This document shows, one piece after another, positions 1-64,000 of a DNA stretch of 64,000 nucleotides (position 1 is the stretch's first letter; every line of letters begins with the position of its first letter). The translations under genes and the position numbers were made by a program. Origin of the DNA: Pseudomonas sp. CFII64 (GTDB lineage Bacteria > Pseudomonadota > Gammaproteobacteria > Pseudomonadales > Pseudomonadaceae); contig NZ_ATLO01000012.1 of the NCBI RefSeq assembly GCF_000416235.1, positions 62,001 to 126,000 of the forward strand, given 5' to 3'. The notes below the pieces were generated by a model that saw only the letters and a program-made list of their open reading frames with translations, was not told where the DNA came from and ran no database searches.

Positions 1-51
1 CAGACCTGCGCTAAATGCTGCGGCAACGCTGAAGGTTTTAAGAGATAACAT
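1..51 (-). CDS. Start of an exported protein, cut by the window edge (possibly CopC)
   Basis: An ATG at 49-51 on the minus strand is preceded by a GGAGCC ribosome-binding site. It opens 17 codons that read MLSLKTFSVAAAFSAGL, the beginning of a typical signal peptide. The gene follows copB in the same direction after a gap of about 70 bases. In Pseudomonas cop operons the periplasmic copper carrier CopC usually occupies this place, so CopC is the first guess, but only the leader is visible and any exported copper protein would fit. Confidence 0.5.
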   Translation of the reverse strand, partial: MLSLKTFSVAAAFSAGL

Positions 52-124
52 GCAAGGCTCCTGACGGACTAAGCCGTGGGGTGTTGTTTATTGTTGGAAT
101 AGTTTTGGGTGGTGTGACACGGGA

Positions 125-1015
125 TCAGAACCACATTCGCACCCCTGCAACGAAACGTGCTTCGCTTCGTTCTTCATCTTCTTCACGGGCGTAATCTGCA
201 GTTTTTCCGTAGGAACGGTTCCAGGTCACGCCTATATAAGGTGCGAATTCGGGGCGAATTTCGTAGCGCATCCTCAGGCCAAACTCGGTGTCCGAAAGCC
301 CGGAGCCGGTGGCACGTTGAAGGTCGTTTTTGCCATAAAGGTTCATTTCAACAGTGGGCTGCAGAATCAAACGGTTGGTTAATAAAATGTCGTAGTCACC
401 CTTGAGTCGCAGCGCCGTCTGGCCGCCTTCGCCCAAGTAGGCGGTGGCTTGCGTTTCCAGGTTATAGAGCGCCATGCCCTGCAGGCCCAGTGCCGCCCAC
501 GTCTGAGGCGTGCCGGGTTTGAAGTCTTGCCGCACGCCACTGACAATGTCCCACCAAGGACTGATGGCATGACCCCAGAGTGCCTGGAGTTCAGCGCTTT
601 CGGTCACGCCATTGGTTCTCTCGCCTTCGGTGCGAAGCAAGAGACGATCAGTATCGCCTCCGATCCAGCCGTTAGCCTCCCAGCTCAGGGTGCTTCCAGC
701 GTCAGCGTCCTGCCATTCGAGTTGATCAATTAGGAAAAACGAGTTGATTGCGTCGTCGCGCATCTGGTGGCCGGCATGACTTTCAAACACCGCCGCGCGA
801 TCCGCGTTGGTAAGTGCAGGGATGGGTGTACGGCTTTCTTGAGACGCTGCGGGCTTCATGCCTTGCAATTGACCGTCATCCATACCCTGCATGTGAGAGT
901 GATCCATGCCTTGCGTCGGCCCGGTCTGCGCATAAACAAGCGAAAACGGCGTAACCCCCACTCCGAGGATGGCCAGACTGACGAAAACCGATTTAGCGGA
1001 TTGTTCGAAGTTCAT
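125..1015 (-). CDS. copB: Copper resistance protein B (outer membrane)
   Basis: This 296-residue protein has an N-terminal signal peptide (about residues 1-29). A short Met/His-rich stretch (around residues 36-53, with GMDHSHM and QGM repeats) follows and suits copper binding. The rest is the CopB/PcoB domain, predicted to be an outer-membrane beta-barrel, ending in the aromatic GVRMWF typical of outer-membrane proteins. CopB is thought to hold or pass copper at the outer membrane together with CopA. The gene begins 9 bases after copA stops, with a GGAGCC ribosome-binding site, so the two are translated from one transcript. Confidence 0.93.
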
Positions 1016-1024
1016 GTCTGGCTC

Positions 1025-2890
1025 CTACTCTTGCACACGGACTTCGCGGAACATGCCCATTTCCATGTGGTACATCAGGTGGCAGTGGTACGCCCATCGC
1101 CCTAGAGCATCGGCGGTCACGCGGTAACTGCGTTTAGTGCCTGGCGGCATGTCGATGGTGTGTTTACGAACCATGAAATCACCGTTTTCTTCCTCTAGAT
1201 CACTCCACATGCCATGCAGGTGAATGGGGTGCATCATCATGGTGTCGTTCACTAGAACCACTCGAATGCGCTCTCCATACTTGAGGCGAAGCGGTTCGGC
1301 ATCCGCGAATTTCACGCCGTCAAAAGACCACGAGAACTTTTCCATGTGTCCGGTCAGGTGAAGTGTGATGGTGCGGCTTGGTTCCCGGCCATCGGGATCC
1401 TGGAAGGTGCTCTTTAGGTCTGCGTAGGTCAGTACCCGGCGACCGTTGTTTCTCAGCCCCATGCCTGGATCGTTAAGTTTCGGCGAGGGGCTCATGGCCT
1501 GCATGTCGACCAGTGGGTTATTTGCTTCTGAGGCCGGGTGGGGCTCCATCGAGTTCATGCCGTTCATGCCCTGCATCGAGTGGGCAGACACGCCTGCCGA
1601 GGCTGACGTCTGGCCGTTATCCATGCTCTGCATCGATCCACCGTCCATGCCCGTCATACCTTGCGTGTTGTTATCGTTGCCAGCCGCCATTTGGCTGTGA
1701 TCCATACCCTCCATGCCTTGCATCGAGTTCTGGGCCATGCCATCCATATCGCCATGATCCATGCCGGCCATATCACCCATACCCATGTCGCTCATCGTGA
1801 TCAACGGACGTTGATCGAGGGACGGCACAGGGGCCGAGAGCCCTTCATGCACAGCCAGCGTACCTCTCGCGAAACCTGTGCGATCCATTGACTGGGCGAA
1901 CAGTGTGTACGCGTTTTCAGTGGGTTCAACGATCACATCGAAAGTTTCGGCCACGGCAATACGGAACTCATCAACGCTGACGGGCTTCACGTACTGCCCG
2001 TCTGCCGCGACGACAGTCATCTTCAAACCGGGAATGCGCACGTCAAAGTAGCTCATCGCCGAACCATTGATGAACCTTAGGCGCAGCCGTTCGCCGGGCC
2101 TGAAAATACCTGTCCAGTTGCTGTCGGGAGCCAGCCCGTTGAGCAAATACGTGTAGGTGGCGCCACTAACGTCGGCAAGATCCGTGGGGTTCATCTTCAT
2201 TTCAGCCCACATTTTTCGATCCGCGACCGTGGCAGACCAACCGGCCTTGCTGACGTCATCAATGAAATCGCCGACGGTGCGCTTGTGCTGGTTATAGTAA
2301 CTGGACTGTTTCTTGAGCTTTTTCATGACCCGCTCGGGGTTTTCATCAGTCCAGTCGGACAGCATCACCACATAGTCGCGGTCGTAGCTGAAGGGTTCGG
2401 GGTCTTTTGCATCAATGACCAGAGGCCCATAGACACCGACCTGCTCTTGAAAACCGGAATGACTGTGATACCAGTATGTGCCGTTCTGTTTAACCTTGAA
2501 CGAGTACACGTACAGGCCATCTGGCTCAATTCCGTGGAAGCTCAGGCCTGGAACACCGTCCATATTCACGGGCAGAATGATGCCGTGCCAATGGATCGAG
2601 GTATTTTCCTTAAGCCGGTTCCTGACCCGCAGCGTAACCGTGTCGCCTTCGCGCCAGCGTAGCAAAGGCCCTGGGAGACTGCCGTTGATTGTCATCGCAG
2701 TGCACGGAGTGCCCGTGAAGTTCACTCCCATCTCACCGATTGAAAGATCGAAGTCAGAACCTGCGATTACATTCAGCTGGCCCTGACTGGAAATCGCCCA
2801 CACCGGGCTGCGCCATAGCCCAAAGCCTGCGAGTAGCCCGCCTGCCGCCAGTGCTTTCACGAAAGTGCGTCTTGATGTTCGGGAATGCAT
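1025..2890 (-). CDS. copA: Copper resistance multicopper oxidase CopA
   Basis: This 621-residue protein starts with a twin-arginine signal (SRRTFVK, residues 6-12), as expected for a cuprous oxidase exported folded to the periplasm. Copper ligands of all four multicopper oxidase motifs are visible: HWHG (100-103), YHSHS (141-145), HPIHLHG (554-560) and HCHLMYHMEMGMF from 602. Between about residues 370 and 450 lies a Met/His-rich segment of MDHGDM, MQGM and MDHSQM units, the CopA copper-storage region. The length is normal for the CopA/PcoA family. It oxidises Cu(I) to the less toxic Cu(II). The 5' region contains TGACA-type elements that could be a CopR box, but I cannot assign one firmly. 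Confidence 0.96.
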   Translation of the reverse strand: MHSRTSRRTFVKALAAGGLLAGFGLWRSPVWAISSQGQLNVIAGSDFDLSIGEMGVNFTGTPCTAMTINGSLPGPLLRWREGDTVTLRVRNRLKENTSIHWHGIILPVNMDGVPGLSFHGIEPDGLYVYSFKVKQNGTYWYHSHSGFQEQVGVYGPLVIDAKDPEPFSYDRDYVVMLSDWTDENPERVMKKLKKQSSYYNQHKRTVGDFIDDVSKAGWSATVADRKMWAEMKMNPTDLADVSGATYTYLLNGLAPDSNWTGIFRPGERLRLRFINGSAMSYFDVRIPGLKMTVVAADGQYVKPVSVDEFRIAVAETFDVIVEPTENAYTLFAQSMDRTGFARGTLAVHEGLSAPVPSLDQRPLITMSDMGMGDMAGMDHGDMDGMAQNSMQGMEGMDHSQMAAGNDNNTQGMTGMDGGSMQSMDNGQTSASAGVSAHSMQGMNGMNSMEPHPASEANNPLVDMQAMSPSPKLNDPGMGLRNNGRRVLTYADLKSTFQDPDGREPSRTITLHLTGHMEKFSWSFDGVKFADAEPLRLKYGERIRVVLVNDTMMMHPIHLHGMWSDLEEENGDFMVRKHTIDMPPGTKRSYRVTADALGRWAYHCHLMYHMEMGMFREVRVQE

Positions 2891-3123
2891 TGAGGTGTCC
2901 TAAGTCAGAATCCAGGGCAGAACGGATCCGCCTCCACGATGAGGCCACGGCTCGCTTCAGAGAGTCAGTGCCAGCCGTCATTTGTAAGCAAGATGTCACA
3001 TCATCGGACGGCGTGTGATTACAATTGCGTCAGGTTGGCAACGGCAATCTGCCTGCGCTGCGAGTAGCTTGCACCCATGGATTCGTCTCGTGGCAGGCGC
3101 ACCTGATTAGTCTGGCGCAGCCG
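2891..3123. other. Intergenic region upstream of copA
   Basis: No convincing gene is present in these 233 bases between copA and the DUF411 gene. A TGACA/TTACA-like pair around 2980-3000 resembles the half sites bound by CopR/PcoR-type copper response regulators, so a second, internal promoter for copAB is possible. The match is too weak to call a site. Confidence 0.3.
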
Positions 3124-3564
3124 TCAATTGCCAGAATATTCAGCGACTACTTGATCGGTGCCCGTCAGGGTCTGACCTATCACCTGATACGGCTGTTTGG
3201 TTTGGCCGTAATCCATTCCAGGCGAGCCAGCGGGCATGCCCGGCACCGAGACTCCGACGAGGTCGGGGTGACTCTTCAGGTCGAGAATCTGTGCTACCGG
3301 TACATGGCCTTCGACAAACTTCCCGTCAATCATCGCGGTATGACAGGAGGCCAGGCGCGGAGCGACGCCGAGGCGCTGTTTGACTTTGCTCATGTTGGGC
3401 TCGACATGCTCGCGCACGCTGAAGCCATTAACTTCAAGATACTTTATCCAGTCCTTGCAGCAGCCGCAGTCAGGATCGCGGTAAACATCGATGACTTCAG
3501 CAGCTTGTGCCGCTCCGGTCATGAGTAGTGTCGTGAGCACAGCGATACGGATATTGGTAATCAT
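3124..3564 (-). CDS. DUF411 periplasmic metal-binding protein
   Basis: The 146-residue product has a cleavable signal peptide (residues 1-21, ending AQA). The mature part starts with VIDVYRDPDCGCCKDW, whose CGCC (residues 33-36) is the hallmark of the DUF411 family, found in copper and silver resistance clusters. The start at 3564 is chosen because ATG is preceded by GGAGAACTCCC and followed directly by the signal peptide; the open frame further upstream runs into the HMA gene. Its exact role is not settled; metal binding in the periplasm is the usual suggestion. It lies between the HMA chaperone gene and copA in one operon. Confidence 0.85.
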   Translation of the reverse strand: MITNIRIAVLTTLLMTGAAQAAEVIDVYRDPDCGCCKDWIKYLEVNGFSVREHVEPNMSKVKQRLGVAPRLASCHTAMIDGKFVEGHVPVAQILDLKSHPDLVGVSVPGMPAGSPGMDYGQTKQPYQVIGQTLTGTDQVVAEYSGN

Positions 3565-3589
3565 GGGAGTTCTCCAGTTTGAATTACGC

Positions 3590-3859
3590 TTACCGACAGC
3601 AGCAGCCGCCGTTCCCGCCACAACCCGAGGTTGTCTTACTCGCTGTGCGTTCCACTGTCGCCAGCTGTGCTGGATAGCCCGCGTCCTGCAGGGCTGCAAG
3701 CAGCGCAGGGCTGTGCGAATCGCCGCTGACTTTCACCCGGCCGGCTTGTAGATCCACTGTTACGTCACTGACGCCTTCAAGTGGGCGCAGCGCTTCGGTG
3801 ACATGTTTGATACATGAACCACAGCTCATGCCTTGGACTTGCAGTTCAACTGTTTTCAT
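3590..3859 (-). CDS. Heavy-metal-associated (CopZ-like) chaperone with Cys-rich tail
   Basis: This 89-residue protein is a single HMA domain with the metal site GMSCGSC (Cys13, Cys16). The fold matches CopZ/Atx1 copper chaperones or the detached N-terminal domain of a copper ATPase. Unlike ordinary CopZ (about 65-70 residues) it carries an extra C-terminal tail of Gly and Cys ending GCGGNGGCCCR, giving four more cysteines (80, 86-88). The tail could add a second thiol site. It is followed after 25 bases by the DUF411 gene and preceded by the remnant of a P-type ATPase, whose partner it may once have been. Confidence 0.85.
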   Translation of the reverse strand: MKTVELQVQGMSCGSCIKHVTEALRPLEGVSDVTVDLQAGRVKVSGDSHSPALLAALQDAGYPAQLATVERTASKTTSGCGGNGGCCCR

Positions 3860-3973
3860 TGGTGACTCCTCACAACCAGGTTGATCATGGAAAGACTGAC
3901 GCGTAAGGCTTGTCTGCGACTTTGGTTTATCCTCAACCTTGCCGCGATGGTAAGGTCAAGCGGTCGTTTTCAC

Positions 3974-4109
3974 TCAATCAATGGAAGCCTGGTGCAGACG
4001 TGAGGCGTTGAATACCACCGACGCCGAGCTCACGCTAATCGCCAGTGCGGCAATCAGTGGTGACAGAAGGTGACCGGTTGGAGGGAAGAACAAGACGGCG
4101 GCCAGTGGG
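3974..4109 (-). pseudogene. C-terminal remnant of a copper-translocating P1B-type ATPase
   Basis: Read on the minus strand, these bases encode PLAAVLFFPPTGHLLSPL followed by IAALAISVSSASVVFNASRL, ending HQASID and a TGA stop at 3974-3976. This matches the last two transmembrane helices of CopA/CadA-type ATPases, whose usual ending is a PLAAG..LYP.TG..LSP.IA..AMS.SS.SVV.NALRL pattern. Nothing of the catalytic domains remains upstream, because the unrelated MDR gene ends at 4138. It is therefore a roughly 45-codon vestige of a gene that once headed the copper operon. Confidence 0.8.
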
Positions 4110-4137
4110 ACGTTTTGTCGACTATCACGGTGTCTTG

Positions 4138-5136
4138 TCAGACCAGCTTGATCACTACTTTGCCTTTTGATCTTCCTTGTTCGACATAGCTCAACGCTTT
4201 GGCTGTCGCCTCGAAAGGGAAGGTTTGGTCGATCACTGGCTTTATGATTCCGGACTCGATGAGCGCCGTTATTTCATCCAGCTGAGCACCGTTGTGGCGC
4301 ATAAAGACAAATGCATAGCTGACATGTTTTTTGCGCGCCTTCCTGCGGATGCTGCTGCTCAACACACGCATGATCAGGCCAAATACCCAGGACAGCCTTT
4401 GCTCTTCAGCGAACTGTGGCGTCGGCGGCCCGGAGATCGAAATGAGCTGGCCTCCAGGCTTGAGAATGCTGAGGGATTTTTCCAGCTCATCCGCGCCCAG
4501 GCTGTTCAATACGATGTCGTAGTCCTGCAGGACGCTTTCGACCTTTTCCTTCTTGTAGTCGATGACTATGTCCGCTCCCAGCGCCTTGACCCATTCAACG
4601 TTGTTGGTGCTGGTGGTTGTCGCGACAAAGGCGCCCAGATGCTTGGCGAGCTGGATCGCAATGCTGCCGACTCCACCGGAGCCGGCCTGGATAAAGACCT
4701 TCTGGCCTTTTTTCAGCTTGGCGGTTTCCACCAGCACCTGCCAGGCCGTGAGCGCAACCAGCGGGAGCGAGGCGGCCTCTTCCATGCTGATGTTGTTGGG
4801 TTTGAGCGCAAGTGCGTCTTCGGGCACCGCGATCAGCTCGGCGAATGTGCCGATGCGCTGCTCAGGAGGGCGTGCATAAACTTCATCACCCGGCTTGAAG
4901 CGCCGCACTGCAGAGCCCACGCCGACGACTATCCCGGCCAGGTCATTTCCCAGTATCAGCGGGAACGAATACGGCAGGATCAGTTTGAATTCGCCGCTAC
5001 TGATCTTTGAGTCGAGCACGTTGACGCTGGCCGCATGCACTTGAACAAGAACGTCATGGGCACCCACGTCAGGGGCGGGCACCTCGGTCAGGCGTCCATT
5101 GTTTTTACCGTAGCGGTCGATGGTAAATGCCTTCAT
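4138..5136 (-). CDS. NADP-dependent MDR oxidoreductase (quinone oxidoreductase-like)
   Basis: The 332-residue protein is a medium-chain dehydrogenase/reductase without the structural zinc Cys cluster. It has a GroES-like N-terminal half (VPAPDVGAHDVLVQVHAASVN, then GNDLAGIVVGVG). The Rossmann half carries the motif QAGSGGVGSIAIQLAKHLGA around residues 150-170. These features place it with zeta-crystallin-like quinone or enone reductases. It sits beside an SDR and an old yellow enzyme on the same strand, so reduction of electrophilic carbonyl compounds is a reasonable guess. The substrate cannot be read from sequence. Confidence 0.88.
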   Translation of the reverse strand: MKAFTIDRYGKNNGRLTEVPAPDVGAHDVLVQVHAASVNVLDSKISSGEFKLILPYSFPLILGNDLAGIVVGVGSAVRRFKPGDEVYARPPEQRIGTFAELIAVPEDALALKPNNISMEEAASLPLVALTAWQVLVETAKLKKGQKVFIQAGSGGVGSIAIQLAKHLGAFVATTTSTNNVEWVKALGADIVIDYKKEKVESVLQDYDIVLNSLGADELEKSLSILKPGGQLISISGPPTPQFAEEQRLSWVFGLIMRVLSSSIRRKARKKHVSYAFVFMRHNGAQLDEITALIESGIIKPVIDQTFPFEATAKALSYVEQGRSKGKVVIKLV

Positions 5137-5269
5137 GTTGATTCAACTCTCATGGCAATGGCGCGCGGCATTGGTGAATCCTGTGGGCGATTCTGGTTGA
5201 GGTTTCGAATCATGAAGTGTCATGTAGGTTGGGCAGGTGCTCTTGCACGAGCACCTGCTTCACGATGTT
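5137..5269. other. Intergenic region between MDR and SDR genes
   Basis: About 130 bases lie between the SDR stop and the MDR start. A short AT-richer stretch precedes the MDR start, and a partial inverted repeat (GGTGCTCTTGCACGAGCACC, 5237-5256) could form a hairpin terminator after the SDR gene. There is no clear T tract. Confidence 0.4.
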
Positions 5270-6058
5270 TTACTTTGTGGCTGTGTAGCGCTCGGCGACT
5301 TCGGCTTGCCGAATCTGCGATAGCAAACCCTGGCGTGCAGCCTGCAAGGCATCCCAACGGTCGGCATCCTGCAGTGGCGGGATAGTCACAGGCTCGCGCC
5401 GATCAAAGCCGACCAGCGCCGCATCGACCAGATCACCCACTTCCATGACGTCAGTCAGGGTATTGATGTCGATACCCGCTCGCTCCCAGATTTCGGTACG
5501 AGTGGCTGCCGGCAAGACGGCTTGTACGTAGACGCCTCTGGGCGTCAGCTCCAGGCTCATGCCCTGTGACAGAAACAGCACGAAGGCCTTGGTCGCACCG
5601 TAGACCGTCATGCCGAACTCAGGCGCCAGGCCAACAACCGAACCTATGTTGATGATCGCGCCGTCCCCGGCTTCTGCCAGGCGTGGGGCGATGGCGCTGG
5701 CAAGTCTGACCAGTGCGGTGGTGTTGAGCGTAACCAGCTGAGCAACGCTGTCAGGTGACTGTTCGATAAAGCTGCCCGATTGTGCTGCGCCCGCATTGTT
5801 TACCAGGATGCCAATATCGGAATCATTGCGCAGGCGGGTTTCCACCGCCGTCAGGTCGGCGCTTTGGGTCAGGTCGGCCTGGAGCACATCAACGGATACA
5901 TGGTGTTTTTCACGCAGTTGCGCTGCGAGGGCGTCCAGCCGGGTTTTGTCGCGGGCTACCAGGACGAGGCTGTGTCCGCGTTGCGCAAAGCGCTCTGCAT
6001 AGGTGGCGCCGATGCCAGTGGAGGCGCCGGTAATCAGGACGGTAGTAGGCTTGGTCAT
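5270..6058 (-). CDS. SDR family oxidoreductase
   Basis: This 262-residue classical short-chain dehydrogenase has the cofactor motif TGASTGIG near the N-terminus, NNAG at about residue 88, and the active-site Ser plus YxxxK (YGATK). The arginine and lysine after the first strand (VARDKTRLDAL) favour NADP. The start at 6058 is chosen because MTKPTTVLITG is the natural N-terminus; the longer frame adds 21 unconserved residues. It shares strand and neighbourhood with the OYE and MDR genes and could be cotranscribed with the OYE gene 74 bases upstream. Confidence 0.88.
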   Translation of the reverse strand: MTKPTTVLITGASTGIGATYAERFAQRGHSLVLVARDKTRLDALAAQLREKHHVSVDVLQADLTQSADLTAVETRLRNDSDIGILVNNAGAAQSGSFIEQSPDSVAQLVTLNTTALVRLASAIAPRLAEAGDGAIINIGSVVGLAPEFGMTVYGATKAFVLFLSQGMSLELTPRGVYVQAVLPAATRTEIWERAGIDINTLTDVMEVGDLVDAALVGFDRREPVTIPPLQDADRWDALQAARQGLLSQIRQAEVAERYTATK

Positions 6059-6132
6059 GGCAAGATTCTCTGCTGTAGATGTCGATTGGCGATTCACGTG
6101 TGGCGCCTGCAAGGGGAGCAACAGTGATTCTG

Positions 6133-7233
6133 TCAGTGGTTTTGGTGGGCGCTCTCGGTAAGCGTCGGGTAGTCGATGTAGCCGGCTGCACCGCCGCCGT
6201 ACAAGGTGGCTGGGTCGAATGCGGACAGGGCGGCGTCGGTCTTGAGTCGCTCTACCAAATCAGGGTTGCCAATAAACGGACGTCCGAAGGCAATGAGATC
6301 GGCCTTGTCTTCGAGCAGCGTTGAAGTGGCCAGATTCAGGTCGTAGCCATTGTTGGCGATGTAGGTCTGTTTGAAGCGTTGACGCAGGGAGCCGAAGTCA
6401 AAGGGCGCCACGTCTCGCGGCCCGCCGGTTGCGCCTTCGACCACGTGCAGGTAAACCAGGCCCAAGACGTCGAGTTGATCGACGAGGTAGTCGAATTGAG
6501 CTTGCGGGTCGGTACTGGAAACATCATTGGCGGGGGAGACGGGAGAGATCCGAATACCTGTTCGCTGCGCACCGATTTCGCTGACTACAGCCGCTGCGAC
6601 TTCCAGTAGCAAACGAGCACGATTTTCAACCGAGCCGCCGTAGGCATCGGTGCGCACATTCGCTCCGTCCTTGAGGAACTGGTCAAGCAGGTAGCCGTTC
6701 GCGCCATGGATTTCTACGCCATCAAAACCGGCAGCCATCGCGTTTGCTGCGGCCTGGCGGAAGTCCTTGACGATTCCAGCGAGCTCGCCGATTTCGAGGG
6801 CTCGAGGTTGCGAAACATCCACGAAGCTGTTGTTGACGAAAACCTTCGTCGCCGCGCGAAGGGCAGAGGGGGCTACCGGAGCTGCGCCATTTTCCTGGAG
6901 GTCAACATGGGACACGCGTCCGACGTGCCACAACTGCAGGAAAATACGTCCGCCCCGCGCATGGACGGCTTCGGTGACAGTGCGCCATGCCTCTATCTGC
7001 GCCTGGGTATAAATCCCTGGCGTATCTTGATAGCCCTGTCCTTGCTGTGAGATCTGGGTAGCCTCGGAAATCAGCAGGCCGGCGGAAGCTCGCTGGCCGT
7101 AATAGGTGGCAGCGAATTGGCTCGGAACAAAGCCTGCTCCAGCGCGGTTTCGCGTCAGTGGCGCCATTACGATTCTGTTGGAAAGCGTCAGCGAGCCGAG
7201 GTTGTAGGGCTCAAACAAAGTCTTGTCGTTCAT
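6133..7233 (-). CDS. Old yellow enzyme family alkene reductase (NemA-like)
   Basis: The 366-residue protein has the OYE TIM-barrel landmarks: LFEPYNLGSLTLSNRIVMAPLTRNRA at the N-terminus, LQLWHVGRVSH, the substrate-binding HGANGYL, and the FMN-binding AFGRPFIGNPDL near the C-terminus. It reduces activated C=C bonds of enones, maleimides or nitrate esters using FMN and NAD(P)H. The start at 7233 (MNDKTLFEP) matches the family N-terminus. It is divergently transcribed from a TetR-type regulator with a 166-base shared promoter region, the same arrangement as the electrophile-responsive nemRA system of enteric bacteria. Confidence 0.92.
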   Translation of the reverse strand: MNDKTLFEPYNLGSLTLSNRIVMAPLTRNRAGAGFVPSQFAATYYGQRASAGLLISEATQISQQGQGYQDTPGIYTQAQIEAWRTVTEAVHARGGRIFLQLWHVGRVSHVDLQENGAAPVAPSALRAATKVFVNNSFVDVSQPRALEIGELAGIVKDFRQAAANAMAAGFDGVEIHGANGYLLDQFLKDGANVRTDAYGGSVENRARLLLEVAAAVVSEIGAQRTGIRISPVSPANDVSSTDPQAQFDYLVDQLDVLGLVYLHVVEGATGGPRDVAPFDFGSLRQRFKQTYIANNGYDLNLATSTLLEDKADLIAFGRPFIGNPDLVERLKTDAALSAFDPATLYGGGAAGYIDYPTLTESAHQNH

Positions 7234-7342
7234 ATCGATTCCATAATCGTTAATCAAACACGCGATCCGCGCCGTGTGGGTGGAGATTCGCCAGCAGGTA
7301 TTTATGATGTCGATCATGCTCAAAGCTGTCAATGATTTTGAT

Positions 7343-7358
7343 TATGACCGACATCATA
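7343..7358. promoter_or_regulatory. Candidate TetR operator between the OYE and tetR genes
   Basis: A perfect inverted repeat TATGA-N6-TCATA lies in the divergent promoter region, 42 bases upstream of the tetR start and in AT-rich DNA. Its symmetry and place suit autoregulation by the adjacent TetR protein. Binding is inferred. Confidence 0.5.
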
Positions 7359-7399
7359 GTATAGTCAGGCTGTTGATTTATCAGGCACAGGGGCGCGAA

Positions 7400-8008
7400 A
7401 TGAAGATCACCAAGACCCAATCACTCGCCAACCGGGCTCATATTGTGGCAACGGCTTCAGAGCTGTTTCGTGAGCGTGGCTACGATGGTGTGGGTGTGGC
7501 GGAGTTAATGGCCACTGCCGGTTTTACCCAGGGCGGCTTTTACAAACACTTCGGTTCCAAAGCGGATTTGATGGCCGAGGCCGCGGAAAAAAGCTTGTCG
7601 CAATCACTCGCCAGCTCTTGCGACCTCGACGTTGCGGGCTTCATCAATGTGTATGTGTCGAGAGATCACCGGGACGGCAGGGGAGGCGGTTGCACCATGG
7701 CGGCGCTGTGTGGTGATGCTGCGCGTCAGTCGGATGAGTTGAAGGCGACGTTTGTCAGCGGAATTGAAAAAACGCTGGCTGCACTCGAGGAAAAGTACCA
7801 GGCGGGTCTGGATGCGCCACAGCAAGACACACGAGCAAAAATGATTGACCTGCTCGCCCATGCACTAGGTGCGGTTATGCTGTCGAGGGCCTGTCCGGAT
7901 GACTCGCCTCTGGCAGATGAAATACTCGAGGTTTGCCATGCCGAACTGATGAGGTCGTTGCCATCGGGTGAGCAAAAAACCGCAGGTGAAGTGCAAGACG
8001 GGGTTTGA
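7400..8008 (+). CDS. TetR family transcriptional regulator
   Basis: The 202-residue protein has an N-terminal TetR helix-turn-helix (ASELFRERGYDGVGVAELMATAGFTQGGFYKHF). A C-terminal ligand domain follows, containing a Gly-rich GGGCTMAALCGDAAR segment with two cysteines, as seen in NemR/QacR-like repressors that sense electrophiles. The start at 7400 gives the usual family N-terminus MKITKTQSLANRAHIV; the longer frame reads back through the operator. It most likely represses the divergent old yellow enzyme gene and itself. Whether the cysteines sense electrophiles is inference. Confidence 0.88.
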   Translation: MKITKTQSLANRAHIVATASELFRERGYDGVGVAELMATAGFTQGGFYKHFGSKADLMAEAAEKSLSQSLASSCDLDVAGFINVYVSRDHRDGRGGGCTMAALCGDAARQSDELKATFVSGIEKTLAALEEKYQAGLDAPQQDTRAKMIDLLAHALGAVMLSRACPDDSPLADEILEVCHAELMRSLPSGEQKTAGEVQDGV

Positions 8009-8034
8009 TTCCCCGCGCGCAAGCAGCATTGCCG

Positions 8035-8643
8035 TCAGGTATGGATAGGCAGGGCCAGCCCGAACAGTACAAAAAATCCACCGCAGACTTTATTGAATCG
8101 GCGTCCGGTTCGAGCCAGCCAGGGTCTGACCCGGTGCGCTGCGCTGGCCACCAGATACTCAACGACGAACTCCACGACTGCATAGGTCAGCGCGATAGTG
8201 ATTGTCTGCGCGATGATGCTTCGCTGCGGATCCAGGAACGGTGGAATAAACGCAGTGAAGAGCAACAGTGCCTTGGGGTTTGAAATGGCCGATACCAGCC
8301 CTTGGCGGAACAGCGACCAAGGTCGGAAACTGGTAGTGCCGGTCGGATCAAGGCTGACGGGCGCAGACCGCCACAGCCCGAAGCCCAGCCAGATCAGATA
8401 GAGCCCGCCAGCAATCTTCAATGCTGTGAACCAGCTGGCCGACGCCTGGATCAGCGCACCCAATCCCAAGGCGCAGAGCGAAAGCACGATGGCAAAGCCA
8501 AGCACGCCGCCCGTGATGGTGAATAGCGTCTTGCGGCTCCCGTGAAGGGCGCCATGGGTCAGCACCAATAATGCATTGGGCCCTGGAACCACCGCGATGC
8601 CGCAGCAGGTAAACAGATAGAGCAACCAGGTCTCGAATGGCAT
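8035..8643 (-). CDS. LysE/RhtB family translocator
   Basis: This 202-residue integral membrane protein has the LysE-type pattern: an N-terminal helix followed by VVPGPNALLVLTHGALHGSRKT, three C-terminal hydrophobic stretches, and the loop NPKALLLFTAFIPPFLDP. Members export amino acids such as lysine, arginine or homoserine, or related small metabolites. It is convergent with tetR on one side and divergent from a LysR-type gene on the other, and that LysR protein is the obvious candidate regulator. The substrate is unknown. Confidence 0.88.
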   Translation of the reverse strand: MPFETWLLYLFTCCGIAVVPGPNALLVLTHGALHGSRKTLFTITGGVLGFAIVLSLCALGLGALIQASASWFTALKIAGGLYLIWLGFGLWRSAPVSLDPTGTTSFRPWSLFRQGLVSAISNPKALLLFTAFIPPFLDPQRSIIAQTITIALTYAVVEFVVEYLVASAAHRVRPWLARTGRRFNKVCGGFFVLFGLALPIHT

Positions 8644-8726
8644 GGCAGATCCAGAATGGGTTGATTCATGCCAGTACTCTGCGGGTGAACAACCGTCATG
8701 AAAAGCGCATAATTCACGACTTTGTC

Positions 8727-8741
8727 ATTCGATTAACGAAT
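8727..8741. promoter_or_regulatory. LysR-type box upstream of the LysR gene
   Basis: ATTCG-ATTAA-CGAAT is a perfect interrupted palindrome that fits the LysR T-N11-A core. It is 13 bases before the LysR start and within the divergent lysE-lysR promoter region, the normal place for an autoregulatory LysR box. Confidence 0.55.
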
Positions 8742-8754
8742 AGAGGTGACTGCG

Positions 8755-9612
8755 ATGCCTGCCAGCGATTTGCAGATCGATTGGCTCAAGTGCTTTGTGG
8801 CAGTGGTGGATGCGGGTTCGCTGTCCGGCGCAGCCCATGAGGTCAACAGATCGCAGTCGGCCGTCAGTATGCAGATGAAAAAACTGGAGGCCGCGCTTGG
8901 ACGGCAGTTGTTGAATCGTGGCCCTCGGCACTTGCGACTGACTGCTGACGGTCAGACGCTGTTGACCTACGCCCGTCGCATGCTCGCCCTTCATGCCGAG
9001 ACTCAGGCGGCTTTTCACGGTGAAGAGTTGACCGGCCGAATTCGCCTTGGCGTCGCCGAGGACTACGCGGCCAGGTATCTCACGCCGGTTCTCAAGCGTT
9101 TTTCGCCGCGCTACGCAGGCGTGGAAATAGAGCTGACCTGTGAACAGTCCACCACGCTTATCCCGCGTGTGCGCAGCGGCGATCTTGACCTGGCGCTGGT
9201 CTCCAGAGACTCGCCTCAAAGCGGCACATTTCTCTTCAAAGAGCCCATGGTTTGGGTGGGTTCGCCACAGTTCGAACTGTGGAGGCGAGACCCGGTGCCT
9301 ATCGCCGTCTACGAAAGTGCAAGCCTGGCTCGGCATTATGCGGTGAATTCACTGACCCAACAGGGGCGCCAATTCAAAGTGGTATACAACAGCTCCAGCC
9401 TTGCTGGCCAAGTGGCCGCCGTTGAGGGTGGGCTCGCTATCACCGCGATCACGCAATGCACCGTGCAGGCATCGCTTCAGGTCCTGGGCAGCGAGCAAGG
9501 TCTGGGCAACATCGAACCTATGGACGTTTCGATTCTGCGTAGCCGAGCCTCTCGCGGCTCTAAAGCGGTCAATAGCCTTCATGCTTTCATCATCAGCGCG
9601 CTCAGAGGTTGA
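8755..9612 (+). CDS. LysR family transcriptional regulator
   Basis: The 285-residue protein has the N-terminal winged HTH (DWLKCFVAVVDAGSLSGAAHEVNRSQSAVSMQMKKLE) and a periplasmic-binding-like effector domain. The ATG at 8755 is preferred over the GTG at 8746, because GAGG at 8743-8746 is then well spaced as ribosome-binding site. It is divergent from a LysE-family exporter, the same arrangement as lysG/lysE or argP/argO, so control of that exporter by the exported metabolite is likely but unproven. Confidence 0.9.
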   Translation: MPASDLQIDWLKCFVAVVDAGSLSGAAHEVNRSQSAVSMQMKKLEAALGRQLLNRGPRHLRLTADGQTLLTYARRMLALHAETQAAFHGEELTGRIRLGVAEDYAARYLTPVLKRFSPRYAGVEIELTCEQSTTLIPRVRSGDLDLALVSRDSPQSGTFLFKEPMVWVGSPQFELWRRDPVPIAVYESASLARHYAVNSLTQQGRQFKVVYNSSSLAGQVAAVEGGLAITAITQCTVQASLQVLGSEQGLGNIEPMDVSILRSRASRGSKAVNSLHAFIISALRG

Positions 9613-9757
9613 AGATGATGCACGTGGGGGCAACCCTGAAAATCTATGAGCCAACACCAAGTATCGTGAATGTTCTGCGCAGCTTTGATAGATTCACTGC
9701 GCTAACAGCCTGCTCGCACAGCAGTTTCAGGTATCAAGCTTCAGATTCGGAATGTTC

Positions 9758-10810
9758 ATGGCGAAGAAACCCGCAGCATCCCCCATTGATCTGTCATCGA
9801 CGGCAACCCGGAAAGGCTCCAGCCTGACATTGATTGATGTGGCCAAGGTTGCAGGTGTCTCACCCATGACCGTCTCCAGAGCCTTGCATCGACCAGAACT
9901 GGTGACCGAAGAAACCCGGGAAAAGGTCCGCGAGGCGGTACGCAAGACCGGGTATGTGTCGAACATGCTGGCTGGCGGCCTGGCCAGTAATAAAAGCCGT
10001 CTGGTGGCGATTTTCCTGCCGACCATTGCCAACTCGATTTTTGCCGACACTGTGCAATCGCTGATGGATCGGCTGACCGAAGCGGGCTATCAGACCCTGC
10101 TGGGCCTCACCGGCTATTCCGCCGAACAGGAAGAAAAGCTCCTGGAAGCGGTCCTCGGTCGGCGTCCGGATGGCATCGTTCTGACCGGCACACTCCACAC
10201 CGAATCCAGCCGCCTGCGCCTTGCTCAGGCAGGTATTCCCGTGGTCGAAGCCTGGGACTTGAGTGAAGATCCGCTGGACATGCTGGTGGGTTTCTCTCAT
10301 GAAAAAGTCGGGGAGCAGACCGCGCGACATCTGGTTGCCAAGGGCTACAAACGGTTTTCAGTGGTGACCATCAGTGACCCCCGTGGCTTGCGCCGTTGCA
10401 ATAGCCTGATTGCCGAGCTCAAACGCTTGGGGATGGACGAAGTGCCGATGGAGGTTCTGGCGCCGCCGGCGACGCTCGAAGTCGGGCGGGAAGGGCTTCG
10501 GCGTTTGCTGGAACAGCCCGTGCAACCGGATATCGTCGTGTGCAGCTCCGACACCGTGGCCCAGGGTGTGCTGGCCGAAGCCGCCAGTCGCGGGATGCAG
10601 GTGCCTTCGGATCTCGCGGTGATGGGCTTCGGTGATTTGAGCAGTGCGGCGCAGGTGTACCCGGCGCTGTCCACAGTCAGCGTTGATGGCAGAAGAATCG
10701 GCCTGCAAGTCGCCCAGGCGCTGCTTGAGCGCTTCGCCTATCCCGCAGGCAGTCACGACCCGGTGCGCATTGACACCGGCTTCACCCTGATCGATCGCGC
10801 CAGTACCTGA
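9758..10810 (+). CDS. LacI family repressor of the sugar-acid module
   Basis: The 350-residue protein has a LacI helix-turn-helix and hinge (LIDVAKVAGVSPMTVSRALHRPELV, then the GYVSNMLAGGLASNKSR linker). A periplasmic-binding-protein-like effector domain follows, of the GntR/gluconate-type subgroup (FLPTIANSIFAD, GFGDL). A neighbouring ATG at 9752 is an alternative start. It precedes a sugar-acid transporter and dehydratase in the same direction. Two identical palindromes of the LacI type lie just after this gene, one of them inside a promoter, so it very probably represses the downstream transport and catabolic genes. The inducer is presumably an aldarate or its breakdown product. Confidence 0.9.
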   Translation: MAKKPAASPIDLSSTATRKGSSLTLIDVAKVAGVSPMTVSRALHRPELVTEETREKVREAVRKTGYVSNMLAGGLASNKSRLVAIFLPTIANSIFADTVQSLMDRLTEAGYQTLLGLTGYSAEQEEKLLEAVLGRRPDGIVLTGTLHTESSRLRLAQAGIPVVEAWDLSEDPLDMLVGFSHEKVGEQTARHLVAKGYKRFSVVTISDPRGLRRCNSLIAELKRLGMDEVPMEVLAPPATLEVGREGLRRLLEQPVQPDIVVCSSDTVAQGVLAEAASRGMQVPSDLAVMGFGDLSSAAQVYPALSTVSVDGRRIGLQVAQALLERFAYPAGSHDPVRIDTGFTLIDRAST

Positions 10811-10842
10811 GCAAAAACCGGTGAATGTTGATTCTCTGACAG

Positions 10843-10870
10843 TTGAATGATTGCGCAATCAGTGTAATAT
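10843..10870 (+). promoter_or_regulatory. Promoter with a LacI operator in its spacer
   Basis: TTGAAT (10843-10848) and TAATAT (10865-10870) are separated by 16 bases and make a good sigma-70 promoter. The spacer is almost entirely the perfect palindrome TGATTGCGCAATCA (10848-10861). A repressor bound there would block RNA polymerase directly. Confidence 0.72.
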
Positions 10871-10921
10871 CGGCGTCGGGGTCAACTGTCTTCTCTGGCA
10901 GCGCCTTTTTTTAAGCCTTTG

Positions 10922-10939
10922 AATGATTGCGCAATCATT
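10922..10939. promoter_or_regulatory. Second LacI-type operator
   Basis: AATGATTGCGCAATCATT is an 18-base perfect palindrome that contains the same 14-base core as the promoter copy. The copies are 76 bases apart centre to centre, so a LacI-family tetramer could loop the DNA between them, or this copy could act as a roadblock in the leader. Confidence 0.7.
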
Positions 10940-11014
10940 GCCCGATCATCAGGGTCTCAGGAGATTGAAAACCACGCTGTACCAATGCCGAATTTCACAA
11001 TAAGGAAAATAAGA

Positions 11015-12382
11015 GTGAGCGATCCTGCGCAATCGATAGCCAAGACAAACGTCCGCTATCTCATCCTGGTGATGATCTTCATCGTCACCGTTTTCAACTA
11101 TGTTGATCGGGCAACGCTGTCCATCGCCGCGCCCAGTATGCGCACCGACCTGGGCTTCGATGCCCTGACCATGGGCATTGCGTTCTCGGCATTCGGTTGG
11201 GCCTATACCTCGATGCAACTGCCCGGTGGCATCATCCTCGACCGGTTCGGTTCACGTCTGGTACTTGGGCTGAGCCTGATCATCTGGTCGGTGTTCACCT
11301 TCCTGCAAGGTTACGTTGACCTGTTCAGTTCCGCGTTTCTGGCGCTGTTTGTCTTGCGCTTCATGATGGGCGTTGCCGAAGCACCGGCATTTCCGGCCAA
11401 CAATCGCCTGACGGTCATGTGGTTCCCGCGTCACGAAAGGGGGCTGGCGACGGCGGTATTTCAGTCCGCGCAATATTTCGCACTGGCCGCCTTCACGCCG
11501 TTGATGGTCTGGCTGGTGAGCACCTGGGGATGGCAGCACGTGTTCTGGGTCACGGGCGGCGCGGGCATCTTTATCGGTTTACTGTGGTTCCGGATGGTTC
11601 AGGAACCGCGCAAGGACAAGCGCGCCAACCAGGCGGAAATCGACTACATCGAAGCGGGTGGCGGTTTGCCAACCATCGGCGACGTGAAGACCCCGTTCAG
11701 CTGGAAAAGCCTGAAGGCCATCGGTGGCAACCGCATGATGGTAGGCATCTATCTGGGCCAGTTCTGCCTGACCTCCATCACCTGGTTTTTCCTGACCTGG
11801 TTCCCGACGTACCTGATCGAAGCCAAGGGCATGACCATGCTGAAGGTCGGCCTGGTCGCTGCCATTCCGCCTATCGCCGGTTGCCTGGGCGGCATGATCG
11901 GCGGCGTCTGGTCGGACTGGATGCTGCGCAAGAACTTCAGCCTGACTGCGGCGCGCAAGACGCCAATCATCTGTGGGCTGTTGCTCTCCAGCAGCATCAT
12001 GGTCGCCAACTACACGCAGTCGATCACGCTGGTGATTCTGGTGATGTCGGTGGCGTTCTTCGCCAAGGGCGTCGGCAATCTGGGCTGGTGCATCGTCGGC
12101 GACGTCTCTCCGGCACGCGCCATGGGCCTGAGCGGTGCGATGTTCAACTTCTGCGGCAACCTCGCCAGCATTGTGACCCCCATCGCCATCGGCGTGATGA
12201 TCAATCAGTTGGGCTCGTTCGATGTCGCGCTGATGTACGTCGCCGGAATGGGCCTGCTGGGTGCGTTTTCCTACCTGTTCATCGTCGGGCCACTCAAGCG
12301 CCTGGAGCTTGATGACCTCGAAGATCCGGCTCGGCCCGTCGACGCCGCTATGAACGCCGAACTGACCAGGCCGCGTACCTGA
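11015..12382 (+). CDS. MFS sugar-acid (aldarate/aldonate) transporter
   Basis: The 455-residue protein has twelve predicted membrane helices. It shows the signature of anion:cation symporters of the glucarate/galactonate group: FNYVDRATLSIAAPSM in helix 1, then LPGGIILDRFGSRLVLG and RFMMGVAEAPAFPANNR. It should import a hexarate or hexonate with protons. The GTG at 11015 is chosen because TAAGGAAAA precedes it at good spacing. Longer frames to ATG 10985 or 10919 lack a ribosome-binding site, and the latter would start inside the operator. The dehydratase gene follows after 37 bases. Confidence 0.9.
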   Translation: MSDPAQSIAKTNVRYLILVMIFIVTVFNYVDRATLSIAAPSMRTDLGFDALTMGIAFSAFGWAYTSMQLPGGIILDRFGSRLVLGLSLIIWSVFTFLQGYVDLFSSAFLALFVLRFMMGVAEAPAFPANNRLTVMWFPRHERGLATAVFQSAQYFALAAFTPLMVWLVSTWGWQHVFWVTGGAGIFIGLLWFRMVQEPRKDKRANQAEIDYIEAGGGLPTIGDVKTPFSWKSLKAIGGNRMMVGIYLGQFCLTSITWFFLTWFPTYLIEAKGMTMLKVGLVAAIPPIAGCLGGMIGGVWSDWMLRKNFSLTAARKTPIICGLLLSSSIMVANYTQSITLVILVMSVAFFAKGVGNLGWCIVGDVSPARAMGLSGAMFNFCGNLASIVTPIAIGVMINQLGSFDVALMYVAGMGLLGAFSYLFIVGPLKRLELDDLEDPARPVDAAMNAELTRPRT

Positions 12383-12419
12383 CTTCTGTTTACAACCTCA
12401 CGATTGAAGGAGAGCGCAC

Positions 12420-13580
12420 ATGCTCGTACAACAACAATCCATCAAGTCCGCTGACGACGACCGTATCGCCTGGGTTCGGGTCTCATCGGTCATCCTGCCG
12501 CTGGCCAACCCGATCAGCGATGCCAAGGTGCTGACCGGCCGGCAGAAGCCGATGACCGAAATCGTCATCCTGTTCGCTGAAATTGAAACCGTTGACGGTC
12601 ATAGTGGCCTTGGCTTCAGCTACTCCAAACGTGCCGGCGGGCCGGGACAATTCGCCCACGCCAAGGAAGTAGCCCCGGCGCTGATCGGCGAAAACCCCAG
12701 TGACATCGCCAAACTGTGGACCAAGCTGTGCTGGGCCGGCGCATCGGTGGGCCGCAGCGGTATGTCGACCCAGGCGATCGGCGCGTTCGATGTGGCGCTG
12801 TGGGACCTGAAAGCCAAGCGCGCCAACCTGTCGCTGGCTCGCCTGCTGGGCGCGCAGCGCGATTCGGTGCGCTGCTACAACACCTCTGGCGGCTTCCTGC
12901 ACACGCCGCTGGATCAGTTGATGAAGAACACCGACCTGTCGCGGGAAAAGGGCATTGGCGGCATCAAGCTGAAAGTCGGCCAGCCGGACTGCGCCATCGA
13001 TATCAAGCGCGTCAGCACGGTTCGCAGACACCTGGGTGATGACTTCCCGCTGATGGTCGATGCCAACCAGCAATGGGATCGCCCAACGGCCCAGCGCATG
13101 TGCCGTCGGTTTGAAGAGTTCAACCTGATCTGGATCGAAGAACCCCTGGACTGCTACGACGCGGAAGGCCATGCCGCGCTGGCGCAGCAATTCGACACGC
13201 CGATTGCCACCGGTGAAATGCTCACCAGCGTTGCCGAACACGCCGAGTTCATCAAGCTGCGCGGCGCTGACTTCCTGATGCCCGACGCGCCACGTGTCGG
13301 CGGTATCACGCCTTACCTGAAAGTCGCGGCAATGGCCGAGCAAGCAGGTTTGATGCTTGCACCGCACTTCGCCATGGAACTGCACGTTCATCTCGCGGCG
13401 GCCTATCCGACCGAGCCTTGGGTCGAGCATTTCGAATGGCTGGAGCCGCTGTTCAACGAGCGTCTGGAAACCCGCGACGGCCGAATGCTTGTGCCAACAC
13501 GGCCTGGTCTGGGGCTTACGCTCAGCGGGCAGGTCAAGCCGTGGACAGCTCAGGAAGCCGAAGTCGGCACTCGTCCCTGA
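12420..13580 (+). CDS. Enolase-superfamily sugar-acid dehydratase (L-talarate/galactarate type)
   Basis: This 386-residue mandelate-racemase-group enzyme has the KxK motif (Lys183, Lys185) and metal ligands Asp214 (VDANQQWD), Glu240 (WIEEPLDCYD) and Glu266 (TGEMLTS). The catalytic His316 lies in APHFAMELH. This Lys/His acid-base pair and the surrounding motifs match L-talarate/galactarate dehydratases, which form a 5-keto-4-deoxy aldarate from the diacid. AAGGAGAGCGCAC gives a strong ribosome-binding site. Related acid sugars remain possible substrates. The LacI repressor, transporter and following hydroxyacid dehydrogenase support a sugar-acid role. Confidence 0.85.
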   Translation: MLVQQQSIKSADDDRIAWVRVSSVILPLANPISDAKVLTGRQKPMTEIVILFAEIETVDGHSGLGFSYSKRAGGPGQFAHAKEVAPALIGENPSDIAKLWTKLCWAGASVGRSGMSTQAIGAFDVALWDLKAKRANLSLARLLGAQRDSVRCYNTSGGFLHTPLDQLMKNTDLSREKGIGGIKLKVGQPDCAIDIKRVSTVRRHLGDDFPLMVDANQQWDRPTAQRMCRRFEEFNLIWIEEPLDCYDAEGHAALAQQFDTPIATGEMLTSVAEHAEFIKLRGADFLMPDAPRVGGITPYLKVAAMAEQAGLMLAPHFAMELHVHLAAAYPTEPWVEHFEWLEPLFNERLETRDGRMLVPTRPGLGLTLSGQVKPWTAQEAEVGTRP

Positions 13581-13656
13581 ACTGAACCGCGCTGTGGCTT
13601 GCAGCGCTCCGGTGTGCGAGGCTCTGAGCAGAGCCTCTATAAAAGGATGAACAACG

Positions 13657-14610
13657 ATGATCGACAGCAAAGGCGATGTTTTAGTCTGGGGTCCCATGCA
13701 TGCATCCTTGATGCAGGCGCTGGAAGCCAACGTCAATGTGCACAAGCGCTGGGAGATAGCCGACTTCGACAGTTGGGCGGTTTCCCACGCCCAAGCCATA
13801 CGTGTCGTTGTGACCAGCGGTGTGTACGGTGCCGATAACGCGACGCTGGACAAACTGCCCAATCTCGAAGCAATCACCAGCTTTGGCGTTGGCTATGACG
13901 CGGTCGACACCACTTACCTCGCCGGTCGCGGCATCCAGTTGAGCAATACGCCCGACGTGCTCAACAACAGCGTGGCTGAAACCGCACTTGCGTTGATGCT
14001 CTGCGTGTCACGGCGCATCAGTGAAGCCGAGCGCTTCGTGCGTGCGGGCAAATGGCAGCAGACGAAATTCCCCTTGGGCAACGACCTGCATGGCAAAACC
14101 TGCGGGATCGTCGGGTTGGGCAAAATCGGCAAAACCATCGCCAAACTGGTCAGTGCATTCGATATGCACGTCGCCTATTTCCGGCCAAGCGGGCCTTATG
14201 CCGATGTTTCCTACACTCATTACGCTGATCTTCAGGAACTCGCAGCGGCTGCGGATTACCTGGTCGTCATTGTTCCCGGTGGGGCGGACACGCGACACCT
14301 GATCAATCGTGACGTCATGCGCGCACTCGGCCCGTCGTCATTTCTGATCAACGTGGCCCGGGGCACCGTCGTTGACGAGGCTGCGTTGGTGGCTGCGTTG
14401 CTTGAATCCGAAATCGGTGGCGCCGGGCTGGATGTGTTCGATGACGAACCTAATGTCCCGGCCGAATTGATCGCTATGGATAACGTTGTGCTGCTGCCAC
14501 ACATTGGCAGCGGCACTCACGAGACTCGCCAGGCTATGGCGGATCTGGTCTACGCGAATCTTGCTGCGTGGTTTGAGCAAGGAAAACTGGTGACGCCAGT
14601 GAGTCTGTAG
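13657..14610 (+). CDS. D-isomer-specific 2-hydroxyacid dehydrogenase
   Basis: The 317-residue protein has the NAD(P) motif GLGKIGKTIAKL and the catalytic set of the family: Arg in NVARGTVVDE, Glu in DVFDDEPNVP and His in LLPHIGSGTHETR. This is the layout of glyoxylate/hydroxypyruvate reductase and 2-ketogluconate reductase. Translation starts after AAAGGATGAACAACG. It follows the dehydratase by 76 bases and probably shares its transcript, suggesting that it reduces or oxidises a 2-keto acid made in the same pathway. The exact substrate is not evident. Confidence 0.88.
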   Translation: MIDSKGDVLVWGPMHASLMQALEANVNVHKRWEIADFDSWAVSHAQAIRVVVTSGVYGADNATLDKLPNLEAITSFGVGYDAVDTTYLAGRGIQLSNTPDVLNNSVAETALALMLCVSRRISEAERFVRAGKWQQTKFPLGNDLHGKTCGIVGLGKIGKTIAKLVSAFDMHVAYFRPSGPYADVSYTHYADLQELAAAADYLVVIVPGGADTRHLINRDVMRALGPSSFLINVARGTVVDEAALVAALLESEIGGAGLDVFDDEPNVPAELIAMDNVVLLPHIGSGTHETRQAMADLVYANLAAWFEQGKLVTPVSL

Positions 14611-15062
14611 GAGCCAACTTGTTGGCGAGGTGTTAGTGAAGTCTGCCCGTACGCTTTTGATTTTCGCTTTTTCGTGCTGCGATCTGGCAGACGCCGCCAA
14701 ACGCGCGTCGGGAGGCTGAGCGCAGGTGTCGTGGGGTGGGGCGACCGGCATGGATGCCGGTCGAGCGCCGTTGCGCCAGGGATGGCGCGTCGGCGCGTAC
14801 CCACCCCACGGCACCGGAGCGAAGGAACCCCTGCGAAGCAGGGGCCGGACGTCAGCGCACAATGGTTTCGTCCTTTGCCGAAACAAAGGACTCGACCGTC
14901 AGGGCGAAACCTCAATAAGCCGCACCGCAAATGCTGTTGGTGCTACCCGATTCGAAACGCAGCGCCAGAAAAAATCAGGTAGAACCGCTGCGCGCTGATG
15001 ACATACAAGGAGCGAACTTGTTGGCGAGGCGTATCGCCTGGCCGCTTCGCTGGCAAACTCGC
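14607..15062. repeat. Multi-hairpin dispersed repeat flanked by REP-like ends
   Basis: No gene is supported in this stretch. REP-like ends lie at 14607-14630 (GAGCCAACTTGTTGGCGAGG) and 15008-15062 (GGAGCGAACTTGTTGGCGAGG, then CTGGCAAACTCGCTC). Between them is a chain of perfect hairpins: a long outer stem pairing 14730-14740 with 14800-14810; inside it ACCGGCAT/ATGCCGGT (14744-14761) and GCGCCA/TGGCGC (14773-14788); then CCCCTGC/GCAGGGG (14828-14844) and GTCCTTTG/CAAAGGAC (14870-14891). Such elements occur between genes in Pseudomonas. Short open frames inside it are by-products of its GC-rich repeats. Confidence 0.7.
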
Positions 15063-15902
15063 TCAGTCCAAATCACTGCCCTGATGCCGTTCCGGCACCT
15101 GTGTTGCCTCATCGCCCCAGGTCCGGTTGACCCGCATCCCGCGAATCACTGCAGGTCGCTTGGCGATTTCTTGCGCCCAGCGCTGCACATGGGTGTATTC
15201 GTGGGCGGCAAGAAATTCCGCAGCCGAATACACGTTGCCGAGCACCACCTGGCCATACCACGACCAGACCGCGATATCGGCGATGGTATAGCTGTCGCCG
15301 GCCAGATACGGGCTTTCAGCCAGTCGGCGATTGAGCACATCCAGCTGCCGTTTGGCCTCCATGGTGAAGCGGTTGATCGGGTACTCAAGCTTCTCCGGTG
15401 CATACAGGTAGAAATGCCCGAAGCCGCCGCCCAGGTAGGGCGCTGCACCCATCTGCCAGAACAGCCAGTTCAGGGTTTCGGTACGCCCGGCCAGGTCGGT
15501 GGGCAGCAGTGCGCCGAATTTTTCCGCCAGGTACAGCAGGATCGAACCGGACTCGAAAACCCGGATCGCCGGGTCGACGCTGCGGTCCAGCAGCGCCGGG
15601 ATTTTCGAGTTGGGGTTGATGTCCACAAAACCGCTGGAGAATTGATCGCCCTCGTTGATGCGAATCAGCCAGGCGTCGTACTCGGCGCTGGAGTGCCCAA
15701 GCGCCAGTAACTCCTCCAGCAGGATCGTCACCTTCACGCCATTGGGCGTGGCCAGCGAATACAGCTGCAATGGCTGCTTGCCAACCGGCAATACCTTGTC
15801 GTGGGTCGGCCCGGCAATCGGGCGGTTGATATTGGCGAACTGGCCACCAGACGGCGCATCATCTTTCCAGACTGTAGGGGGAACATAGGCAGCTTTGCTC
15901 AT
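15063..15902 (-). CDS. yghU: Glutathione-dependent disulfide-bond oxidoreductase YghU
   Basis: The 279-residue protein is a GST-fold enzyme of the Nu class. It has the long N-terminal extension of YghU (YVPPTVWKDD, then NRPIAGPTHDKVLPVGKQPLQLYSLATPNG) and the glutathione-contacting TPNGVKVTILLEEL. The sequence NPNSKIPAL carries the conserved cis-proline, and GSILLYLAEKFG follows. YghU-type enzymes bind two glutathiones and act as disulfide reductases or organic peroxide reductases. It stands alone on the minus strand, with the repeat region directly at its stop codon. Confidence 0.92.
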   Translation of the reverse strand: MSKAAYVPPTVWKDDAPSGGQFANINRPIAGPTHDKVLPVGKQPLQLYSLATPNGVKVTILLEELLALGHSSAEYDAWLIRINEGDQFSSGFVDINPNSKIPALLDRSVDPAIRVFESGSILLYLAEKFGALLPTDLAGRTETLNWLFWQMGAAPYLGGGFGHFYLYAPEKLEYPINRFTMEAKRQLDVLNRRLAESPYLAGDSYTIADIAVWSWYGQVVLGNVYSAAEFLAAHEYTHVQRWAQEIAKRPAVIRGMRVNRTWGDEATQVPERHQGSDLD

Positions 15903-15969
15903 GAGACGGACCTCGTAATGTGCTAGTTCTGATGCGGCGGATCGCGGATTGGCGGCTTTCGCCTGACCT

Positions 15970-16105
15970 TAGCCAGCGTTGACACTCATCCCGTCATCGG
16001 CCATGACCACTGATCCAACCATATAGGACGCCCGACTGGAAGCCAGAAATGCCACCACTTCAGCAATTTCTTCGGGTTGAGCGGCGCGTTTGATCGGCGA
16101 TGACG
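15970..16105 (-). pseudogene. C-terminal remnant of an SDR oxidoreductase
   Basis: On the minus strand these bases read SSPIKRAAQPEEIAEVVAFL followed by ASSRASYMVGSVVMADDGMS and VNAG with a TAA stop at 15970-15972. This is the standard ending of classical SDRs (P..R...PEEIA..V.FL.S..ASY..G.....DGG...). The catalytic and cofactor regions are absent upstream, where the GntR promoter begins. Roughly the last 45 codons of a lost gene survive. Confidence 0.75.
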
Positions 16106-16135
16106 GGATTTTATTTCGCCTAAAACCGCTGTAAT

Positions 16136-16148
16136 ACAATACGATTGT
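16136..16148. promoter_or_regulatory. Candidate GntR/FCD operator upstream of the regulator gene
   Basis: ACAAT-ACG-ATTGT is a perfect interrupted palindrome about 100 bases before the GntR start. ATTGTnTA-type half sites are common for FadR-subfamily regulators. The heptamer CGATTGT at 16142-16148 recurs at 17360-17366 in the next promoter region. Confidence 0.45.
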
Positions 16149-16246
16149 GTATAACGCAGCCGATCACGAGGATGGGGTGCGCTCGATCCAGGCGATGGCC
16201 CGCGCGGCGTCGCAGCAATGAATGTGAAGGTCTCAGGGAATCCACC

Positions 16247-16927
16247 ATGAAAGTACAACGCCAGGCGTCATCTTTGCGGCATCAGGTACAGGATGCACTG
16301 CGCAACGAAATCATTTCCGGCCGGTTCAAACCCGGTGATCGGCTGGTGGAGCAGCAGCTCTACACGGCCCTGGATGTGAGCCGCACGTCATTGCGCGAAG
16401 CGCTGCGGCAACTGGAAGCGGAAGGTCTGGTGGAGCAGGTTCCCCATCGCGGGGCGTACGTGGCCTCAGTGGATGCCAACGACGCGATTCAGATCTACGA
16501 CGTGCGCGGTGCGCTGGAAGTGCTCGCCGTGCGTAATTTCGTGCGCTACGCCACTGACGAAGACGTGACCGAGCTGGCGGACGTTTTCGACGAGTTTGTC
16601 GAGCAATCCCACACCGAATCCCTCGACGGCGCAGCGCTGCTGGACATCAAACGGCGCTTTTATCATGTGCTGCTGGATATCGAGCAGAGCAATGTGGTCG
16701 GCAGCATGCTGGAACAGTTGAACAACCGCGTCAGCCTGCTGCGGGCCTTGTCCCTCGGTCGTCAGGGACGAATGGTGCATACCTTGGCGGAGCTCAAGGA
16801 AATCGTGCGCATGATTCAGCTGCGCGATGAGCCCGGCGCATGCGCGGCGGCGTTGCTGCACGTGGAAAACGCCTCGAAGAACGTGCTGGAATTGCTGGCG
16901 CTGAATGGCGTTCACTCGGTGCAGTAG
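16247..16927 (+). CDS. GntR family (FCD domain) transcriptional regulator
   Basis: The 226-residue protein has an N-terminal winged HTH (LRNEIISGRFKPGDRLVEQQLYTALDVSRTSLREALRQLEAEG). An FCD ligand domain follows, with IYDVRGALEVLAVR, DIKRRFYHVLL and a C-terminal all-helical part. FCD regulators usually sense organic acids and control catabolic operons. The start at 16247 gives the expected MKVQRQASSLRHQVQDAL beginning. It lies just before a divergent NIPSNAP gene and the long catabolic operon, and is their likely regulator. Confidence 0.9.
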   Translation: MKVQRQASSLRHQVQDALRNEIISGRFKPGDRLVEQQLYTALDVSRTSLREALRQLEAEGLVEQVPHRGAYVASVDANDAIQIYDVRGALEVLAVRNFVRYATDEDVTELADVFDEFVEQSHTESLDGAALLDIKRRFYHVLLDIEQSNVVGSMLEQLNNRVSLLRALSLGRQGRMVHTLAELKEIVRMIQLRDEPGACAAALLHVENASKNVLELLALNGVHSVQ

Positions 16928-16978
16928 CTTTTGTATATACGAGCCGATTGGCCGGCCCCTACAGCACCCACCCAGCAC

Positions 16979-17305
16979 TCAGCGCAACGCTGAATACGCG
17001 GTCGGCGTGAGGAACTGGTTTTCGATGCGCTGCACGATGATCGCCTGGGCTTCGCTTTCGGCGCGTTTGGCGATCCATTCAGCGTCACTCTGGAACGCAT
17101 TCCACTTGGTTTCCCGGTCGGCAAGGCTGTCCCATTTCAGCACATAGGTCAGGGTCTGATTGCTGTCGCCGCTCAGCGACGTCCAGAAACCCACTTGCTC
17201 GATTCCATACTTTTCGAAAAAACCCAGAGTGATTTTGCTGAAGCGTTCATGCAGGGCCGGCAGGCGGCCCGGTGCGCAATGGTAGATACGTAGTTCAACG
17301 ATCAT
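16979..17305 (-). CDS. NIPSNAP family protein
   Basis: This 108-residue protein begins MIVELRIYHCAPGRLPALHERF and continues ITLGFFEKYGIEQVGFWTS, then YVLKWDSLADRETKWNAF. This is the NIPSNAP ferredoxin-like (dimeric alpha-beta barrel) pattern. The family is often encoded in degradation clusters, but its biochemical role is mostly unknown; isomerase, monooxygenase or stress functions have been suggested for the fold. The start at 17305 follows AAAGGAGCAGAAAA. It is divergent from the first dehydrogenase gene across a 176-base region with a perfect 13-base palindrome, so it probably belongs to the same regulon. Confidence 0.85.
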   Translation of the reverse strand: MIVELRIYHCAPGRLPALHERFSKITLGFFEKYGIEQVGFWTSLSGDSNQTLTYVLKWDSLADRETKWNAFQSDAEWIAKRAESEAQAIIVQRIENQFLTPTAYSALR

Positions 17306-17365
17306 TTTCTGCTCCTTTGGTAAGCGCCGATCAGGAAATAGGCAAAGTAGCCTATTGACCGATTG

Positions 17366-17378
17366 TATGACAGTCATA
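17366..17378. promoter_or_regulatory. Candidate operator in the NIPSNAP/dehydrogenase divergent promoter
   Basis: TATGAC-A-GTCATA is a perfect 13-base palindrome within a TGTATGACAGTC context. A near copy, TGTATGACAATC, occurs at 19888-19899 ahead of the first carboxymuconolactone-decarboxylase-family gene. Shared sites suggest one regulator, most likely the nearby GntR protein. Confidence 0.5.
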
Positions 17379-17481
17379 TAGTTTTGTCGCAACTGCTGGC
17401 GCGCACCGAGCAGAAAAAACTTCAGGTGCCGCCGTGAACCCGTTTTGAAGAACCCGTTTCCAAAAACAATAGGGCGCGAAC

Positions 17482-18372
17482 ATGACTCAACCAAAACGCA
17501 TCGGTTTCATCGGCCTCGGCATGATGGGGCTGCCGATGACCACCTGCCTGAGCAAGGCCGGGTTTCAGCTGTTTCTTGCCGATGCCGATGCGGGGCGGCT
17601 GCAGGAAATTCAGACTGCTCTTGGCGCATCCGCACTGGATGCCGACAACGCCAAATCCCTCGATGTGCTGATCACCATGCTGCCCAATTCGAACATCGTC
17701 GAAAGCGTATTGCTGGGCGTCGACGGGCAATCGGGCTGGGCCGCATCACTGACGGCCGACACGGTGGTCATCGATATGAGTTCCTCTGAACCAGCGCGCT
17801 CCCGGGATCTTGGGCAGAAGCTTGCCGGCATCGGCCTCGCTTATCTGGACGCTCCGGTTTCCGGCGGCGTGAAGCGCGCAGTCGATGGCTCGCTGGCGAT
17901 TCTGGTCGGCGGCGATCCAACGGTAATGCAGCGCTGTCAGTCGGTACTCGACGCGATGGGCAAGAACATCCTGCACATTGGCGCAGCGGGCTCCGGCCAT
18001 GCGGCCAAGGCGCTGAACAATTTCGTCTCCGCCGCTGGCTTGATGGCCACGGTTGAGGCATTGCATGTGGCCAAGCGTTTCGGCATCGATCCCGGCGTGA
18101 TGGTCGACGTGCTCAACGCCTCCAGCGGCGGCAGCAACACCTCGTTGAACAAGGCCAGACAATTCATGCTCAGCGGCAGCTTCGCTTCCGGCTTCTCGAT
18201 GCAGTTGATGAACAAGGACCTGAAGATCGCCAAGGGCCTGTCGGATGCGCTGGACTACCCGCTGTTGTTCGGCCAGCGCGCGATCAAGGTCTGGGACGAG
18301 GTGGCGCAAGACGCAACGCCCACCACCGACCACACCGAGATGTACCGGATGCTGGCCAAGGAAGGCGAGTAA
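17482..18372 (+). CDS. Beta-hydroxyacid dehydrogenase (3-hydroxyisobutyrate DH family), copy 1
   Basis: The 296-residue protein has the N-terminal NAD(P) motif IGFIGLGMMGLPMT, the substrate-binding DAPVSGGV, and the catalytic lysine in GHAAKALNNFVSAAG. Family members oxidise 3-hydroxy acids or reduce tartronate semialdehyde. The acidic residues after the second strand (FLADADAGR) favour NAD. It opens the long plus-strand operon, 38 bases before an aldehyde dehydrogenase gene. That pairing would fit alcohol-to-semialdehyde-to-acid oxidation. Two distant paralogues lie further along the same operon. Confidence 0.9.
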   Translation: MTQPKRIGFIGLGMMGLPMTTCLSKAGFQLFLADADAGRLQEIQTALGASALDADNAKSLDVLITMLPNSNIVESVLLGVDGQSGWAASLTADTVVIDMSSSEPARSRDLGQKLAGIGLAYLDAPVSGGVKRAVDGSLAILVGGDPTVMQRCQSVLDAMGKNILHIGAAGSGHAAKALNNFVSAAGLMATVEALHVAKRFGIDPGVMVDVLNASSGGSNTSLNKARQFMLSGSFASGFSMQLMNKDLKIAKGLSDALDYPLLFGQRAIKVWDEVAQDATPTTDHTEMYRMLAKEGE

Positions 18373-18410
18373 TCGCGTTATTTGCGCAGATCGTCAACGG
18401 AGCAAAGCCT

Positions 18411-19838
18411 ATGTCTCATGCAGCCGAATTTTACATCAATGGACAATGGGTGAAGCCTGCGGCTCCCGATTGGTTCGACGTCATTGATCCGGCAACGGAA
18501 ACCGTCGTCGACCGTCTTGCCTTGGGCAATTCCACGGACGTTGATCGTGCCGTCGCCGCAGCGCGCCGGGCTTTGCCCGCGTACGCGCAAACCAGCGTTA
18601 CCCAGCGCATCGATTTACTGCGCCGCATCGTCTCGATTTATGAGCGTCGTCAGGAGGAATTTGCCCAGGCCATGCGTCTGGAAATGGGCTCGCCCATCAG
18701 CGCCTCGCGCAATTTCCAGGTGCCACGTGGCTGGTTGCACCTGAACCAGTTGATTGAAGTGCTGCAACGTTTTGAATTCGAGCAGCGCCAGGGCAGCACG
18801 GTATTGCGCTACGAGCCGGTGGGCGTGTGCGGGCTGATTACGCCGTGGAACTGGCCGATCAACCAGATCGTGGTGAAAGTCGGCCCCGCGCTGGCGGCTG
18901 GTTGCACCATGGTGCTCAAGCCCAGTGAATATTCACCACTGAGCAGCCTGCTGTTCGCCGAGGTATTGGACGAGGCGGGCGTGCCAGCGGGTGTGTTCAA
19001 TCTGGTCAATGGCGACGGGCCGGGTGTCGGCGCCGCGCTGTCGGCGCACCCGGATGTCGACATGCTGTCGTTCACCGGCTCGACGCGCGCTGGCGTGCTG
19101 GTGGCGAAATCGGCGGCGGACACCGTCAAGCGCGTTGCCCAGGAGCTGGGCGGCAAGTCGGCGAATATCCTGCTCGATGACGTCGATCTGCAAAACGCCG
19201 TAACCCGCGGCGTTGCGGCCTGCTTCACCAACAGCGGCCAGTCATGCTCGATTCCGACCCGCCTGTTGATCCCCCGTAACCTGATGGACGATGCAATCCA
19301 GATCGCGAAACGAGCTGCCGAAGCGTTCAAGGTTGGCGCAACCACCGACGACGCCACCCAGCTTGGGCCGCTGGTCAATCATGCGCAATGGCGGCGGGTT
19401 CAGGCGCTGATCCAGGCCGGTATCGACGAGGGCGCGCAACTGGTGACGGGTGGCGTGGGCAAGCCTGAAGGCCTGTCCAAGGGCTATTTCGTCAAGCCCA
19501 CGGTGTTCGCCAACGTGACGCCGCAGATGTCCATTGCCCAGGAAGAAATCTTCGGCCCGGTGCTGTCGATGATCGCCTATGACGATGAGGCGCAAGCGAT
19601 TCAGATCGCCAATGACACGCCTTACGGGCTGGCGGCGTACGTGCAATCGGCTGATCAGGACCGGGCACGTAACGTCGCTCGCGCCTTGCAGGCTGGCAGC
19701 GTTCACCTGAATTACCCGCCTGCGGATTTCGCCGCGCCGTTCGGTGGTTACAAACGCTCCGGCAACGGCCGGGAGTGGGGCGAGTTCGGTTTGCGCGAGT
19801 ATCTGGAAGTGAAATCCCTGGTGGGTTACGGCGACTGA
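18411..19838 (+). CDS. NAD(P)-dependent aldehyde dehydrogenase
   Basis: The 475-residue protein has the full ALDH signature set: TPWNWPINQ, FTGSTRAG, the general-base Glu in VAQELGGKSANIL, the nucleophile Cys in NSGQSCSIPTRLL, and EEIFGPVLSMIAYD near the C-terminus. Length and order are normal for non-acylating aldehyde dehydrogenases. It is the second gene of the uncharacterised operon, where it could oxidise a semialdehyde formed by the preceding dehydrogenase. The substrate is not evident. Confidence 0.92.
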   Translation: MSHAAEFYINGQWVKPAAPDWFDVIDPATETVVDRLALGNSTDVDRAVAAARRALPAYAQTSVTQRIDLLRRIVSIYERRQEEFAQAMRLEMGSPISASRNFQVPRGWLHLNQLIEVLQRFEFEQRQGSTVLRYEPVGVCGLITPWNWPINQIVVKVGPALAAGCTMVLKPSEYSPLSSLLFAEVLDEAGVPAGVFNLVNGDGPGVGAALSAHPDVDMLSFTGSTRAGVLVAKSAADTVKRVAQELGGKSANILLDDVDLQNAVTRGVAACFTNSGQSCSIPTRLLIPRNLMDDAIQIAKRAAEAFKVGATTDDATQLGPLVNHAQWRRVQALIQAGIDEGAQLVTGGVGKPEGLSKGYFVKPTVFANVTPQMSIAQEEIFGPVLSMIAYDDEAQAIQIANDTPYGLAAYVQSADQDRARNVARALQAGSVHLNYPPADFAAPFGGYKRSGNGREWGEFGLREYLEVKSLVGYGD

Positions 19839-19927
19839 AATCCTGGTTGAGCCAAAGCGCTGAGCTAAAAAATTTGCCTGCGAAGACTGTATGACAATCT
19901 GTCGATAGTACGAAATTGGAGATAACG

Positions 19928-20323
19928 ATGGACGACAACGAACGCTTTAACCAAGGCTTCAACAACCGCAAGGAAGTCCTCGGTGATCTGCATGTGGAGA
20001 AATCCTGGGCCGCAGCGGATGACTTCAATCGGCCGATCCAGAAGCTGGTCACCGAGGTGTGCTGGGGCGAAATCTGGGGCGACGAAACCTTGCCGTTCAA
20101 GACCCGCAGCATCGTCAATCTGGCAATGCTCACCGCCATGAGCCAGCACCACGAACTGGGCGTTCACGTGCGCGGCGCCTTGCGTAACGGGGTGACCAAG
20201 GACGAAATCCGCGCGGTGCTGATGCAGGCCTCGATTTACTGCGGCGTGCCGCTGGGCCTGGCGGCGTTCCGTGTCGCATCAGCGGCGATCAAGGCCTACG
20301 AGGCGGAAATCGCCGACGCCTGA
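19928..20323 (+). CDS. Carboxymuconolactone decarboxylase family protein (single domain)
   Basis: The 131-residue protein matches PcaC-type enzymes in size and layout. It has NRPIQKLVTEVCWGEIWGDETLP, TRSIVNLAMLTAMSQHHELGVHVRGALRNGVT, and EIRAVLMQASIYCGVPLGLAAF. PcaC decarboxylates gamma-carboxymuconolactone. The rest of the protocatechuate pathway is absent here, so an analogous decarboxylation or a related reaction in the unknown pathway is more likely. ATG at 19928 follows TTGGAGATAACG. The 89-base gap before it holds a TGTATGACAATC element, so an internal promoter is possible. Confidence 0.85.
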   Translation: MDDNERFNQGFNNRKEVLGDLHVEKSWAAADDFNRPIQKLVTEVCWGEIWGDETLPFKTRSIVNLAMLTAMSQHHELGVHVRGALRNGVTKDEIRAVLMQASIYCGVPLGLAAFRVASAAIKAYEAEIADA

Positions 20324-20373
20324 TCCGCTTCAAAACCTCCCTTGCCGTTCAACAATAATTATAAGGAAACGTC

Positions 20374-21726
20374 ATGAGTACCCATGCCCCCGCCCAAGCA
20401 CAGGCCAGGCCGCTGGCCGAGACCGATCAGTCGATCGAGAAGAAAAGAAGGAACGCGATCAAAGGCGCGTTCTTCTCCGAATACATCGATATGTTCGACA
20501 TCTATTTGCCGGTCGTCGTGCTGTCCCCTGTGTTGTTCTTCTTCCAGCCTGCCCAGTTGTCGCCGGGCATGGCCGCGATTCTCGCCTCACTGGTGTTCAT
20601 CACCACGCTGCTTGGGCGGCCCATTGGTGCACTGTTGTTCGGCATGATCGCCGACCGCACCGGGCGGCGCATGGCGTCGATTTATTCGGTGTCGGGCTTC
20701 GGCATCGTGACTTTCCTGATTGCCTTGCTGCCGGGTTACGAGACCATCGGCATAGCCTCGTACTGGGCCTTGGTGCTGCTGCGTTTTGTCGACGGTATTT
20801 TCCTCGGCGGTGGTTACACCGGGGCCATGCCGCTGGCTATCGAGTATTCGAAAAAGCATCAGCGTGGCTTCGTTGGCGGCTTGATCATCGCCGGTTTTCC
20901 GCTGGCCTACGTCAGCATCAATCTGGTGGCAATGTTGATGTTCATGCTGTTCCCGCTGGCCGGTCCCGATTCGCCGTACGTGCAATGGGGCTGGCGGATT
21001 CCGTTTGTGATCGGCGCTGTGCTGGCCGGCGTGCTGGCGCTGTATTACATCTATGCGGTCTCGGAATCCGAAATCTGGGAAGAAGACGCCGAGAAAAAAC
21101 CTCGGGAAAAACTGCCGCTGACTGATCTGCTCAAAGGCAAAAGTGGCCGCAATCTGCTGCAAGTGCTGCTGATGATGACCGGCTTCTGGCTGACGCAGAA
21201 CATCATCACTATTTTCCTGCCCACCGGATTGTTGGTGAATATCCTGCATCTTTCGGGGATGCAAGTGACCGGCACGCTGCTGATTTGCTACTCGGTACTG
21301 TTCTTCAGCTACATCGCTTCGGGGATGATCGGCCAGAAAATCGGCCGCCGACGCTTCTTCCTGATCCTCGGGCCGATCATCGCCACGGTCGGCGCGGGCG
21401 TCATGTATGTGCTGGCCAACGTGCCGGGATTGTCGCTGCCGGTGATCATGACCCTGGTGTGCCTGCTGTCGGTAGTGGTCACTGCGCCGTGGGGCGTGAT
21501 CGTCACTTACATCAACGAGCGTTTTGTCACCGACGTACGCGCCACCGGTTTTGGCGTCGGCTTCAGCCTGTCGGTGATCATCCCGTCGTTTTACGCCTTC
21601 TACATGGCGTGGCTGGGCCAGATCATTCCTTTCACCATGACCCCCGCAGTCCTGCTGTGCGTGGGCGGTGTCATCGCCACGATTGGTGCGTACATGGGCC
21701 CGGAAACCAAGGACGTCGACTTCTGA
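20374..21726 (+). CDS. MFS transporter, metabolite:H+ symporter (MHS)-like
   Basis: This 450-residue protein has twelve predicted helices. Its N-terminal region AIKGAFFSEYIDMFDIYLP and the loop FGMIADRTGRRMASI (between helices 2 and 3) are typical of the metabolite:proton symporter branch that imports carboxylates and aromatic acids. The stretch LRFVDGIFLGGGYTGAMPLAIEY is the family helix-5 signature. AAGGAAACGTC gives a good ribosome-binding site. It probably brings in the substrate of the surrounding operon, which is therefore likely an organic acid. Confidence 0.88.
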   Translation: MSTHAPAQAQARPLAETDQSIEKKRRNAIKGAFFSEYIDMFDIYLPVVVLSPVLFFFQPAQLSPGMAAILASLVFITTLLGRPIGALLFGMIADRTGRRMASIYSVSGFGIVTFLIALLPGYETIGIASYWALVLLRFVDGIFLGGGYTGAMPLAIEYSKKHQRGFVGGLIIAGFPLAYVSINLVAMLMFMLFPLAGPDSPYVQWGWRIPFVIGAVLAGVLALYYIYAVSESEIWEEDAEKKPREKLPLTDLLKGKSGRNLLQVLLMMTGFWLTQNIITIFLPTGLLVNILHLSGMQVTGTLLICYSVLFFSYIASGMIGQKIGRRRFFLILGPIIATVGAGVMYVLANVPGLSLPVIMTLVCLLSVVVTAPWGVIVTYINERFVTDVRATGFGVGFSLSVIIPSFYAFYMAWLGQIIPFTMTPAVLLCVGGVIATIGAYMGPETKDVDF

Positions 21727-21769
21727 CGCGTGCCTGACCTGACAGAACAATAACCAACGGGAGAACGTT

Positions 21770-22681
21770 GTGGACAACAAAACCATTGGCTTCATCGGCC
21801 TGGGCAACATGGGCGGTCGCATGACCCGCTGTCTGGTGGATGCAGGCCTTGCGGTACTGGGTTATGACACGGATCGCCAGCGTGTCGAAAGCGCTGGGGC
21901 ACAGGTTGCCGAGTCCATCGGCCAGGTCGCTGCACAAGTGGACGTGGTGTTGCTGTCGCTGCCGGACAGCAAGGTGGTCGAGGCCGTCGTCGAAGGGCCT
22001 GAAGGGTTGCTGCGCCATTGCCACGAAGGCCAGATCGTGGTCGATTTGAGTACCGCTGCCGCCAGTTCAACCGTGCGTTTGCACGCTCTGTTTGCCGAAC
22101 GCGGCGTGCAGTACATCGACGCCGGGATCTCCGGCGGCGCGGCTGCGGCGCAAAAGGGCGCGCTGACCTTGATGGTCGGTGGCGATGCCGCCAGCGTCGC
22201 GGCCCTGGACTGGGTATTTGCGCCCATCGCCAGCAAGGTGTTTTTGATGGGCGAAAGCGGCGCCGGACACACCACCAAGTTACTCAACAACTTCCTCAAC
22301 GCAGTGAGTCTTGCCGCCACCGCCGAAGTGATGGTCGCCGGCAAAAAAGCCGGTCTGGACCTGCACCAGCTACTCGACGTGCTCAACAGCAGCAGCGGGG
22401 TCAATTTCGCCACGCAGAAGCGCTTCCCGTACATCGTCGACGGCAATTATCTGGAAGGCGGCCTGACCGGCAAATTGATGAGCAAGGACGTGGTGCTCTA
22501 CCTCGACCGGGTGCGTGAGCTGGGCGTTGCTTCGCTCAATGCCTCCGGGCCTTTGGCGAGCTTCGGCCTGCAGGTCGCGCTGGGTTACGGCGACCAGATC
22601 AGCAACAAAGTCGTGGATGCCATCGGCGATATGTCCGGCGGCGTCCGGCTTCACCAAACCTGGAAAGAGGACAAGGCATGA
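21770..22681 (+). CDS. Beta-hydroxyacid dehydrogenase family protein, copy 2
   Basis: The 303-residue protein starts with GTG after CGGGAG. It has IGFIGLGNMGGRMTRCL for NAD(P) binding, DAGISGGAAAAQKG for the substrate loop, and GAGHTTKLLNNFLNAVSLA with the catalytic lysine. It differs widely in sequence from the copies at 17482 and 26919, so these are not recent tandem duplicates. Its stop overlaps the cupin gene by four bases (ATGA), which points to translational coupling. Confidence 0.9.
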   Translation: MDNKTIGFIGLGNMGGRMTRCLVDAGLAVLGYDTDRQRVESAGAQVAESIGQVAAQVDVVLLSLPDSKVVEAVVEGPEGLLRHCHEGQIVVDLSTAAASSTVRLHALFAERGVQYIDAGISGGAAAAQKGALTLMVGGDAASVAALDWVFAPIASKVFLMGESGAGHTTKLLNNFLNAVSLAATAEVMVAGKKAGLDLHQLLDVLNSSSGVNFATQKRFPYIVDGNYLEGGLTGKLMSKDVVLYLDRVRELGVASLNASGPLASFGLQVALGYGDQISNKVVDAIGDMSGGVRLHQTWKEDKA

Positions 22682-23067
22682 AGGTTATTCACGGCAGCAT
22701 CGAAGGGGCAATTTCCGAGCAGCGCGGGGCGACGTTTACCGGCGTGGTCTGGGCTGATCCGGTGATGCCGACCACCGACGGCGTGACCATCAACAACGTC
22801 TCGTTCAATCCCGGTGCGCGTACGTTCTGGCATTTTCACGAGTTCGGTCAGGTGATTTACGTTACCGCCGGCAGCGGCTGGATCTGTCTGGAAGGCAACG
22901 ATCCCCAGGTGATTCGTCAGGGTGACACGGTGTGGATCGGCCCGGGCGAACGGCATTGGCACGGCGCCAATACCGAGAACTTCATGGTCCACACCGCGAC
23001 CTCCATCGGCAAAACGGTGTGGCAGGAAGCGGTTGCCGACCGCGATTACCTGCGCGCCGCGCGCTGA
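22678..23067 (+). CDS. Small cupin-domain protein
   Basis: The 129-residue protein is a single cupin. Metal ligands are visible in the first motif, FNPGARTFWHFHEFGQVIYVTAGSG (His-x-His and Gln/Glu positions), and in the second, GPGERHWHGA. Such proteins can be dioxygenases, isomerases, decarboxylating enzymes or lactone-cleaving enzymes. The closest layout is the carboxymuconolactone-decarboxylase-associated cupins that occur beside CMD genes, as here. It overlaps the preceding dehydrogenase and lies 24 bases before the double CMD gene. Confidence 0.88.
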   Translation: MKVIHGSIEGAISEQRGATFTGVVWADPVMPTTDGVTINNVSFNPGARTFWHFHEFGQVIYVTAGSGWICLEGNDPQVIRQGDTVWIGPGERHWHGANTENFMVHTATSIGKTVWQEAVADRDYLRAAR

Positions 23068-23091
23068 TCCTGCAACAGAGGAGACCCGCAC

Positions 23092-23874
23092 ATGGCATTC
23101 ACCGAAAAACAACAACAGGCCAGGGATGCGTTCGAGCGTAGCGGCGGCAGCTGGAATCCGGCGTGGGAGAGCATCCTGCGTCTGGACCCTGGTTTTCTCG
23201 AAGCCTATGCCGGATTCGCCGCCGTGCCGTGGCAAAAGAACCATCTGGAACACAAGGTCAAGGCGTTCATCGGCATTGCGGCCAGCGCCGCCGCGACCCA
23301 CTTGTTCCAACCGGGCATTCACGAGCATTTGCGGGTCGCTATCGCCCATGGCGCAAGTCGCGAGGAGCTGATGGAAGTGCTGGAGTTGATCAGCACGGTC
23401 GGCATTCACGCCTCGAATGTCGGGGTGCCGGTGCTGCTCGAAGTGCTGGAGGAAGAGGGCCTGCGTAATGGGCCTGAACCACTGGATGCCCGGCGCGAGG
23501 CGCTGAAATCCAGCTTTGTCGAGAATCGCGGCTATTGGCATTCGTGCTGGGAAGGTTTACTCGAACTCGACCCGGAGCTGTTCGAAGCCTACGTCGAGTT
23601 CTCCTCGGTGCCGTGGCGCACCGGCGTGCTGTCGCCGATGGTCAAGGAATTGATGTATTGCGCGTTCGATGCCGCCGCCACGCACCTGTATGTGCCGGGC
23701 CTCAAGCTGCATATGCGCAACGCCTTGCGTTACGGCGCGAGCAAGGAACAGATCATGGAAATGCTGGAGATCGTCAGCGTGATCGGCATTCACGGGGCGC
23801 TGGTCGCCGCGCCGATGCTGGAACACGCCTGGGGCGAAGCCGCCCAGCCGGCCAATCCGAACCCGGACCTTTAG
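23092..23874 (+). CDS. Tandem carboxymuconolactone-decarboxylase-domain protein
   Basis: The 260-residue protein is made of two similar CMD halves (about residues 15-125 and 140-255). The internal repeat is plain: PWQKNHLEHKVKAFIGIAAS against PWRTGVLSPMVKELMYCAFD, HEHLRVAIAHGASREELMEVLELIS against KLHMRNALRYGASKEQIMEMLEIVS, and GIHASNVGVPVLLE against GIHGALVAAPMLEH. The first half lacks a CxxC. The function could be decarboxylation or lactone chemistry, but there is no direct evidence. The adjacent cupin is a frequent partner of this family. Confidence 0.85.
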   Translation: MAFTEKQQQARDAFERSGGSWNPAWESILRLDPGFLEAYAGFAAVPWQKNHLEHKVKAFIGIAASAAATHLFQPGIHEHLRVAIAHGASREELMEVLELISTVGIHASNVGVPVLLEVLEEEGLRNGPEPLDARREALKSSFVENRGYWHSCWEGLLELDPELFEAYVEFSSVPWRTGVLSPMVKELMYCAFDAAATHLYVPGLKLHMRNALRYGASKEQIMEMLEIVSVIGIHGALVAAPMLEHAWGEAAQPANPNPDL

Positions 23875-23895
23875 CCCTAATCAATCGGAGTCGAC

Positions 23896-24744
23896 ATGAA
23901 CAATAACAATCCGACGACCGCAGCAAAGCCGAACTGGAACCATCCCGAAGTGATCGTGGTGCGTTACGGCACCCGGCAGACCAGCAAGAGCGAGTGCTAC
24001 TACAACTTCCGCGCCTATCGTGAGCCGGACGAAGAAATCACCATGGATTACTTTTTCTGGATCTTCCGCAACGACGAGCAAGTCATCGTCATCGACACCG
24101 GTTTCAGCCCGGAGGCAGCGCTGGCACGCAAGCGCCAACCGGTGGTCAAGCCGGCCGATGCGTTGGCGAGGCTGGGCATTGATCCCGCTGAAGTGAAGCT
24201 GCTGGTGCTGACTCACGCGCACTATGATCACGCCGGTAATCTTGGTCTGTATCCCAATGCGCAGATCGTCATGTCCCGACGCGAGTTCGAGTTCTGGGGC
24301 ACCGACATGGGCAAGCGCCCGCAATACGCGCATCACATTGATCCGCTGGACATCCAGCGCATTCAGGCCTTGGCGGATGCGGGGCGCATCACCTTGCTGG
24401 ATGAGCCGCGCAACACGTTGATTCCCGGTATCGAATTGCACGAACTCGGCGGCCACACGCCGGGGCAACTGGCGGTGGTCATCGAAATGCCCGAAGGGCC
24501 GGTGATCCTGGCGTCCGACGCCATTCACTATTACGACGAGATGGAACAGGATCGCCCGTTCGCGGTGCTCGACAGCCTGGCGGACATGTATCAGGGCTAC
24601 GTGCAGATCCGCGAATGGTTGCAGCGTCCCGGCGCGGTGATGATTCCCGGCCATGATCCGGACGTGATGAACCGCTTCGCCGCTGTCGATCCTGCCGATC
24701 CGACGTTCGCCGTGCGTATCGATGCCAGCGGAGCGGGCATATGA
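23896..24744 (+). CDS. Metallo-beta-lactamase-fold hydrolase (lactonase-like)
   Basis: This 282-residue protein has the dinuclear metal motif THAHYDHAGN, then GGHTPGQLAV, an Asp ligand in LASDAIHYYDEM and the last His in IPGHDPDVM. This set and the ASDAIHYY segment resemble N-acyl-homoserine and gamma-butyrolactone lactonases. Within this operon a role in opening a lactone intermediate is more plausible than quorum quenching, but both remain open. Its last codons overlap the SDR start by four bases. Confidence 0.85.
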   Translation: MNNNNPTTAAKPNWNHPEVIVVRYGTRQTSKSECYYNFRAYREPDEEITMDYFFWIFRNDEQVIVIDTGFSPEAALARKRQPVVKPADALARLGIDPAEVKLLVLTHAHYDHAGNLGLYPNAQIVMSRREFEFWGTDMGKRPQYAHHIDPLDIQRIQALADAGRITLLDEPRNTLIPGIELHELGGHTPGQLAVVIEMPEGPVILASDAIHYYDEMEQDRPFAVLDSLADMYQGYVQIREWLQRPGAVMIPGHDPDVMNRFAAVDPADPTFAVRIDASGAGI

Positions 24745-25508
24745 AGGGCAAGCGGGCGCTGGTCACCGGCTCGTCAAACGGACTTGGCCTGGCCATGGCC
24801 CAAGGCCTTGCGGCAGCGGGTTGTGATGTGGTGTTGCACGGGCTTGATTCGTCGGTCGACATGCACGCGACTTGCGCGGATCTGGCGCAGCAGTACGGCG
24901 TGGCGATCAGTTATGTGCAGGCCGATCTGTCGCAAGCCTCGGGTGTCGAGGCAATGCTCGATGCGGCGGGCGCGGTTGACGTGCTGATCAATAACGCCGT
25001 CGTGCGGCATTTTTCGCCCATCGAAGACTTCCCGCTCGAGCGCTGGGAGCAGGCGCTGGCGGTCAATCTGACCGCAGCCTTTCGCGCCGTACAGCTGAGT
25101 TTGCCCGGGATGCGCGCGCGGGGCTGGGGGCGGATTTTCAATATGTCCTCGGCCTATGGTTCGCGGGCGATTGCCAACCGTATCGATTACGTCACCACCA
25201 AGACCGCGCTGCTGGGCTTTACCCGCGCGGTTGCCATGGAAACGTTGGGGCAGGGCATCACGTGTAACGCGGTATGCCCTGGCTCGGTGCTGACGCCGAA
25301 TATCGAAGGGCGGTTGACCGATCTGATGGCGCGCAAGCAGCTGGACCGGGAAACCGCGACACGGGAGTTTCTGCTCGGCAAGCAGGGCACCGGTCGCTTT
25401 GTCGACGCGGCGCATGTGGCGGACTTGATCGTATTTTTGTGCAGTGATTCCGGGGCTTCGATCACTGGCGCGACCTTGCCGGTGGACGATGGCTGGTTGG
25501 CGGGATGA
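24741..25508 (+). CDS. SDR family oxidoreductase
   Basis: The 255-residue classical SDR has TGSSNGLG for the cofactor, an NNAV variant of NNAG, an active-site Ser in FNMSSAYGS, YVTTKTALLG as YxxxK, and the usual C-terminal FLCSDSGASITGATLPVDDGW. It resembles 3-hydroxybutyrate dehydrogenases in its central motifs (RIFNMSS...AYVTTK-type order and NAVCPGSVLTP). Its start codon overlaps the preceding hydrolase gene. It may act on a hydroxy acid released by that hydrolase. Confidence 0.9.
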   Translation: MKGKRALVTGSSNGLGLAMAQGLAAAGCDVVLHGLDSSVDMHATCADLAQQYGVAISYVQADLSQASGVEAMLDAAGAVDVLINNAVVRHFSPIEDFPLERWEQALAVNLTAAFRAVQLSLPGMRARGWGRIFNMSSAYGSRAIANRIDYVTTKTALLGFTRAVAMETLGQGITCNAVCPGSVLTPNIEGRLTDLMARKQLDRETATREFLLGKQGTGRFVDAAHVADLIVFLCSDSGASITGATLPVDDGWLAG

Positions 25509-25555
25509 GGTCGACTCCTTTCTCCAGCACCATCACCCAGAACAACGGAGGCACC

Positions 25556-26917
25556 ATGCAGGTTCCTGCTGTCACCCGCCCGCTGTGCGAATTCATTGCG
25601 CGTTCAACGTGGGCCGACATCCCGCCCGACGTTCGCCATGAAGCCAAACGCGCGCTGGTCAATTATTTCGCAGTGGCGCTGGCCGGCTGCAACGATCCAG
25701 ACGTCAGCAAGGCAGTGACGTTGTTTCAGCGCTTCAGCGCGGGTGCCGATGCGCAGCTGATTGGCCGCGCGCAGTTGCTGGATATCCTCAATGCCACGTC
25801 GCTCAACGCCATGAGCGCCAATGTCTTCGACTTCGACGACACGCACATTCCCACCATCATTCACCCGACCGCACCGGTCGCAGCGGCGCTGTTCGCCTTG
25901 GCTGAAACCCGAACTTTTACTGGCGAGCAACTGTTGCTGGCGTTGGTTCTCGGCGTGGAAGTGGAATGTCGGCTGGGTTTGGCGATTTCCCCCGAACACT
26001 ATCGGCGTGGCTGGCATATCACCTCGACCTGTGGCGTGTTCGGGGCTGCCGCCGCTGTCGGCAAACTGCTGGACCTGAACGTCCAACAACTGGGCTGGGC
26101 CTTGGGCAATGCCAGCGCGCAAGCCTCCGGGCTGGTGGAAACACTGGGCAGCGCGGCGAAAAGTATCGGTGTCGGCAATGCCGCACGCAACGGCCTGCTC
26201 TCGGCATTGCTGGCCCAGGACGGTTTCAACGGGCCTGAATTACCCCTCGAAGGCGAGCGCGGTTTTCTCAAGGTCATGGGCGAAAATCCCGATTTTGCGG
26301 GGATAACCCAAGGCCTGGGAGAGCGTTGGGCGTTGCGCGCCAACACCTATAAACCCTATCCGTGCGGCGTGGTATTGAACCCGGTGATCGAAGCCTGCCT
26401 GGAACTGTCCCGCGAGCGCAACTGGGCGTTATCGGACCTCACCCGCATCGAACTGACCGGCCATCCTTTGCTGCGCCAGCGAACCGATCGGCCAACGATC
26501 AAGACAGGACGCGAATCACAGGTCAGTGCGCAACACGCCGTTGCTGTCGCGCTGGCCAGCGGGCGCGCGGGGCTTGCCGAATTCAGCGACGCGGCAGTGG
26601 CGGACAGCAACCTGCGGGCCCTGTATCCGCTGCTGCACTTTATCGACGATGACGGTTACGCCGTCGAGTCGGCACGGGTGCGGCTGTTTTTCCGCTCCGG
26701 CGAAATCCTCAGCCATCGCATCGACGTGGCGTCGGGCAGCCTGGGCGCGCCACTCGACGATAAAACTCTGGAACACAAACTGCGCGAACTGGCCCGTTAC
26801 GGCGGCTCAACCTGCGCGCCACAACCGCTGATCGATGCGCTGTGGTCTCTGCAACATGCCAGCGATGCCAGCGCGGTAATGCGCCTGGCGCGCGGCTCAC
26901 TTCATTCGGGAAATTGA
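25556..26917 (+). CDS. MmgE/PrpD family protein
   Basis: The 453-residue protein belongs to the MmgE/PrpD family (2-methylcitrate dehydratase, cis-aconitate decarboxylase, iminodisuccinate epimerase). Visible landmarks are the N-terminal helical part (DVRHEAKRALVNYFAVALAG), FDFDDTHIPTIIHPTAPVAAAL, GVEVECRLGLAI, and YKPYPCGVVLNPVIEACLEL. ATG at 25556 is chosen for its upstream GGAGG; an alternative ATG at 25505 overlaps the SDR stop. It suggests a dehydration, decarboxylation or epimerisation of a di- or tricarboxylic intermediate. It lies 1 base before the last dehydrogenase gene. Confidence 0.9.
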   Translation: MQVPAVTRPLCEFIARSTWADIPPDVRHEAKRALVNYFAVALAGCNDPDVSKAVTLFQRFSAGADAQLIGRAQLLDILNATSLNAMSANVFDFDDTHIPTIIHPTAPVAAALFALAETRTFTGEQLLLALVLGVEVECRLGLAISPEHYRRGWHITSTCGVFGAAAAVGKLLDLNVQQLGWALGNASAQASGLVETLGSAAKSIGVGNAARNGLLSALLAQDGFNGPELPLEGERGFLKVMGENPDFAGITQGLGERWALRANTYKPYPCGVVLNPVIEACLELSRERNWALSDLTRIELTGHPLLRQRTDRPTIKTGRESQVSAQHAVAVALASGRAGLAEFSDAAVADSNLRALYPLLHFIDDDGYAVESARVRLFFRSGEILSHRIDVASGSLGAPLDDKTLEHKLRELARYGGSTCAPQPLIDALWSLQHASDASAVMRLARGSLHSGN

Positions 26918-26918
26918 T

Positions 26919-27800
26919 ATGACAGAGCAACCACTGGGTTTCATTGGCGTCGGCATCATGGGACGGCCCATGGCCCGACGTCTGCTGGAAAAAGGCCATT
27001 CGCTGGTGATCTTTGATAAAGACCCGGCAGCCCTGGCCGAGCTTTCCGGCCTGGGCGCGCGGGTTGCCGACAGCGCCCGGGAAGTGGCCGACAGCGCCAG
27101 AATCGTCTTCACCAGCCTGCCCAGCCCGGCGATTTTCAAGGCCGTGGCTCTGGGGCCGGACGGCATTGTCGAAGGCAAGGCGGTGCGCATTCTGGTCGAC
27201 CTTTCCACCGTGGGTTCCCGGGCCGAACAGGAAGTTGCTGCCGGTTTGCTCAAGCACGACATTCAAACCGTCGATGCGCCCATCAGTGGTGGTGCAGCCG
27301 GGGCGAGCAAAGGCACCCTGGCGATGATGGTCGCGGGCAAGCCTGAAGCTGTCGCCCAGGTGCGTGAGCTGTTCGACGTGTTCGGCAAAGTCTTCATCGT
27401 CGGCGAGCAACCCGGCCAAGGCCAGTTGCTGAAATTGCTCAACAACATGCTCTCGACCACCGCATTCGCGATTACCTCGGAGGCGTTCGTCGCGGGCGTC
27501 AAGGGCGGGCTCGACCCGCACGTGATGATGGACGTGATCAATGCCGGGAGCGGCAAGAACGGCGCGACGCTGGACAAGTTTCCCAAACACGTCCTGCCCG
27601 GCACCTTCGATTTCGGCTTCCCGATTTCCAGCGTGTGCAAGGACATTGGCCTGGCCATCGAGGAGTGTCAGGCGCTGGGTGTGCCGATGTGGCTGGGCCA
27701 TTCGGCGCGGCAACTGTGGAACGTAGCCGCGCAGCAGGATGGCGGGGAACGCGACCTGACCGAATTGGTGCGTACTGTTGAAGGCTGGTCAAAGGATTGA
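26919..27800 (+). CDS. Beta-hydroxyacid dehydrogenase family protein, copy 3
   Basis: The 293-residue protein has LGFIGVGIMGRPMARRLLEKGH for NAD(P) binding, DAPISGGAAGASKG as substrate loop, and GQGQLLKLLNNMLST with the catalytic lysine. The sequence resembles tartronate semialdehyde or 3-hydroxyisobutyrate dehydrogenases. It is the last gene of the operon; only 13 bases separate it from the end of the convergent catR gene. Three such enzymes in one operon suggest several alcohol/ketone steps or stereo-specific oxidations. Confidence 0.9.
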   Translation: MTEQPLGFIGVGIMGRPMARRLLEKGHSLVIFDKDPAALAELSGLGARVADSAREVADSARIVFTSLPSPAIFKAVALGPDGIVEGKAVRILVDLSTVGSRAEQEVAAGLLKHDIQTVDAPISGGAAGASKGTLAMMVAGKPEAVAQVRELFDVFGKVFIVGEQPGQGQLLKLLNNMLSTTAFAITSEAFVAGVKGGLDPHVMMDVINAGSGKNGATLDKFPKHVLPGTFDFGFPISSVCKDIGLAIEECQALGVPMWLGHSARQLWNVAAQQDGGERDLTELVRTVEGWSKD

Positions 27801-27813
27801 TCGCCCGCGTGGG

Positions 27814-28680
27814 TTATTTCTTGCTCAGCAACGCCAGGCATTGCTGGAGCACCGGCGAGACGTCGCCGGCGCGATAACTGACCACGATGGGCGACGTCGC
27901 GCTGCTGTCCAGCAGCGACGTGTAGCCAATGTCGTCACGATGTAGACGCTGTACCGAGGCGGGAACCAGGGTGATGCCGATGCCTGCCGCGACCAGACCG
28001 ATAGCGGTCTGCATTTCATTGACGGTTTGCGCGACGCGGATGCGCAAGCCTTGTCCGGCAAATATCCCCAGCACATGATCGGCATAACTCGGCCTCGGAC
28101 TGCCTGGGTACAGCACAAAAGGTTCGGCCGCCAGTTGCTTGAGGGTTGCCGGGCCGGCCAGCAGCGGATGCCCGGCCGGTAACGCCGCGACCAGCGGGTC
28201 TTCCCGAAGAATCTGCTGGGTAATCGCCGGGTCATCAAACAACAACCGGCCGAAACCAACGTCGATGCGTCCACTTTTCAGGGCTTCGAGTTGCTGCAAG
28301 GTAATCAGCTCGGACAGACCCAGCTCGATGTCGCCCAGTGCGCGCAGGCGGCGGATCAGATCCGGCAACGCGCCATACAGCGTCGACGGCGCAAAACCGA
28401 TGCCCAGCCAGCGTTTCTCGCCCGCCGCCACGCGTCGGGTATCGTCGCTGATGCGCGCCAGTTGCTCCAGCAACTGACTGGAATGCTCATGAAAGAATCG
28501 GCCAGCATCGGTCAGTCGCAGCGGTCTTGAGCGTTCCAGCAGCGCCACGCCCAACTCGTCTTCCAGTTGCTGGATCTGTCTACTCAGGGGCGGCTGGGCA
28601 ATGTTCAGCTGTTCGGCGGCACGGGTGAAATTCAGGGTCTGGGCGAGCACCCTGAAATAGCGTAAATGACGAAGCTCCAC
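27814..28680 (-). CDS. catR: LysR regulator of the catBCA operon
   Basis: The 288-residue protein is very close to CatR of other pseudomonads: MELRHLRYFRVLAQTLNFTRAAE, AQPPLSRQIQQLEDELG, GIGFAPSTLY and NPRPSYADHV-like SPRPSYADHVLGIF. CatR activates catBCA in response to cis,cis-muconate. It is divergent from catB across 102 bases, and a perfect LysR box overlaps the first bases upstream of its own start, as known for CatR autorepression. Confidence 0.93.
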   Translation of the reverse strand: MELRHLRYFRVLAQTLNFTRAAEQLNIAQPPLSRQIQQLEDELGVALLERSRPLRLTDAGRFFHEHSSQLLEQLARISDDTRRVAAGEKRWLGIGFAPSTLYGALPDLIRRLRALGDIELGLSELITLQQLEALKSGRIDVGFGRLLFDDPAITQQILREDPLVAALPAGHPLLAGPATLKQLAAEPFVLYPGSPRPSYADHVLGIFAGQGLRIRVAQTVNEMQTAIGLVAAGIGITLVPASVQRLHRDDIGYTSLLDSSATSPIVVSYRAGDVSPVLQQCLALLSKK

Positions 28681-28681
28681 G

Positions 28682-28696
28682 ATACCTCCAGGGTAT
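28682..28696. promoter_or_regulatory. CatR recognition box in the catR-catB promoter
   Basis: ATACC-TCCAG-GGTAT is a perfect interrupted palindrome matching the high-affinity CatR site of the catBC promoter (ACC-N7-GGT core). It starts 1 base upstream of the catR start codon. A weaker site probably lies towards catB, near GACCTAATCAATATTGG (28704-28720). Confidence 0.75.
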
Positions 28697-28782
28697 TAAG
28701 CGAGACCTAATCAATATTGGACGCTGTTGTTCGCCAGCGTCAATCTCTGCGCAAGACAAATAAAACGTAGATGGACACGCCC

Positions 28783-29904
28783 ATGACTGCCATTACCATC
28801 GAACGCTTCGATACCCAGATCGTCGACTTGCCCACCATACGCCCGCACAAGCTGGCGATGCACACCATGCACGGCCAGACGCTGGTCATCCTGCGCATCT
28901 TTTGCAGCGACGGGATCGTCGGCATCGGCGAAGCCACCACCATCGGTGGCCTGGCCTACGCCGGGGAAAGCCCGGAAAGCATCAAGGTCAATCTGGACAC
29001 GTGGTTTGCGCCGCTGCTCATCGGCCAGGATGCCAGCAACCTCAACGCTGCGATGCAAAGGGTCGATCACGCCATTCGTGGCAATACCTTCGCCCGCTCG
29101 GCAGTGGAAACGGCGCTGCTCGATGCGCTCGGCAAGCGCCTTGGCCTGCCGGTTGCCGAAGTGCTTGGCGGCCGCGTGCGCGACGGGGTCGAGGTCGCCT
29201 GGACCCTGGCCAGTGGCGACACCAACCGGGATATCGAAGAAGCCGAGCGCATGCTCGATATCCGCCGTCACCGCCACTTCAAGCTGAAGATCGGCGCGGG
29301 CGAACCGGCGCGCGACATCGCGCACGTCGCGGCGATCAAGCGCGCCTTGGGTGATCGCGCCAGTGTTCGCGTCGATATCAATCAGGCGTGGAGCGAGGCC
29401 GTCGCCGTGCGTGCCTGTCGGTTATTGGCCGACGCTGGCGTGGAGCTGATTGAGCAACCGCTGTCCCGGCATGATCGCGCCGGGATGGTGCGGTTGAGCG
29501 CCCACAGCCCGATTCCGTTGATGGCCGATGAAGCCATCGAGTCGGTGCAGGACAGCTTTGCCCTCGCGCAAATGGGCGCCGCCTCGATTTTCGCTCTGAA
29601 GATTGCCAAGACCGGTGGCCCGCTTGCGGTGTTGCGTACGGCGGCCATCGCCCAGTCGGCGGGCATCAGCCTGTACGGCGGCACCATGCTCGAAGGCAGC
29701 GTCGGCACGCTGGCCGCCGCCCATGCCTTCGCCACGCTGGACAGGCTCGAATGGCACACCGAACTGTTCGGGCCGCTATTGCTGACCGAAGACATTCTGG
29801 TCGAGCCACCGGTCTATCGGGATTTCCAGCTGCTGATCCCGCGCACGCCGGGCCTCGGGCTGGAACTGGATGCCGAACGCCTGGCGCGCTTTGCCCGCCA
29901 TTGA
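28783..29904 (+). CDS. catB: Muconate cycloisomerase
   Basis: The 373-residue enolase-superfamily enzyme converts cis,cis-muconate to muconolactone. It shows DLPTIRPHKLAMHTM, the GEATTIGGLAY loop, the catalytic FKLKIGAG (KxK), metal-ligand strands in VRVDINQAW and ELIEQPLS, and IMADE-like LMADEAIESV, all as in Pseudomonas CatB. The ATG at 28783 aligns with known CatB starts and has GGA upstream; the ATG at 28771 would add four residues. It is the first gene of catBCA, divergent from catR. Confidence 0.95.
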   Translation: MTAITIERFDTQIVDLPTIRPHKLAMHTMHGQTLVILRIFCSDGIVGIGEATTIGGLAYAGESPESIKVNLDTWFAPLLIGQDASNLNAAMQRVDHAIRGNTFARSAVETALLDALGKRLGLPVAEVLGGRVRDGVEVAWTLASGDTNRDIEEAERMLDIRRHRHFKLKIGAGEPARDIAHVAAIKRALGDRASVRVDINQAWSEAVAVRACRLLADAGVELIEQPLSRHDRAGMVRLSAHSPIPLMADEAIESVQDSFALAQMGAASIFALKIAKTGGPLAVLRTAAIAQSAGISLYGGTMLEGSVGTLAAAHAFATLDRLEWHTELFGPLLLTEDILVEPPVYRDFQLLIPRTPGLGLELDAERLARFARH

Positions 29905-29969
29905 TTCGCGATGACGTTGCAGCAATTTTTGCAAAAGAAATCCGCCCCACACACGAGGACACCCACGCC

Positions 29970-30260
29970 ATGCTTTTTCACGTGCGCATGACCGTTAAAC
30001 TGCCTGTCGACATGCCTGCCGAGCAGTCCGCCCGGCTCAAGGCCGACGAAAAGGAACTTGCCCAGCGTCTGCAACAAGAAGGTACCTGGCGTCACCTTTG
30101 GCGCATCGCCGGGCTCTATGCCAATGTCAGCGTATTCGACGTGGCGGATGCCCAGGCGCTGCATGACACGCTGATGCAACTGCCGCTTTATCCGTACATG
30201 GACATCGACGTCATGGCGCTGTGTCGGCATCCGTCTTCGATTCATGCCGACGACCGCTGA
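29970..30260 (+). CDS. catC: Muconolactone delta-isomerase
   Basis: The 96-residue protein has the complete CatC pattern: MLFHVRMTVKLPVDMP, GTWRHLWRIAGLYANVSVFDV, and LPLYPYMDIDVMALCRHPSS. It isomerises muconolactone to 3-oxoadipate enol-lactone as a decamer. The start at 29970 follows a GAGGACACCCACGCC leader; frame further upstream overlaps catB and is not conserved. It lies between catB and catA in the usual Pseudomonas order. Confidence 0.95.
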   Translation: MLFHVRMTVKLPVDMPAEQSARLKADEKELAQRLQQEGTWRHLWRIAGLYANVSVFDVADAQALHDTLMQLPLYPYMDIDVMALCRHPSSIHADDR

Positions 30261-30311
30261 GTTCGCTTCAGCCACCGCTACATCACAAGAACAATGATGA
30301 GGACAACTGCC

Positions 30312-31217
30312 ATGACTATTCGTATTTCCCAAACCGCACCGGTTCAGCAATTTCTCGAAGGTGCTGCCGGTTTCGACCAGCCGGCAGGCAGCCAACGCAT
30401 GAAGAATGTGGTCCATCGGGTATTGAACGACACCGTCAAAATCATCGAAGACCTGCAGATTACCCCCGAAGAGTTCTGGAAAGCCGTCAACTATCTCAAC
30501 GAGCTTGGCAGCCGTCAGGAAGCCGGTTTGCTGGTGGCCGGTCTCGGTCTTGAGCACTACCTGGATTTGCTGATGGACGCCGAAGACGCGCAGGCCGGCC
30601 ATGTCGGCGGCACGCCGCGCACCATCGAGGGGCCACTGTACGTCGCGGGCGCGCCACTGTGCGAGCACCATGCCCGGCTCGATGACGGTCAGGACCCAGG
30701 CACCGTTTTGTTCATGCGCGGCCAGGTGCGCGGCACCGATGGCGCGCCCTTGGCCAACGCCATCGTCGATGTCTGGCACGCCAATACCGGCGGCACCTAT
30801 TCGTACTTCGATCCTGCGCAATCGGAATTCAACCTGCGTCGCCGCATCCAGACCGATGCTCAGGGTCGCTACGCATTCCAGAGCATCGTGCCTTCGGGTT
30901 ACGGCTGCCCGCCGGATGGGCCGACGCAACACTTGCTCGACCAACTGGGCCGTCATGGCCAGCGGCCCGCGCATATCCACTTCTTTATCTCGGCCCCCGG
31001 GCATCGCCATCTGACGACGCAGATCAATCTCGCCGGGGATCAATACCTGCACGACGATTTCGCCTACGCCACCCGCGATGAACTGATCGCCGAGATCCGT
31101 TTCAGCGACGATGCAAACGGTCGGCACGCCGATATCGACTTCGACTTTGAATTGCAGCCAGCGGCACAAAGCCGCGAAGAAGAGCGGCATGAACGGGTGA
31201 GGGCACTGGAAGCCTGA
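30312..31217 (+). CDS. catA: Catechol 1,2-dioxygenase
   Basis: The 301-residue intradiol dioxygenase has its non-haem Fe(III) ligands visible: a Tyr in GTYSYFD (about 163), Tyr197 in SGYGCPP, and His221 and His223 in RPAHIHFF. The N-terminal helical dimer domain is present. It cleaves catechol to cis,cis-muconate. ATG at 30312 follows GATGAGGACAACTGCC. It is the third gene of catBCA, and a strong hairpin follows it. Confidence 0.96.
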   Translation: MTIRISQTAPVQQFLEGAAGFDQPAGSQRMKNVVHRVLNDTVKIIEDLQITPEEFWKAVNYLNELGSRQEAGLLVAGLGLEHYLDLLMDAEDAQAGHVGGTPRTIEGPLYVAGAPLCEHHARLDDGQDPGTVLFMRGQVRGTDGAPLANAIVDVWHANTGGTYSYFDPAQSEFNLRRRIQTDAQGRYAFQSIVPSGYGCPPDGPTQHLLDQLGRHGQRPAHIHFFISAPGHRHLTTQINLAGDQYLHDDFAYATRDELIAEIRFSDDANGRHADIDFDFELQPAAQSREEERHERVRALEA

Positions 31218-31232
31218 AGCTTCCGTGTTGAA

Positions 31233-31271
31233 AACGCTCTCGCAGGGCAATTCACAGCCTGCGGGGGCGTT
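31233..31271 (+). terminator. Hairpin after catA
   Basis: AACGCTCTCGCAGG pairs with CCTGCGGGGGCGTT (14 pairs, two T-G) around an 11-base loop, 15 bases after the catA stop. The plus-strand side has no T tract, so it may work as an attenuator or mRNA-protecting stem as much as a terminator. Confidence 0.55.
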
Positions 31272-31311
31272 CGTCGTCATGCCCGCCTGATAAAAACAAG
31301 AGAAACCAGCC

Positions 31312-32259
31312 ATGAACCAATTGTTGAGTGCATGCAGCCAGATATACGACCACGCCGATGCCTACGCCGTGTCGGAATACGTCAATCAGCATGTCGGCAG
31401 CCACCGTATTCGTTTGCTGCCCAAAGGCCGCCCTCAGGCCAGTATTAGCCATCGGACCTTTTCCAGCCTTGACCTGTGCCGCATCAGCTACGGCGCGCCG
31501 GTGCGCGTGACCTCGCCAGCGCTGGAAACGGTTTATCACTTGCAGATTCTGTTGCACGGCCACTGCCGTTCCAGGACCCGTGGCGAAGAGCTGATCTATC
31601 GGCCGGGCGAGATTCTGTTGATCAATCCCGATGATCCGGTGGACCTGACCTATTCAGCCGATTGCGAAAAATTCATCGTCAAGCTGCCGGTGCGCCTGAT
31701 CGAAAACGCCTGCCTTGAACAGCGCTGGACGCTGCCACACCGAGGCGTCCGTTTCGCTGCCGACCGCCAACACTTGAAGACCATGGGCGGTTTTATCCAG
31801 TTGCTGGGATTGATCTGCCATGAAGCCGAAAATGCTGCCGGCGCTGAAGTGCAGGGGCTGTATGAGCGGATCGTCGCCAGCAAACTGCTGGAGCTTTTGA
31901 GCAGCAACGTTTTGCGGGTCATCGCCAAACCTGAAGAAAACGGCGGCTTTGAAGCGGTGCGGCAATTTATCGAGGAACATTTGACCGAAGACATCAGCAT
32001 TGAGCAATTGATGACGGTGGCCCGGGTCAGCGAACGTACGCTGTACACCTTGTTCGAGCGTCAGGTGGGGTTGGCGCCCCGTGAATTTGTGCGCCAGCGC
32101 AGGCTGGAGCGGGTGCATGCGGTGCTGCAACGGGCGACGGCGCGCAGCGTCACCGAGGTCGCGCTGGATCATGGTTTTCTGCATCTGGGCAGGTTCTCCA
32201 GCGCTTATCGCACCCGTTTCGGCGAGTTGCCCTCGCAGACCTGGCGTCGGCAGCGGTGA
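31312..32259 (+). CDS. benR: AraC/XylS-type regulator, probably BenR
   Basis: The 315-residue protein has an N-terminal sensing domain (YHLQILLHGHCRSRTRGEELIYRPGEILLINP) and a C-terminal double helix-turn-helix (ISIEQLMTVARVSERTLYTLFERQVGLAPREFVRQRRLERVHAVL, then EVALDHGFLHLGRFSSAYRTRFGELPSQTW). This is the XylS/BenR/AntR layout. BenR activates benABC with benzoate. It sits directly upstream of benA, and a tandem repeat matching the XylS/BenR operator lies in between, which supports the name; AntR is the alternative. Confidence 0.82.
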   Translation: MNQLLSACSQIYDHADAYAVSEYVNQHVGSHRIRLLPKGRPQASISHRTFSSLDLCRISYGAPVRVTSPALETVYHLQILLHGHCRSRTRGEELIYRPGEILLINPDDPVDLTYSADCEKFIVKLPVRLIENACLEQRWTLPHRGVRFAADRQHLKTMGGFIQLLGLICHEAENAAGAEVQGLYERIVASKLLELLSSNVLRVIAKPEENGGFEAVRQFIEEHLTEDISIEQLMTVARVSERTLYTLFERQVGLAPREFVRQRRLERVHAVLQRATARSVTEVALDHGFLHLGRFSSAYRTRFGELPSQTWRRQR

Positions 32260-32264
32260 ACGTT

Positions 32265-32300
32265 CGCGCCGGGCGGATAGCGATTCGCAGCCACTGGATA
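32265..32300 (+). promoter_or_regulatory. Tandem BenR/XylS-type operator upstream of benA
   Basis: Two direct repeats fit the XylS/BenR pattern TGCA-N6-GGNTA: CGCG-CCGGGC-GGATA (32265-32279) and CGCA-GCCACT-GGATA (32286-32300). They are 21 bases apart, exactly the spacing known for this family. They precede benA by 66-101 bases. Confidence 0.65.
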
Positions 32301-32365
32301 TTGAGGGGAGGGGCAAGCACATAAGGTGAAGGTGCCTGATACAAGAACAACCGAGGGCCTTCCCC

Positions 32366-33742
32366 ATGATCAGCACGCTCGACCGACTCGCCCGTCAACT
32401 CAGCGAATCCGTTCAGGATGACCCCACTACCGGGATCTTCCGTTGCCGCCGCGACATTTTCACCGACACCGAATTATTCGCCCTGGAGATGAAACACATC
32501 TTCGAAAGCGGCTGGGTTTACCTGGCCCACGAAAGCCAGGTGCAGGAAATCAACGACTACTTCACCACCTACATTGGCCGCCAGCCGGTTGTCGTCACCC
32601 GCGACAAACAAGGCGTGCTGCACGGCCTGGTCAACGCCTGCGCCCACCGTGGCGCCATGCTTTGCCGTCGCAAACAAGGCAACAAAGGTTCATTCACTTG
32701 CCCGTTTCACGGCTGGACCTTCAGCAACGCCGGCAAACTGCTCAAAGTCAAAGACGCCAAGACCGGCGCCTACCCGGAGAGTTTCGACTGCGACGGCTCC
32801 CACGATCTGCAACGCCTGGCCCGCTTCGAAAACTACCGGGGTTTTCTGTTCGGCAGTCTCGGCGACGCCGTGCCTGAACTCAGCGATTACCTGGGCGAAA
32901 CCCGGGTCATCATTGACCAGATGGTCGACCAGGCACCGCAAGGCCTGGAAGTGCTGCGCGGCAGTTCGTCCTACGTGTATGACGGCAACTGGAAGCTGCA
33001 AATCGAGAACGGCGCCGACGGTTATCACGTCAGTTCCGTGCACTGGAATTACTCGGCAACCATGGGCCGCCGCAACTATGAGGCCGAAGGCACGCGTACC
33101 GTCGACGCCAATGGCTGGTCGAAAAGCCTCGGCGGCGTATACGCCTTCGAGCATGGGCACATTCTGCTCTGGACCCGTTTGCTCAATCCCGAAGTGCGTC
33201 CCGTGCATGCCCACCGCGAGGAACTGGCCGATCGTCTCGGTCAGGCGCGTGCCGACTTTATCGTCGATCAGACTCGCAACCTCTGCCTGTACCCCAATGT
33301 GTACCTGATGGACCAGTTCTCGACGCAGATCCGCGTGGTGCGCCCCATCTCGGTGGACAAGACCGAAGTGACGATTTACTGCATGGCGCCCAAGGGCGAA
33401 AGTGCCCAGGAACGCGCGACGCGGATTCGCCAATACGAAGATTTCTTCAACGTCAGTGGCATGGGTACGCCGGACGACCTGGAAGAGTTTCGGGCCTGCC
33501 AGAGCGGTTATCAGGGCACCACGAGCCTGTGGAATGACCTGAGTCGCGGTGCCACGCAGTGGATTGACGGTGCGGACGAAAATGCCCGGGAGATGGGCAT
33601 CAACCCGCAACTCAGCGGCGTGAAAACCGAAGACGAAGGCTTGTTTGTGCGCCAGCATGCCCATTGGGCCGCGACCCTGCAGAGAGCCATCAAGGTTGAG
33701 CAACAAGGCGTGATCGCCACGGACAAGGAGGTGCGCTCATGA
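32366..33742 (+). CDS. benA: Benzoate 1,2-dioxygenase, alpha (Rieske) subunit
   Basis: The 458-residue protein has the Rieske 2Fe-2S motif NACAHRG...CPFHGW (Cys92, His94, Cys112, His115) and the mononuclear iron site ENGADGYHVSSVHWNY (Asp218, His221, His226). The sequence tracks Pseudomonas BenA closely (KLLKVKDAKTGAYPESFDCDGSHDL, RNLCLYPNVYLMDQFS). With BenB and BenC it forms the cis-dihydrodiol of benzoate. Anthranilate dioxygenase is a relative, but a benD gene in the same operon argues for benzoate. Confidence 0.92.
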   Translation: MISTLDRLARQLSESVQDDPTTGIFRCRRDIFTDTELFALEMKHIFESGWVYLAHESQVQEINDYFTTYIGRQPVVVTRDKQGVLHGLVNACAHRGAMLCRRKQGNKGSFTCPFHGWTFSNAGKLLKVKDAKTGAYPESFDCDGSHDLQRLARFENYRGFLFGSLGDAVPELSDYLGETRVIIDQMVDQAPQGLEVLRGSSSYVYDGNWKLQIENGADGYHVSSVHWNYSATMGRRNYEAEGTRTVDANGWSKSLGGVYAFEHGHILLWTRLLNPEVRPVHAHREELADRLGQARADFIVDQTRNLCLYPNVYLMDQFSTQIRVVRPISVDKTEVTIYCMAPKGESAQERATRIRQYEDFFNVSGMGTPDDLEEFRACQSGYQGTTSLWNDLSRGATQWIDGADENAREMGINPQLSGVKTEDEGLFVRQHAHWAATLQRAIKVEQQGVIATDKEVRS

Positions 33743-34227
33743 GCCTTTCCCGTGATCGTCTGCTCGATTTCCTGTACCGCGAAGCCCGCCTGCTCGATGA
33801 CCGGCAGTGGGACCAGTGGCTGGAATGCTACTCGCCAAACGTGGAGTTCTGGATGCCGGCCTGGGATGACCAGGACAGCCTGACCGAAGATCCGCAACGG
33901 GAGATTTCGCTGATTTACTACCCGAGTCGCGACGGCCTTGAAGACCGCGTGTTCCGGATCAAGACCGAACGCTCCAGCGCCAGCATGCCCGAACCGCGCA
34001 CCGCGCATTTCGTGGCGAATCTGGAGGTGCTGGCCGATGACGGCGAGACCGTCGAACTGCGTTTCAACTGGCAAACCCTCAGCCATCGCTACAAGACCAC
34101 GGATACGTACTTTGGCACCTCGTTCTATCGCCTCGATGTCCGGCCTGAACAGCCGTTGATCACGCGCAAGAAAGTGGTGCTCAAGAACGACTACATCCAC
34201 CAGGTCATCGATATCTACCACATCTGA
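33739..34227 (+). CDS. benB: Benzoate 1,2-dioxygenase, beta subunit
   Basis: The 162-residue protein is the small subunit of a ring-hydroxylating dioxygenase: LLDFLYREARLLDDRQWDQWLECYSPNVEFWMPAWDD and YYPSRDGLEDRVFRIKTERSSAS are family hallmarks. It has no cofactor and supports the alpha3beta3 assembly. Its ATG overlaps the benA stop by four bases, so the subunits are translationally coupled. Confidence 0.94.
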   Translation: MSLSRDRLLDFLYREARLLDDRQWDQWLECYSPNVEFWMPAWDDQDSLTEDPQREISLIYYPSRDGLEDRVFRIKTERSSASMPEPRTAHFVANLEVLADDGETVELRFNWQTLSHRYKTTDTYFGTSFYRLDVRPEQPLITRKKVVLKNDYIHQVIDIYHI

Positions 34228-34237
34228 GGGCACGCTC

Positions 34238-35260
34238 ATGACGTACTCCATAGCCTTGAACTTCGAGGACGGGGTGACCCGTTTCATCGACTGCAAGATC
34301 GGCGAAAAGGTGCTTGATGCCGCCTATCGCCAGCGCATCAACTTGCCCATGGACTGCTCCGACGGGGTGTGCGGGACCTGCAAATGCCGCTGTGAAACCG
34401 GCGACTATGAATTGGGCGATGACTACATTGAAGACGCCTTGAGCGAGGACGAAGTCGAGCAGCGGCAGGTGCTGACCTGTCAGATGGTGCCGCAATCGGA
34501 TTGCGTCATTGCCGTGCCCGTGTCGTCCAGCACCTGCAAGACCGGCACCGCGCAGTTCACCGCCAGCGTTGCCAGTATCGTCAGCCACGCCGATGCCGCG
34601 CTGGAAGTCAGCTTCGAACTGGATCAGGTGCCGGTTTTCCTGCCCGGCCAATACGTCAATATTGGCGTGCCTGGCAGCCATCAGACGCGCTCGTATTCAT
34701 TCAGCAGCAAACCCGGAGAGCGCCACGTGAGCTTCCTGATCAAACAGGTGCCAGGCGGGTTGATGAGCGAATGGCTGGGGCGTGCTCAGGTTGGCGACAC
34801 GGTTGCCATGACCGGTCCATTGGGCAGTTTCTATCTGCGCGCGGTCACCCGGCCCTTGTTGTTGCTGGCCGGTGGGACAGGGCTGGCGCCGTTCCTGTCG
34901 ATGCTTGAAGTGCTCGCCGAACGTAATGAAACCCGCCAGATAACGCTGATCTACGGCGTGACCCGGGATCAGGACCTGGTGATGGTCCAGGCCCTGCAAG
35001 CGTTCAGCGCACGCCTGGCCAACTTCAGTCTGGTCACCTGCGTGGCCGACCCGCAAACCGGCCATCCGCAGCAGGGTTACGTCACTGAGCACATGGCGCC
35101 GCACATGCTCAACGACGGTGACGTCGATGTTTACCTGTGCGGCCCGCCGCCGATGGTCGATGCGGTGCGCAAGCACTTCACGGCGGCTGGCGTGACCCCG
35201 GCCAGCTTCTACTACGAGAAGTTCACGCCCAACGCGATTGTTACCGGCGACGCTGCCTGA
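34238..35260 (+). CDS. benC: Benzoate 1,2-dioxygenase electron-transfer component
   Basis: The 340-residue reductase fuses three modules. An N-terminal plant-type 2Fe-2S ferredoxin domain has Cys40, Cys45, Cys48 and Cys81 in CSDGVCGTCKC...LTCQ. A FAD domain contains RSYSFSSKPG. A C-terminal NAD domain contains LLAGGTGLAPFLSM and CGPPPMVDAV. It carries electrons from NADH to the Rieske centre of BenA. It begins 10 bases after benB. Confidence 0.95.
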   Translation: MTYSIALNFEDGVTRFIDCKIGEKVLDAAYRQRINLPMDCSDGVCGTCKCRCETGDYELGDDYIEDALSEDEVEQRQVLTCQMVPQSDCVIAVPVSSSTCKTGTAQFTASVASIVSHADAALEVSFELDQVPVFLPGQYVNIGVPGSHQTRSYSFSSKPGERHVSFLIKQVPGGLMSEWLGRAQVGDTVAMTGPLGSFYLRAVTRPLLLLAGGTGLAPFLSMLEVLAERNETRQITLIYGVTRDQDLVMVQALQAFSARLANFSLVTCVADPQTGHPQQGYVTEHMAPHMLNDGDVDVYLCGPPPMVDAVRKHFTAAGVTPASFYYEKFTPNAIVTGDAA

Positions 35261-35270
35261 GGAGAACACC

Positions 35271-36032
35271 ATGAACCCACGTTTTAACGATAAGGTCGCG
35301 CTGGTCACCGGCGCGGCTCAGGGCATCGGTCTGCGTGTCGCCGAGCGTTTGCTGGAGGAGGGCGCGTGGCTGGTGGCGGTGGATCGCTCGGAGCTGGTGC
35401 ATGAATTGCAGCACTATCGCGCGCTGACCCTGACCGCAGACCTGGAGCATCACGCTGAATGCGCAAGGGTGATGGCTGCCGCGAAAAAACGTTTTGGCCG
35501 CATCGACATCCTGGTCAATAACGTCGGCGGGACGATCTGGGCCAAGCCTTTCGAGCACTATGCTGCGGACGAGATCGAAGCCGAAGTGCGCCGTTCGCTG
35601 TTCCCGACGTTGTGGTGTTGCCACACCGTATTGCCTTACATGCTTGAGCAGGGCAGCGGCGCCATCGTCAATGTGTCATCCATCGCCACGCGCAGCGTCA
35701 ATCGGGTTCCCTACGGCGCGGCGAAGGGCGGCGTCAACGCGCTGACCGCGTGCCTGGCCCTGGAAACTGCCGGCAGCGGCGTGCGGGTCAACGCCACCGC
35801 GCCCGGCGGCACCGAAGCACCGCCAAGACGCATCCCGCGTAACGACCAGCCGCAGAGCGAACAGGAAAGTGTCTGGTACCAGCAAATCGTCGATCAGACG
35901 CTCAACAGCAGCTTGATGAAACGCTACGGCACCATCGATGAACAAGCCGCAGCCATTCTGTTTCTGGCTTCCGACGAGGCTTCGTACATCACCGGGGTAA
36001 CCCTTCCAGTGGGCGGCGGGGATCTGGGCTGA
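35271..36032 (+). CDS. benD: Benzoate cis-diol dehydrogenase
   Basis: The 253-residue SDR has TGAAQGIG, NNVGG and YGAAKGG motifs and oxidises 1,6-dihydroxycyclohexa-2,4-diene-1-carboxylate to catechol with loss of CO2, the step after BenABC. ATG at 35271 follows TGAGGAGAACACC, 10 bases after benC; the open frame upstream of it overlaps benC. Its presence completes conversion of benzoate to catechol in one operon. Confidence 0.93.
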   Translation: MNPRFNDKVALVTGAAQGIGLRVAERLLEEGAWLVAVDRSELVHELQHYRALTLTADLEHHAECARVMAAAKKRFGRIDILVNNVGGTIWAKPFEHYAADEIEAEVRRSLFPTLWCCHTVLPYMLEQGSGAIVNVSSIATRSVNRVPYGAAKGGVNALTACLALETAGSGVRVNATAPGGTEAPPRRIPRNDQPQSEQESVWYQQIVDQTLNSSLMKRYGTIDEQAAAILFLASDEASYITGVTLPVGGGDLG

Positions 36033-36155
36033 TATCGGGACGACGGTATTTGTCTGTGCTGGAAAAACCGGCTATCTGGCAAGGCTCAACGATAAACGAA
36101 GTCGGCCGATACGCTGTTATCGACTCTTCGTTTTACGTCATGCGCCTGGAGTTAC
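36033..36155. other. Intergenic region after benD
   Basis: AAACGAAG (36094-36101) and CTTCGTTT (36126-36133) form inverted arms around 24 bases. The arrangement may be a weak terminator for the ben operon or part of the next promoter; there is no clear choice. Confidence 0.3.
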
Positions 36156-38732
36156 ATGCCCAAATCCGCCCCGCAACCTGTTGCCCATCCGCTGCAGAAC
36201 CGCTCCAGCGTAGCGCTGGCGCGGGCTTCGTTGTTCAAATTTGCCGGGCTGCTGGCGGCGGTGATCTTGCTGGCCAGCGGTCTGCTCGTTTACGTGGCGC
36301 ACAATCTCGACACCATTGAAGAAGCAGAAAGTGCCTTCTACACCCGCAAGGCTGTGCAATCACTGGAAAAGTCCTTGCTCTTGACCGTCAAGGACTACGC
36401 TTTCTGGGGTGACGCCTACAAGCATTTGCACACCCGGGTTGATACCGACTGGGCGTTCGTGCGGCAAAACGTGGGTCCGACCCTTTATGAGGACTTCGGC
36501 TTTCAGGGATTGTTCGTGGTCGATGCCGCCAATCGAACCGCTTACTCAGTCATCAATGGCGTTATGCAGACCATGGATATCGCGCAGTGGCTGGCGCAAC
36601 CCATTGACGCGATTCTCGATCGCGCTCGTGCCGGCGCGGAGAATGAAACCCCGCTTACGACCTTCATCAATGTGGGCGGGGTGCCTGCTCTGGTAGCGGC
36701 CGCCGCGATTACGCCGGGTACGGATCCGACCGTGGTGTCGGACGATGGACTGCCATCGGTGCTGATTTTCGTGGAAATGCTCGACAGCAGCAGGCTTGCA
36801 GCGATCGGCAACGACTATGGGGTTGACGGGCTGCACATCTCAACCTCTGACGAAACCCATGAGACTTCAATTTTACCCTTGGGTGAGAAGGGTTCGGCAG
36901 GTGCATTACATTGGCAACCACCCAAACCTGGCCAGCAACTGCTGGGGCTTGTGCTGCCCGTGATCGGTATCGCCGCGTTGCTGGTCTGGCTGATGACGTG
37001 GGCGATTTTGCGGCGTACGACCGTTGCCGCACGAGCCCTGGATGCAAGCTTTGCCTCGCTGCAAGCCAGTCAACAGGCGCTGGCCACCAGCGAAGCGCGC
37101 TTTCGTGATGTGGTCGAAGCCAGTTCTGACTGGATATGGGAAATCGATGCTGACTGGCGCTTCACTTACCTGTCCGAACGTTTTGAAATCGTCACCGGCC
37201 TGTCCAGGCAGGACTGGATTGGCGCAGCCATTGACGATTTGCTGCACACCGAACTTGGCGCTTTATCGCAGTGCCTGAGCATTCCCAATCGCAGGCCCTG
37301 CATCAGCCTCCAGTGCAATTACCTGGATATCAGGGGGCATGCAAGAATCACTCGTTTGTCTGCTCGTGAACTGCCCGGTAATGGTTTTCGTGGCACTGCA
37401 ACGGATGTCACAGAGGAAGTCGAAGCCCGGCGGCGCATCGAGTTCCTGTCTCAACATGATGCACTGACCGGGTTGCCGAACAGGATACGGCTACAGGAGT
37501 TTCTGGACGGAAAACTCAAGGCAATGCCAACCCAGGAGCAACCGCTGGTGATGCTCAGTCTGGACCTTGACCGATTCAAACCGGTCAACGACCTGCTTGG
37601 CCACGCCGCCGGTGATCGGGTGCTCAACGAGGTTTCGCGGCGTCTGGCAGAGTGCCTTCGCGGTGGCGATCTGGTTGCGCGGATCGGCGGTGACGAGTTC
37701 GTGCTGATCCTCACCGATATCAGTTCCCAGGAAGGCGTCGAAGCCTTGTGCCGACGGTTGATCGACTCCATCGAACAGCCTATAGACATCGATGAACAGG
37801 ATATTTTCATCAGCGCCAGCATTGGCATCGCCATGGCCCCCAACGATGCGTCCCTGGCAGCCGAACTGCTGCGCTACGCGGATATGGCCTTGTACGAGGC
37901 GAAGGCCGGTGGCCGCAACACCTGGCGCTTTTTTGCCGATGACATGAATGCCCGGATTATCGAGCGTCGGCGGCTGGAAAACGATCTGCGCTATGCCATC
38001 AGAAACGGCGAACTTCGCCTGCACTTCCAGCCGCGCTACCGCATTGCCGATGGCCGGATGGTGGGGGCCGAGGCGCTGGTGCGCTGGCAGCACCCGCAGC
38101 GCGGTCTGATACCGCCAGACACATTTATCCCTATCGCCGAGGAAACCGGGCTGATTCTGCCGTTGAGCAACTGGGTGCTGACTACCGCTTGCCAGTCCGC
38201 AGCCGACTGGCCCGAAGAACTATTCGTATCAGTAAACCTGTCGCCGACAGAGTTTCAGCGCGGCAATCTGGTCGAGCGGATTCAGCAAACGCTGGCCGAC
38301 ACCGGGATCGATCCGTCCCGGGTCGAACTGGAAGTCACCGAAAGCGTCATGCTCGACGACGCCCCGGGTGCGCTGGAGGTCATGCATGCCCTTAAACGGC
38401 TTGGCGTGCGGCTGTCCATGGACGATTTCGGCACGGGATATTCCTCGCTGAGCTATCTGCGCTCGTTCCCGTTCGATGGCCTCAAGATCGACCGCAGCTT
38501 CCTCAATCGCCTGGGCGCCAGCGCAGATGACCAGTCCATTATCCGGGCCATCGTCGGCCTGGGGCGTGCATTGTCCCTGACGGTAACGGCCGAAGGCATT
38601 GAAACAGCCGAGCATCTTGAACTGCTCAAAGCCGTTTGCTGCGATGAAGGTCAGGGTTATTTCCTGAACCGGCCGATGGATGCTCAATCTTTCGATGCGC
38701 TGCTGGGAACAATGGAAATTGCGGGCACATGA
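36156..38732 (+). CDS. CHASE4-PAS-GGDEF-EAL cyclic-di-GMP signalling protein
   Basis: The 858-residue inner membrane protein has helices near residues 28-48 and 262-286. They flank a periplasmic CHASE4-type sensor (LEKSLLLTVKDYAFWGDAY, FQGLFVVDAANRTAYSV). Inside the cell follow a PAS domain (about 315-430), a diguanylate cyclase with intact GGDEF near 510-514 and an RGGD inhibitory site five residues before it, and a phosphodiesterase with intact EAL near 639 and DDFGTGYSSL. Both catalytic motifs look functional, so it may be bifunctional. The signal sensed is unknown; the gene sits between benD and pcaD. Confidence 0.93.
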   Translation: MPKSAPQPVAHPLQNRSSVALARASLFKFAGLLAAVILLASGLLVYVAHNLDTIEEAESAFYTRKAVQSLEKSLLLTVKDYAFWGDAYKHLHTRVDTDWAFVRQNVGPTLYEDFGFQGLFVVDAANRTAYSVINGVMQTMDIAQWLAQPIDAILDRARAGAENETPLTTFINVGGVPALVAAAAITPGTDPTVVSDDGLPSVLIFVEMLDSSRLAAIGNDYGVDGLHISTSDETHETSILPLGEKGSAGALHWQPPKPGQQLLGLVLPVIGIAALLVWLMTWAILRRTTVAARALDASFASLQASQQALATSEARFRDVVEASSDWIWEIDADWRFTYLSERFEIVTGLSRQDWIGAAIDDLLHTELGALSQCLSIPNRRPCISLQCNYLDIRGHARITRLSARELPGNGFRGTATDVTEEVEARRRIEFLSQHDALTGLPNRIRLQEFLDGKLKAMPTQEQPLVMLSLDLDRFKPVNDLLGHAAGDRVLNEVSRRLAECLRGGDLVARIGGDEFVLILTDISSQEGVEALCRRLIDSIEQPIDIDEQDIFISASIGIAMAPNDASLAAELLRYADMALYEAKAGGRNTWRFFADDMNARIIERRRLENDLRYAIRNGELRLHFQPRYRIADGRMVGAEALVRWQHPQRGLIPPDTFIPIAEETGLILPLSNWVLTTACQSAADWPEELFVSVNLSPTEFQRGNLVERIQQTLADTGIDPSRVELEVTESVMLDDAPGALEVMHALKRLGVRLSMDDFGTGYSSLSYLRSFPFDGLKIDRSFLNRLGASADDQSIIRAIVGLGRALSLTVTAEGIETAEHLELLKAVCCDEGQGYFLNRPMDAQSFDALLGTMEIAGT

Positions 38733-38740
38733 TCCGAGGG

Positions 38741-39529
38741 TTAACTCAGGAGGAAATCCAGAACCGCGGCGGTAAAGGCTTGATCCGCTTCCACGTTCGA
38801 CAGGTGTGCCGCATTTAATACCACCCCTTTAGTGCCTTTGATTGCGTTCACCAGAAAATCTCCATCCGCCACGGTAGTCACCGGGTCCTGGTCGCCGCTG
38901 ATCACCAACACCGGCAAGCGTACCGTCGCGAACTGCTCGCGAAAATCTGCGTCACGTACCGCTGCGCAGTTGGCGGCGTAACCCGTCGGCGAAGTGTTGG
39001 CGAGCATCTCGACCAGGCGGTTTACTTGCTCAGGCCGGGTTTCGGCGAAGCGCGGTGTGAACCAGCGGGAAAGGGTCGCGTCACGCAGGGCGTGCATGGC
39101 TGCGGGGCCATCGCGAAGGACTGCTTCAATGCGTGGATTCCATACTTCGGGGCTGGCGATTTTCGCAGCGGTGTTGCACAGCACCACCCGTTTGAGCCGC
39201 TGCGGCGCATTGAGCATCAGCCATTGCCCGATCAGGCCACCCATCGACAAGCCGCAGAAATCAACGTGTTGGATACCCAGCGCATCCAGCAACCCGAGCA
39301 CGTCGCGGCCGTTTTGTTCGATGGTGTAAGGGCCGGTGCTGACCAGCGACTGGCCATGGCCCCGCGTGTCATACCGCAATACCCGGAAGTGCTCGCTCAG
39401 AGCCGGGATTTGCGCGTCCCACATGCCCAAGTGGGTGCCGAGGGAATTGGAGAGCAGCAAGACCGGTGCGGATTGCGGACCGTCCAGCTGGTAGTAGAGA
39501 TCGCCGTCAGGCAGAGAGATTGTCGGCAT
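38741..39529 (-). CDS. pcaD: 3-Oxoadipate enol-lactonase
   Basis: The 262-residue alpha/beta hydrolase has the nucleophile elbow GLSMGG, an acid in ISGDQDPVTTV and the catalytic His in LNAAHLSNVE. The whole pattern (LLLSNSLGTHLGMWDAQIPAL, LRYDTRGHGQS, GYAANCAAVRDADFRE) is that of PcaD/CatD. It hydrolyses 3-oxoadipate enol-lactone, the product of CatC, to 3-oxoadipate. ATG at 39529 follows AAGGAACCTCA. It is convergent with the GGDEF-EAL gene and not cotranscribed with cat or ben. Confidence 0.93.
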   Translation of the reverse strand: MPTISLPDGDLYYQLDGPQSAPVLLLSNSLGTHLGMWDAQIPALSEHFRVLRYDTRGHGQSLVSTGPYTIEQNGRDVLGLLDALGIQHVDFCGLSMGGLIGQWLMLNAPQRLKRVVLCNTAAKIASPEVWNPRIEAVLRDGPAAMHALRDATLSRWFTPRFAETRPEQVNRLVEMLANTSPTGYAANCAAVRDADFREQFATVRLPVLVISGDQDPVTTVADGDFLVNAIKGTKGVVLNAAHLSNVEADQAFTAAVLDFLLS

Positions 39530-39748
39530 TGAGGTTCCTTGGGGCTCGCAATCAGGCGAGCGGGGCATGGTTTTGCGACCCAAGATCGCACTCCTTCTGA
39601 CCAAGGGTCCAATATTCAATGGGTCTGGGTTGATACCTGGCAGGTATCGGAGGACGGGTTGAGGGTCGGATTCGGTGCTCCACAAACCCGCGTTGGCGCA
39701 GGCAATGAAGGTGGGGCAGGTGGATTGAAGTGGGCGGGGCAGGCGTCT

Positions 39749-39880
39749 CGGGGACAAGTCCCCTCCTACCGGGTTTGCACAGATTCGGTAGGACCGGACT
39801 TGTCCGGGAAGAACGATACCGCGCAGTGTCTGGTTCACCGAGGCCACTGTTTCGCGGGCAAGCTTCGCTCCAACGAGTGC
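39749..39880. repeat. REP/REPIN elements between pcaD and the GNAT gene
   Basis: The 390 bases from 39530 to 39919 hold no gene. An inverted REP pair is visible: GGGGACAAGTCCCCTCCTACC (39750-39770) faces GGTAGGACCGGACTTGTCCGG (about 39787-39807). A further REP-type tail, CGCGGGCAAGCTTCGCTCC, lies near 39852-39870. Confidence 0.65.
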
Positions 39881-39919
39881 TAATCTGCCAGCCTCACATC
39901 CATCGACAGGCTCAACCCA

Positions 39920-40354
39920 ATGTTCACTATCCGCGTCATGACCATCGCCGATTACGATGCGGTCATCGACCTCATGAGCAAGACTCCAGGCATCTCGTTA
40001 CGTGATGCCGATTCTCGTGAGGCGACCGCGCGTTACCTGCTACGCAATCCGCAAATGAGTTTCGTCGCCGAAGTCGGCGAGGCGCTGGGCGGCTGCGTGA
40101 TGTGCGGACATGACGGTCGACGGGGTTATCTGCAGCACCTGGTGGTGCTTCCTGAATATCGCCGGCAAGGGATTGCCAAATCACTGGTTCAGCGTGGCCT
40201 GTCGAGTCTTGAGGCGCAGGGCATCCTTAAATGTCACCTTGATGTGTTCAAAACCAACGCAGCTGCTGCGCAGTATTGGCAAGGCCAGGGCTGGCAGCTG
40301 CGAACCGACATCGACCGATACTCGTTTACTCGCCGGGGGCATGACAACGCTTGA
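39920..40354 (+). CDS. GNAT family N-acetyltransferase
   Basis: The 144-residue protein has the acetyl-CoA binding motif VVLPEYRRQGIAKSLVQRGLSSLE and ends in AAAQYWQGQGWQLRTDIDRYSF, the usual GNAT layout. The substrate is unknown. It is a single gene between the REP region and the katG promoter region. Confidence 0.88.
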   Translation: MFTIRVMTIADYDAVIDLMSKTPGISLRDADSREATARYLLRNPQMSFVAEVGEALGGCVMCGHDGRRGYLQHLVVLPEYRRQGIAKSLVQRGLSSLEAQGILKCHLDVFKTNAAAAQYWQGQGWQLRTDIDRYSFTRRGHDNA

Positions 40355-42955
<2,601 letters not shown>

Positions 42956-42976
42956 GCTGAAGGGGCAATAAATGAA

Positions 42977-43008
42977 TCAGGCAGCTTCGTGGAGGCGAGG
43001 CTGCCTGA
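42977..43008 (+). terminator. Hairpin after katG
   Basis: TCAGGCAGC pairs with GCTGCCTGA around a 14-base loop, 21 bases after the katG stop. There is no T tract, so termination strength is uncertain; it also lies 63 bases beyond the stop of the convergent DUF2790 gene. Confidence 0.5.
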
Positions 43009-43071
43009 CTATCAAGTTGGACGAGGCAGCGACAAGCTGGATTCGCTGCTGCGTCTGTGCCCGAATCACGA

Positions 43072-43338
43072 TCAGCTGTCCTGGTCGCTGTAAGCTTCGG
43101 TGGTGTATTCGAGGTTGTGAATGACACCCTTGTGATCGGTGTACACCATGCGCGACTCAACAGTACCGCGGATCGGGTTAACGTTTTCAGCCGTTGTGGT
43201 GCTGATGACTTTGTTGATGTCCAGGGGTTCAGAGTAGGTGTATTGCTCAACCTCAGCGGCGGCAACGTTCGTGATATCGTCGTTGGCCGAGGCGAACGCG
43301 CTGACCAGCATGAGTGCGGCGAACAGTGGAGTTTTCAT
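43072..43338 (-). CDS. DUF2790 small exported protein
   Basis: The 88-residue protein has a signal peptide (MKTPLFAALMLVSAFASA) and a short mature part with YTYSEPLDINKVIS, then SRMVYTDHKGVIHNLEYTTE. This is the DUF2790 pattern, a small family common in Pseudomonas and often in several copies per genome. Its function is unknown; periplasmic location is predicted. It is divergent from the OsmC gene. Confidence 0.85.
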   Translation of the reverse strand: MKTPLFAALMLVSAFASANDDITNVAAAEVEQYTYSEPLDINKVISTTTAENVNPIRGTVESRMVYTDHKGVIHNLEYTTEAYSDQDS

Positions 43339-43525
43339 GGTGTGTATTCCTTAGGTGAGAAGTGGTTGGAAGCAACGTTTCGTTTCGTTTGCTTCTGGCA
43401 CCGATTCTGTTCGCCTTCGGGATTTTGCAGAAATAGTAATGAGCAATACCCGGCATCAGTCGCGCTGATACATATTGAGTGCCCGCTTAAGCAGACTTAT
43501 CGAAAAACTTTTCCGAGAGGGATCA

Positions 43526-44008
43526 ATGGCAGATAAAACGCACGCGTACGAAGTCCAGGTCACCTGGGCCGGCAACGAGGGAACAGGAACGTCGTCTTAT
43601 CGGGGCTACAGCCGGGCGCACGTAATCACGGCTAACGGAAAAGTACCCATTGAGGGCTCATCCGATCCCGCTTTTCGAGGAGACCCCACACGCTGGAACC
43701 CGGAAGAATTGCTCTTGGCATCCTTGGCGGCGTGCCACAAGCTTTGGTACCTTGGCCTTTGCGCTGAGGCCGGGATCGTTGTGGTGGCCTACGAGGACAA
43801 CGCTCAAGGAACCATGGTCGAGCAGAGCGACGGCGCGGGTCAGTTCACCTCCGTGGTCTTGCGTCCGAAGGTGATTCTGGCGCCTGGGTCTGAAATTGCA
43901 AAAGCTCAGACTCTGCACAAAAACGCTCATGAGAAATGCTTCATTGCTCGTTCGGTAAACTTCCCGGTCAGCCACGCCCCCGAACTATCAATAAGCCCAG
44001 ACGCCTGA
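43526..44008 (+). CDS. OsmC family peroxiredoxin
   Basis: The 160-residue protein has both reactive cysteines of the OsmC/Ohr fold: one in LLASLAACHKLWYLGLC and one in HEKCFIARSVNFPV. Such enzymes reduce organic hydroperoxides with lipoylated or thiol partners. The start at 43526 (MADKTHAYEVQVTW) follows CCGAGAGGGATCA; the longer frame has a GTG start without support. It is likely a stress protein, and katG lies nearby. Confidence 0.88.
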   Translation: MADKTHAYEVQVTWAGNEGTGTSSYRGYSRAHVITANGKVPIEGSSDPAFRGDPTRWNPEELLLASLAACHKLWYLGLCAEAGIVVVAYEDNAQGTMVEQSDGAGQFTSVVLRPKVILAPGSEIAKAQTLHKNAHEKCFIARSVNFPVSHAPELSISPDA

Positions 44009-44143
44009 TTCCCGTCGCCCTTGTCTGCCTTGCGCGCGTTCGACATGCTTGACGACTATCGACGGCGCGACGCCGTCTGTTCGTCCTGCGGGAGAAGTTG
44101 CTTGAACAGTCACATCGGTGCGCTACATCGCAGGCGGGCATTT

Positions 44144-45163
44144 TTATGCGATTGGCGAAGTGCTCAGTGTCGAGCCGCGTGCCGAGAGTGACTGACGTTT
44201 GGGCGTGACATCAGTTGTCGCGCTTGTATGCCAGGGATGTTGCGGGCTGTCGATGGGGTGCAAGCCGTGGCGCTGGAACAGTTCGCCATAGCCGTTGACC
44301 AGAAACTGGCCACTGCGGCGCAACCAGTCCTCGCGGCGCTCGGCATACACCTTGGGCAACAAATACCAGGGCAGGCCGGGCAGATCGTGATGGACCAGAT
44401 GCAAATTCAGGTTCAGGAACAGCCAGCGCCACGGCCAGCCCGCCTCGTTGATCACCGAACGTTGTTCCGGTGCCTGGGCGGGGCGATGTTCGTAGTAGGA
44501 ACGCACCATGGATAACCCCAAGGCGAGCACGCTGGACAGCAGGTAACCGAGTATCGGCAGCTCGCCATGCAGCTTGACGAACGCCAGCACCGCGACCACG
44601 CACGCGCCATGGCTGAGCCACATCAGCCAGGCTTGCAGCACGCCGCGTCGCAACCTTGACGTTTCTTCGATGATCAAACCGCCCAGCGCCAGCGCCGGCC
44701 CCACGAGCAAACGCCCGTACAGGGTTTTATTCAGCCAGTGCAACGTGCGCCACAAGGTGCCGCTGCGCTGCCAGGCCTGCGTGTCGAAATAACGGCTTTC
44801 CGGGTCGATCTGTGGCCGGGTCAATTCCTCGTCGCGGTGGTGCAGCAGATGGCTGTCGCGATACAGCGTGTAGGGATACCAGATCGCCAGCGGCGCATAG
44901 CCCAACGCCTTATTCAGCCAGCGCCAGGGGGAAGGGTGGCCATGCAGTAACTCGTGCTGCAGCGACATCCAGAAGGTGATGACCGGAATCAACAGCAGCA
45001 GCGTCAGCGTCTGGCCTAATAGCGGCGCGTAATGAATCAGGCTGAACCACGCCGAGTAAGTGCCCAGCAACAGCAGCCAGGTGGGCCAGTCGCTGCGGGC
45101 AGTCCAGGAGGCTTGCAGCTCAAGGACGTGAGCGCGGTGTGCGGCGTCGAGGTAATTAGACAT
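44144..45163 (-). CDS. Membrane fatty acid desaturase family protein
   Basis: The 339-residue membrane protein has the three histidine boxes of di-iron desaturases and hydroxylases: HELLHGH (from His70), HLLHHRD (from His105) and HLVHHDLP near residue 250. Hydrophobic stretches between the boxes fit the desaturase topology. ATG at 45163 gives the likely N-terminus MSNYLDAAHRAHVLEL, although no strong ribosome-binding site precedes it; an ATG at 45235 is possible. The substrate, a fatty acid or other lipid, is not evident. Confidence 0.87.
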   Translation of the reverse strand: MSNYLDAAHRAHVLELQASWTARSDWPTWLLLLGTYSAWFSLIHYAPLLGQTLTLLLLIPVITFWMSLQHELLHGHPSPWRWLNKALGYAPLAIWYPYTLYRDSHLLHHRDEELTRPQIDPESRYFDTQAWQRSGTLWRTLHWLNKTLYGRLLVGPALALGGLIIEETSRLRRGVLQAWLMWLSHGACVVAVLAFVKLHGELPILGYLLSSVLALGLSMVRSYYEHRPAQAPEQRSVINEAGWPWRWLFLNLNLHLVHHDLPGLPWYLLPKVYAERREDWLRRSGQFLVNGYGELFQRHGLHPIDSPQHPWHTSATTDVTPKRQSLSARGSTLSTSPIA

Positions 45164-45235
45164 AGGGCAAGTGACCAGATTGTCGGCATTCGGGATGACG
45201 TGGCGGCCAGTGGTCTGGTAGACGCACCCTATCAA

Positions 45236-45560
45236 GCTTTGTTATGCATGAATAATCACTTATCCGCAGCTGTATATAGCTATTTCGACTTAATAAGTCT
45301 GGCTTGGCGAGTGGGTTGAACGGTGTCGTTAGCTAAACCGGACTGAACTCGAAGGAAAAGGCAGGGGTCTACCGTTTCCACTTATCGTTTGGGACAGCCC
45401 AGATGTCCGAACCATCGACCGGCAACTCCGGCCCGTTTTTTACGTCAGGGGGATCGAGCCTGTGACGCGTATTGTTTCGCTCGTGAACTGGCGTAAGGTT
45501 GGCCGCAGTGCTCACGCCAAGGCCGGCGATGTCACGCGATCTTATTGGAGAACACAGCAC
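45236..45560. other. Gap without an assigned gene
   Basis: This stretch of 325 bases holds the promoter side of the desaturase gene and the leader of the DUF2934 gene. A minus-strand frame ends at 45369 with GSDIWAVPNDKWKR; it has no recognisable start signal, overlaps the DUF2934 gene and matches no family I know, so it may be a gene relic or chance. Confidence 0.4.
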
Positions 45561-45791
45561 ATGAACGTCGACGAAGAAACCGTACGTCAGTTGGCGACAA
45601 TGATCTGGGAAACCGAGGGAAGACCCGAGGGCCATCACGAGCGCCACTGGCAGATGGCGACCAAGTTAGCCGAATCAGTGGCGATGACGCCTTCGCGCAG
45701 TGTCGACAGGGCCGCAGTCGAGGCGTTGCTGCCCGATCCGGATCAGTCAGAATCCGATCAGTCTGAAAAGCCGGGCCCCGAGCGAAGCTGA
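45561..45791 (+). CDS. DUF2934 domain protein
   Basis: The 76-residue protein has the short DUF2934 motif (VRQLATMIWETEGRPEGHHERHWQMATKLAE), normally IRxxAYxLWExxGRPxGxxxxHWxxAE. Family function is unknown. ATG at 45561 follows TATTGGAGAACACAGCAC. It faces a convergent small gene. Confidence 0.82.
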   Translation: MNVDEETVRQLATMIWETEGRPEGHHERHWQMATKLAESVAMTPSRSVDRAAVEALLPDPDQSESDQSEKPGPERS

Positions 45792-45812
45792 GGCCGCGAC
45801 GGCAACGTTTGA

Positions 45813-46100
45813 TCAGTGAACGGCAGTGGACGCGGTCACGGCAGGCATCATCGCGGCGGGTGCGAAAGCCTGTTCCATTTTGGCGATGCCCTTGACCCAG
45901 AAGCGCCGATGAGGCGTCTGGTCGGGGGCCAGCAGAGGCTGGGAAGACCATTGATGCTGGCGCTTGGACTCCTCGCGGTAGGCCTTCCATTCCATCGCAT
46001 CAGCAGTCTCTTTCGCCGCTCGTTCATCGTCGAACCAGCCATGAATGTAGACTTCACCTTGGTCGCGACCGTGCTCAACCAGCAAAAAAATAGTGTTCAT
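45813..46100 (-). CDS. Conserved small protein of unknown function
   Basis: The 95-residue product reads MNTIFLLVEHGRDQGEVYIHGWFDDERAAKETADAMEWKAY, then an RRFWVKGIAKMEQAF stretch and an Ala/Met/Val-rich end. It has no signal peptide or membrane helix that I can see. I do not recognise a family. A start six codons upstream (46118) is possible. Codon use matches the neighbours, and the frame is intact. Confidence 0.6.
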   Translation of the reverse strand: MNTIFLLVEHGRDQGEVYIHGWFDDERAAKETADAMEWKAYREESKRQHQWSSQPLLAPDQTPHRRFWVKGIAKMEQAFAPAAMMPAVTASTAVH

Positions 46101-46265
46101 TGAATGCCTGTCTGTCATCAGAAGCTGCGCGGGCGATTCCTGCGCTCTATAACCTGTATCGGCAGGTGCGGACAGACTTTAGCGCGCGGGACCGGAAAAC
46201 CGCAAAAAGGTTCACCGTCGTAGCGAATCTCTTTTGACGGGCAAGGCGGATGAGGAAGGGGACCT

Positions 46266-46297
46266 GTCGCAAGCATCCTGCAGCAGATGCTTGCGAC
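46266..46297 (-). terminator. Hairpin after the siderophore receptor gene
   Basis: GTCGCAAGCATC and GATGCTTGCGAC form a perfect 12-base-pair stem with an 8-base loop. It lies 15 bases after the stop codon of the minus-strand receptor gene. The flank has no T tract. Confidence 0.6.
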
Positions 46298-46311
46298 TGA
46301 CGCATCGCGGG

Positions 46312-48435
46312 CTAGAACGTTACGCTGGCCGAAAGCCGTGCCGTGCGCGGCTCACCGACATTGACTTGCAGCTCGCCGCTTCCGGTATTTGACGGGTAGT
46401 AGTGCTTGTCGAACAGGTTGTCGACGTTGAACTGCAAGCGTGTCTTGTAGCCCTGGGTAGGCAGGTCCCAACGCAGGAACGCGTCGGCGACGGTGTAGCT
46501 GTCCATCCAGAAACTGTTGTCGTTGTCACCCGGACGCTTGCCCACGTAACGCGCGCCGCTGCCGGCGTGCCACTGCCCCGTGGTTTCCGGGAAGGCGAGA
46601 TGGTGAGTCAGGTACAGGCTGGCGGTGTGCATGGGGGCGTTATTAAGGCGATTACCTTCGTCGTCCGGATCGTCAAGAATCTCGGTGTGGGTGTAAGCGT
46701 AGGTGCCGATGACGTCCCAGCGCGGCGCGATTTTTCCGGTAACGTCCAGTTCCAGCCCACGGGATCCCACCTTGCCTGCCGCTTCAGCGACGCTCACGCC
46801 ATTGATTGTCGAGGTGGTCACGACGTTTTTCTTGACGATGTCGAACAGCGCCAGGTTGATGTTCAGGGCTTGTGAGGGGTTGTACTTGGCACCGATTTCA
46901 TAGCTGCGACCTTCCTCTGGATCAAAGGTATTGCCGACGTCGTCCACCGTGTCGTTGGGAACGAAAGAGCGGCTGTAGTTGCCATACAGCGACAGCGCTT
47001 CAGTGGGCTGATAGACCAGTCCGGCGAACGGAATGAACGTGTCGCCGTTGTCGTCGCGGTTGAGCTGGTAAGACCTGCCCAGGCCCTGATCGCCGTATTG
47101 ATCGTAATGCTGCTGGCGACCGCCAAGCACCAGAATCCACTGCTGGTTCAAGTGCCAGTTATCCTTGAAATACACCGACGTGGACGTCAGCTCGTTTCGC
47201 GTATTGCTCTGCGCCGCACTGACCACACTGGGTTCGGCCAGCCTGCCGTACTGCGGATCGTAGATGTTGATGTTCTGGGTGACCGTGTTGCGGTAGGTCT
47301 TGCCGCGATATTTGTCCGAAGCTTCGTTATCGATGCCCACGAGCAGGTCATGCCGTTGCCCGAACAGCTGCTGTTCGCCGATGAAGTCCAGGGCGCTGTA
47401 ACGGCTTTCGTAGTCGTAATGGCCACCATTGGCCTGGCGAGTCAGCGTGCCATTGTTGAGTCTGGTCGGCTGGGCGATCGAGAGACTGTAGCGGTCGTTG
47501 TTCCAGCCGTAGGTCGCCCGGGTTTTCCAGGTGTCACTGAGCTGATATTCGAACCGCGCCGTGGCGGTCTCGCTGATGCCGACGGTTTTCGCCCAGCTCT
47601 CGTCCAGGCGCTTGCTGTAGCTGCCCGCTGCCGGACTGCCATTTCTGAACACCGTACCGCGGTCGAACGGGCTGGAATAGTCGTTGTATTCATAAGCCAG
47701 GGTCATGCTCGCGCGATCACCAACCCAGCTCAACGATGGGGCGACCAGCGTGTTTTCGTGGGTGCCATAGTTGCGCCAGTAATCTTCATTACCGCGCTCG
47801 GCCACCAACCGGTAGGCCAGCCCGGTATCCCCCAGCGGCCCCGTCGTATCCAGGCCGAAAGTCCCGCCGCCTTCGCTGAAGGCCGAGCCGGAGAGGGTGG
47901 TTTGCCGGGTGAACTGCGGCTGCTTGCTGATGACGTTGATCATGCCGCCCGGTTCCGCCGCGCCGTAGAGCAGCGCTGCCGGACCTTTGAGCACTTCGAT
48001 GTGGTCAGTGGTGGCGCCGACGTTATGGCCCACGACCGAGCGAATGCCGTCGCGCAGAATCGACCCGTCGTCGTTTGAACCGAAGCCGCGCTTGATCACG
48101 GCATCCTTGCTATTGCCCAGGGTGTTGGTTTCCGATACGCCGCTGACGAACTTCATCGCGTCATTCAGCGATTTGATCTGATAGTCATCCAGTGTCTGTT
48201 GAGTCACTGAATTCACGGTCTGTGCTTCATCCTTGACCGGCACTTCGGATTTGCTCGCGGTGCTGGTGGTCGCCCGGGTGTACCCGGCGTTTTGCGATTC
48301 ACCTGTGGCCTGAATGTCAGTGGCGCCCAATTCGGTGACCGAATCGTCCGCGTTGGATAGCGTGGGCAGCAGAACACAACCTAAGGCAAGCATGGCGCAG
48401 TGATAAGAACGCGGTCGGGTGAGCACTGAATTCAT
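46312..48435 (-). CDS. TonB-dependent siderophore receptor
   Basis: The 707-residue outer membrane receptor has a signal peptide (to about residue 29, LSNA) and a plug domain (TVNSVTQQTLDDYQIKSLNDAMKFVSGVS, then HIEVLKGPAALLYGAAEPGGMINVISKQP). A 22-strand barrel follows, ending in LSASVTF. The plug motifs are those of the ferric-siderophore (FhuA/FpvA-like) group, without the N-terminal signalling domain of trans-envelope regulators. ATG at 48435 is the natural start; 16 bases upstream on the sense strand is an AT-rich Fur-like sequence. The siderophore used is not evident. Confidence 0.92.
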   Translation of the reverse strand: MNSVLTRPRSYHCAMLALGCVLLPTLSNADDSVTELGATDIQATGESQNAGYTRATTSTASKSEVPVKDEAQTVNSVTQQTLDDYQIKSLNDAMKFVSGVSETNTLGNSKDAVIKRGFGSNDDGSILRDGIRSVVGHNVGATTDHIEVLKGPAALLYGAAEPGGMINVISKQPQFTRQTTLSGSAFSEGGGTFGLDTTGPLGDTGLAYRLVAERGNEDYWRNYGTHENTLVAPSLSWVGDRASMTLAYEYNDYSSPFDRGTVFRNGSPAAGSYSKRLDESWAKTVGISETATARFEYQLSDTWKTRATYGWNNDRYSLSIAQPTRLNNGTLTRQANGGHYDYESRYSALDFIGEQQLFGQRHDLLVGIDNEASDKYRGKTYRNTVTQNINIYDPQYGRLAEPSVVSAAQSNTRNELTSTSVYFKDNWHLNQQWILVLGGRQQHYDQYGDQGLGRSYQLNRDDNGDTFIPFAGLVYQPTEALSLYGNYSRSFVPNDTVDDVGNTFDPEEGRSYEIGAKYNPSQALNINLALFDIVKKNVVTTSTINGVSVAEAAGKVGSRGLELDVTGKIAPRWDVIGTYAYTHTEILDDPDDEGNRLNNAPMHTASLYLTHHLAFPETTGQWHAGSGARYVGKRPGDNDNSFWMDSYTVADAFLRWDLPTQGYKTRLQFNVDNLFDKHYYPSNTGSGELQVNVGEPRTARLSASVTF

Positions 48436-48450
48436 TCCGTAAAAGATGTA

Positions 48451-48471
48451 AATGAGAATGTTTATTATTAC
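48451..48471. promoter_or_regulatory. Candidate Fur box
   Basis: On the minus strand the sequence GTAATAATAAACATTCTCATT resembles Pseudomonas Fur boxes (AATNATAAN.ATTCTCATT-like). It lies just upstream of the siderophore receptor start, so iron repression is likely. Confidence 0.5.
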
Positions 48472-48640
48472 CTTGTTGCCCAGGGTAAGCCAAGACATAT
48501 CTGCCAGTTCCCGGACTGTATCCACTTGCATACATTGCCTGCGCAGCGCTCAAGAGGCCGCTTGAGTGAATATTCACATTGGCAACTTCGGAAACATTTA
48601 ATTAAAGTCGCGCCTCATTGTTTCCATTTCAGGGACGGTC

Positions 48641-49525
48641 ATGGATCGTATTGAATGCATGCGCACCTTCGTCACCACTGTTGGCGAAAACGGCTTCGCT
48701 GCTGCGGCTCGAGCGCTGGCGGTGCCCAGGTCCAAAGTCAGCAAACAGATTCAGGCGCTGGAAGAAGCCATTGGCGTCCAGTTGCTGCAACGCACCACGC
48801 GCAGCCTGCATCTGACTGAAGCCGGCGCGGAATACTACGAAGCGTGTCGTGAGGTGCTGGCTTCGGTGGATGAGGCGGAGCAGCGCGCCCGCACGGGGCT
48901 TGGTGAAATACGCGGCGTATTGCGCGTCAATGCGCCGATGTCCTTCGGCTTGCGTCGGCTCGGGCCATTGATCCCCAAGTTTTACGAACTGCACCCCAGA
49001 GTGGAGATGCAGCTGGTGTTCAGCGATCAGCAGGTTGATCCGGTCAAGGGTGGCTTCGATGTCACGATCCGAATTGCCAGCCTGGCCGATTCTTCATTGG
49101 TGGCGCGGCATCTGGCGCCTGCGCCCCGGGTTCTGGTGGCGGCTCCGGCTTATCTGGCTCGCCAGGGTACGCCGCAAGTCCCACGGGATCTGGCGGCGCA
49201 TCAATGCCTGAATTACGGCTACCTGCAAAGTGGCGTCAGCCTGCAACTGAGCAACGGCAAGGAAACCCAGAAAGTCCATGTCACCGGCCCGCTGCACGCC
49301 AACAATGGCGACCTGTTGGCGCAAGCCGCTGAAGCCGGAATGGGCATCGCCTTGCTGCCGACCTTCATCGTTGAACAATCGCTGGCTGAAGGGCGGCTGG
49401 TAGCGGTGATGTGCGACTGGCAGGCGCCGCCGATTTCCATCAACGCGGTGTATCCGTCGGCGCGCCGGGTGCCGATGAAAACCCGCGCATTCCTGGATTT
49501 CTTGACCCGGGAGTTGAAGGATTGA
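48641..49525 (+). CDS. LysR family transcriptional regulator
   Basis: The 294-residue protein has an N-terminal HTH (MRTFVTTVGENGFAAAARALAVPRSKVSKQIQALEEAIGVQLL) and an effector domain of the CrgA/DmlR-like subgroup (RTTRSLHLTEAGAEYYEACREVLA, RGVLRVNAPMSFG). It is divergent from the siderophore receptor, but no matching T-N11-A box was identified with confidence. Its targets are unknown. Confidence 0.9.
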   Translation: MDRIECMRTFVTTVGENGFAAAARALAVPRSKVSKQIQALEEAIGVQLLQRTTRSLHLTEAGAEYYEACREVLASVDEAEQRARTGLGEIRGVLRVNAPMSFGLRRLGPLIPKFYELHPRVEMQLVFSDQQVDPVKGGFDVTIRIASLADSSLVARHLAPAPRVLVAAPAYLARQGTPQVPRDLAAHQCLNYGYLQSGVSLQLSNGKETQKVHVTGPLHANNGDLLAQAAEAGMGIALLPTFIVEQSLAEGRLVAVMCDWQAPPISINAVYPSARRVPMKTRAFLDFLTRELKD

Positions 49526-49539
49526 TGGGCGAAATCTGT

Positions 49540-49641
49540 TGGAGCGAGGCTTGCCCGCGAATCAGACGGTGCGATAGAACAGATCCACCGCGTCATCGTT
49601 CTTCGCGTGCAAGTCGGACGCCTCTCGCTCCCTCCAACGGC
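49540..49641. repeat. REPIN-like element
   Basis: TTGGAGCGAGGCTTGCCCGCGAA at the left end faces TCTCGCTCCCTCCAA at the right, around CGATAGAACAGATCCACCGCGTCATCGTTCTTCGCG-type DNA. A related core (GATCTGGGCCACCG, CGCGAAGAACGGTGACGCGG) occurs inverted at 54567-54676, so both are copies of one REP doublet. Confidence 0.65.
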
Positions 49642-49664
49642 CGCAGCCATCACGTGGCATCAGA

Positions 49665-50522
49665 TTAAAGAATCGGCGTCCCACCCGTGACCCCAATCCG
49701 CGCCCCGGAAATATAGCTGCCGTCATCCGACGCGAGCAGCACATACAACGGCGCCAGTTCCGCCGGTTGGCCAGGTCGGCCCAGCGGCGTTTGCGAGCCG
49801 AAGTTCTTGATGTCGTCTTCGGTCATGGTCGCGACAATCAGCGGCGTCCAGATTGGGCCGGGCGCAACGCTGTTGACCCGGATATTTCGCTCGCCCAGCA
49901 GCTGCGCCATGCCGGCACTGAAGTTGGCGATGGCGCCTTTGGTGGTGGCATACGGCACCAGCGTCGGCTTGGGTTTGTCCGAATTGACCGAACTGGTATT
50001 GATGATCGAACTGCCCTCCGGCATGTGCTTGAGCGCCGCCTTGGTGATCCGGAAAATCGCCGTGATGTTGATGTCGAAGGTGCGCACCCATTCTTCATCG
50101 GCGACTTCTTCGAGGGTTTCATGGCTCATCTGGAAGGCGGCGTTGTTGACCAGCACGTCGATGCGGCCGAAGCGTTCGATGGTCTTGTCCACTACCGCCT
50201 GGCATTGCTCTTTTTCGGCGATGTCGCCGGGGATCAGCAAGCATTGGCGGCCCGCCTTTTCGATCCACTCGGCCGTGGCTTTGGCGTCTTCGTGTTCATC
50301 CAGATAGGAAATCACCAGGTCCGCACCTTCGCGAGCAAAGGCAATGGCGACAGCCCGGCCAATGCCACTGTCGGCACCCGTAATCAGCGCCACCTTGCCT
50401 GTCAGCCGGCCATGGCCGACATAGCTTTCTTCGCCGCAGTCAGGCACCGGATTCATGATGTGCTGGGTGCCGGGCACCGGTTGTTTTTCCACAGAAAATG
50501 GCGGGCGAGGATAGGATTTCAT
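49665..50522 (-). CDS. SDR family oxidoreductase (YghA-like)
   Basis: The 285-residue SDR has an N-terminal extension (PPFSVEKQPVPGTQHIMNPVPDCGEESYVGHGRLTGK), then TGADSGIGRAVAIAFAREGADLVI, NNAA and YATTKGAIANF (YxxxK). This is the YghA/YhdG-like general-stress SDR group found near catalases and often used against aldehydes. Translation begins at 50522 after GGAGAAAAACCTT. It stands alone, convergent with the LysR gene, and ends beside the REPIN element. Confidence 0.9.
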   Translation of the reverse strand: MKSYPRPPFSVEKQPVPGTQHIMNPVPDCGEESYVGHGRLTGKVALITGADSGIGRAVAIAFAREGADLVISYLDEHEDAKATAEWIEKAGRQCLLIPGDIAEKEQCQAVVDKTIERFGRIDVLVNNAAFQMSHETLEEVADEEWVRTFDINITAIFRITKAALKHMPEGSSIINTSSVNSDKPKPTLVPYATTKGAIANFSAGMAQLLGERNIRVNSVAPGPIWTPLIVATMTEDDIKNFGSQTPLGRPGQPAELAPLYVLLASDDGSYISGARIGVTGGTPIL

Positions 50523-50660
50523 AAGGTTTTTCTCCAGTGTGGTTGACCCGTTGCAAGTCAGGCATCGTCAAGCGACGGGCCGACTCGATTGGTCTTGCGA
50601 CCGGGAGAAATACGCCTGGGTTCAGAAAATTTGGCTCAGTGGTCTCAAAAATGGCTGTCG

Positions 50661-50703
50661 AAAAAAAAGCCCCCGTGCCACCAATCAGGCAGCAACGAGG
50701 GCT
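50661..50703 (-). terminator. Rho-independent terminator of the sulfonate-type binding-protein gene
   Basis: On the minus strand, AGCCCTCGT pairs with ACGGGGGCT (nine pairs, one T-G) around an 18-base loop and is followed by eight T residues. It starts 19 bases after the stop of the gene at 50722. Confidence 0.85.
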
Positions 50704-50721
50704 ATAAAACTCAATCCTGCG

Positions 50722-51759
50722 TTAGCCGCCTTGCAGCGGTTTGGCGTCCTGGAAGAAGTAATCCTTCCATGAAGCCGGTTTGTTCTTGATCGCGCCGACC
50801 CGGTGCATGAATTCCGCCAGCGGATAAGTGTTCTTCGGTGTGATAGTGAAATCGAATTCCGGGTTGTCGATGATTTTCAGCAGCGCCGCCCGGTTGATTT
50901 TCGCCTTGGTCACCCGAATGTAGGTGTCCGCCGCAGCGCCCTTGTCCTTGCGAATGAAGTCTTCAGCTTCACTCAGCGCTTCAATGAAGGCCTTGTACGT
51001 TTTGGGATTGTCGTTGCGAAATTTTTCCGTGGCGAACAGCACAGTAGGCGAGTTCGGCCCCAGCAGGTCGTAAGTGTTGAGCACCACATGCACGCCGGGC
51101 GCCTGGACTTCCTGCTCCTGGAACGGCGGATTGGAGAAGTGCCCGGTCAGCTCGGTGCCACCGGCAATGATGCTGCCAGCCGCATCGGGATGGGGCAGGT
51201 TGACGGTGTATTTGTCCAGTCGTGCATACTCGGCATCGCCCCACAGTTTCGCCGAGGCGTATTGCAGGTAGCGGGACTGCACCGACACCCCCACTGCCGG
51301 CACCGCGATGCGGTCTTTTTCGGTGAAGTCGGCGATGGTTTTCACCTTGGGATTGTTGCTGACCAGGTAATACGGAAAGTTACCCAGGGACGCGACAGCT
51401 TTCACATTCTGCTTGCCGTGGGTGCGATCCCAAATGGTCAACAGCGGGCCGACCCCAGCCCCGGCGATATCCACCGAACCAGCCAACAACGCGTCGTTGA
51501 CGGCTGAGCCACCGGACAGCTGCGTCCAGTCCACCTTGATATCCACGCCATCCTGCTTGCCATGCTTCTCGATCAACTGCTGATCGCGGACCACATTGAG
51601 CAACAGATAGACGATGCCGAACTGTTCGGCGATGCGCAGTTGGCCTTCAGCCTGGGCCAGGCTCGGCATGGCCAGCGTGCCAGTAAGCAACGAGGCGGCA
51701 AGCCCGATGGTGGCGGCCAGGCGGGTGAATCGAGGACGTGACGTCGAGTTTTTGCGCAT
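50722..51759 (-). CDS. Sulfonate/taurine-type ABC transporter substrate-binding protein
   Basis: The 345-residue protein has a signal peptide (LAATIGLAASLLTGTLAMPSLAQA) and the SsuA/TauA/NMT1-like fold: RIAEQFGIVYLLLNVVRDQQLIEKHG, WTQLSGGSAVNDALLAGSVDIAGAG. ATG at 51759 is preferred because GGAGCAAGG precedes it; the track further upstream lacks support. No permease or ATPase lies beside it. Matching components occur 9 kb away at 60162-61849, so the transporter may be split. Confidence 0.88.
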   Translation of the reverse strand: MRKNSTSRPRFTRLAATIGLAASLLTGTLAMPSLAQAEGQLRIAEQFGIVYLLLNVVRDQQLIEKHGKQDGVDIKVDWTQLSGGSAVNDALLAGSVDIAGAGVGPLLTIWDRTHGKQNVKAVASLGNFPYYLVSNNPKVKTIADFTEKDRIAVPAVGVSVQSRYLQYASAKLWGDAEYARLDKYTVNLPHPDAAGSIIAGGTELTGHFSNPPFQEQEVQAPGVHVVLNTYDLLGPNSPTVLFATEKFRNDNPKTYKAFIEALSEAEDFIRKDKGAAADTYIRVTKAKINRAALLKIIDNPEFDFTITPKNTYPLAEFMHRVGAIKNKPASWKDYFFQDAKPLQGG

Positions 51760-52099
51760 GCCTTGCTCCAGCTGTGGCGGGGAATTCATCCGAGGGCTAA
51801 ACAATATAGGTATAAGAAAAATTATTTAAATAACAATAATGAATAACGATATGGCCGTTAAATTTCCTTGTGCCGGACCCGTTTTCACCCCCATTCCGCA
51901 GTCCTTGGAGCGTGGCTTACTTCCTAATGCGATAAAAATCGTTTCGATGATTATGCTATCCTCTAATTAATTCTGGATATTTGATAACCTAAAATCATAT
52001 TAGGTTAGATCCCTTCGGCATTTCACAGGCTCGCGTCCAGCGCTTATGTTCATCCCCGAACCCGGCTTGTTAGCCGCCACGACAAAGGGGACATTCAGC
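51760..52099. promoter_or_regulatory. AT-rich divergent promoter region
   Basis: These 340 bases separate the binding-protein gene from the monooxygenase gene and are much richer in A+T than the genes. A perfect interrupted palindrome AACCTAA-AATCATA-TTAGGTT lies at 51986-52006. The half site TTAGGTTAT recurs at 59082-59090 upstream of the class II aldolase gene. Confidence 0.55.
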
Positions 52100-53470
52100 A
52101 TGGCGAAGCAGCGACAACTCAAATTCGGGGCCATTCTCACGGGCGTTGGCACCACTCAGAACGAATGGCTGAATCCGGAAATTCCCGGTGATGCCAGCGT
52201 CGACATCGACTGGTTCCGGCGTCAGGCGCAGCAGGCCGAGGCGGCGAAATTCGATCTGGTATTCATCGTCGACAGCCCGTACATCACCCCGGAATCGGCG
52301 CCGCATTACCTCAATCGACTGGAGCCGTTGACGCTGCTGTCAGCCGTTGCTGGAGCCACTTCCAAGATCGGTCTGGTGGCGACCCTGACCACGTCCTACA
52401 CCGAACCTTTCAACGTCGCGCGCCAGTTCGCGTCGCTTGACTTGATCAGCAACGGCCGTGCCGGTTGGAACGTGGTGACCACCGGGCTTGAAGGCGCTGC
52501 CGGTAATTTTGGTCGCGAACAGCACATTGATCACACTGACCGCTATCGCCGTGCCCGCGAGCACATTGAAGTGGTGCAGGGTTTGTGGGACAGCTACGAA
52601 GACGATGCCTTCCCCCGCGACAAGCAAGGCCGGACTTTCCTTGATAAGCGTCGCCAACATCGTCTTGACCATCAAGGCGAGTTCTTTTCTGTCACCGGCC
52701 CGTTGAATATCCAGCGCTCCAGGCAGGGTCAGCCGGTGATCTTCCAGGCCGGTATTTCCGAGTCGGGCCGCGCCCTGGCGGCGGATTTCGCCGAAGGAAT
52801 CTTCGCTGGCGTGGACAATTTTGAAGATGCCCAGGCCTATTACCAGGACATCAAGCAGCGCGCTGCGTTGGCCGGTCGTAACCCCGACCACGTGGTGATC
52901 CTGCCTGGCATCGCGCCGATCATTGCCGACACCGACGAGCAAGCGCGGCAGATCGAACGTGACTTGCACGGCGAACTGGACCTGAACAAGGCTTTGGTGG
53001 AGCTGGGCAGGCCGTTCAACTACCACGACTTCAGCCAATACCCGCTGGACGAACCCTTTCCCGAGCTGGGCGAGCTGGGCAGCAACGGTTATCGCGGACA
53101 TGCCGAACACATCAAAAACACTTCCCGCGAACAAGGCCTGACCCTGCGCCAGGCCGCATTGCGCTTCGCCACCCGCTATTCGAGCTTCGTCGGCTCGCCG
53201 CTGACCGTGGCCAATGAAATCGAGCGCTGGTTCGTCGAAGGTGCGGTGGACGGTTTCAATATCCGCCTCACCGCGCCCAGCGATTTTGCCGCGTTTGCCG
53301 ACAAGGTCCTGCCGATCCTGCGTGAGCGTGGGCTGTTCCGCACCGAATACAGCCACGACACCTTGCGCGGACATCTCGGGCTGCCGGTCCCGCTCAATCG
53401 CCATACCGCGAGTGCGCAGCAGGTCAGTCAAAGCAACGTTGCCCAGCAAATCCTAGAAGTGGCGCATTGA
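52100..53470 (+). CDS. LLM-class flavin-dependent monooxygenase (NtaA/SnaA/DszA type)
   Basis: The 456-residue protein is of the long LLM subgroup, which needs FMNH2 from a separate reductase: FGAILTGVGTTQNEWLNPEIPGDASVDIDWF, LVATLTTSYTEPFNVARQFASLDLISNGRAGWNVVTT, PVIFQAGISESGRALAADFAEGIFAG. Relatives oxidise nitrilotriacetate, pristinamycin precursors or dibenzothiophene sulfone, and several act in sulfonate or sulfone breakdown. ATG at 52100 follows AAAGGGGACATTCAGC. It is divergent from the sulfonate-type binding protein, which favours an organosulfur role. The substrate is not proven. Confidence 0.88.
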   Translation: MAKQRQLKFGAILTGVGTTQNEWLNPEIPGDASVDIDWFRRQAQQAEAAKFDLVFIVDSPYITPESAPHYLNRLEPLTLLSAVAGATSKIGLVATLTTSYTEPFNVARQFASLDLISNGRAGWNVVTTGLEGAAGNFGREQHIDHTDRYRRAREHIEVVQGLWDSYEDDAFPRDKQGRTFLDKRRQHRLDHQGEFFSVTGPLNIQRSRQGQPVIFQAGISESGRALAADFAEGIFAGVDNFEDAQAYYQDIKQRAALAGRNPDHVVILPGIAPIIADTDEQARQIERDLHGELDLNKALVELGRPFNYHDFSQYPLDEPFPELGELGSNGYRGHAEHIKNTSREQGLTLRQAALRFATRYSSFVGSPLTVANEIERWFVEGAVDGFNIRLTAPSDFAAFADKVLPILRERGLFRTEYSHDTLRGHLGLPVPLNRHTASAQQVSQSNVAQQILEVAH

Positions 53471-53522
53471 TGCACAGCGCCGCTGAATTCCTGTACGCCC
53501 AGCCATCGGCACGAGGTAATTG

Positions 53523-54473
53523 ATGACACAGACCGTAATAGCCAGTCAGCACGACGAAGAGCTCAACGCGCTGCTGCGCCAGCGTTTGCCGGAGCACACC
53601 ATCATTGGCATCGGGCCCGGCTTACCGCAGTCGATCCCTGCCGAAGCGACGATTCTGCTGGCGCGCCCGCTGATCAAACCGGGCACCACCGAGCAACCGG
53701 CGAGGCCCGAAGGCTGGCCCTTCAAGCTGCAATGGGTGCAGTTGTCGTCGTCCGGCATCGATACTTATCCCGACTGGTTGTTCGAGGTGCCCAAGGTGTC
53801 TTCAGCCCGGGGCACTTCGTCGGTGGCGGTGGCGGAGTTCGCCCTGGCGGCGATTTTTGCCGGGGCCAAGAACTTTCCGCAGGTGTGGATCAAGGACGTC
53901 TCCCAATGGCAGCGATTCACCTTGCAACGGGTCAGCGGCAGCGTGTTGGGTATTGTCGGTTTTGGGGCGATCGGCAGTGCGCTGGCCAGTCGCGCACTGG
54001 CGCTGGGGATCAAGGTGATTGCGCTGAATCGCTCGGGTAAGCCTTTTGATGTGCCGGGCGTGGAGCGTGCGTCGAGCCTGCAAGCACTGTTTGCCGAATC
54101 CGACCATGTGGTCCTCGCCGCGCCGGCAACTGGCGATACCCGGCATTTGGTCGACAGCGAACTGCTGCGCCACGCCAAACCCGGCCTGCACCTGATCAAC
54201 ATCGCGCGGGGCAGCCTGATCGACGAAACCGCGCTGATCGCTGCGTTGGACCAGGGCCTCCTCGCCAGTGCAAGTCTGGACGTCACCCAGATCGAACCCA
54301 CCCCGGCGGACCACCCGTTTTACGCCCATCCGCAGGTCAGATTGTCACCCCACGTTTCCCCGGCGACGGGCGATCTGTGGGGCAACATCATCGAGCAATT
54401 CGCCGACAACCTGCGCCGCTTTCATCAGGATGATCCGTTGACGCAAGAGGTGGATTTTCAGCGGGGTTATTGA
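53523..54473 (+). CDS. D-2-hydroxyacid dehydrogenase family protein
   Basis: The 316-residue protein has GIVGFGAIGSALASRALALG for NAD(P) binding, the catalytic Arg in NIARGSLIDE, a Glu in DVTQIEPTPADHPF and the catalytic His in SPHVSPATG. It belongs to the hydroxypyruvate/glyoxylate reductase-like group. ATG at 53523 follows GAGGTAATTG. It is 52 bases after the monooxygenase gene and probably cotranscribed, so it may reduce a 2-keto acid or aldehyde released there. Confidence 0.87.
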   Translation: MTQTVIASQHDEELNALLRQRLPEHTIIGIGPGLPQSIPAEATILLARPLIKPGTTEQPARPEGWPFKLQWVQLSSSGIDTYPDWLFEVPKVSSARGTSSVAVAEFALAAIFAGAKNFPQVWIKDVSQWQRFTLQRVSGSVLGIVGFGAIGSALASRALALGIKVIALNRSGKPFDVPGVERASSLQALFAESDHVVLAAPATGDTRHLVDSELLRHAKPGLHLINIARGSLIDETALIAALDQGLLASASLDVTQIEPTPADHPFYAHPQVRLSPHVSPATGDLWGNIIEQFADNLRRFHQDDPLTQEVDFQRGY

Positions 54474-54566
54474 TCGCTACCGCAGCGGGTTGCCCACTGC
54501 GCAAAACCTGCGCTCGGCCTTCCGACGGGGCAGATCAAGATCAAAAGCCAAAGCGACTTGAATCTG

Positions 54567-54676
54567 TGGGAGCCGAGCTTGCTCGCGAAGAACGGTGACG
54601 CGGTAGATCTGGGCCACCGAAGCGCCTGGTTCGCGGGCAAGTCGGAACGCCGCCCGCTCGCTCCAACAGATTTCCT
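54567..54676. repeat. REPIN-like element
   Basis: GTGGGAGCCGAGCTTGCTCGCGAA at the left faces CCCGCTCGCTCCAAC at the right, with the same inner sequence as the copy at 49540-49641 in opposite orientation. It sits between convergent genes. Confidence 0.65.
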
Positions 54677-54688
54677 CTTCCGCAACAA

Positions 54689-55372
54689 TCACACCGCCAA
54701 TTGCACCGCCCGATCATCCAGCACATTCGCCACAGCTTGCAGGATCGGCCCGGCTTCAGTGCGCACCAGCCAGTCCGGGCTGACGTCGGCGAAGATCACC
54801 TGACCGTGGCCATCGATCACCACGACCGTTGGTTGCGGCAATTCCCAGGTTCCGGTTCCGGTGACTTCGCCGATGCCGTTGCCTTTGCTCAACGAGGCCG
54901 CGCGTGAGGCTTCGTGGAAGCTGTAGAGAATCCCCAACTGCCGAGCCAGTACGTTATCGGTATCCGTGGCGACATCAAACTCCAGACCGTGTCGCTGTTT
55001 GATCTCGATCAGACGTTCGGGAACTTGCGGGCTCACGGCAATCAACGGCACGCCAAGCGCCTGCAATTTGGGGAATAGCTGGCGCTGGTAATAGGGCAGG
55101 GCAATATTGCAGGCCGGGCACCCGGCGAAACGGAAGAAAGTCAGCACAGCAGGGCCGTAGGCGATGAGTTGATCGCGGCTGAAAGTGCCGCCTTCGACAT
55201 TCTGCAATGTGAAATCCGGTGCCTGATCGCCAACCTGCACGAAGCGCGCATGCTTGGCGGCATCCACCAGCGTCTGGCGTTGATCGATATTGACCTGCAA
55301 GGCTTATGGCGCCCAGCTGGTCAGGCGTTCGCTGTGCAGATCGGCCAGCAGTTGATTCAGTGATTCGCTCAT
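54689..55372 (-). pseudogene. Peroxiredoxin-like (AhpC/TSA) gene with an in-frame stop codon
   Basis: The ATG at 55372 on the minus strand follows a GGAAATTCCC leader and opens MSESLNQLLADLHSERLTSWAP. A TAA stop (55304-55306) is the 23rd codon. The same frame then continues for 204 codons as a normal AhpC/TSA-type protein: DFTLQNVEGGTFSRDQL, FFRFAGCPACNIALPYY (CPAC active site), VIDGHGQVIFADVSPDW. Relatives read through this position without a stop, so one base change explains it. Rescue by a TTG at 55300 is conceivable but has no ribosome-binding site. Confidence 0.8.
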
Positions 55373-55387
55373 GGGAATTTCCTCTGA

Positions 55388-57874
55388 TTAAAAGTTGTAA
55401 GCCAGACGCGTGTAGTAATACGAACCGCCGAAACCAAAGGGCGAGAACTGGCCGTATTTGTATGCGCCGCCCCAATCGGAGATGCCTTTCTTGTCCGGGT
55501 AGACGTTGAACAGGTTGTTTGCGCCCAAGGCCAGGGTCAGGCTTTTGCTCATGGCGTAGGCGACGTCCAGGTCAGTGATCCATTTCGCCGAATAGGTGCG
55601 GTCGTTGACCGGGTTATTGTCCCCTTCGGTGTAACTGCCGAAGCGGGTCACGGTTAGATTCAGGTCGTAATCGTCGACCTTCCAGTTGGAGGCCAGAATC
55701 AGCTTCGATTGCGGCGTGGCGACGGTCAGATCCTTTTGCAAACGTCGATCAAACAGCTGGTATTGCGAGCCAAGGCCGGTCAGTGCGGCGGGGTTGGCCT
55801 GGAGTTTCTCGATCTTGGTCTGGTTCCAGTTGTAGGCCGCGCTCCAGCGCACCAGACCGTATTGACCGAGGTTCTGCCTGAACTCGTTGACCACATCGAC
55901 GCCGCGAGTGCGGGTGTCCACGGCGTTGGTGTAGTACTGCGCATACAGCGAGGGCGACAGGCCGTTGGCGGCGAGAATTTGCGACACCGCGCTGCCGCCC
56001 AGCAGGCTGGTGGAAACAATGCGGTCACGAATCGCGATCTGATAGAAATCCGTGGTCAGGCGATAGTTGTCCGTGGGTTCGAAGGTCACGCCGAAGCTGT
56101 AGTTGAGGGATTTCTCCGGCTTCAGCTGTTCCGCGCCCAGCGCCTTGGCCTCGGCGCTGTCCACCGGCAGCACCTTGACTGGCACCGAGACTTGCTGGCC
56201 GTTGACTACGCCCGCCGAGGTGAAAGTAGAAGAGGCATAAATCGTCTGCGCCAGCGACGGCGCGCGAAAGCCGTTGTTGACCGTGCCGCGCAGGGCCAGG
56301 CCGGGCAGGATTTCATAGCGCGTCGAGAACTTGCCGCTCCAGGTGCTGCCGATGTCCTGGGTGTAATGCTCGTAGCGACCGGCCACGCCCAGGTACCACT
56401 TGTCTGTCACGTCCAGGCCCAGGTCAAAATAGCTGGCGACGTTGTTGCGGCTGATACTGCCGGCATCTGCAGTGCTGGTGCCGTTGTAGGAGGCAAGGCC
56501 CGGCAAAGGCGTCAGTCCGGCAAACGGGCCGCTGGGCAGAATGTAATTACCCGGCGTATAGCTGGCGTAATCCCCGGCTTCGATTTCAAAGCGCTCGAAG
56601 CGGTGCTCGAAGCCGAACGCCGCTTGCAGCGGGTTTTTCATGCCGATGTCGAAGCTGCGATTGAAGTCCAGGTTGTTGGTCCACTGATCGAAGATCTGCG
56701 ACGCCAGATTGAACGAAGTGGGGCTGGTCGGCCCCCATGACGGGTTGATCGTGTTATTGGCATTGAGCGTCGAATCGTCTTCGCCCCAAGTGGAGCTGGC
56801 GTCGTAATTCCAGCCGCCCACTTCACCCTTGAAGCCACCGGCAATCTGGAAATCCTTGGTGCGGTTACGACGTTGCGCGTGGATGCCGTCCGGGTAAGGC
56901 GTATCCGGGTCGCCGGCCAGCGAGGTGATTTCGTTGGGCCGATAGTTGCCGGTGACTTTGGTGGTTTCCATGTAACTGAAGGTCGAGAACGAATAGAACT
57001 TGAGATCATCCTGCAGCGGGATTTCCAGGTTATAGCTGCCGTTGGTGACCTTCTCGCGGCCCAGCCCGTAACTGGGGTTCCAGCCATGGGGATCAACCGT
57101 CTGGTCGCGGCTGTCGGGGCGGCCGGCCGAGCCGTACAAGTTGCCGGTGGCGCTGCCGGAGCGGCTAAAGGGTTCTTGCACCTTGCTGTCCAGGGCCAGA
57201 TTGAGGAAGCCATCGTTGGGCAGTGGCAAGCCGTAATTGAACATCTGGTGCGTGGTGTCGCCATCGCCACTGCCATAGCGTCCGAAACTGGTTTCGGCGC
57301 TGCCGCCGTTGTCGCTTTCCTTGAGGATGATATTGATCACCCCGGCGATGGCGTCGGAGCCGTATTGCGCCGAAGCGCCGTCGCGCAGCACTTCGATATG
57401 GTCCACGGCAGAAACCGGAATCAGGTCGAGGTTGACCGGCACCGCCGCCGTGCCGATTCGCGCCAGGTTGTTGATCAGCGCGGTGTTGTGACGACGCTTG
57501 CCGTTGACCAGCACCAGCACTTGATCCCCGGACAAGCCGCGCATGGTCACGCCGCGCACCGACCACGATGTGCCGCCGCCATTGATGGCCGGCAGATTGA
57601 AGGATGGCAGCAGACGCGAGAGTAATTCCTTGAGCCCGACCTTTCCGCTGGCCTGCAGTTGCTCGGCGCTGATCACATCGATGGGCGAAGGGCTGTCGGC
57701 CACGGTCCGCGCCTGACCGCCGCGATTGCCGGTGACTACTACGGTGTTCAATGTCTGGTCGGCACTGGCCTTGCCTTCGTTGCTGGCGGCCTGCACCTGA
57801 ATGCTGCTGGCCAGCAGGCTCAGCGCTGCGTAGGCCATGTATTCGTTGTTCTTTCGGGGTTTGATGGCTTGCAT
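55388..57874 (-). CDS. TonB-dependent outer membrane receptor
   Basis: The 828-residue protein has a signal peptide (YAALSLLASSIQVQA), a TonB-box-like LNTVVVTGN, and a plug (SPIDVISAEQLQASGKVGLKELLSRLLPSFN, then HIEVLRDGASAQYGSDAIAGVINIILK). A long barrel follows, ending in YYYTRLAYNF. The plug lacks the ferric-siderophore hallmarks and resembles receptors for organic nutrients. ATG at 57874 gives the natural start. It lies between the peroxiredoxin-like gene and the TauD-type dioxygenase gene; its context suggests uptake of a sulfur compound such as a sulfate ester. Confidence 0.9.
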   Translation of the reverse strand: MQAIKPRKNNEYMAYAALSLLASSIQVQAASNEGKASADQTLNTVVVTGNRGGQARTVADSPSPIDVISAEQLQASGKVGLKELLSRLLPSFNLPAINGGGTSWSVRGVTMRGLSGDQVLVLVNGKRRHNTALINNLARIGTAAVPVNLDLIPVSAVDHIEVLRDGASAQYGSDAIAGVINIILKESDNGGSAETSFGRYGSGDGDTTHQMFNYGLPLPNDGFLNLALDSKVQEPFSRSGSATGNLYGSAGRPDSRDQTVDPHGWNPSYGLGREKVTNGSYNLEIPLQDDLKFYSFSTFSYMETTKVTGNYRPNEITSLAGDPDTPYPDGIHAQRRNRTKDFQIAGGFKGEVGGWNYDASSTWGEDDSTLNANNTINPSWGPTSPTSFNLASQIFDQWTNNLDFNRSFDIGMKNPLQAAFGFEHRFERFEIEAGDYASYTPGNYILPSGPFAGLTPLPGLASYNGTSTADAGSISRNNVASYFDLGLDVTDKWYLGVAGRYEHYTQDIGSTWSGKFSTRYEILPGLALRGTVNNGFRAPSLAQTIYASSTFTSAGVVNGQQVSVPVKVLPVDSAEAKALGAEQLKPEKSLNYSFGVTFEPTDNYRLTTDFYQIAIRDRIVSTSLLGGSAVSQILAANGLSPSLYAQYYTNAVDTRTRGVDVVNEFRQNLGQYGLVRWSAAYNWNQTKIEKLQANPAALTGLGSQYQLFDRRLQKDLTVATPQSKLILASNWKVDDYDLNLTVTRFGSYTEGDNNPVNDRTYSAKWITDLDVAYAMSKSLTLALGANNLFNVYPDKKGISDWGGAYKYGQFSPFGFGGSYYYTRLAYNF

Positions 57875-57932
57875 GTCTACCGCTTCCTTGAAAAACCCGG
57901 ATATCACTGGGCCGACTGGTGCGCGCTTGTGT

Positions 57933-57987
57933 TGTAGGACTGGCTTCAGCCGGAAGTAAGCTTTCGCGGCTGAAGCCGCTCCTACGA
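57933..57987. repeat. REPIN palindrome
   Basis: TGTAGGACTGGCTTCAGCCGG and CGGCTGAAGCCGCTCCTACGA form an imperfect inverted REP pair between the receptor start and the dioxygenase stop. The same family gives the perfect palindrome at 62933. Confidence 0.7.
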
Positions 57988-58022
57988 ACAATCGAGCCCC
58001 TACAAATAGAATGGCTGCTTCG

Positions 58023-58922
58023 TTAGTCCTGCGCGGTGCGCCGCACGCGGTGGGGAATGTCGTCGTCGGCGATCAGCACCCGTTCCATGCGTCGTGGGTA
58101 GTCGCCGTAGTTGTAGATCGGGTAATGCAGGGTGGCGCGGTTGTCCCAGAAAGCGATGGAATGCTTGCGCCATTTGAAGCGCACCTGATGCTCAGGTTTA
58201 TTGAATTCCTGATGCAGGCGCTCAACCAGCTGCTTGCTGCGCGCGGGCTCCCAGCCAATGATCGAAGGGTTCTGCGAGAAGTTGATGAACAGGCTGTCTT
58301 CCCCGGTTTCCGGATGCGTGCGCACCAGCGGATGGGCGAGGATCGGGTAGTGATAACCCACCGCATCCAGGGATTTCTTGAAGTCGTGGACCACTTGCAG
58401 TGTGTCGATTTCCTCGCGCAAGGCTTCCGGCAAGGCGCGATACACCGCCCCGGCATCCGCCCAGACCGTATCGCCACCCACTGGCGGCAAATCCACGGCG
58501 CGCAGAATCGCGCCAAACGTCGGCTTCAACAGCCAGCTGGTGTCGGTGTGCCAGCGGCCGGTGGTGTTGGGTCCGTACAGCTTGCGCGCGTCCTTGGCTT
58601 CAATGAGGTGGGCGAAGGGTTTGCTGGTGTCGTTCTGTTGCGTGGTGGGATGCACATACAGTTCGCCAAACTCACGAGCGAAGGCGATTTGCTGCGCCGA
58701 ATCGATGTCCTGGTCGCGGAAGAAAATCACTTTGTGTTCCAGCAACAGCGCACGGATTTCATCGCGCTGCGCGGCAGTGATCGGCTGGCGTAAATCGACA
58801 CCGGAAATCTCTGCGCCGATGGTAGGTTCCAGGCGGTTGACCTGCAACGAACGGACAATCTGCAGTGGAGCAGCAGGGTGGTCATGCTGTGACTGAAGGG
58901 CTTTTTCGAGGATTGCGGACAT
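58023..58922 (-). CDS. TauD/TfdA family alpha-ketoglutarate-dependent dioxygenase
   Basis: The 299-residue protein has the Fe(II) triad WHTDTSW (His125, Asp127) and His266 in ATLHYPIYNYGDYPRRMERV, with the 2-oxoglutarate arginine eleven residues later. Relatives include TauD (taurine), AtsK (alkyl sulfate esters) and TfdA. The motif GVDLRQPITAAQRDEIRALLLEHKVIFFRDQ is typical. Together with sulfonate-type ABC parts, a role in releasing sulfite or sulfate from organosulfur compounds is likely. It is divergent from the class II aldolase gene across an AT-rich region. Confidence 0.9.
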   Translation of the reverse strand: MSAILEKALQSQHDHPAAPLQIVRSLQVNRLEPTIGAEISGVDLRQPITAAQRDEIRALLLEHKVIFFRDQDIDSAQQIAFAREFGELYVHPTTQQNDTSKPFAHLIEAKDARKLYGPNTTGRWHTDTSWLLKPTFGAILRAVDLPPVGGDTVWADAGAVYRALPEALREEIDTLQVVHDFKKSLDAVGYHYPILAHPLVRTHPETGEDSLFINFSQNPSIIGWEPARSKQLVERLHQEFNKPEHQVRFKWRKHSIAFWDNRATLHYPIYNYGDYPRRMERVLIADDDIPHRVRRTAQD

Positions 58923-59289
58923 GGCGATGGAACCTCTCTTTGTTATGGATGGTTAACCTCCGCCTGGAGAGGGGTCGGGTAGGGAAGTCCGGCTAACTGG
59001 GGATGGGGCCGGTTATTAAAGATGCCGACGGTGCAAACATATAAGCATAATGATTGTTGTTAATATGCTACTTTTTAATGATTAGGTTATAACGAAAATG
59101 CATTTGCGGCTCTGGCTTGCCCGCTGCAGGGGCCTACTGGTTGACGAGAAGATTGAAATGCTCGTTCCTGCAGAACGCGATAACAAATAAACAAATTTCA
59201 TAATTAGCTTAGATTAAAATGTGCTTTTTAAATGTTTTCTTATGCGCTTAGGCTACTTCAATACTTTTTTGAGCCCTTGGAGCCAAGCC
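58923..59289. promoter_or_regulatory. AT-rich divergent promoter region
   Basis: These 367 bases between the dioxygenase and class II aldolase genes hold no gene. DNA from about 59035 to 59220 is strongly A+T rich, with GATTAGGTTATAACG (59080-59094) matching the half site seen at 51986-52006. ATAAGCATAATGATTG-like tracts also resemble the AT-rich binding areas of LysR-type sulfur regulators such as CysB or Cbl. Confidence 0.45.
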
Positions 59290-60099
59290 ATGAGCAACGT
59301 CAGCGCATTACCTGTCCATTCCAACGTTACCGGTTCCGCAAGCGTGCGTGAGCGCGTCACGCCAGAAGAGTGGGAGGTGCGTGTCAAGCTGGCGGCGGCC
59401 TATCGACTGGCGGCGCAGAAACGCTGGACCGACCATATCTACACGCACTTTTCCGCTCGCGTGCCCGGCGCGGAAGAACATTTCCTGATCAACGCCTTCG
59501 GCTTGTTGTTCGATGAAATCAGCGCCTCGAATCTGGTCAAGGTCGATATCGACGGCACCATCGTCGACGATCCTACCGGCCTGGGCATCAACTACGCCGG
59601 CTACGTCATTCACAGCGCAATTCACGCGGCACGTCACGATCTGGTCGCGGTTCTGCACACTCACACTCGCGATGGCATTGCGGTTTCTGCGCAGAAAGGC
59701 GGACTGTTGCCGATTTCCCAGCATTCTCTGGGTTTTTCGGGGCGCATTGCTTATCACGGCTATGAAGGCGTGGCGCTGGATCTGGATGAGCGCGAGCGAC
59801 TGGTGGCGGATCTGGGCGACAAGAGTGTGATGATCCTGCGCAATCACGGCCTGTTGACCGGCGGGGTCAGCGTCGAACATGCGTTCCAGCAACTGCACCG
59901 CCTGGAATACGCCTGCAATATCCAGATCGCCGCTCAGTCGGCCGGCAATGCCGAGTTGATCTATCCGCCTGCCGAAGTCGTGGCCAAGGTCGAAGAGCAA
60001 GCCAAAGTATTTTCCGATGGTCACGGGCCGGGTGTTGCCCGTCACTGGAACGCACTGATTCGCGAGCTTGAGCGGACCGATACGTCCTATAAGGAGTAA
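59290..60099 (+). CDS. Class II aldolase/adducin family protein
   Basis: The 269-residue protein has the Zn-binding histidines in VLHTHTRDGIAVS and a further His in LRNHGLLTGGVSVEHAF, the pattern of class II aldolase/adducin domains. Some relatives are fuculose-phosphate aldolases and others have unknown roles. ATG at 59290 follows TTGGAGCCAAGCC. The ABC permease gene comes 62 bases later in the same direction, so it may process a carbon or sulfur compound imported by that system. Confidence 0.87.
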   Translation: MSNVSALPVHSNVTGSASVRERVTPEEWEVRVKLAAAYRLAAQKRWTDHIYTHFSARVPGAEEHFLINAFGLLFDEISASNLVKVDIDGTIVDDPTGLGINYAGYVIHSAIHAARHDLVAVLHTHTRDGIAVSAQKGGLLPISQHSLGFSGRIAYHGYEGVALDLDERERLVADLGDKSVMILRNHGLLTGGVSVEHAFQQLHRLEYACNIQIAAQSAGNAELIYPPAEVVAKVEEQAKVFSDGHGPGVARHWNALIRELERTDTSYKE

Positions 60100-60161
60100 C
60101 TGGGGCTTTTCGCAGTCAACCGTTTATGGGCCTGGCCCACCGCATTTTCAGGAAGACGCCG

Positions 60162-61034
60162 ATGTCTGCAAAAAATCTGGATGTTCGAGACGCCGACGCG
60201 GGCTTTCTGACAATTGATAAAGCTGCACCCCTTGATTCGGCGACGCAGCGTCGGGCAAACAGCGAGCGCTGGAAAGCGCCGGATTTTGTCCTGCGTCTGC
60301 TGAGCCCCATCGCCTTGCTGCTGCTCTGGGAGGTGGCCTCGCAAACCGGTCTGCTGCCGGCACGGGTCATCGCCGCGCCGTCGCAGATTGGCGGCACGCT
60401 GTGGGCGATGATCGAGTCCGGCGAGTTGGCCACGCACCTGTGGGTGTCATTGCAGCGAGCCTTGCTGGGCTTGAGCATTGGCGTGTGCATCGGCGTGGTT
60501 GCCGCGCTGATCACCGGTCTGTCGAAGCGCGGCGAAGTGGTTCTCGATTCGCCGATGCAAATGTTGCGCACCATTCCTTCGCTGGCGTTGGTGCCGCTGT
60601 TCATCCTCTGGTTTGGCATCGGCGAGTTTACCAAGGTCGCGCTGATCGTTACCGGCACCACGTTCCCGGTGTACCTCAACCTGTTTTCCGGTATTCGCAA
60701 TATCGATCCCAAGTTGATCGAGGCGGCCAATACCTTGGGACTCAATCGCCGCCAGCTGATCTGGCACGTGATCCTGCCCGGTTCCTTGCCGTCGTTTTTT
60801 GTCGGCCTGCGTTACTCCCTGGGGATTTCCTGGCTGGCGCTGGTGTTCGTCGAACAGATCAACACCACCGCAGGCATCGGCTATCTGGCCAGTGACGCGC
60901 GAGACTTCATGCGCACTGACGTGATTGTCATCTGCCTGCTGATCTACAGCATCCTCGGACTGGTCATCGACACCATCATCCGCACGCTGGAGCGCTATGC
61001 GCTGGCCTGGCGTCCAACATTCGTGAGGAATTGA
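60162..61034 (+). CDS. ABC transporter permease (SsuC/TauC-like)
   Basis: The 290-residue protein has six predicted helices and the EAA-like loop AANTLGLNRRQLIWHVILPGSLPSFFVGLRYSLG, which contacts the ATPase. This is the sulfonate/nitrate/taurine family. ATG at 60162 follows CAGGAAGACGCCG; the open frame upstream is not needed. The ATPase gene follows after two bases. No substrate-binding protein is encoded next to this pair. Confidence 0.9.
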   Translation: MSAKNLDVRDADAGFLTIDKAAPLDSATQRRANSERWKAPDFVLRLLSPIALLLLWEVASQTGLLPARVIAAPSQIGGTLWAMIESGELATHLWVSLQRALLGLSIGVCIGVVAALITGLSKRGEVVLDSPMQMLRTIPSLALVPLFILWFGIGEFTKVALIVTGTTFPVYLNLFSGIRNIDPKLIEAANTLGLNRRQLIWHVILPGSLPSFFVGLRYSLGISWLALVFVEQINTTAGIGYLASDARDFMRTDVIVICLLIYSILGLVIDTIIRTLERYALAWRPTFVRN

Positions 61035-61036
61035 AC

Positions 61037-61849
61037 ATGGCTGCCCTGGACCTGCTGCACCCTGATTTTCATCCGGTTTCCGGCAACATCGCACCTGTGC
61101 AACTGCGCAACGTGGTCCGTCAGTTTGGCCCGCAACGGGTGATCGACGGGCTCGATCTGGATATCGCGCCGGGTGAATTCGTCGCCTTGCTGGGTGCCAG
61201 CGGTTCGGGCAAGACCACCTTGCTGCGCGCTTTGGCGGGCCTTGATGATATTGACAGCGGCAAGTTGCGGGTGCCAACCGCCCGCGCTGCGGTGTTTCAG
61301 GAACCGCGCCTGATGCCGTGGAAAAGTGCCTGGAAAAACGTGGTGCTGGGCCTGGATATCGATAACGCCAAGGATCGTGCGCTGGAGGCCTTGAGCGAAG
61401 TCGGCCTGACTCATCGGGTCGACGCTTTTCCCGCCACTTTATCTGGCGGCGAGGCGCAGCGAGTGGCCCTGGCCCGTGCGCTGGTGCGAGAACCTAAGTT
61501 GCTGTTGCTGGACGAACCCTTCGCCGCGCTGGATGCCTTGACCCGAATTCGCATGCATCAGTTGATCATTGAGTTATGGCGCACACACACGCCAGCAGTG
61601 CTCTTGGTAACTCACGATGTGGACGAAGCCATTCTGTTGGCGGATCGAGTGATTGTGCTCAATCAGGGCAAGATCGCCGACGAGCTACGCATTGATCTGC
61701 CACGGCAGCGCAGCACCGCGCAGGCGGGATTTCAGGGGATTCGCACGCGTTTGCTCGGCTTGCTGGGTGTTGACCACGACGCGAGCCATGCTGTTGAAAA
61801 TGCCCAGCCGGTGCAGGAGCACCTGCGCCGCTTTGCCAATGTTCGCTGA
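61037..61849 (+). CDS. ABC transporter ATP-binding protein (SsuB-like)
   Basis: The 270-residue ATPase has Walker A GASGSGKTT, signature LSGGEAQR, and Walker B LLLLDEPFAALDA, in usual order for sulfonate/nitrate-type importers. Q-loop VFQEPRLMPW is present. ATG at 61037 follows GAGGAATTGAAC; a TTG at 61031 would overlap the permease stop. It pairs with the preceding permease. Confidence 0.93.
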   Translation: MAALDLLHPDFHPVSGNIAPVQLRNVVRQFGPQRVIDGLDLDIAPGEFVALLGASGSGKTTLLRALAGLDDIDSGKLRVPTARAAVFQEPRLMPWKSAWKNVVLGLDIDNAKDRALEALSEVGLTHRVDAFPATLSGGEAQRVALARALVREPKLLLLDEPFAALDALTRIRMHQLIIELWRTHTPAVLLVTHDVDEAILLADRVIVLNQGKIADELRIDLPRQRSTAQAGFQGIRTRLLGLLGVDHDASHAVENAQPVQEHLRRFANVR

Positions 61850-61860
61850 GCAAATGCTCT

Positions 61861-61898
61861 GTTCCCGGCGTCTCAGCGTCAGCTGCTGCGCCGGGAAC
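61861..61898. terminator. Bidirectional terminator between convergent ABC genes
   Basis: GTTCCCGGCG and CGCCGGGAAC form a perfect 10-base-pair stem with an 18-base loop. It lies 11 bases after the ATPase stop on the plus strand and 15 bases beyond the stop of the minus-strand gene at 61914. Neither side has a clean T tract, but the minus side has short T runs. Confidence 0.65.
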
Positions 61899-61913
61899 GT
61901 TGAACGGCTTTAA

Positions 61914-62888
61914 TCAAGGCTTCCAGATATCCACATCCTTGGCATCGACTGCCTTGGGCAGCAGGCCGGCGGCAAAGAATGCGTCGGCGATTTTCTGTTG
62001 CTCGCCCAGCTGATCGGCCTTGACCGGTTGCACGTCATAGCTGCGATGCTGGTTGGCGATTTCTACGGTGGCCGCATCCAGATTGCCCCACAGCGGACCG
62101 AGCAACTGTGCTGCGTCACGGGGATTGTTCTTCACCCAGCTGCCGGCTTGTTGCAGTTGCGCATAGACAAGTTTCAGTACTTGCGGGTGCGCTTTGGCGT
62201 AGCTGGTGCTGGTCAGGTAATAGCGCTTGTACGTCGCCAGGCCCGTGCCGTCGGCGAGGGTGCGTGTCGGCAGTTGCCGCTGCACGCTGGTGAGGAAGGG
62301 TTCCCAGGTCACCCAGGCATCGACCTTGTTGTTTTCGAAGGCGGCGCGGCCATCGGCGGGAGTCAGGTAGGCCGGCTGGATGTCGGAGAATTTCAAACCC
62401 GCCTTTTGCAGCGCGGCGATCAGCAAATAGTGGCTGCCGGCGGCCTTGGTTACCGCGACTTTCTTGCCTTTGAGGTCTGCGAGCTGCAGCAGCGGCGAAT
62501 CCTTGTGCACGACAATCGCCTGGGCAGCAGGTGACGGGGTTTCTTCAGCGAAATACGTCAGTTTGGCCTGCGCCGCCTGGGCGAAAATCGGCACGGTATC
62601 GGCTACATCGGCGCTGATGTCGACATTGCCGATATTCAGGGATTCCAGCAGCGGCAAGCCACTCGGAAACTCGTGCCAGCTCACGGCGATGTTTTCCCTG
62701 GCCAAGGCTTTCTCCAGCGTGCCCTGGGTTTTCAGGATGGTAATCAGCGTCGACGACTTTTGATAACCAATGCGCAGGGTTTCCTGAGCCTGGGCGGGCA
62801 ACATCAACGACCAGGTGACAGCGACGGCAAGACCGGCCAACAGCGGCCGGCGGAGAATGGAGCGGCGTTTCTCGATGGGTCTGGACAT
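61914..62888 (-). CDS. ABC transporter substrate-binding protein (aliphatic sulfonate type)
   Basis: The 324-residue protein has a signal peptide (RPLLAGLAVAVTWSLMLPAQA) and the SsuA fold: LRIGYQKSSTLITILKTQGTLEKAL, WHEFPSGLPLLESLNIGNVDISADV, VHKDSPLLQLADLKGKKVAVTKAAGSHYLLI. SsuA proteins bind alkanesulfonates. It is on the minus strand in the same direction as the ATPase and permease genes at 63004 and beyond, of which it is the likely partner, although a REP palindrome separates them. Confidence 0.92.
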   Translation of the reverse strand: MSRPIEKRRSILRRPLLAGLAVAVTWSLMLPAQAQETLRIGYQKSSTLITILKTQGTLEKALARENIAVSWHEFPSGLPLLESLNIGNVDISADVADTVPIFAQAAQAKLTYFAEETPSPAAQAIVVHKDSPLLQLADLKGKKVAVTKAAGSHYLLIAALQKAGLKFSDIQPAYLTPADGRAAFENNKVDAWVTWEPFLTSVQRQLPTRTLADGTGLATYKRYYLTSTSYAKAHPQVLKLVYAQLQQAGSWVKNNPRDAAQLLGPLWGNLDAATVEIANQHRSYDVQPVKADQLGEQQKIADAFFAAGLLPKAVDAKDVDIWKP

Positions 62889-62932
62889 GGCGTACTCGGA
62901 TTTTGGTAGGACATAGTGGGTTGTGTCAGGAT

Positions 62933-62988
62933 CTGTAGGACCGGCTTCAGCCGGGAGAACGTTCTCCCGGCTGAAGCCGGTCCTACAG
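62933..62988. repeat. Perfect 56-base REP palindrome
   Basis: The stretch is an exact inverted repeat with two 28-base arms and no spacer (CTGTAGGACCGGCTTCAGCC at each end). It lies between the ATPase stop and the binding-protein start of a minus-strand operon, where it can fold in mRNA and act as terminator, stabiliser or insulator. The sequence is the Pseudomonas REP type. Confidence 0.8.
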
Positions 62989-63003
62989 GACGAAGAGCGG
63001 CTT

Positions 63004-63717
63004 TCAAATCACATGCGCATGCTGCAACTGGGTCAGCGCGGCGGCTTTCAGGCTTGCCAGCAGCGGGTCGCGGCGGTCCCTTGGATGGGCCAGATCCACC
63101 GGCAATTGTTCGCGGATGCTGCTTGGCCGATTGCCCATCACCAGCACCTGATCGCTCAGGTACAGCGCCTCATCGACGTCGTGGGTGACCAGCAGCAGCG
63201 CAATGGCGTGGTGGTGCGCCAGTTGCAGCAGCAGGTCCTGGAGTTTCATCCGGGTGAAAGCGTCCACCGCGCTGAACGGTTCGTCGAGCAACAACACGTT
63301 GGGCCGCGAGTACAGACCGCGAGCAATCGCCACACGCTGAGCCATGCCGCCGGACAGGGCTTTAGGCAGCGCCTGGGCAAAGCCGGTCAGGCCGACTTCC
63401 TCGATCAGCTGCGCGACCCAGGCTTTGTCGTAATGGCGGTCGTCACTGAAGCCGATGTTCTGCTCCACGGTCAGCCAGGGCATGAGGCGCGGTTCCTGGA
63501 AAATGAACGCGACTTCCCCGGCGGTGCTGCGCAGCTCGCCCTGGTAATCCTTTTCCAGCCCGGCAACGATGCGCAGCAGAGTACTTTTGCCGCAGCCGCT
63601 GGGGCCCAGCAGGCTGATGACCTGGCGGGCGTGCAATTGCAGATGAACGTTGTGCAGCACAGTGGTGGTGTCGAACGTCTTGCGCTCGACGCGGATATCC
63701 AGCAGGGGTTCGGGCAT
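63004..63717 (-). CDS. ABC transporter ATP-binding protein
   Basis: The 237-residue ATPase has Walker A GPSGCGKST, Q-loop FIFQEPRLMPW, signature LSGGMAQR and Walker B VLLLDEPFSAVDA. It belongs to the sulfonate/nitrate/taurine group and is clearly different from the ATPase at 61037. Its start lies 3 bases from the end of the permease gene at 63721, with which it forms one transcript. Confidence 0.92.
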   Translation of the reverse strand: MPEPLLDIRVERKTFDTTTVLHNVHLQLHARQVISLLGPSGCGKSTLLRIVAGLEKDYQGELRSTAGEVAFIFQEPRLMPWLTVEQNIGFSDDRHYDKAWVAQLIEEVGLTGFAQALPKALSGGMAQRVAIARGLYSRPNVLLLDEPFSAVDAFTRMKLQDLLLQLAHHHAIALLLVTHDVDEALYLSDQVLVMGNRPSSIREQLPVDLAHPRDRRDPLLASLKAAALTQLQHAHVI

Positions 63718-63720
63718 GAT

Positions 63721-64000
63721 TCAATCCTTTGCGCTTTGGCCGGTGAAAGTGTCGCGCCACGCCAGATAGCGTTTTTCCAGCCCGGCGAGCACTCCGTCGC
63801 TGAGTTTGCCGAGTACCGCCAACACGATAATCGCGGCCAGCACGATGTCCGGACGCGAGGTCTCCCGGCCATCGCTGAGCAGGTAGCCCAGGCCTTTGGT
63901 GGCGGCAATCAATTCCGCGGCGACCAGAAACATCCATGCCAGGCTCATGCCGCTGCGCAACCCGGTGAACAAACCGGGCAGGGCGGCGGGCAGCAGAATC
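63721..64000 (-). CDS. ABC transporter permease, C-terminal part (cut by window edge)
   Basis: The open frame continues to the end of the window without a start, reading ILLPAALPGLFTGLRSGMSL at the truncated end and finishing in WRDTFTGQSAKD. The loop ...PAALPGLFTGLRSGMSLAWMFLVAAELI and LASRETSRPDIVLAAIIVLAVLG-like helices fit the SsuC/TauC permease family. Its 5' part lies beyond position 64000. With the ATPase and the binding protein it forms the second sulfonate-type transporter of the region. Confidence 0.88.
   Translation of the reverse strand, partial: ILLPAALPGLFTGLRSGMSLAWMFLVAAELIAATKGLGYLLSDGRETSRPDIVLAAIIVLAVLGKLSDGVLAGLEKRYLAWRDTFTGQSAKD

Follow-up and report, generated by a model that had tools for sequence, protein, structure and literature searches.

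A thirteen-gene cluster of Pseudomonas sp. CFII64: apparently a self-regulated, undescribed route for a small hydroxylated acid or lactone

Closest described systems and gene content

Several described systems resemble parts of the cluster reported here. Agrobacterium blcABC encodes a lactonase, an alcohol dehydrogenase and a semialdehyde dehydrogenase; our cluster likewise has a lactonase-like protein, dehydrogenases and an aldehyde dehydrogenase (ALDH) in one unit, but its dehydrogenases belong to another family and it carries seven or more extra genes. The protocatechuate branch of the beta-ketoadipate pathway (PcaB, PcaC, PcaD) is represented by a PcaC relative, CMD1, and decarboxylation and lactone opening would be chemistry common to both, but PcaB, PcaD and the CoA steps are not in this gene set. 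The metal cupins called hydroxynitrile lyases (4bif, 4uxa) are the same small cupin with aligned H/H/Q/H residues (which we take to be metal ligands), whereas the cupin here scores below its family cut-off and belongs to a catabolic cluster that lacks nitrile genes. The fourth relative is the two-domain CMD protein 2q0t of Paraburkholderia xenovorans LB400, which is encoded in the LB400 copy of the cluster (L073; 258 of 258 aligned residues of its CMD2 are identical to 2q0t, and the CMD2 studied here matches at 371 bits). According to PMC5615479, there was no report describing the function of 2q0t as of 2017. The initial annotation knew of no described pathway with this gene combination, and we found none, for the combination or its parts, among the matches listed from the open-licence PMC literature.

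The stretch of DNA that was analysed (the window) spans 64,000 nucleotides. As seen in Table 1, the cluster consists of gntR, a divergent NIPSNAP gene and eleven plus-strand genes, 13 in all, at 16247-27800, and the ORF coordinates agree with the first description (the gntR start is an ATG inside the TTG ORF 16145-16927). The spacing of the eleven genes was likewise as described: 38, 89, 50 and 43 bases, a 4-base overlap, 24 and 21 bases, two further 4-base overlaps and 1 base (counted from ORF ends, with the CMD1 start taken as 19928). Pfam confirmed the families that had been named, CMD2 with two matched CMD stretches. For the transporter, Pfam upheld MFS, and the narrower MHS label comes from a match to TIGR00883 (metabolite/H+ symporter) that is below cut-off (194.9 vs 443.45).

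Table 1. Features of the cluster and its right flank (window coordinates; counts are loci with the family among 84 homologous loci; scores in bits).
Feature	Position	Strand	Remarks
Putative GntR operator ATTGTATTACA	16130..16140	-	upstream of gntR
gntR	16247..16927	+	GntR/FCD regulator; PF00392 73, PF07729 63.6
NIPSNAP family protein	16979..17305	-	divergent; PF07978 85.8; 46/84
Promoter-like TTGACC-16-TATAGT	17355..17382	+	10/12 consensus matches, best of 5 in region
Putative GntR operator ATTGTATGACA	17362..17372	+	in promoter spacer, upstream of HIBADH_A
HIBADH_A, beta-hydroxyacid dehydrogenase	17482..18372	+	NAD_binding_2/NAD_binding_11; 70/84
ALDH	18411..19838	+	Aldedh; catalytic Cys279, Glu245; 51/84
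CMD1, single-domain, PcaC-related	19928..20323	+	TIGR02425 140.7 vs cut-off 155.7; 69/84
MFS transporter, metabolite/H+ symporter type	20374..21726	+	Pfam MFS; 51/84
HIBADH_B, beta-hydroxyacid dehydrogenase	21770..22681	+	NAD_binding_2/NAD_binding_11; 76/84
Small cupin (Cupin_2) with H52, H54, Q58, H93	22678..23067	+	NF049940 119.9 vs cut-off 140
CMD2, two-domain CMD protein, orthologue of PDB 2q0t	23092..23874	+	
MBL-fold hydrolase, lactonase-like	23896..24744	+	PF00753 77.9; AttM model 74.6 vs cut-off 390
SDR	24741..25508	+	nearest model 3-hydroxybutyrate dehydrogenase, 247.6 vs 307; 41/84
MmgE/PrpD protein (N + C domains)	25505..26917	+	nearest solved structure IDS-epimerase 2hp0; 42/84
HIBADH_C, beta-hydroxyacid dehydrogenase	26919..27800	+	NAD_binding_2/NAD_binding_11; 44/84
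LysR	27814..28680	-	benzoate-type neighbour
MR_MLE	28771..29904	+	benzoate-type neighbour
Rieske oxygenase	32366..33742	+	benzoate-type neighbour

Our domain scan found no CoA ligase, transferase, thiolase or kinase among the 13 proteins and, in line with the initial annotation, no ring-cleaving oxygenase, the cupin possibly excepted. Among the matches listed for the cluster proteins, no curated model attains its cut-off: besides the cases in Table 1, the MBL protein scores 69.9 vs 360 for AidB and 59.7 vs 375 for AiiA (both AHL lactonase models, as is AttM), and ALDH 366.3 vs 646.35 for the succinate-semialdehyde model. A separate PcaC that is above the cut-off (190.4 bits) is encoded on contig C10 of the genome. 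The benzoate-type genes to the right of the cluster were found as first described.

Conservation across homologous loci

We searched for the gene set in other genomes, as had been proposed, using 84 homologous loci, a biased sample made up of 80 loci kept from 235 CMD2 relatives and four chosen from 19 plasmid records (L001-L003, from the own or a sister genome, and L088-L104 are excluded). ORFs of the relatives were called with a crude script, families were assigned by best phmmer hit, and taxon groups were set manually according to record titles. Family counts are direct hits above hand-set score thresholds (two counting passes differ slightly, with 46 and 51 for ALDH and 43 and 44 for HIBADH_C); a greedy gene picker missed many cupin ORFs (35 vs 76 by direct hits) and was not used for counts.

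In 37 of the 84 loci all 13 families are present, and the cluster is therefore a real unit, beyond chance. The full set is found in Pseudomonas and Burkholderiaceae (including Paraburkholderia), and shorter forms in Enterobacterales, Acidiphilium and actinomycetes. The single unit of 12-13 genes first proposed thus holds in that all 13 recur together, and is refined to a core to which a separable SDR-PrpD-HIBADH_C module is added. The widely kept core comprises MBL, HIBADH_B, cupin, HIBADH_A, CMD1 and CMD2 (69-84 of 84 loci, the 84 for CMD2 being due to selection of the loci through it), and the GntR family is found in 62 loci. The module (41-44 loci) is an add-on in Pseudomonas and Burkholderiaceae; it is shifted in position in Caballeronia and, save for one HIBADH_C, absent from the Enterobacterales, Acidiphilium and actinomycete loci. 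No Acidiphilium locus has ALDH, and among the actinomycetes 4 of 33 loci do; five loci (L039, L042, L062, L070, L077) retain of the core only MBL, an SDR and CMD2. In a tree of HIBADH_B (77 rows), the 13 Pseudomonas rows form one supported group.

HIBADH_B and the cupin, each present in 76 loci, are adjacent 73 times, and HIBADH_A is at most two places from CMD1 in 64 of 84 loci. Only 2 of 33 actinomycete loci have HIBADH_B within two places of CMD2, which weakens the pairing of these two.

Active-site residues are intact across loci in seven enzymes (the three beta-hydroxyacid dehydrogenases, MBL, cupin, ALDH and SDR). The SGG and KxxNN residues of the dehydrogenases are kept in 70 (HIBADH_A), 76 (HIBADH_B) and 43 (HIBADH_C) loci, with S replaced by T in 2 of the 76 HIBADH_B; the HxHxDH metal motif of MBL (H107, H109, D111, H112) is present in 78 of 78, and the cupin residues listed in Table 1, which align with 4bif, in 76 of 76. 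AhpD peroxidase has a CxxC pair. No such pair was found in the CMD proteins: position 193, in the second CMD2 domain, is D in all 84 loci, and the first CMD2 domain and CMD1 were read in the window protein only (CMD1 being translated from 19931, one codon inside the ATG at 19928, with the first residue set to M).

Putative operator and promoter

New here is a pair of ATTGTATKACA sites, a putative operator, lying before gntR and before HIBADH_A; these are the only two exact copies in the 6.41-Mb genome. The second copy occupies the spacer of the promoter-like TTGACC-16-TATAGT. Promoter-like sites as a class are not commoner in the region than in shuffled sequence, which yields 3.3 on average. 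The TTGACC-16-TATAGT site is kept in Pseudomonas, and in Burkholderiaceae TTGAC...TATAAT surrounds the putative operator. Across the 84 loci, TTGTATNACA has 43 matches in 29 loci, all inside the cluster span (1 for the reversed control), and its exact form is absent from the other 55. Homologous clusters carry the motif in Pseudomonas, in Enterobacterales, in part of the Burkholderiaceae and in a few actinomycetes. Because the window and 11 Pseudomonas loci served to define it, its presence in these is not independent, whereas its presence in 17 non-Pseudomonas loci is.

The gntR product, which has both GntR and FCD domains, is probably the repressor of the cluster. The initial proposal that the 13 genes form one regulatory unit for a polyfunctional acid is supported as probable. 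The flanks of homologous clusters differ in other genera and the operator motif in this genome is confined to the cluster, so the benzoate neighbourhood looks incidental.

Proposed route and alternatives

The reading that we favour, at slightly below even chances, is that of a catabolic operon with its own regulator, serving a small hydroxylated carboxylic acid that is encountered as a lactone or converted by way of one. GntR would bind ATTGTATKACA between -35 and -10 and block transcription until an acid of the pathway releases it. The symporter would bring in the hydroxy acid or lactone, and the MBL protein would open the lactone. HIBADH_A and CMD1 would make up a first split oxidative-decarboxylation module, and HIBADH_B, cupin and CMD2 a second one; in each, the dehydrogenase would yield a beta-keto or beta-formyl acid from which the cofactor-free CMD protein would then remove CO2, and the cupin may perform a metal-dependent isomerisation or retro-aldol-like step. 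ALDH would turn the resulting aldehyde into the free acid without CoA, and SDR-PrpD-HIBADH_C may channel a stereoisomer, or a related compound, into the core. Eight of the 84 loci, including L039, L042, L062, L070 and L077, have CMD2 without HIBADH_B or cupin, which counts against this explanation. A bolder form, which we consider somewhat unlikely, is that the CMD proteins and beta-hydroxyacid dehydrogenases form a split counterpart of 6-phosphogluconate dehydrogenase, at two points of a single CoA-free undescribed route, and that the hydroxynitrile-lyase-type metal cupin has a natural non-cyanide role.

A gene set kept across such taxa should serve a recurring natural compound, and the putative operator gives a direct handle on it (the compound that the repressor binds should be either the substrate or a pathway intermediate). 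The cluster would also place 2q0t, and the cupins known from cyanohydrin chemistry, in a biological context; if the bolder form is true, the orphan structure 2q0t would gain a function, and a natural substrate shared by two phyla would come to light.

Several independent short pathways under one regulator, with no single route, would fit the loss of SDR-PrpD-HIBADH_C (but one HIBADH_C) outside Pseudomonas and Burkholderiaceae and its move in Caballeronia; the joint occurrence of all 13 families in 37 loci and the single putative operator pair in the genome speak against this, and we regard it as unlikely. Quite unlikely is a gamma-lactone route in the manner of blcABC, or destruction of signal lactones: AttM, AidB and AiiA are the best models for MBL and ALDH matches the succinate-semialdehyde model, but the MBL scores are far under the cut-offs and the ALDH score is also below its own (acyl-homoserine-lactone quenching was rejected as the main reading on the MBL scores), and two CMD proteins, the cupin, PrpD and a dedicated transporter would be left unexplained. 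We rate slightly lower again a variant lower pathway of aromatic ortho-cleavage, with CMD1 in the role of PcaC, and MBL in that of an enol-lactone hydrolase, acting on a carboxymuconolactone-like compound. The CMD1 score on the PcaC model and the adjoining benzoate genes favour it, but no dioxygenase, cycloisomerase or CoA transferase is among the 13, homologous clusters have other flanks, and CMD1 is below the cut-off that the genome's other PcaC exceeds, for which the protocatechuate (pca) pathway was rejected as the main reading. A cupin-led metabolism of hydroxynitriles or cyanide is very improbable and was likewise set aside, since the cupin, despite its mandelonitrile lyase model score and alignment with 4bif, is below the (R)-mandelonitrile lyase cut-off and the 13 genes include neither a nitrilase nor a nitrile hydratase nor any other nitrogen gene.

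For the substrate of the favoured catabolic operon, a sugar-acid-like or hydroxymethyl-branched acid is weakly favoured. The clues are as follows: 10 of 84 loci have a gene for phosphoglycerate mutase (one member scanned), 2 have a LacI protein that resembles the gluconate repressor (295.5 vs 400; one scanned), and an HpaI/GarL-like aldolase adjoins the L062 cluster (137.1 vs 368.8 and 123.4 vs 406.75). Drawn from few loci, these clues may be unrelated to the pathway. 2-Hydroxymethylglutarate dehydrogenase (3cky) was dismissed as a clue, being the top match for all three dehydrogenases alike (156-159 bits). Of the further substrates considered, namely pantoate, ascorbate, isosaccharinate, itatartarate and lignin-derived lactones, the data single out none (the term isosaccharinate is in none of the matches listed from the open literature). 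Distant two-domain CMD homologues are also found on five plasmids, in other gene sets that indicate no substrate, and on Sinorhizobium pAK76 such a homologue adjoins two MmgE/PrpD genes.

Gene families and known systems

The cluster is a real, conserved catabolic operon that is built from known enzyme families and, apparently, has not been described. An ORF check of the window showed that the initial annotation was right about the thirteen reading frames, their coordinates and their short gaps, and Pfam confirmed the family claimed for each protein. No CoA, kinase or ring-oxygenase genes were found among the 13 by Pfam, in line with the claim that a ring-cleaving oxygenase is missing, with the possible exception of the cupin. 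The enzyme families are clear and the functions are not. Using NCBIfam on ten proteins, none of the matches listed reached its curated cut-off (ALDH was judged on 25 of 41 matches and SDR on 25 of 220), including CMD1 against PcaC (140.7, cut-off 155.7), the cupin against mandelonitrile lyase (119.9, cut-off 140), MBL against AttM (74.6, cut-off 390), and the beta-hydroxyacid dehydrogenase HIBADH_A (208.6, cut-off 397). In a separate scan, another of these dehydrogenases, HIBADH_C, scored 193.4 (cut-off 397).

The pca pathway was rejected as the identity of the cluster, because the genome (6,414,369 bases) has another PcaC above the cut-off (190.4). In Paraburkholderia xenovorans LB400, pcaC is BxeB0647 and belongs to a pcaIJBDC group according to an excerpt of PMC3572157; the two-domain CMD structure 2q0t is identical to the protein of the LB400 cluster copy (L073) over all 258 aligned residues. 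A pathway with this gene combination or its parts was not found among the matches listed from the open-licence literature, which agrees with the earlier statement that none is known to have been described, nor did such a pathway appear among the matches listed for the cupin and for isosaccharinate.

Conservation across genomes

Among plasmids, 19 records contain a relative of CMD2. A genome scan with an alignment of five sequences as the query gave 235 relatives, and the 80 kept were compared together with four plasmid loci. These 84 loci (L numbers; 35 Burkholderiaceae, 33 Actinomycetota, 12 Pseudomonas, 3 Enterobacterales and 1 Acidiphilium) include 37 that contain all 13 families. By family, the counts are CMD2 84 (by selection), MBL 78, HIBADH_B 76, cupin 76, HIBADH_A 70, CMD1 69, GntR 62, ALDH 51, MHS 51, NIPSNAP 46, HIBADH_C 44, PrpD 42 and SDR 41. 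At the thresholds applied, SDR and PrpD are found only in Pseudomonas and Burkholderiaceae, and HIBADH_C in these groups and one actinomycete; an SDR of another kind is found in Acidiphilium and many actinomycetes (27 loci). Gene order varies from group to group (e.g. MBL-SDR-PrpD-HIBADH_C-NIPSNAP-HIBADH_A-ALDH-CMD1-MHS-HIBADH_B-cupin-CMD2-GntR in P. caribensis, L006). Loci with MBL, SDR and CMD2 alone (L039, L042, L062, L070, L077) or CMD2 alone (L075, L078) count against a universal unit.

Active-site residues are kept in the aligned homologues: SGG and KxxNN of the dehydrogenases (70 HIBADH_A, 76 HIBADH_B and 43 HIBADH_C loci; the sole exception is S to T in two HIBADH_B), seven MBL residues (78/78), H/H/Q/H of the cupin (76/76), Cys and Glu of ALDH (46/46), and Tyr and Lys of SDR (41/41; position 136 is Thr in 29 of these and Ser in the other 12).

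CMD2 was found in 6 of 348 genomes of the genus, own genome included, and in 1 of 369 of the class sample, which is the own genome; judged by CMD2, the nearest named relative is a Pseudomonas (L008, 97%). In Pseudomonas agarici (L012), two ORFs share a split NIPSNAP, and the CMD2 match in genome G426 was reported with one TAG inside. Judging by coordinates, the two are probably the same genome, whose cluster genes are possibly decaying copies.

A putative operator

Aligning the window with 11 Pseudomonas loci revealed conserved islands in two intergenic regions. ATTGTATKACA, a putative operator private to the cluster, occurs genome-wide only in the two cluster copies and had no match in 100 shuffles; its position suggests that GntR may repress the cluster. 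Promoter-like sites as a class are not enriched (5 observed, 3.3 expected), so the weight rests on conservation. Among the 84 loci, TTGTATNACA has 43 matches in 29, every one inside the core span plus 2.5 kb (reversed control: 1 match), and ATTGTATKACA has 39 in 27 (control: 0). By group, TTGTATNACA is found in 12/12 Pseudomonas, 3/3 Enterobacterales, 11/35 Burkholderiaceae, 3/33 Actinomycetota and 0/1 Acidiphilium loci, and the motif is flanked by TTGAC and TATAAT-like hexamers in 16 loci. Within the genus, ATTGTATKACA is present in 58 of 348 genomes: all 6 with CMD2, in which 13 of the 14 copies share a contig with CMD2 at a distance of up to about 8 kb, and 52 of the remaining 342 as background copies; the reversed control gave scattered matches too. 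Several Burkholderiaceae have a second transporter gene directly after the motif (L006: motif 2377, gene 2494). No two of TTGTATGACA, TTGTATTACA and GntR were found together in the open-licence literature.

Proposed chemistry and substrate clues

Since beta-hydroxyacid dehydrogenase products are beta-keto or beta-formyl acids prone to CO2 loss and PcaC decarboxylates without a cofactor, the route might include two split oxidative decarboxylations. HIBADH_A is at most two places from CMD1 in 64 of the 84 loci, and HIBADH_B adjoins the cupin 73 times. Speaking against the proposal, just 2 of the 33 actinomycete loci have HIBADH_B at most two places from CMD2.

Other genes at the loci hint weakly that the substrate resembles a sugar acid. 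A phosphoglycerate mutase gene is present at 10 of the 84 loci, all Burkholderiaceae (one member scanned: 249.8 bits on TIGR01258, cut-off 81.7), L023 and L025 encode a LacI protein resembling the gluconate repressor (one of them scanned), and an HpaI/GarL-like aldolase lies beside L062. Further features are listed in the table; the ORF family of the DUF6282 protein is present in 8 loci.

Features of the window and of two other loci
Sequence	Position	Strand	Feature	Evidence or remark
window	16130-16140	-	ATTGTATKACA, putative operator before gntR	intergenic alignment and motif scan
window	17362-17372	+	ATTGTATKACA, putative operator before HIBADH_A	intergenic alignment and motif scan
window	17355 (TTGACC) to 17382 (end of TATAGT)		promoter-like, 16-base spacer	spacer contains second ATTGTATKACA copy
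window	6133-7332	-	FMN oxidoreductase of old-yellow-enzyme type	PF00724, 277.5 bits
window	9752-14610	+	row of LacI regulator, MFS transporter, MR/MLE enzyme, D-2-hydroxyacid dehydrogenase	perhaps a separate sugar-acid operon
window	14738-14802	+	TwoAYGGAY RNA match between 2-hydroxyacid dehydrogenase and GST genes	47.7 bits, gathering 43
window	52046-53470	+	luciferase-like monooxygenase	PF00296, 162.4 bits
L039	7418-8353		DUF6282 protein inside actinomycete cluster variant	225.3 bits
L091 (Sinorhizobium meliloti pAK76)	12001-15409		distant two-domain CMD gene, then two MmgE/PrpD genes
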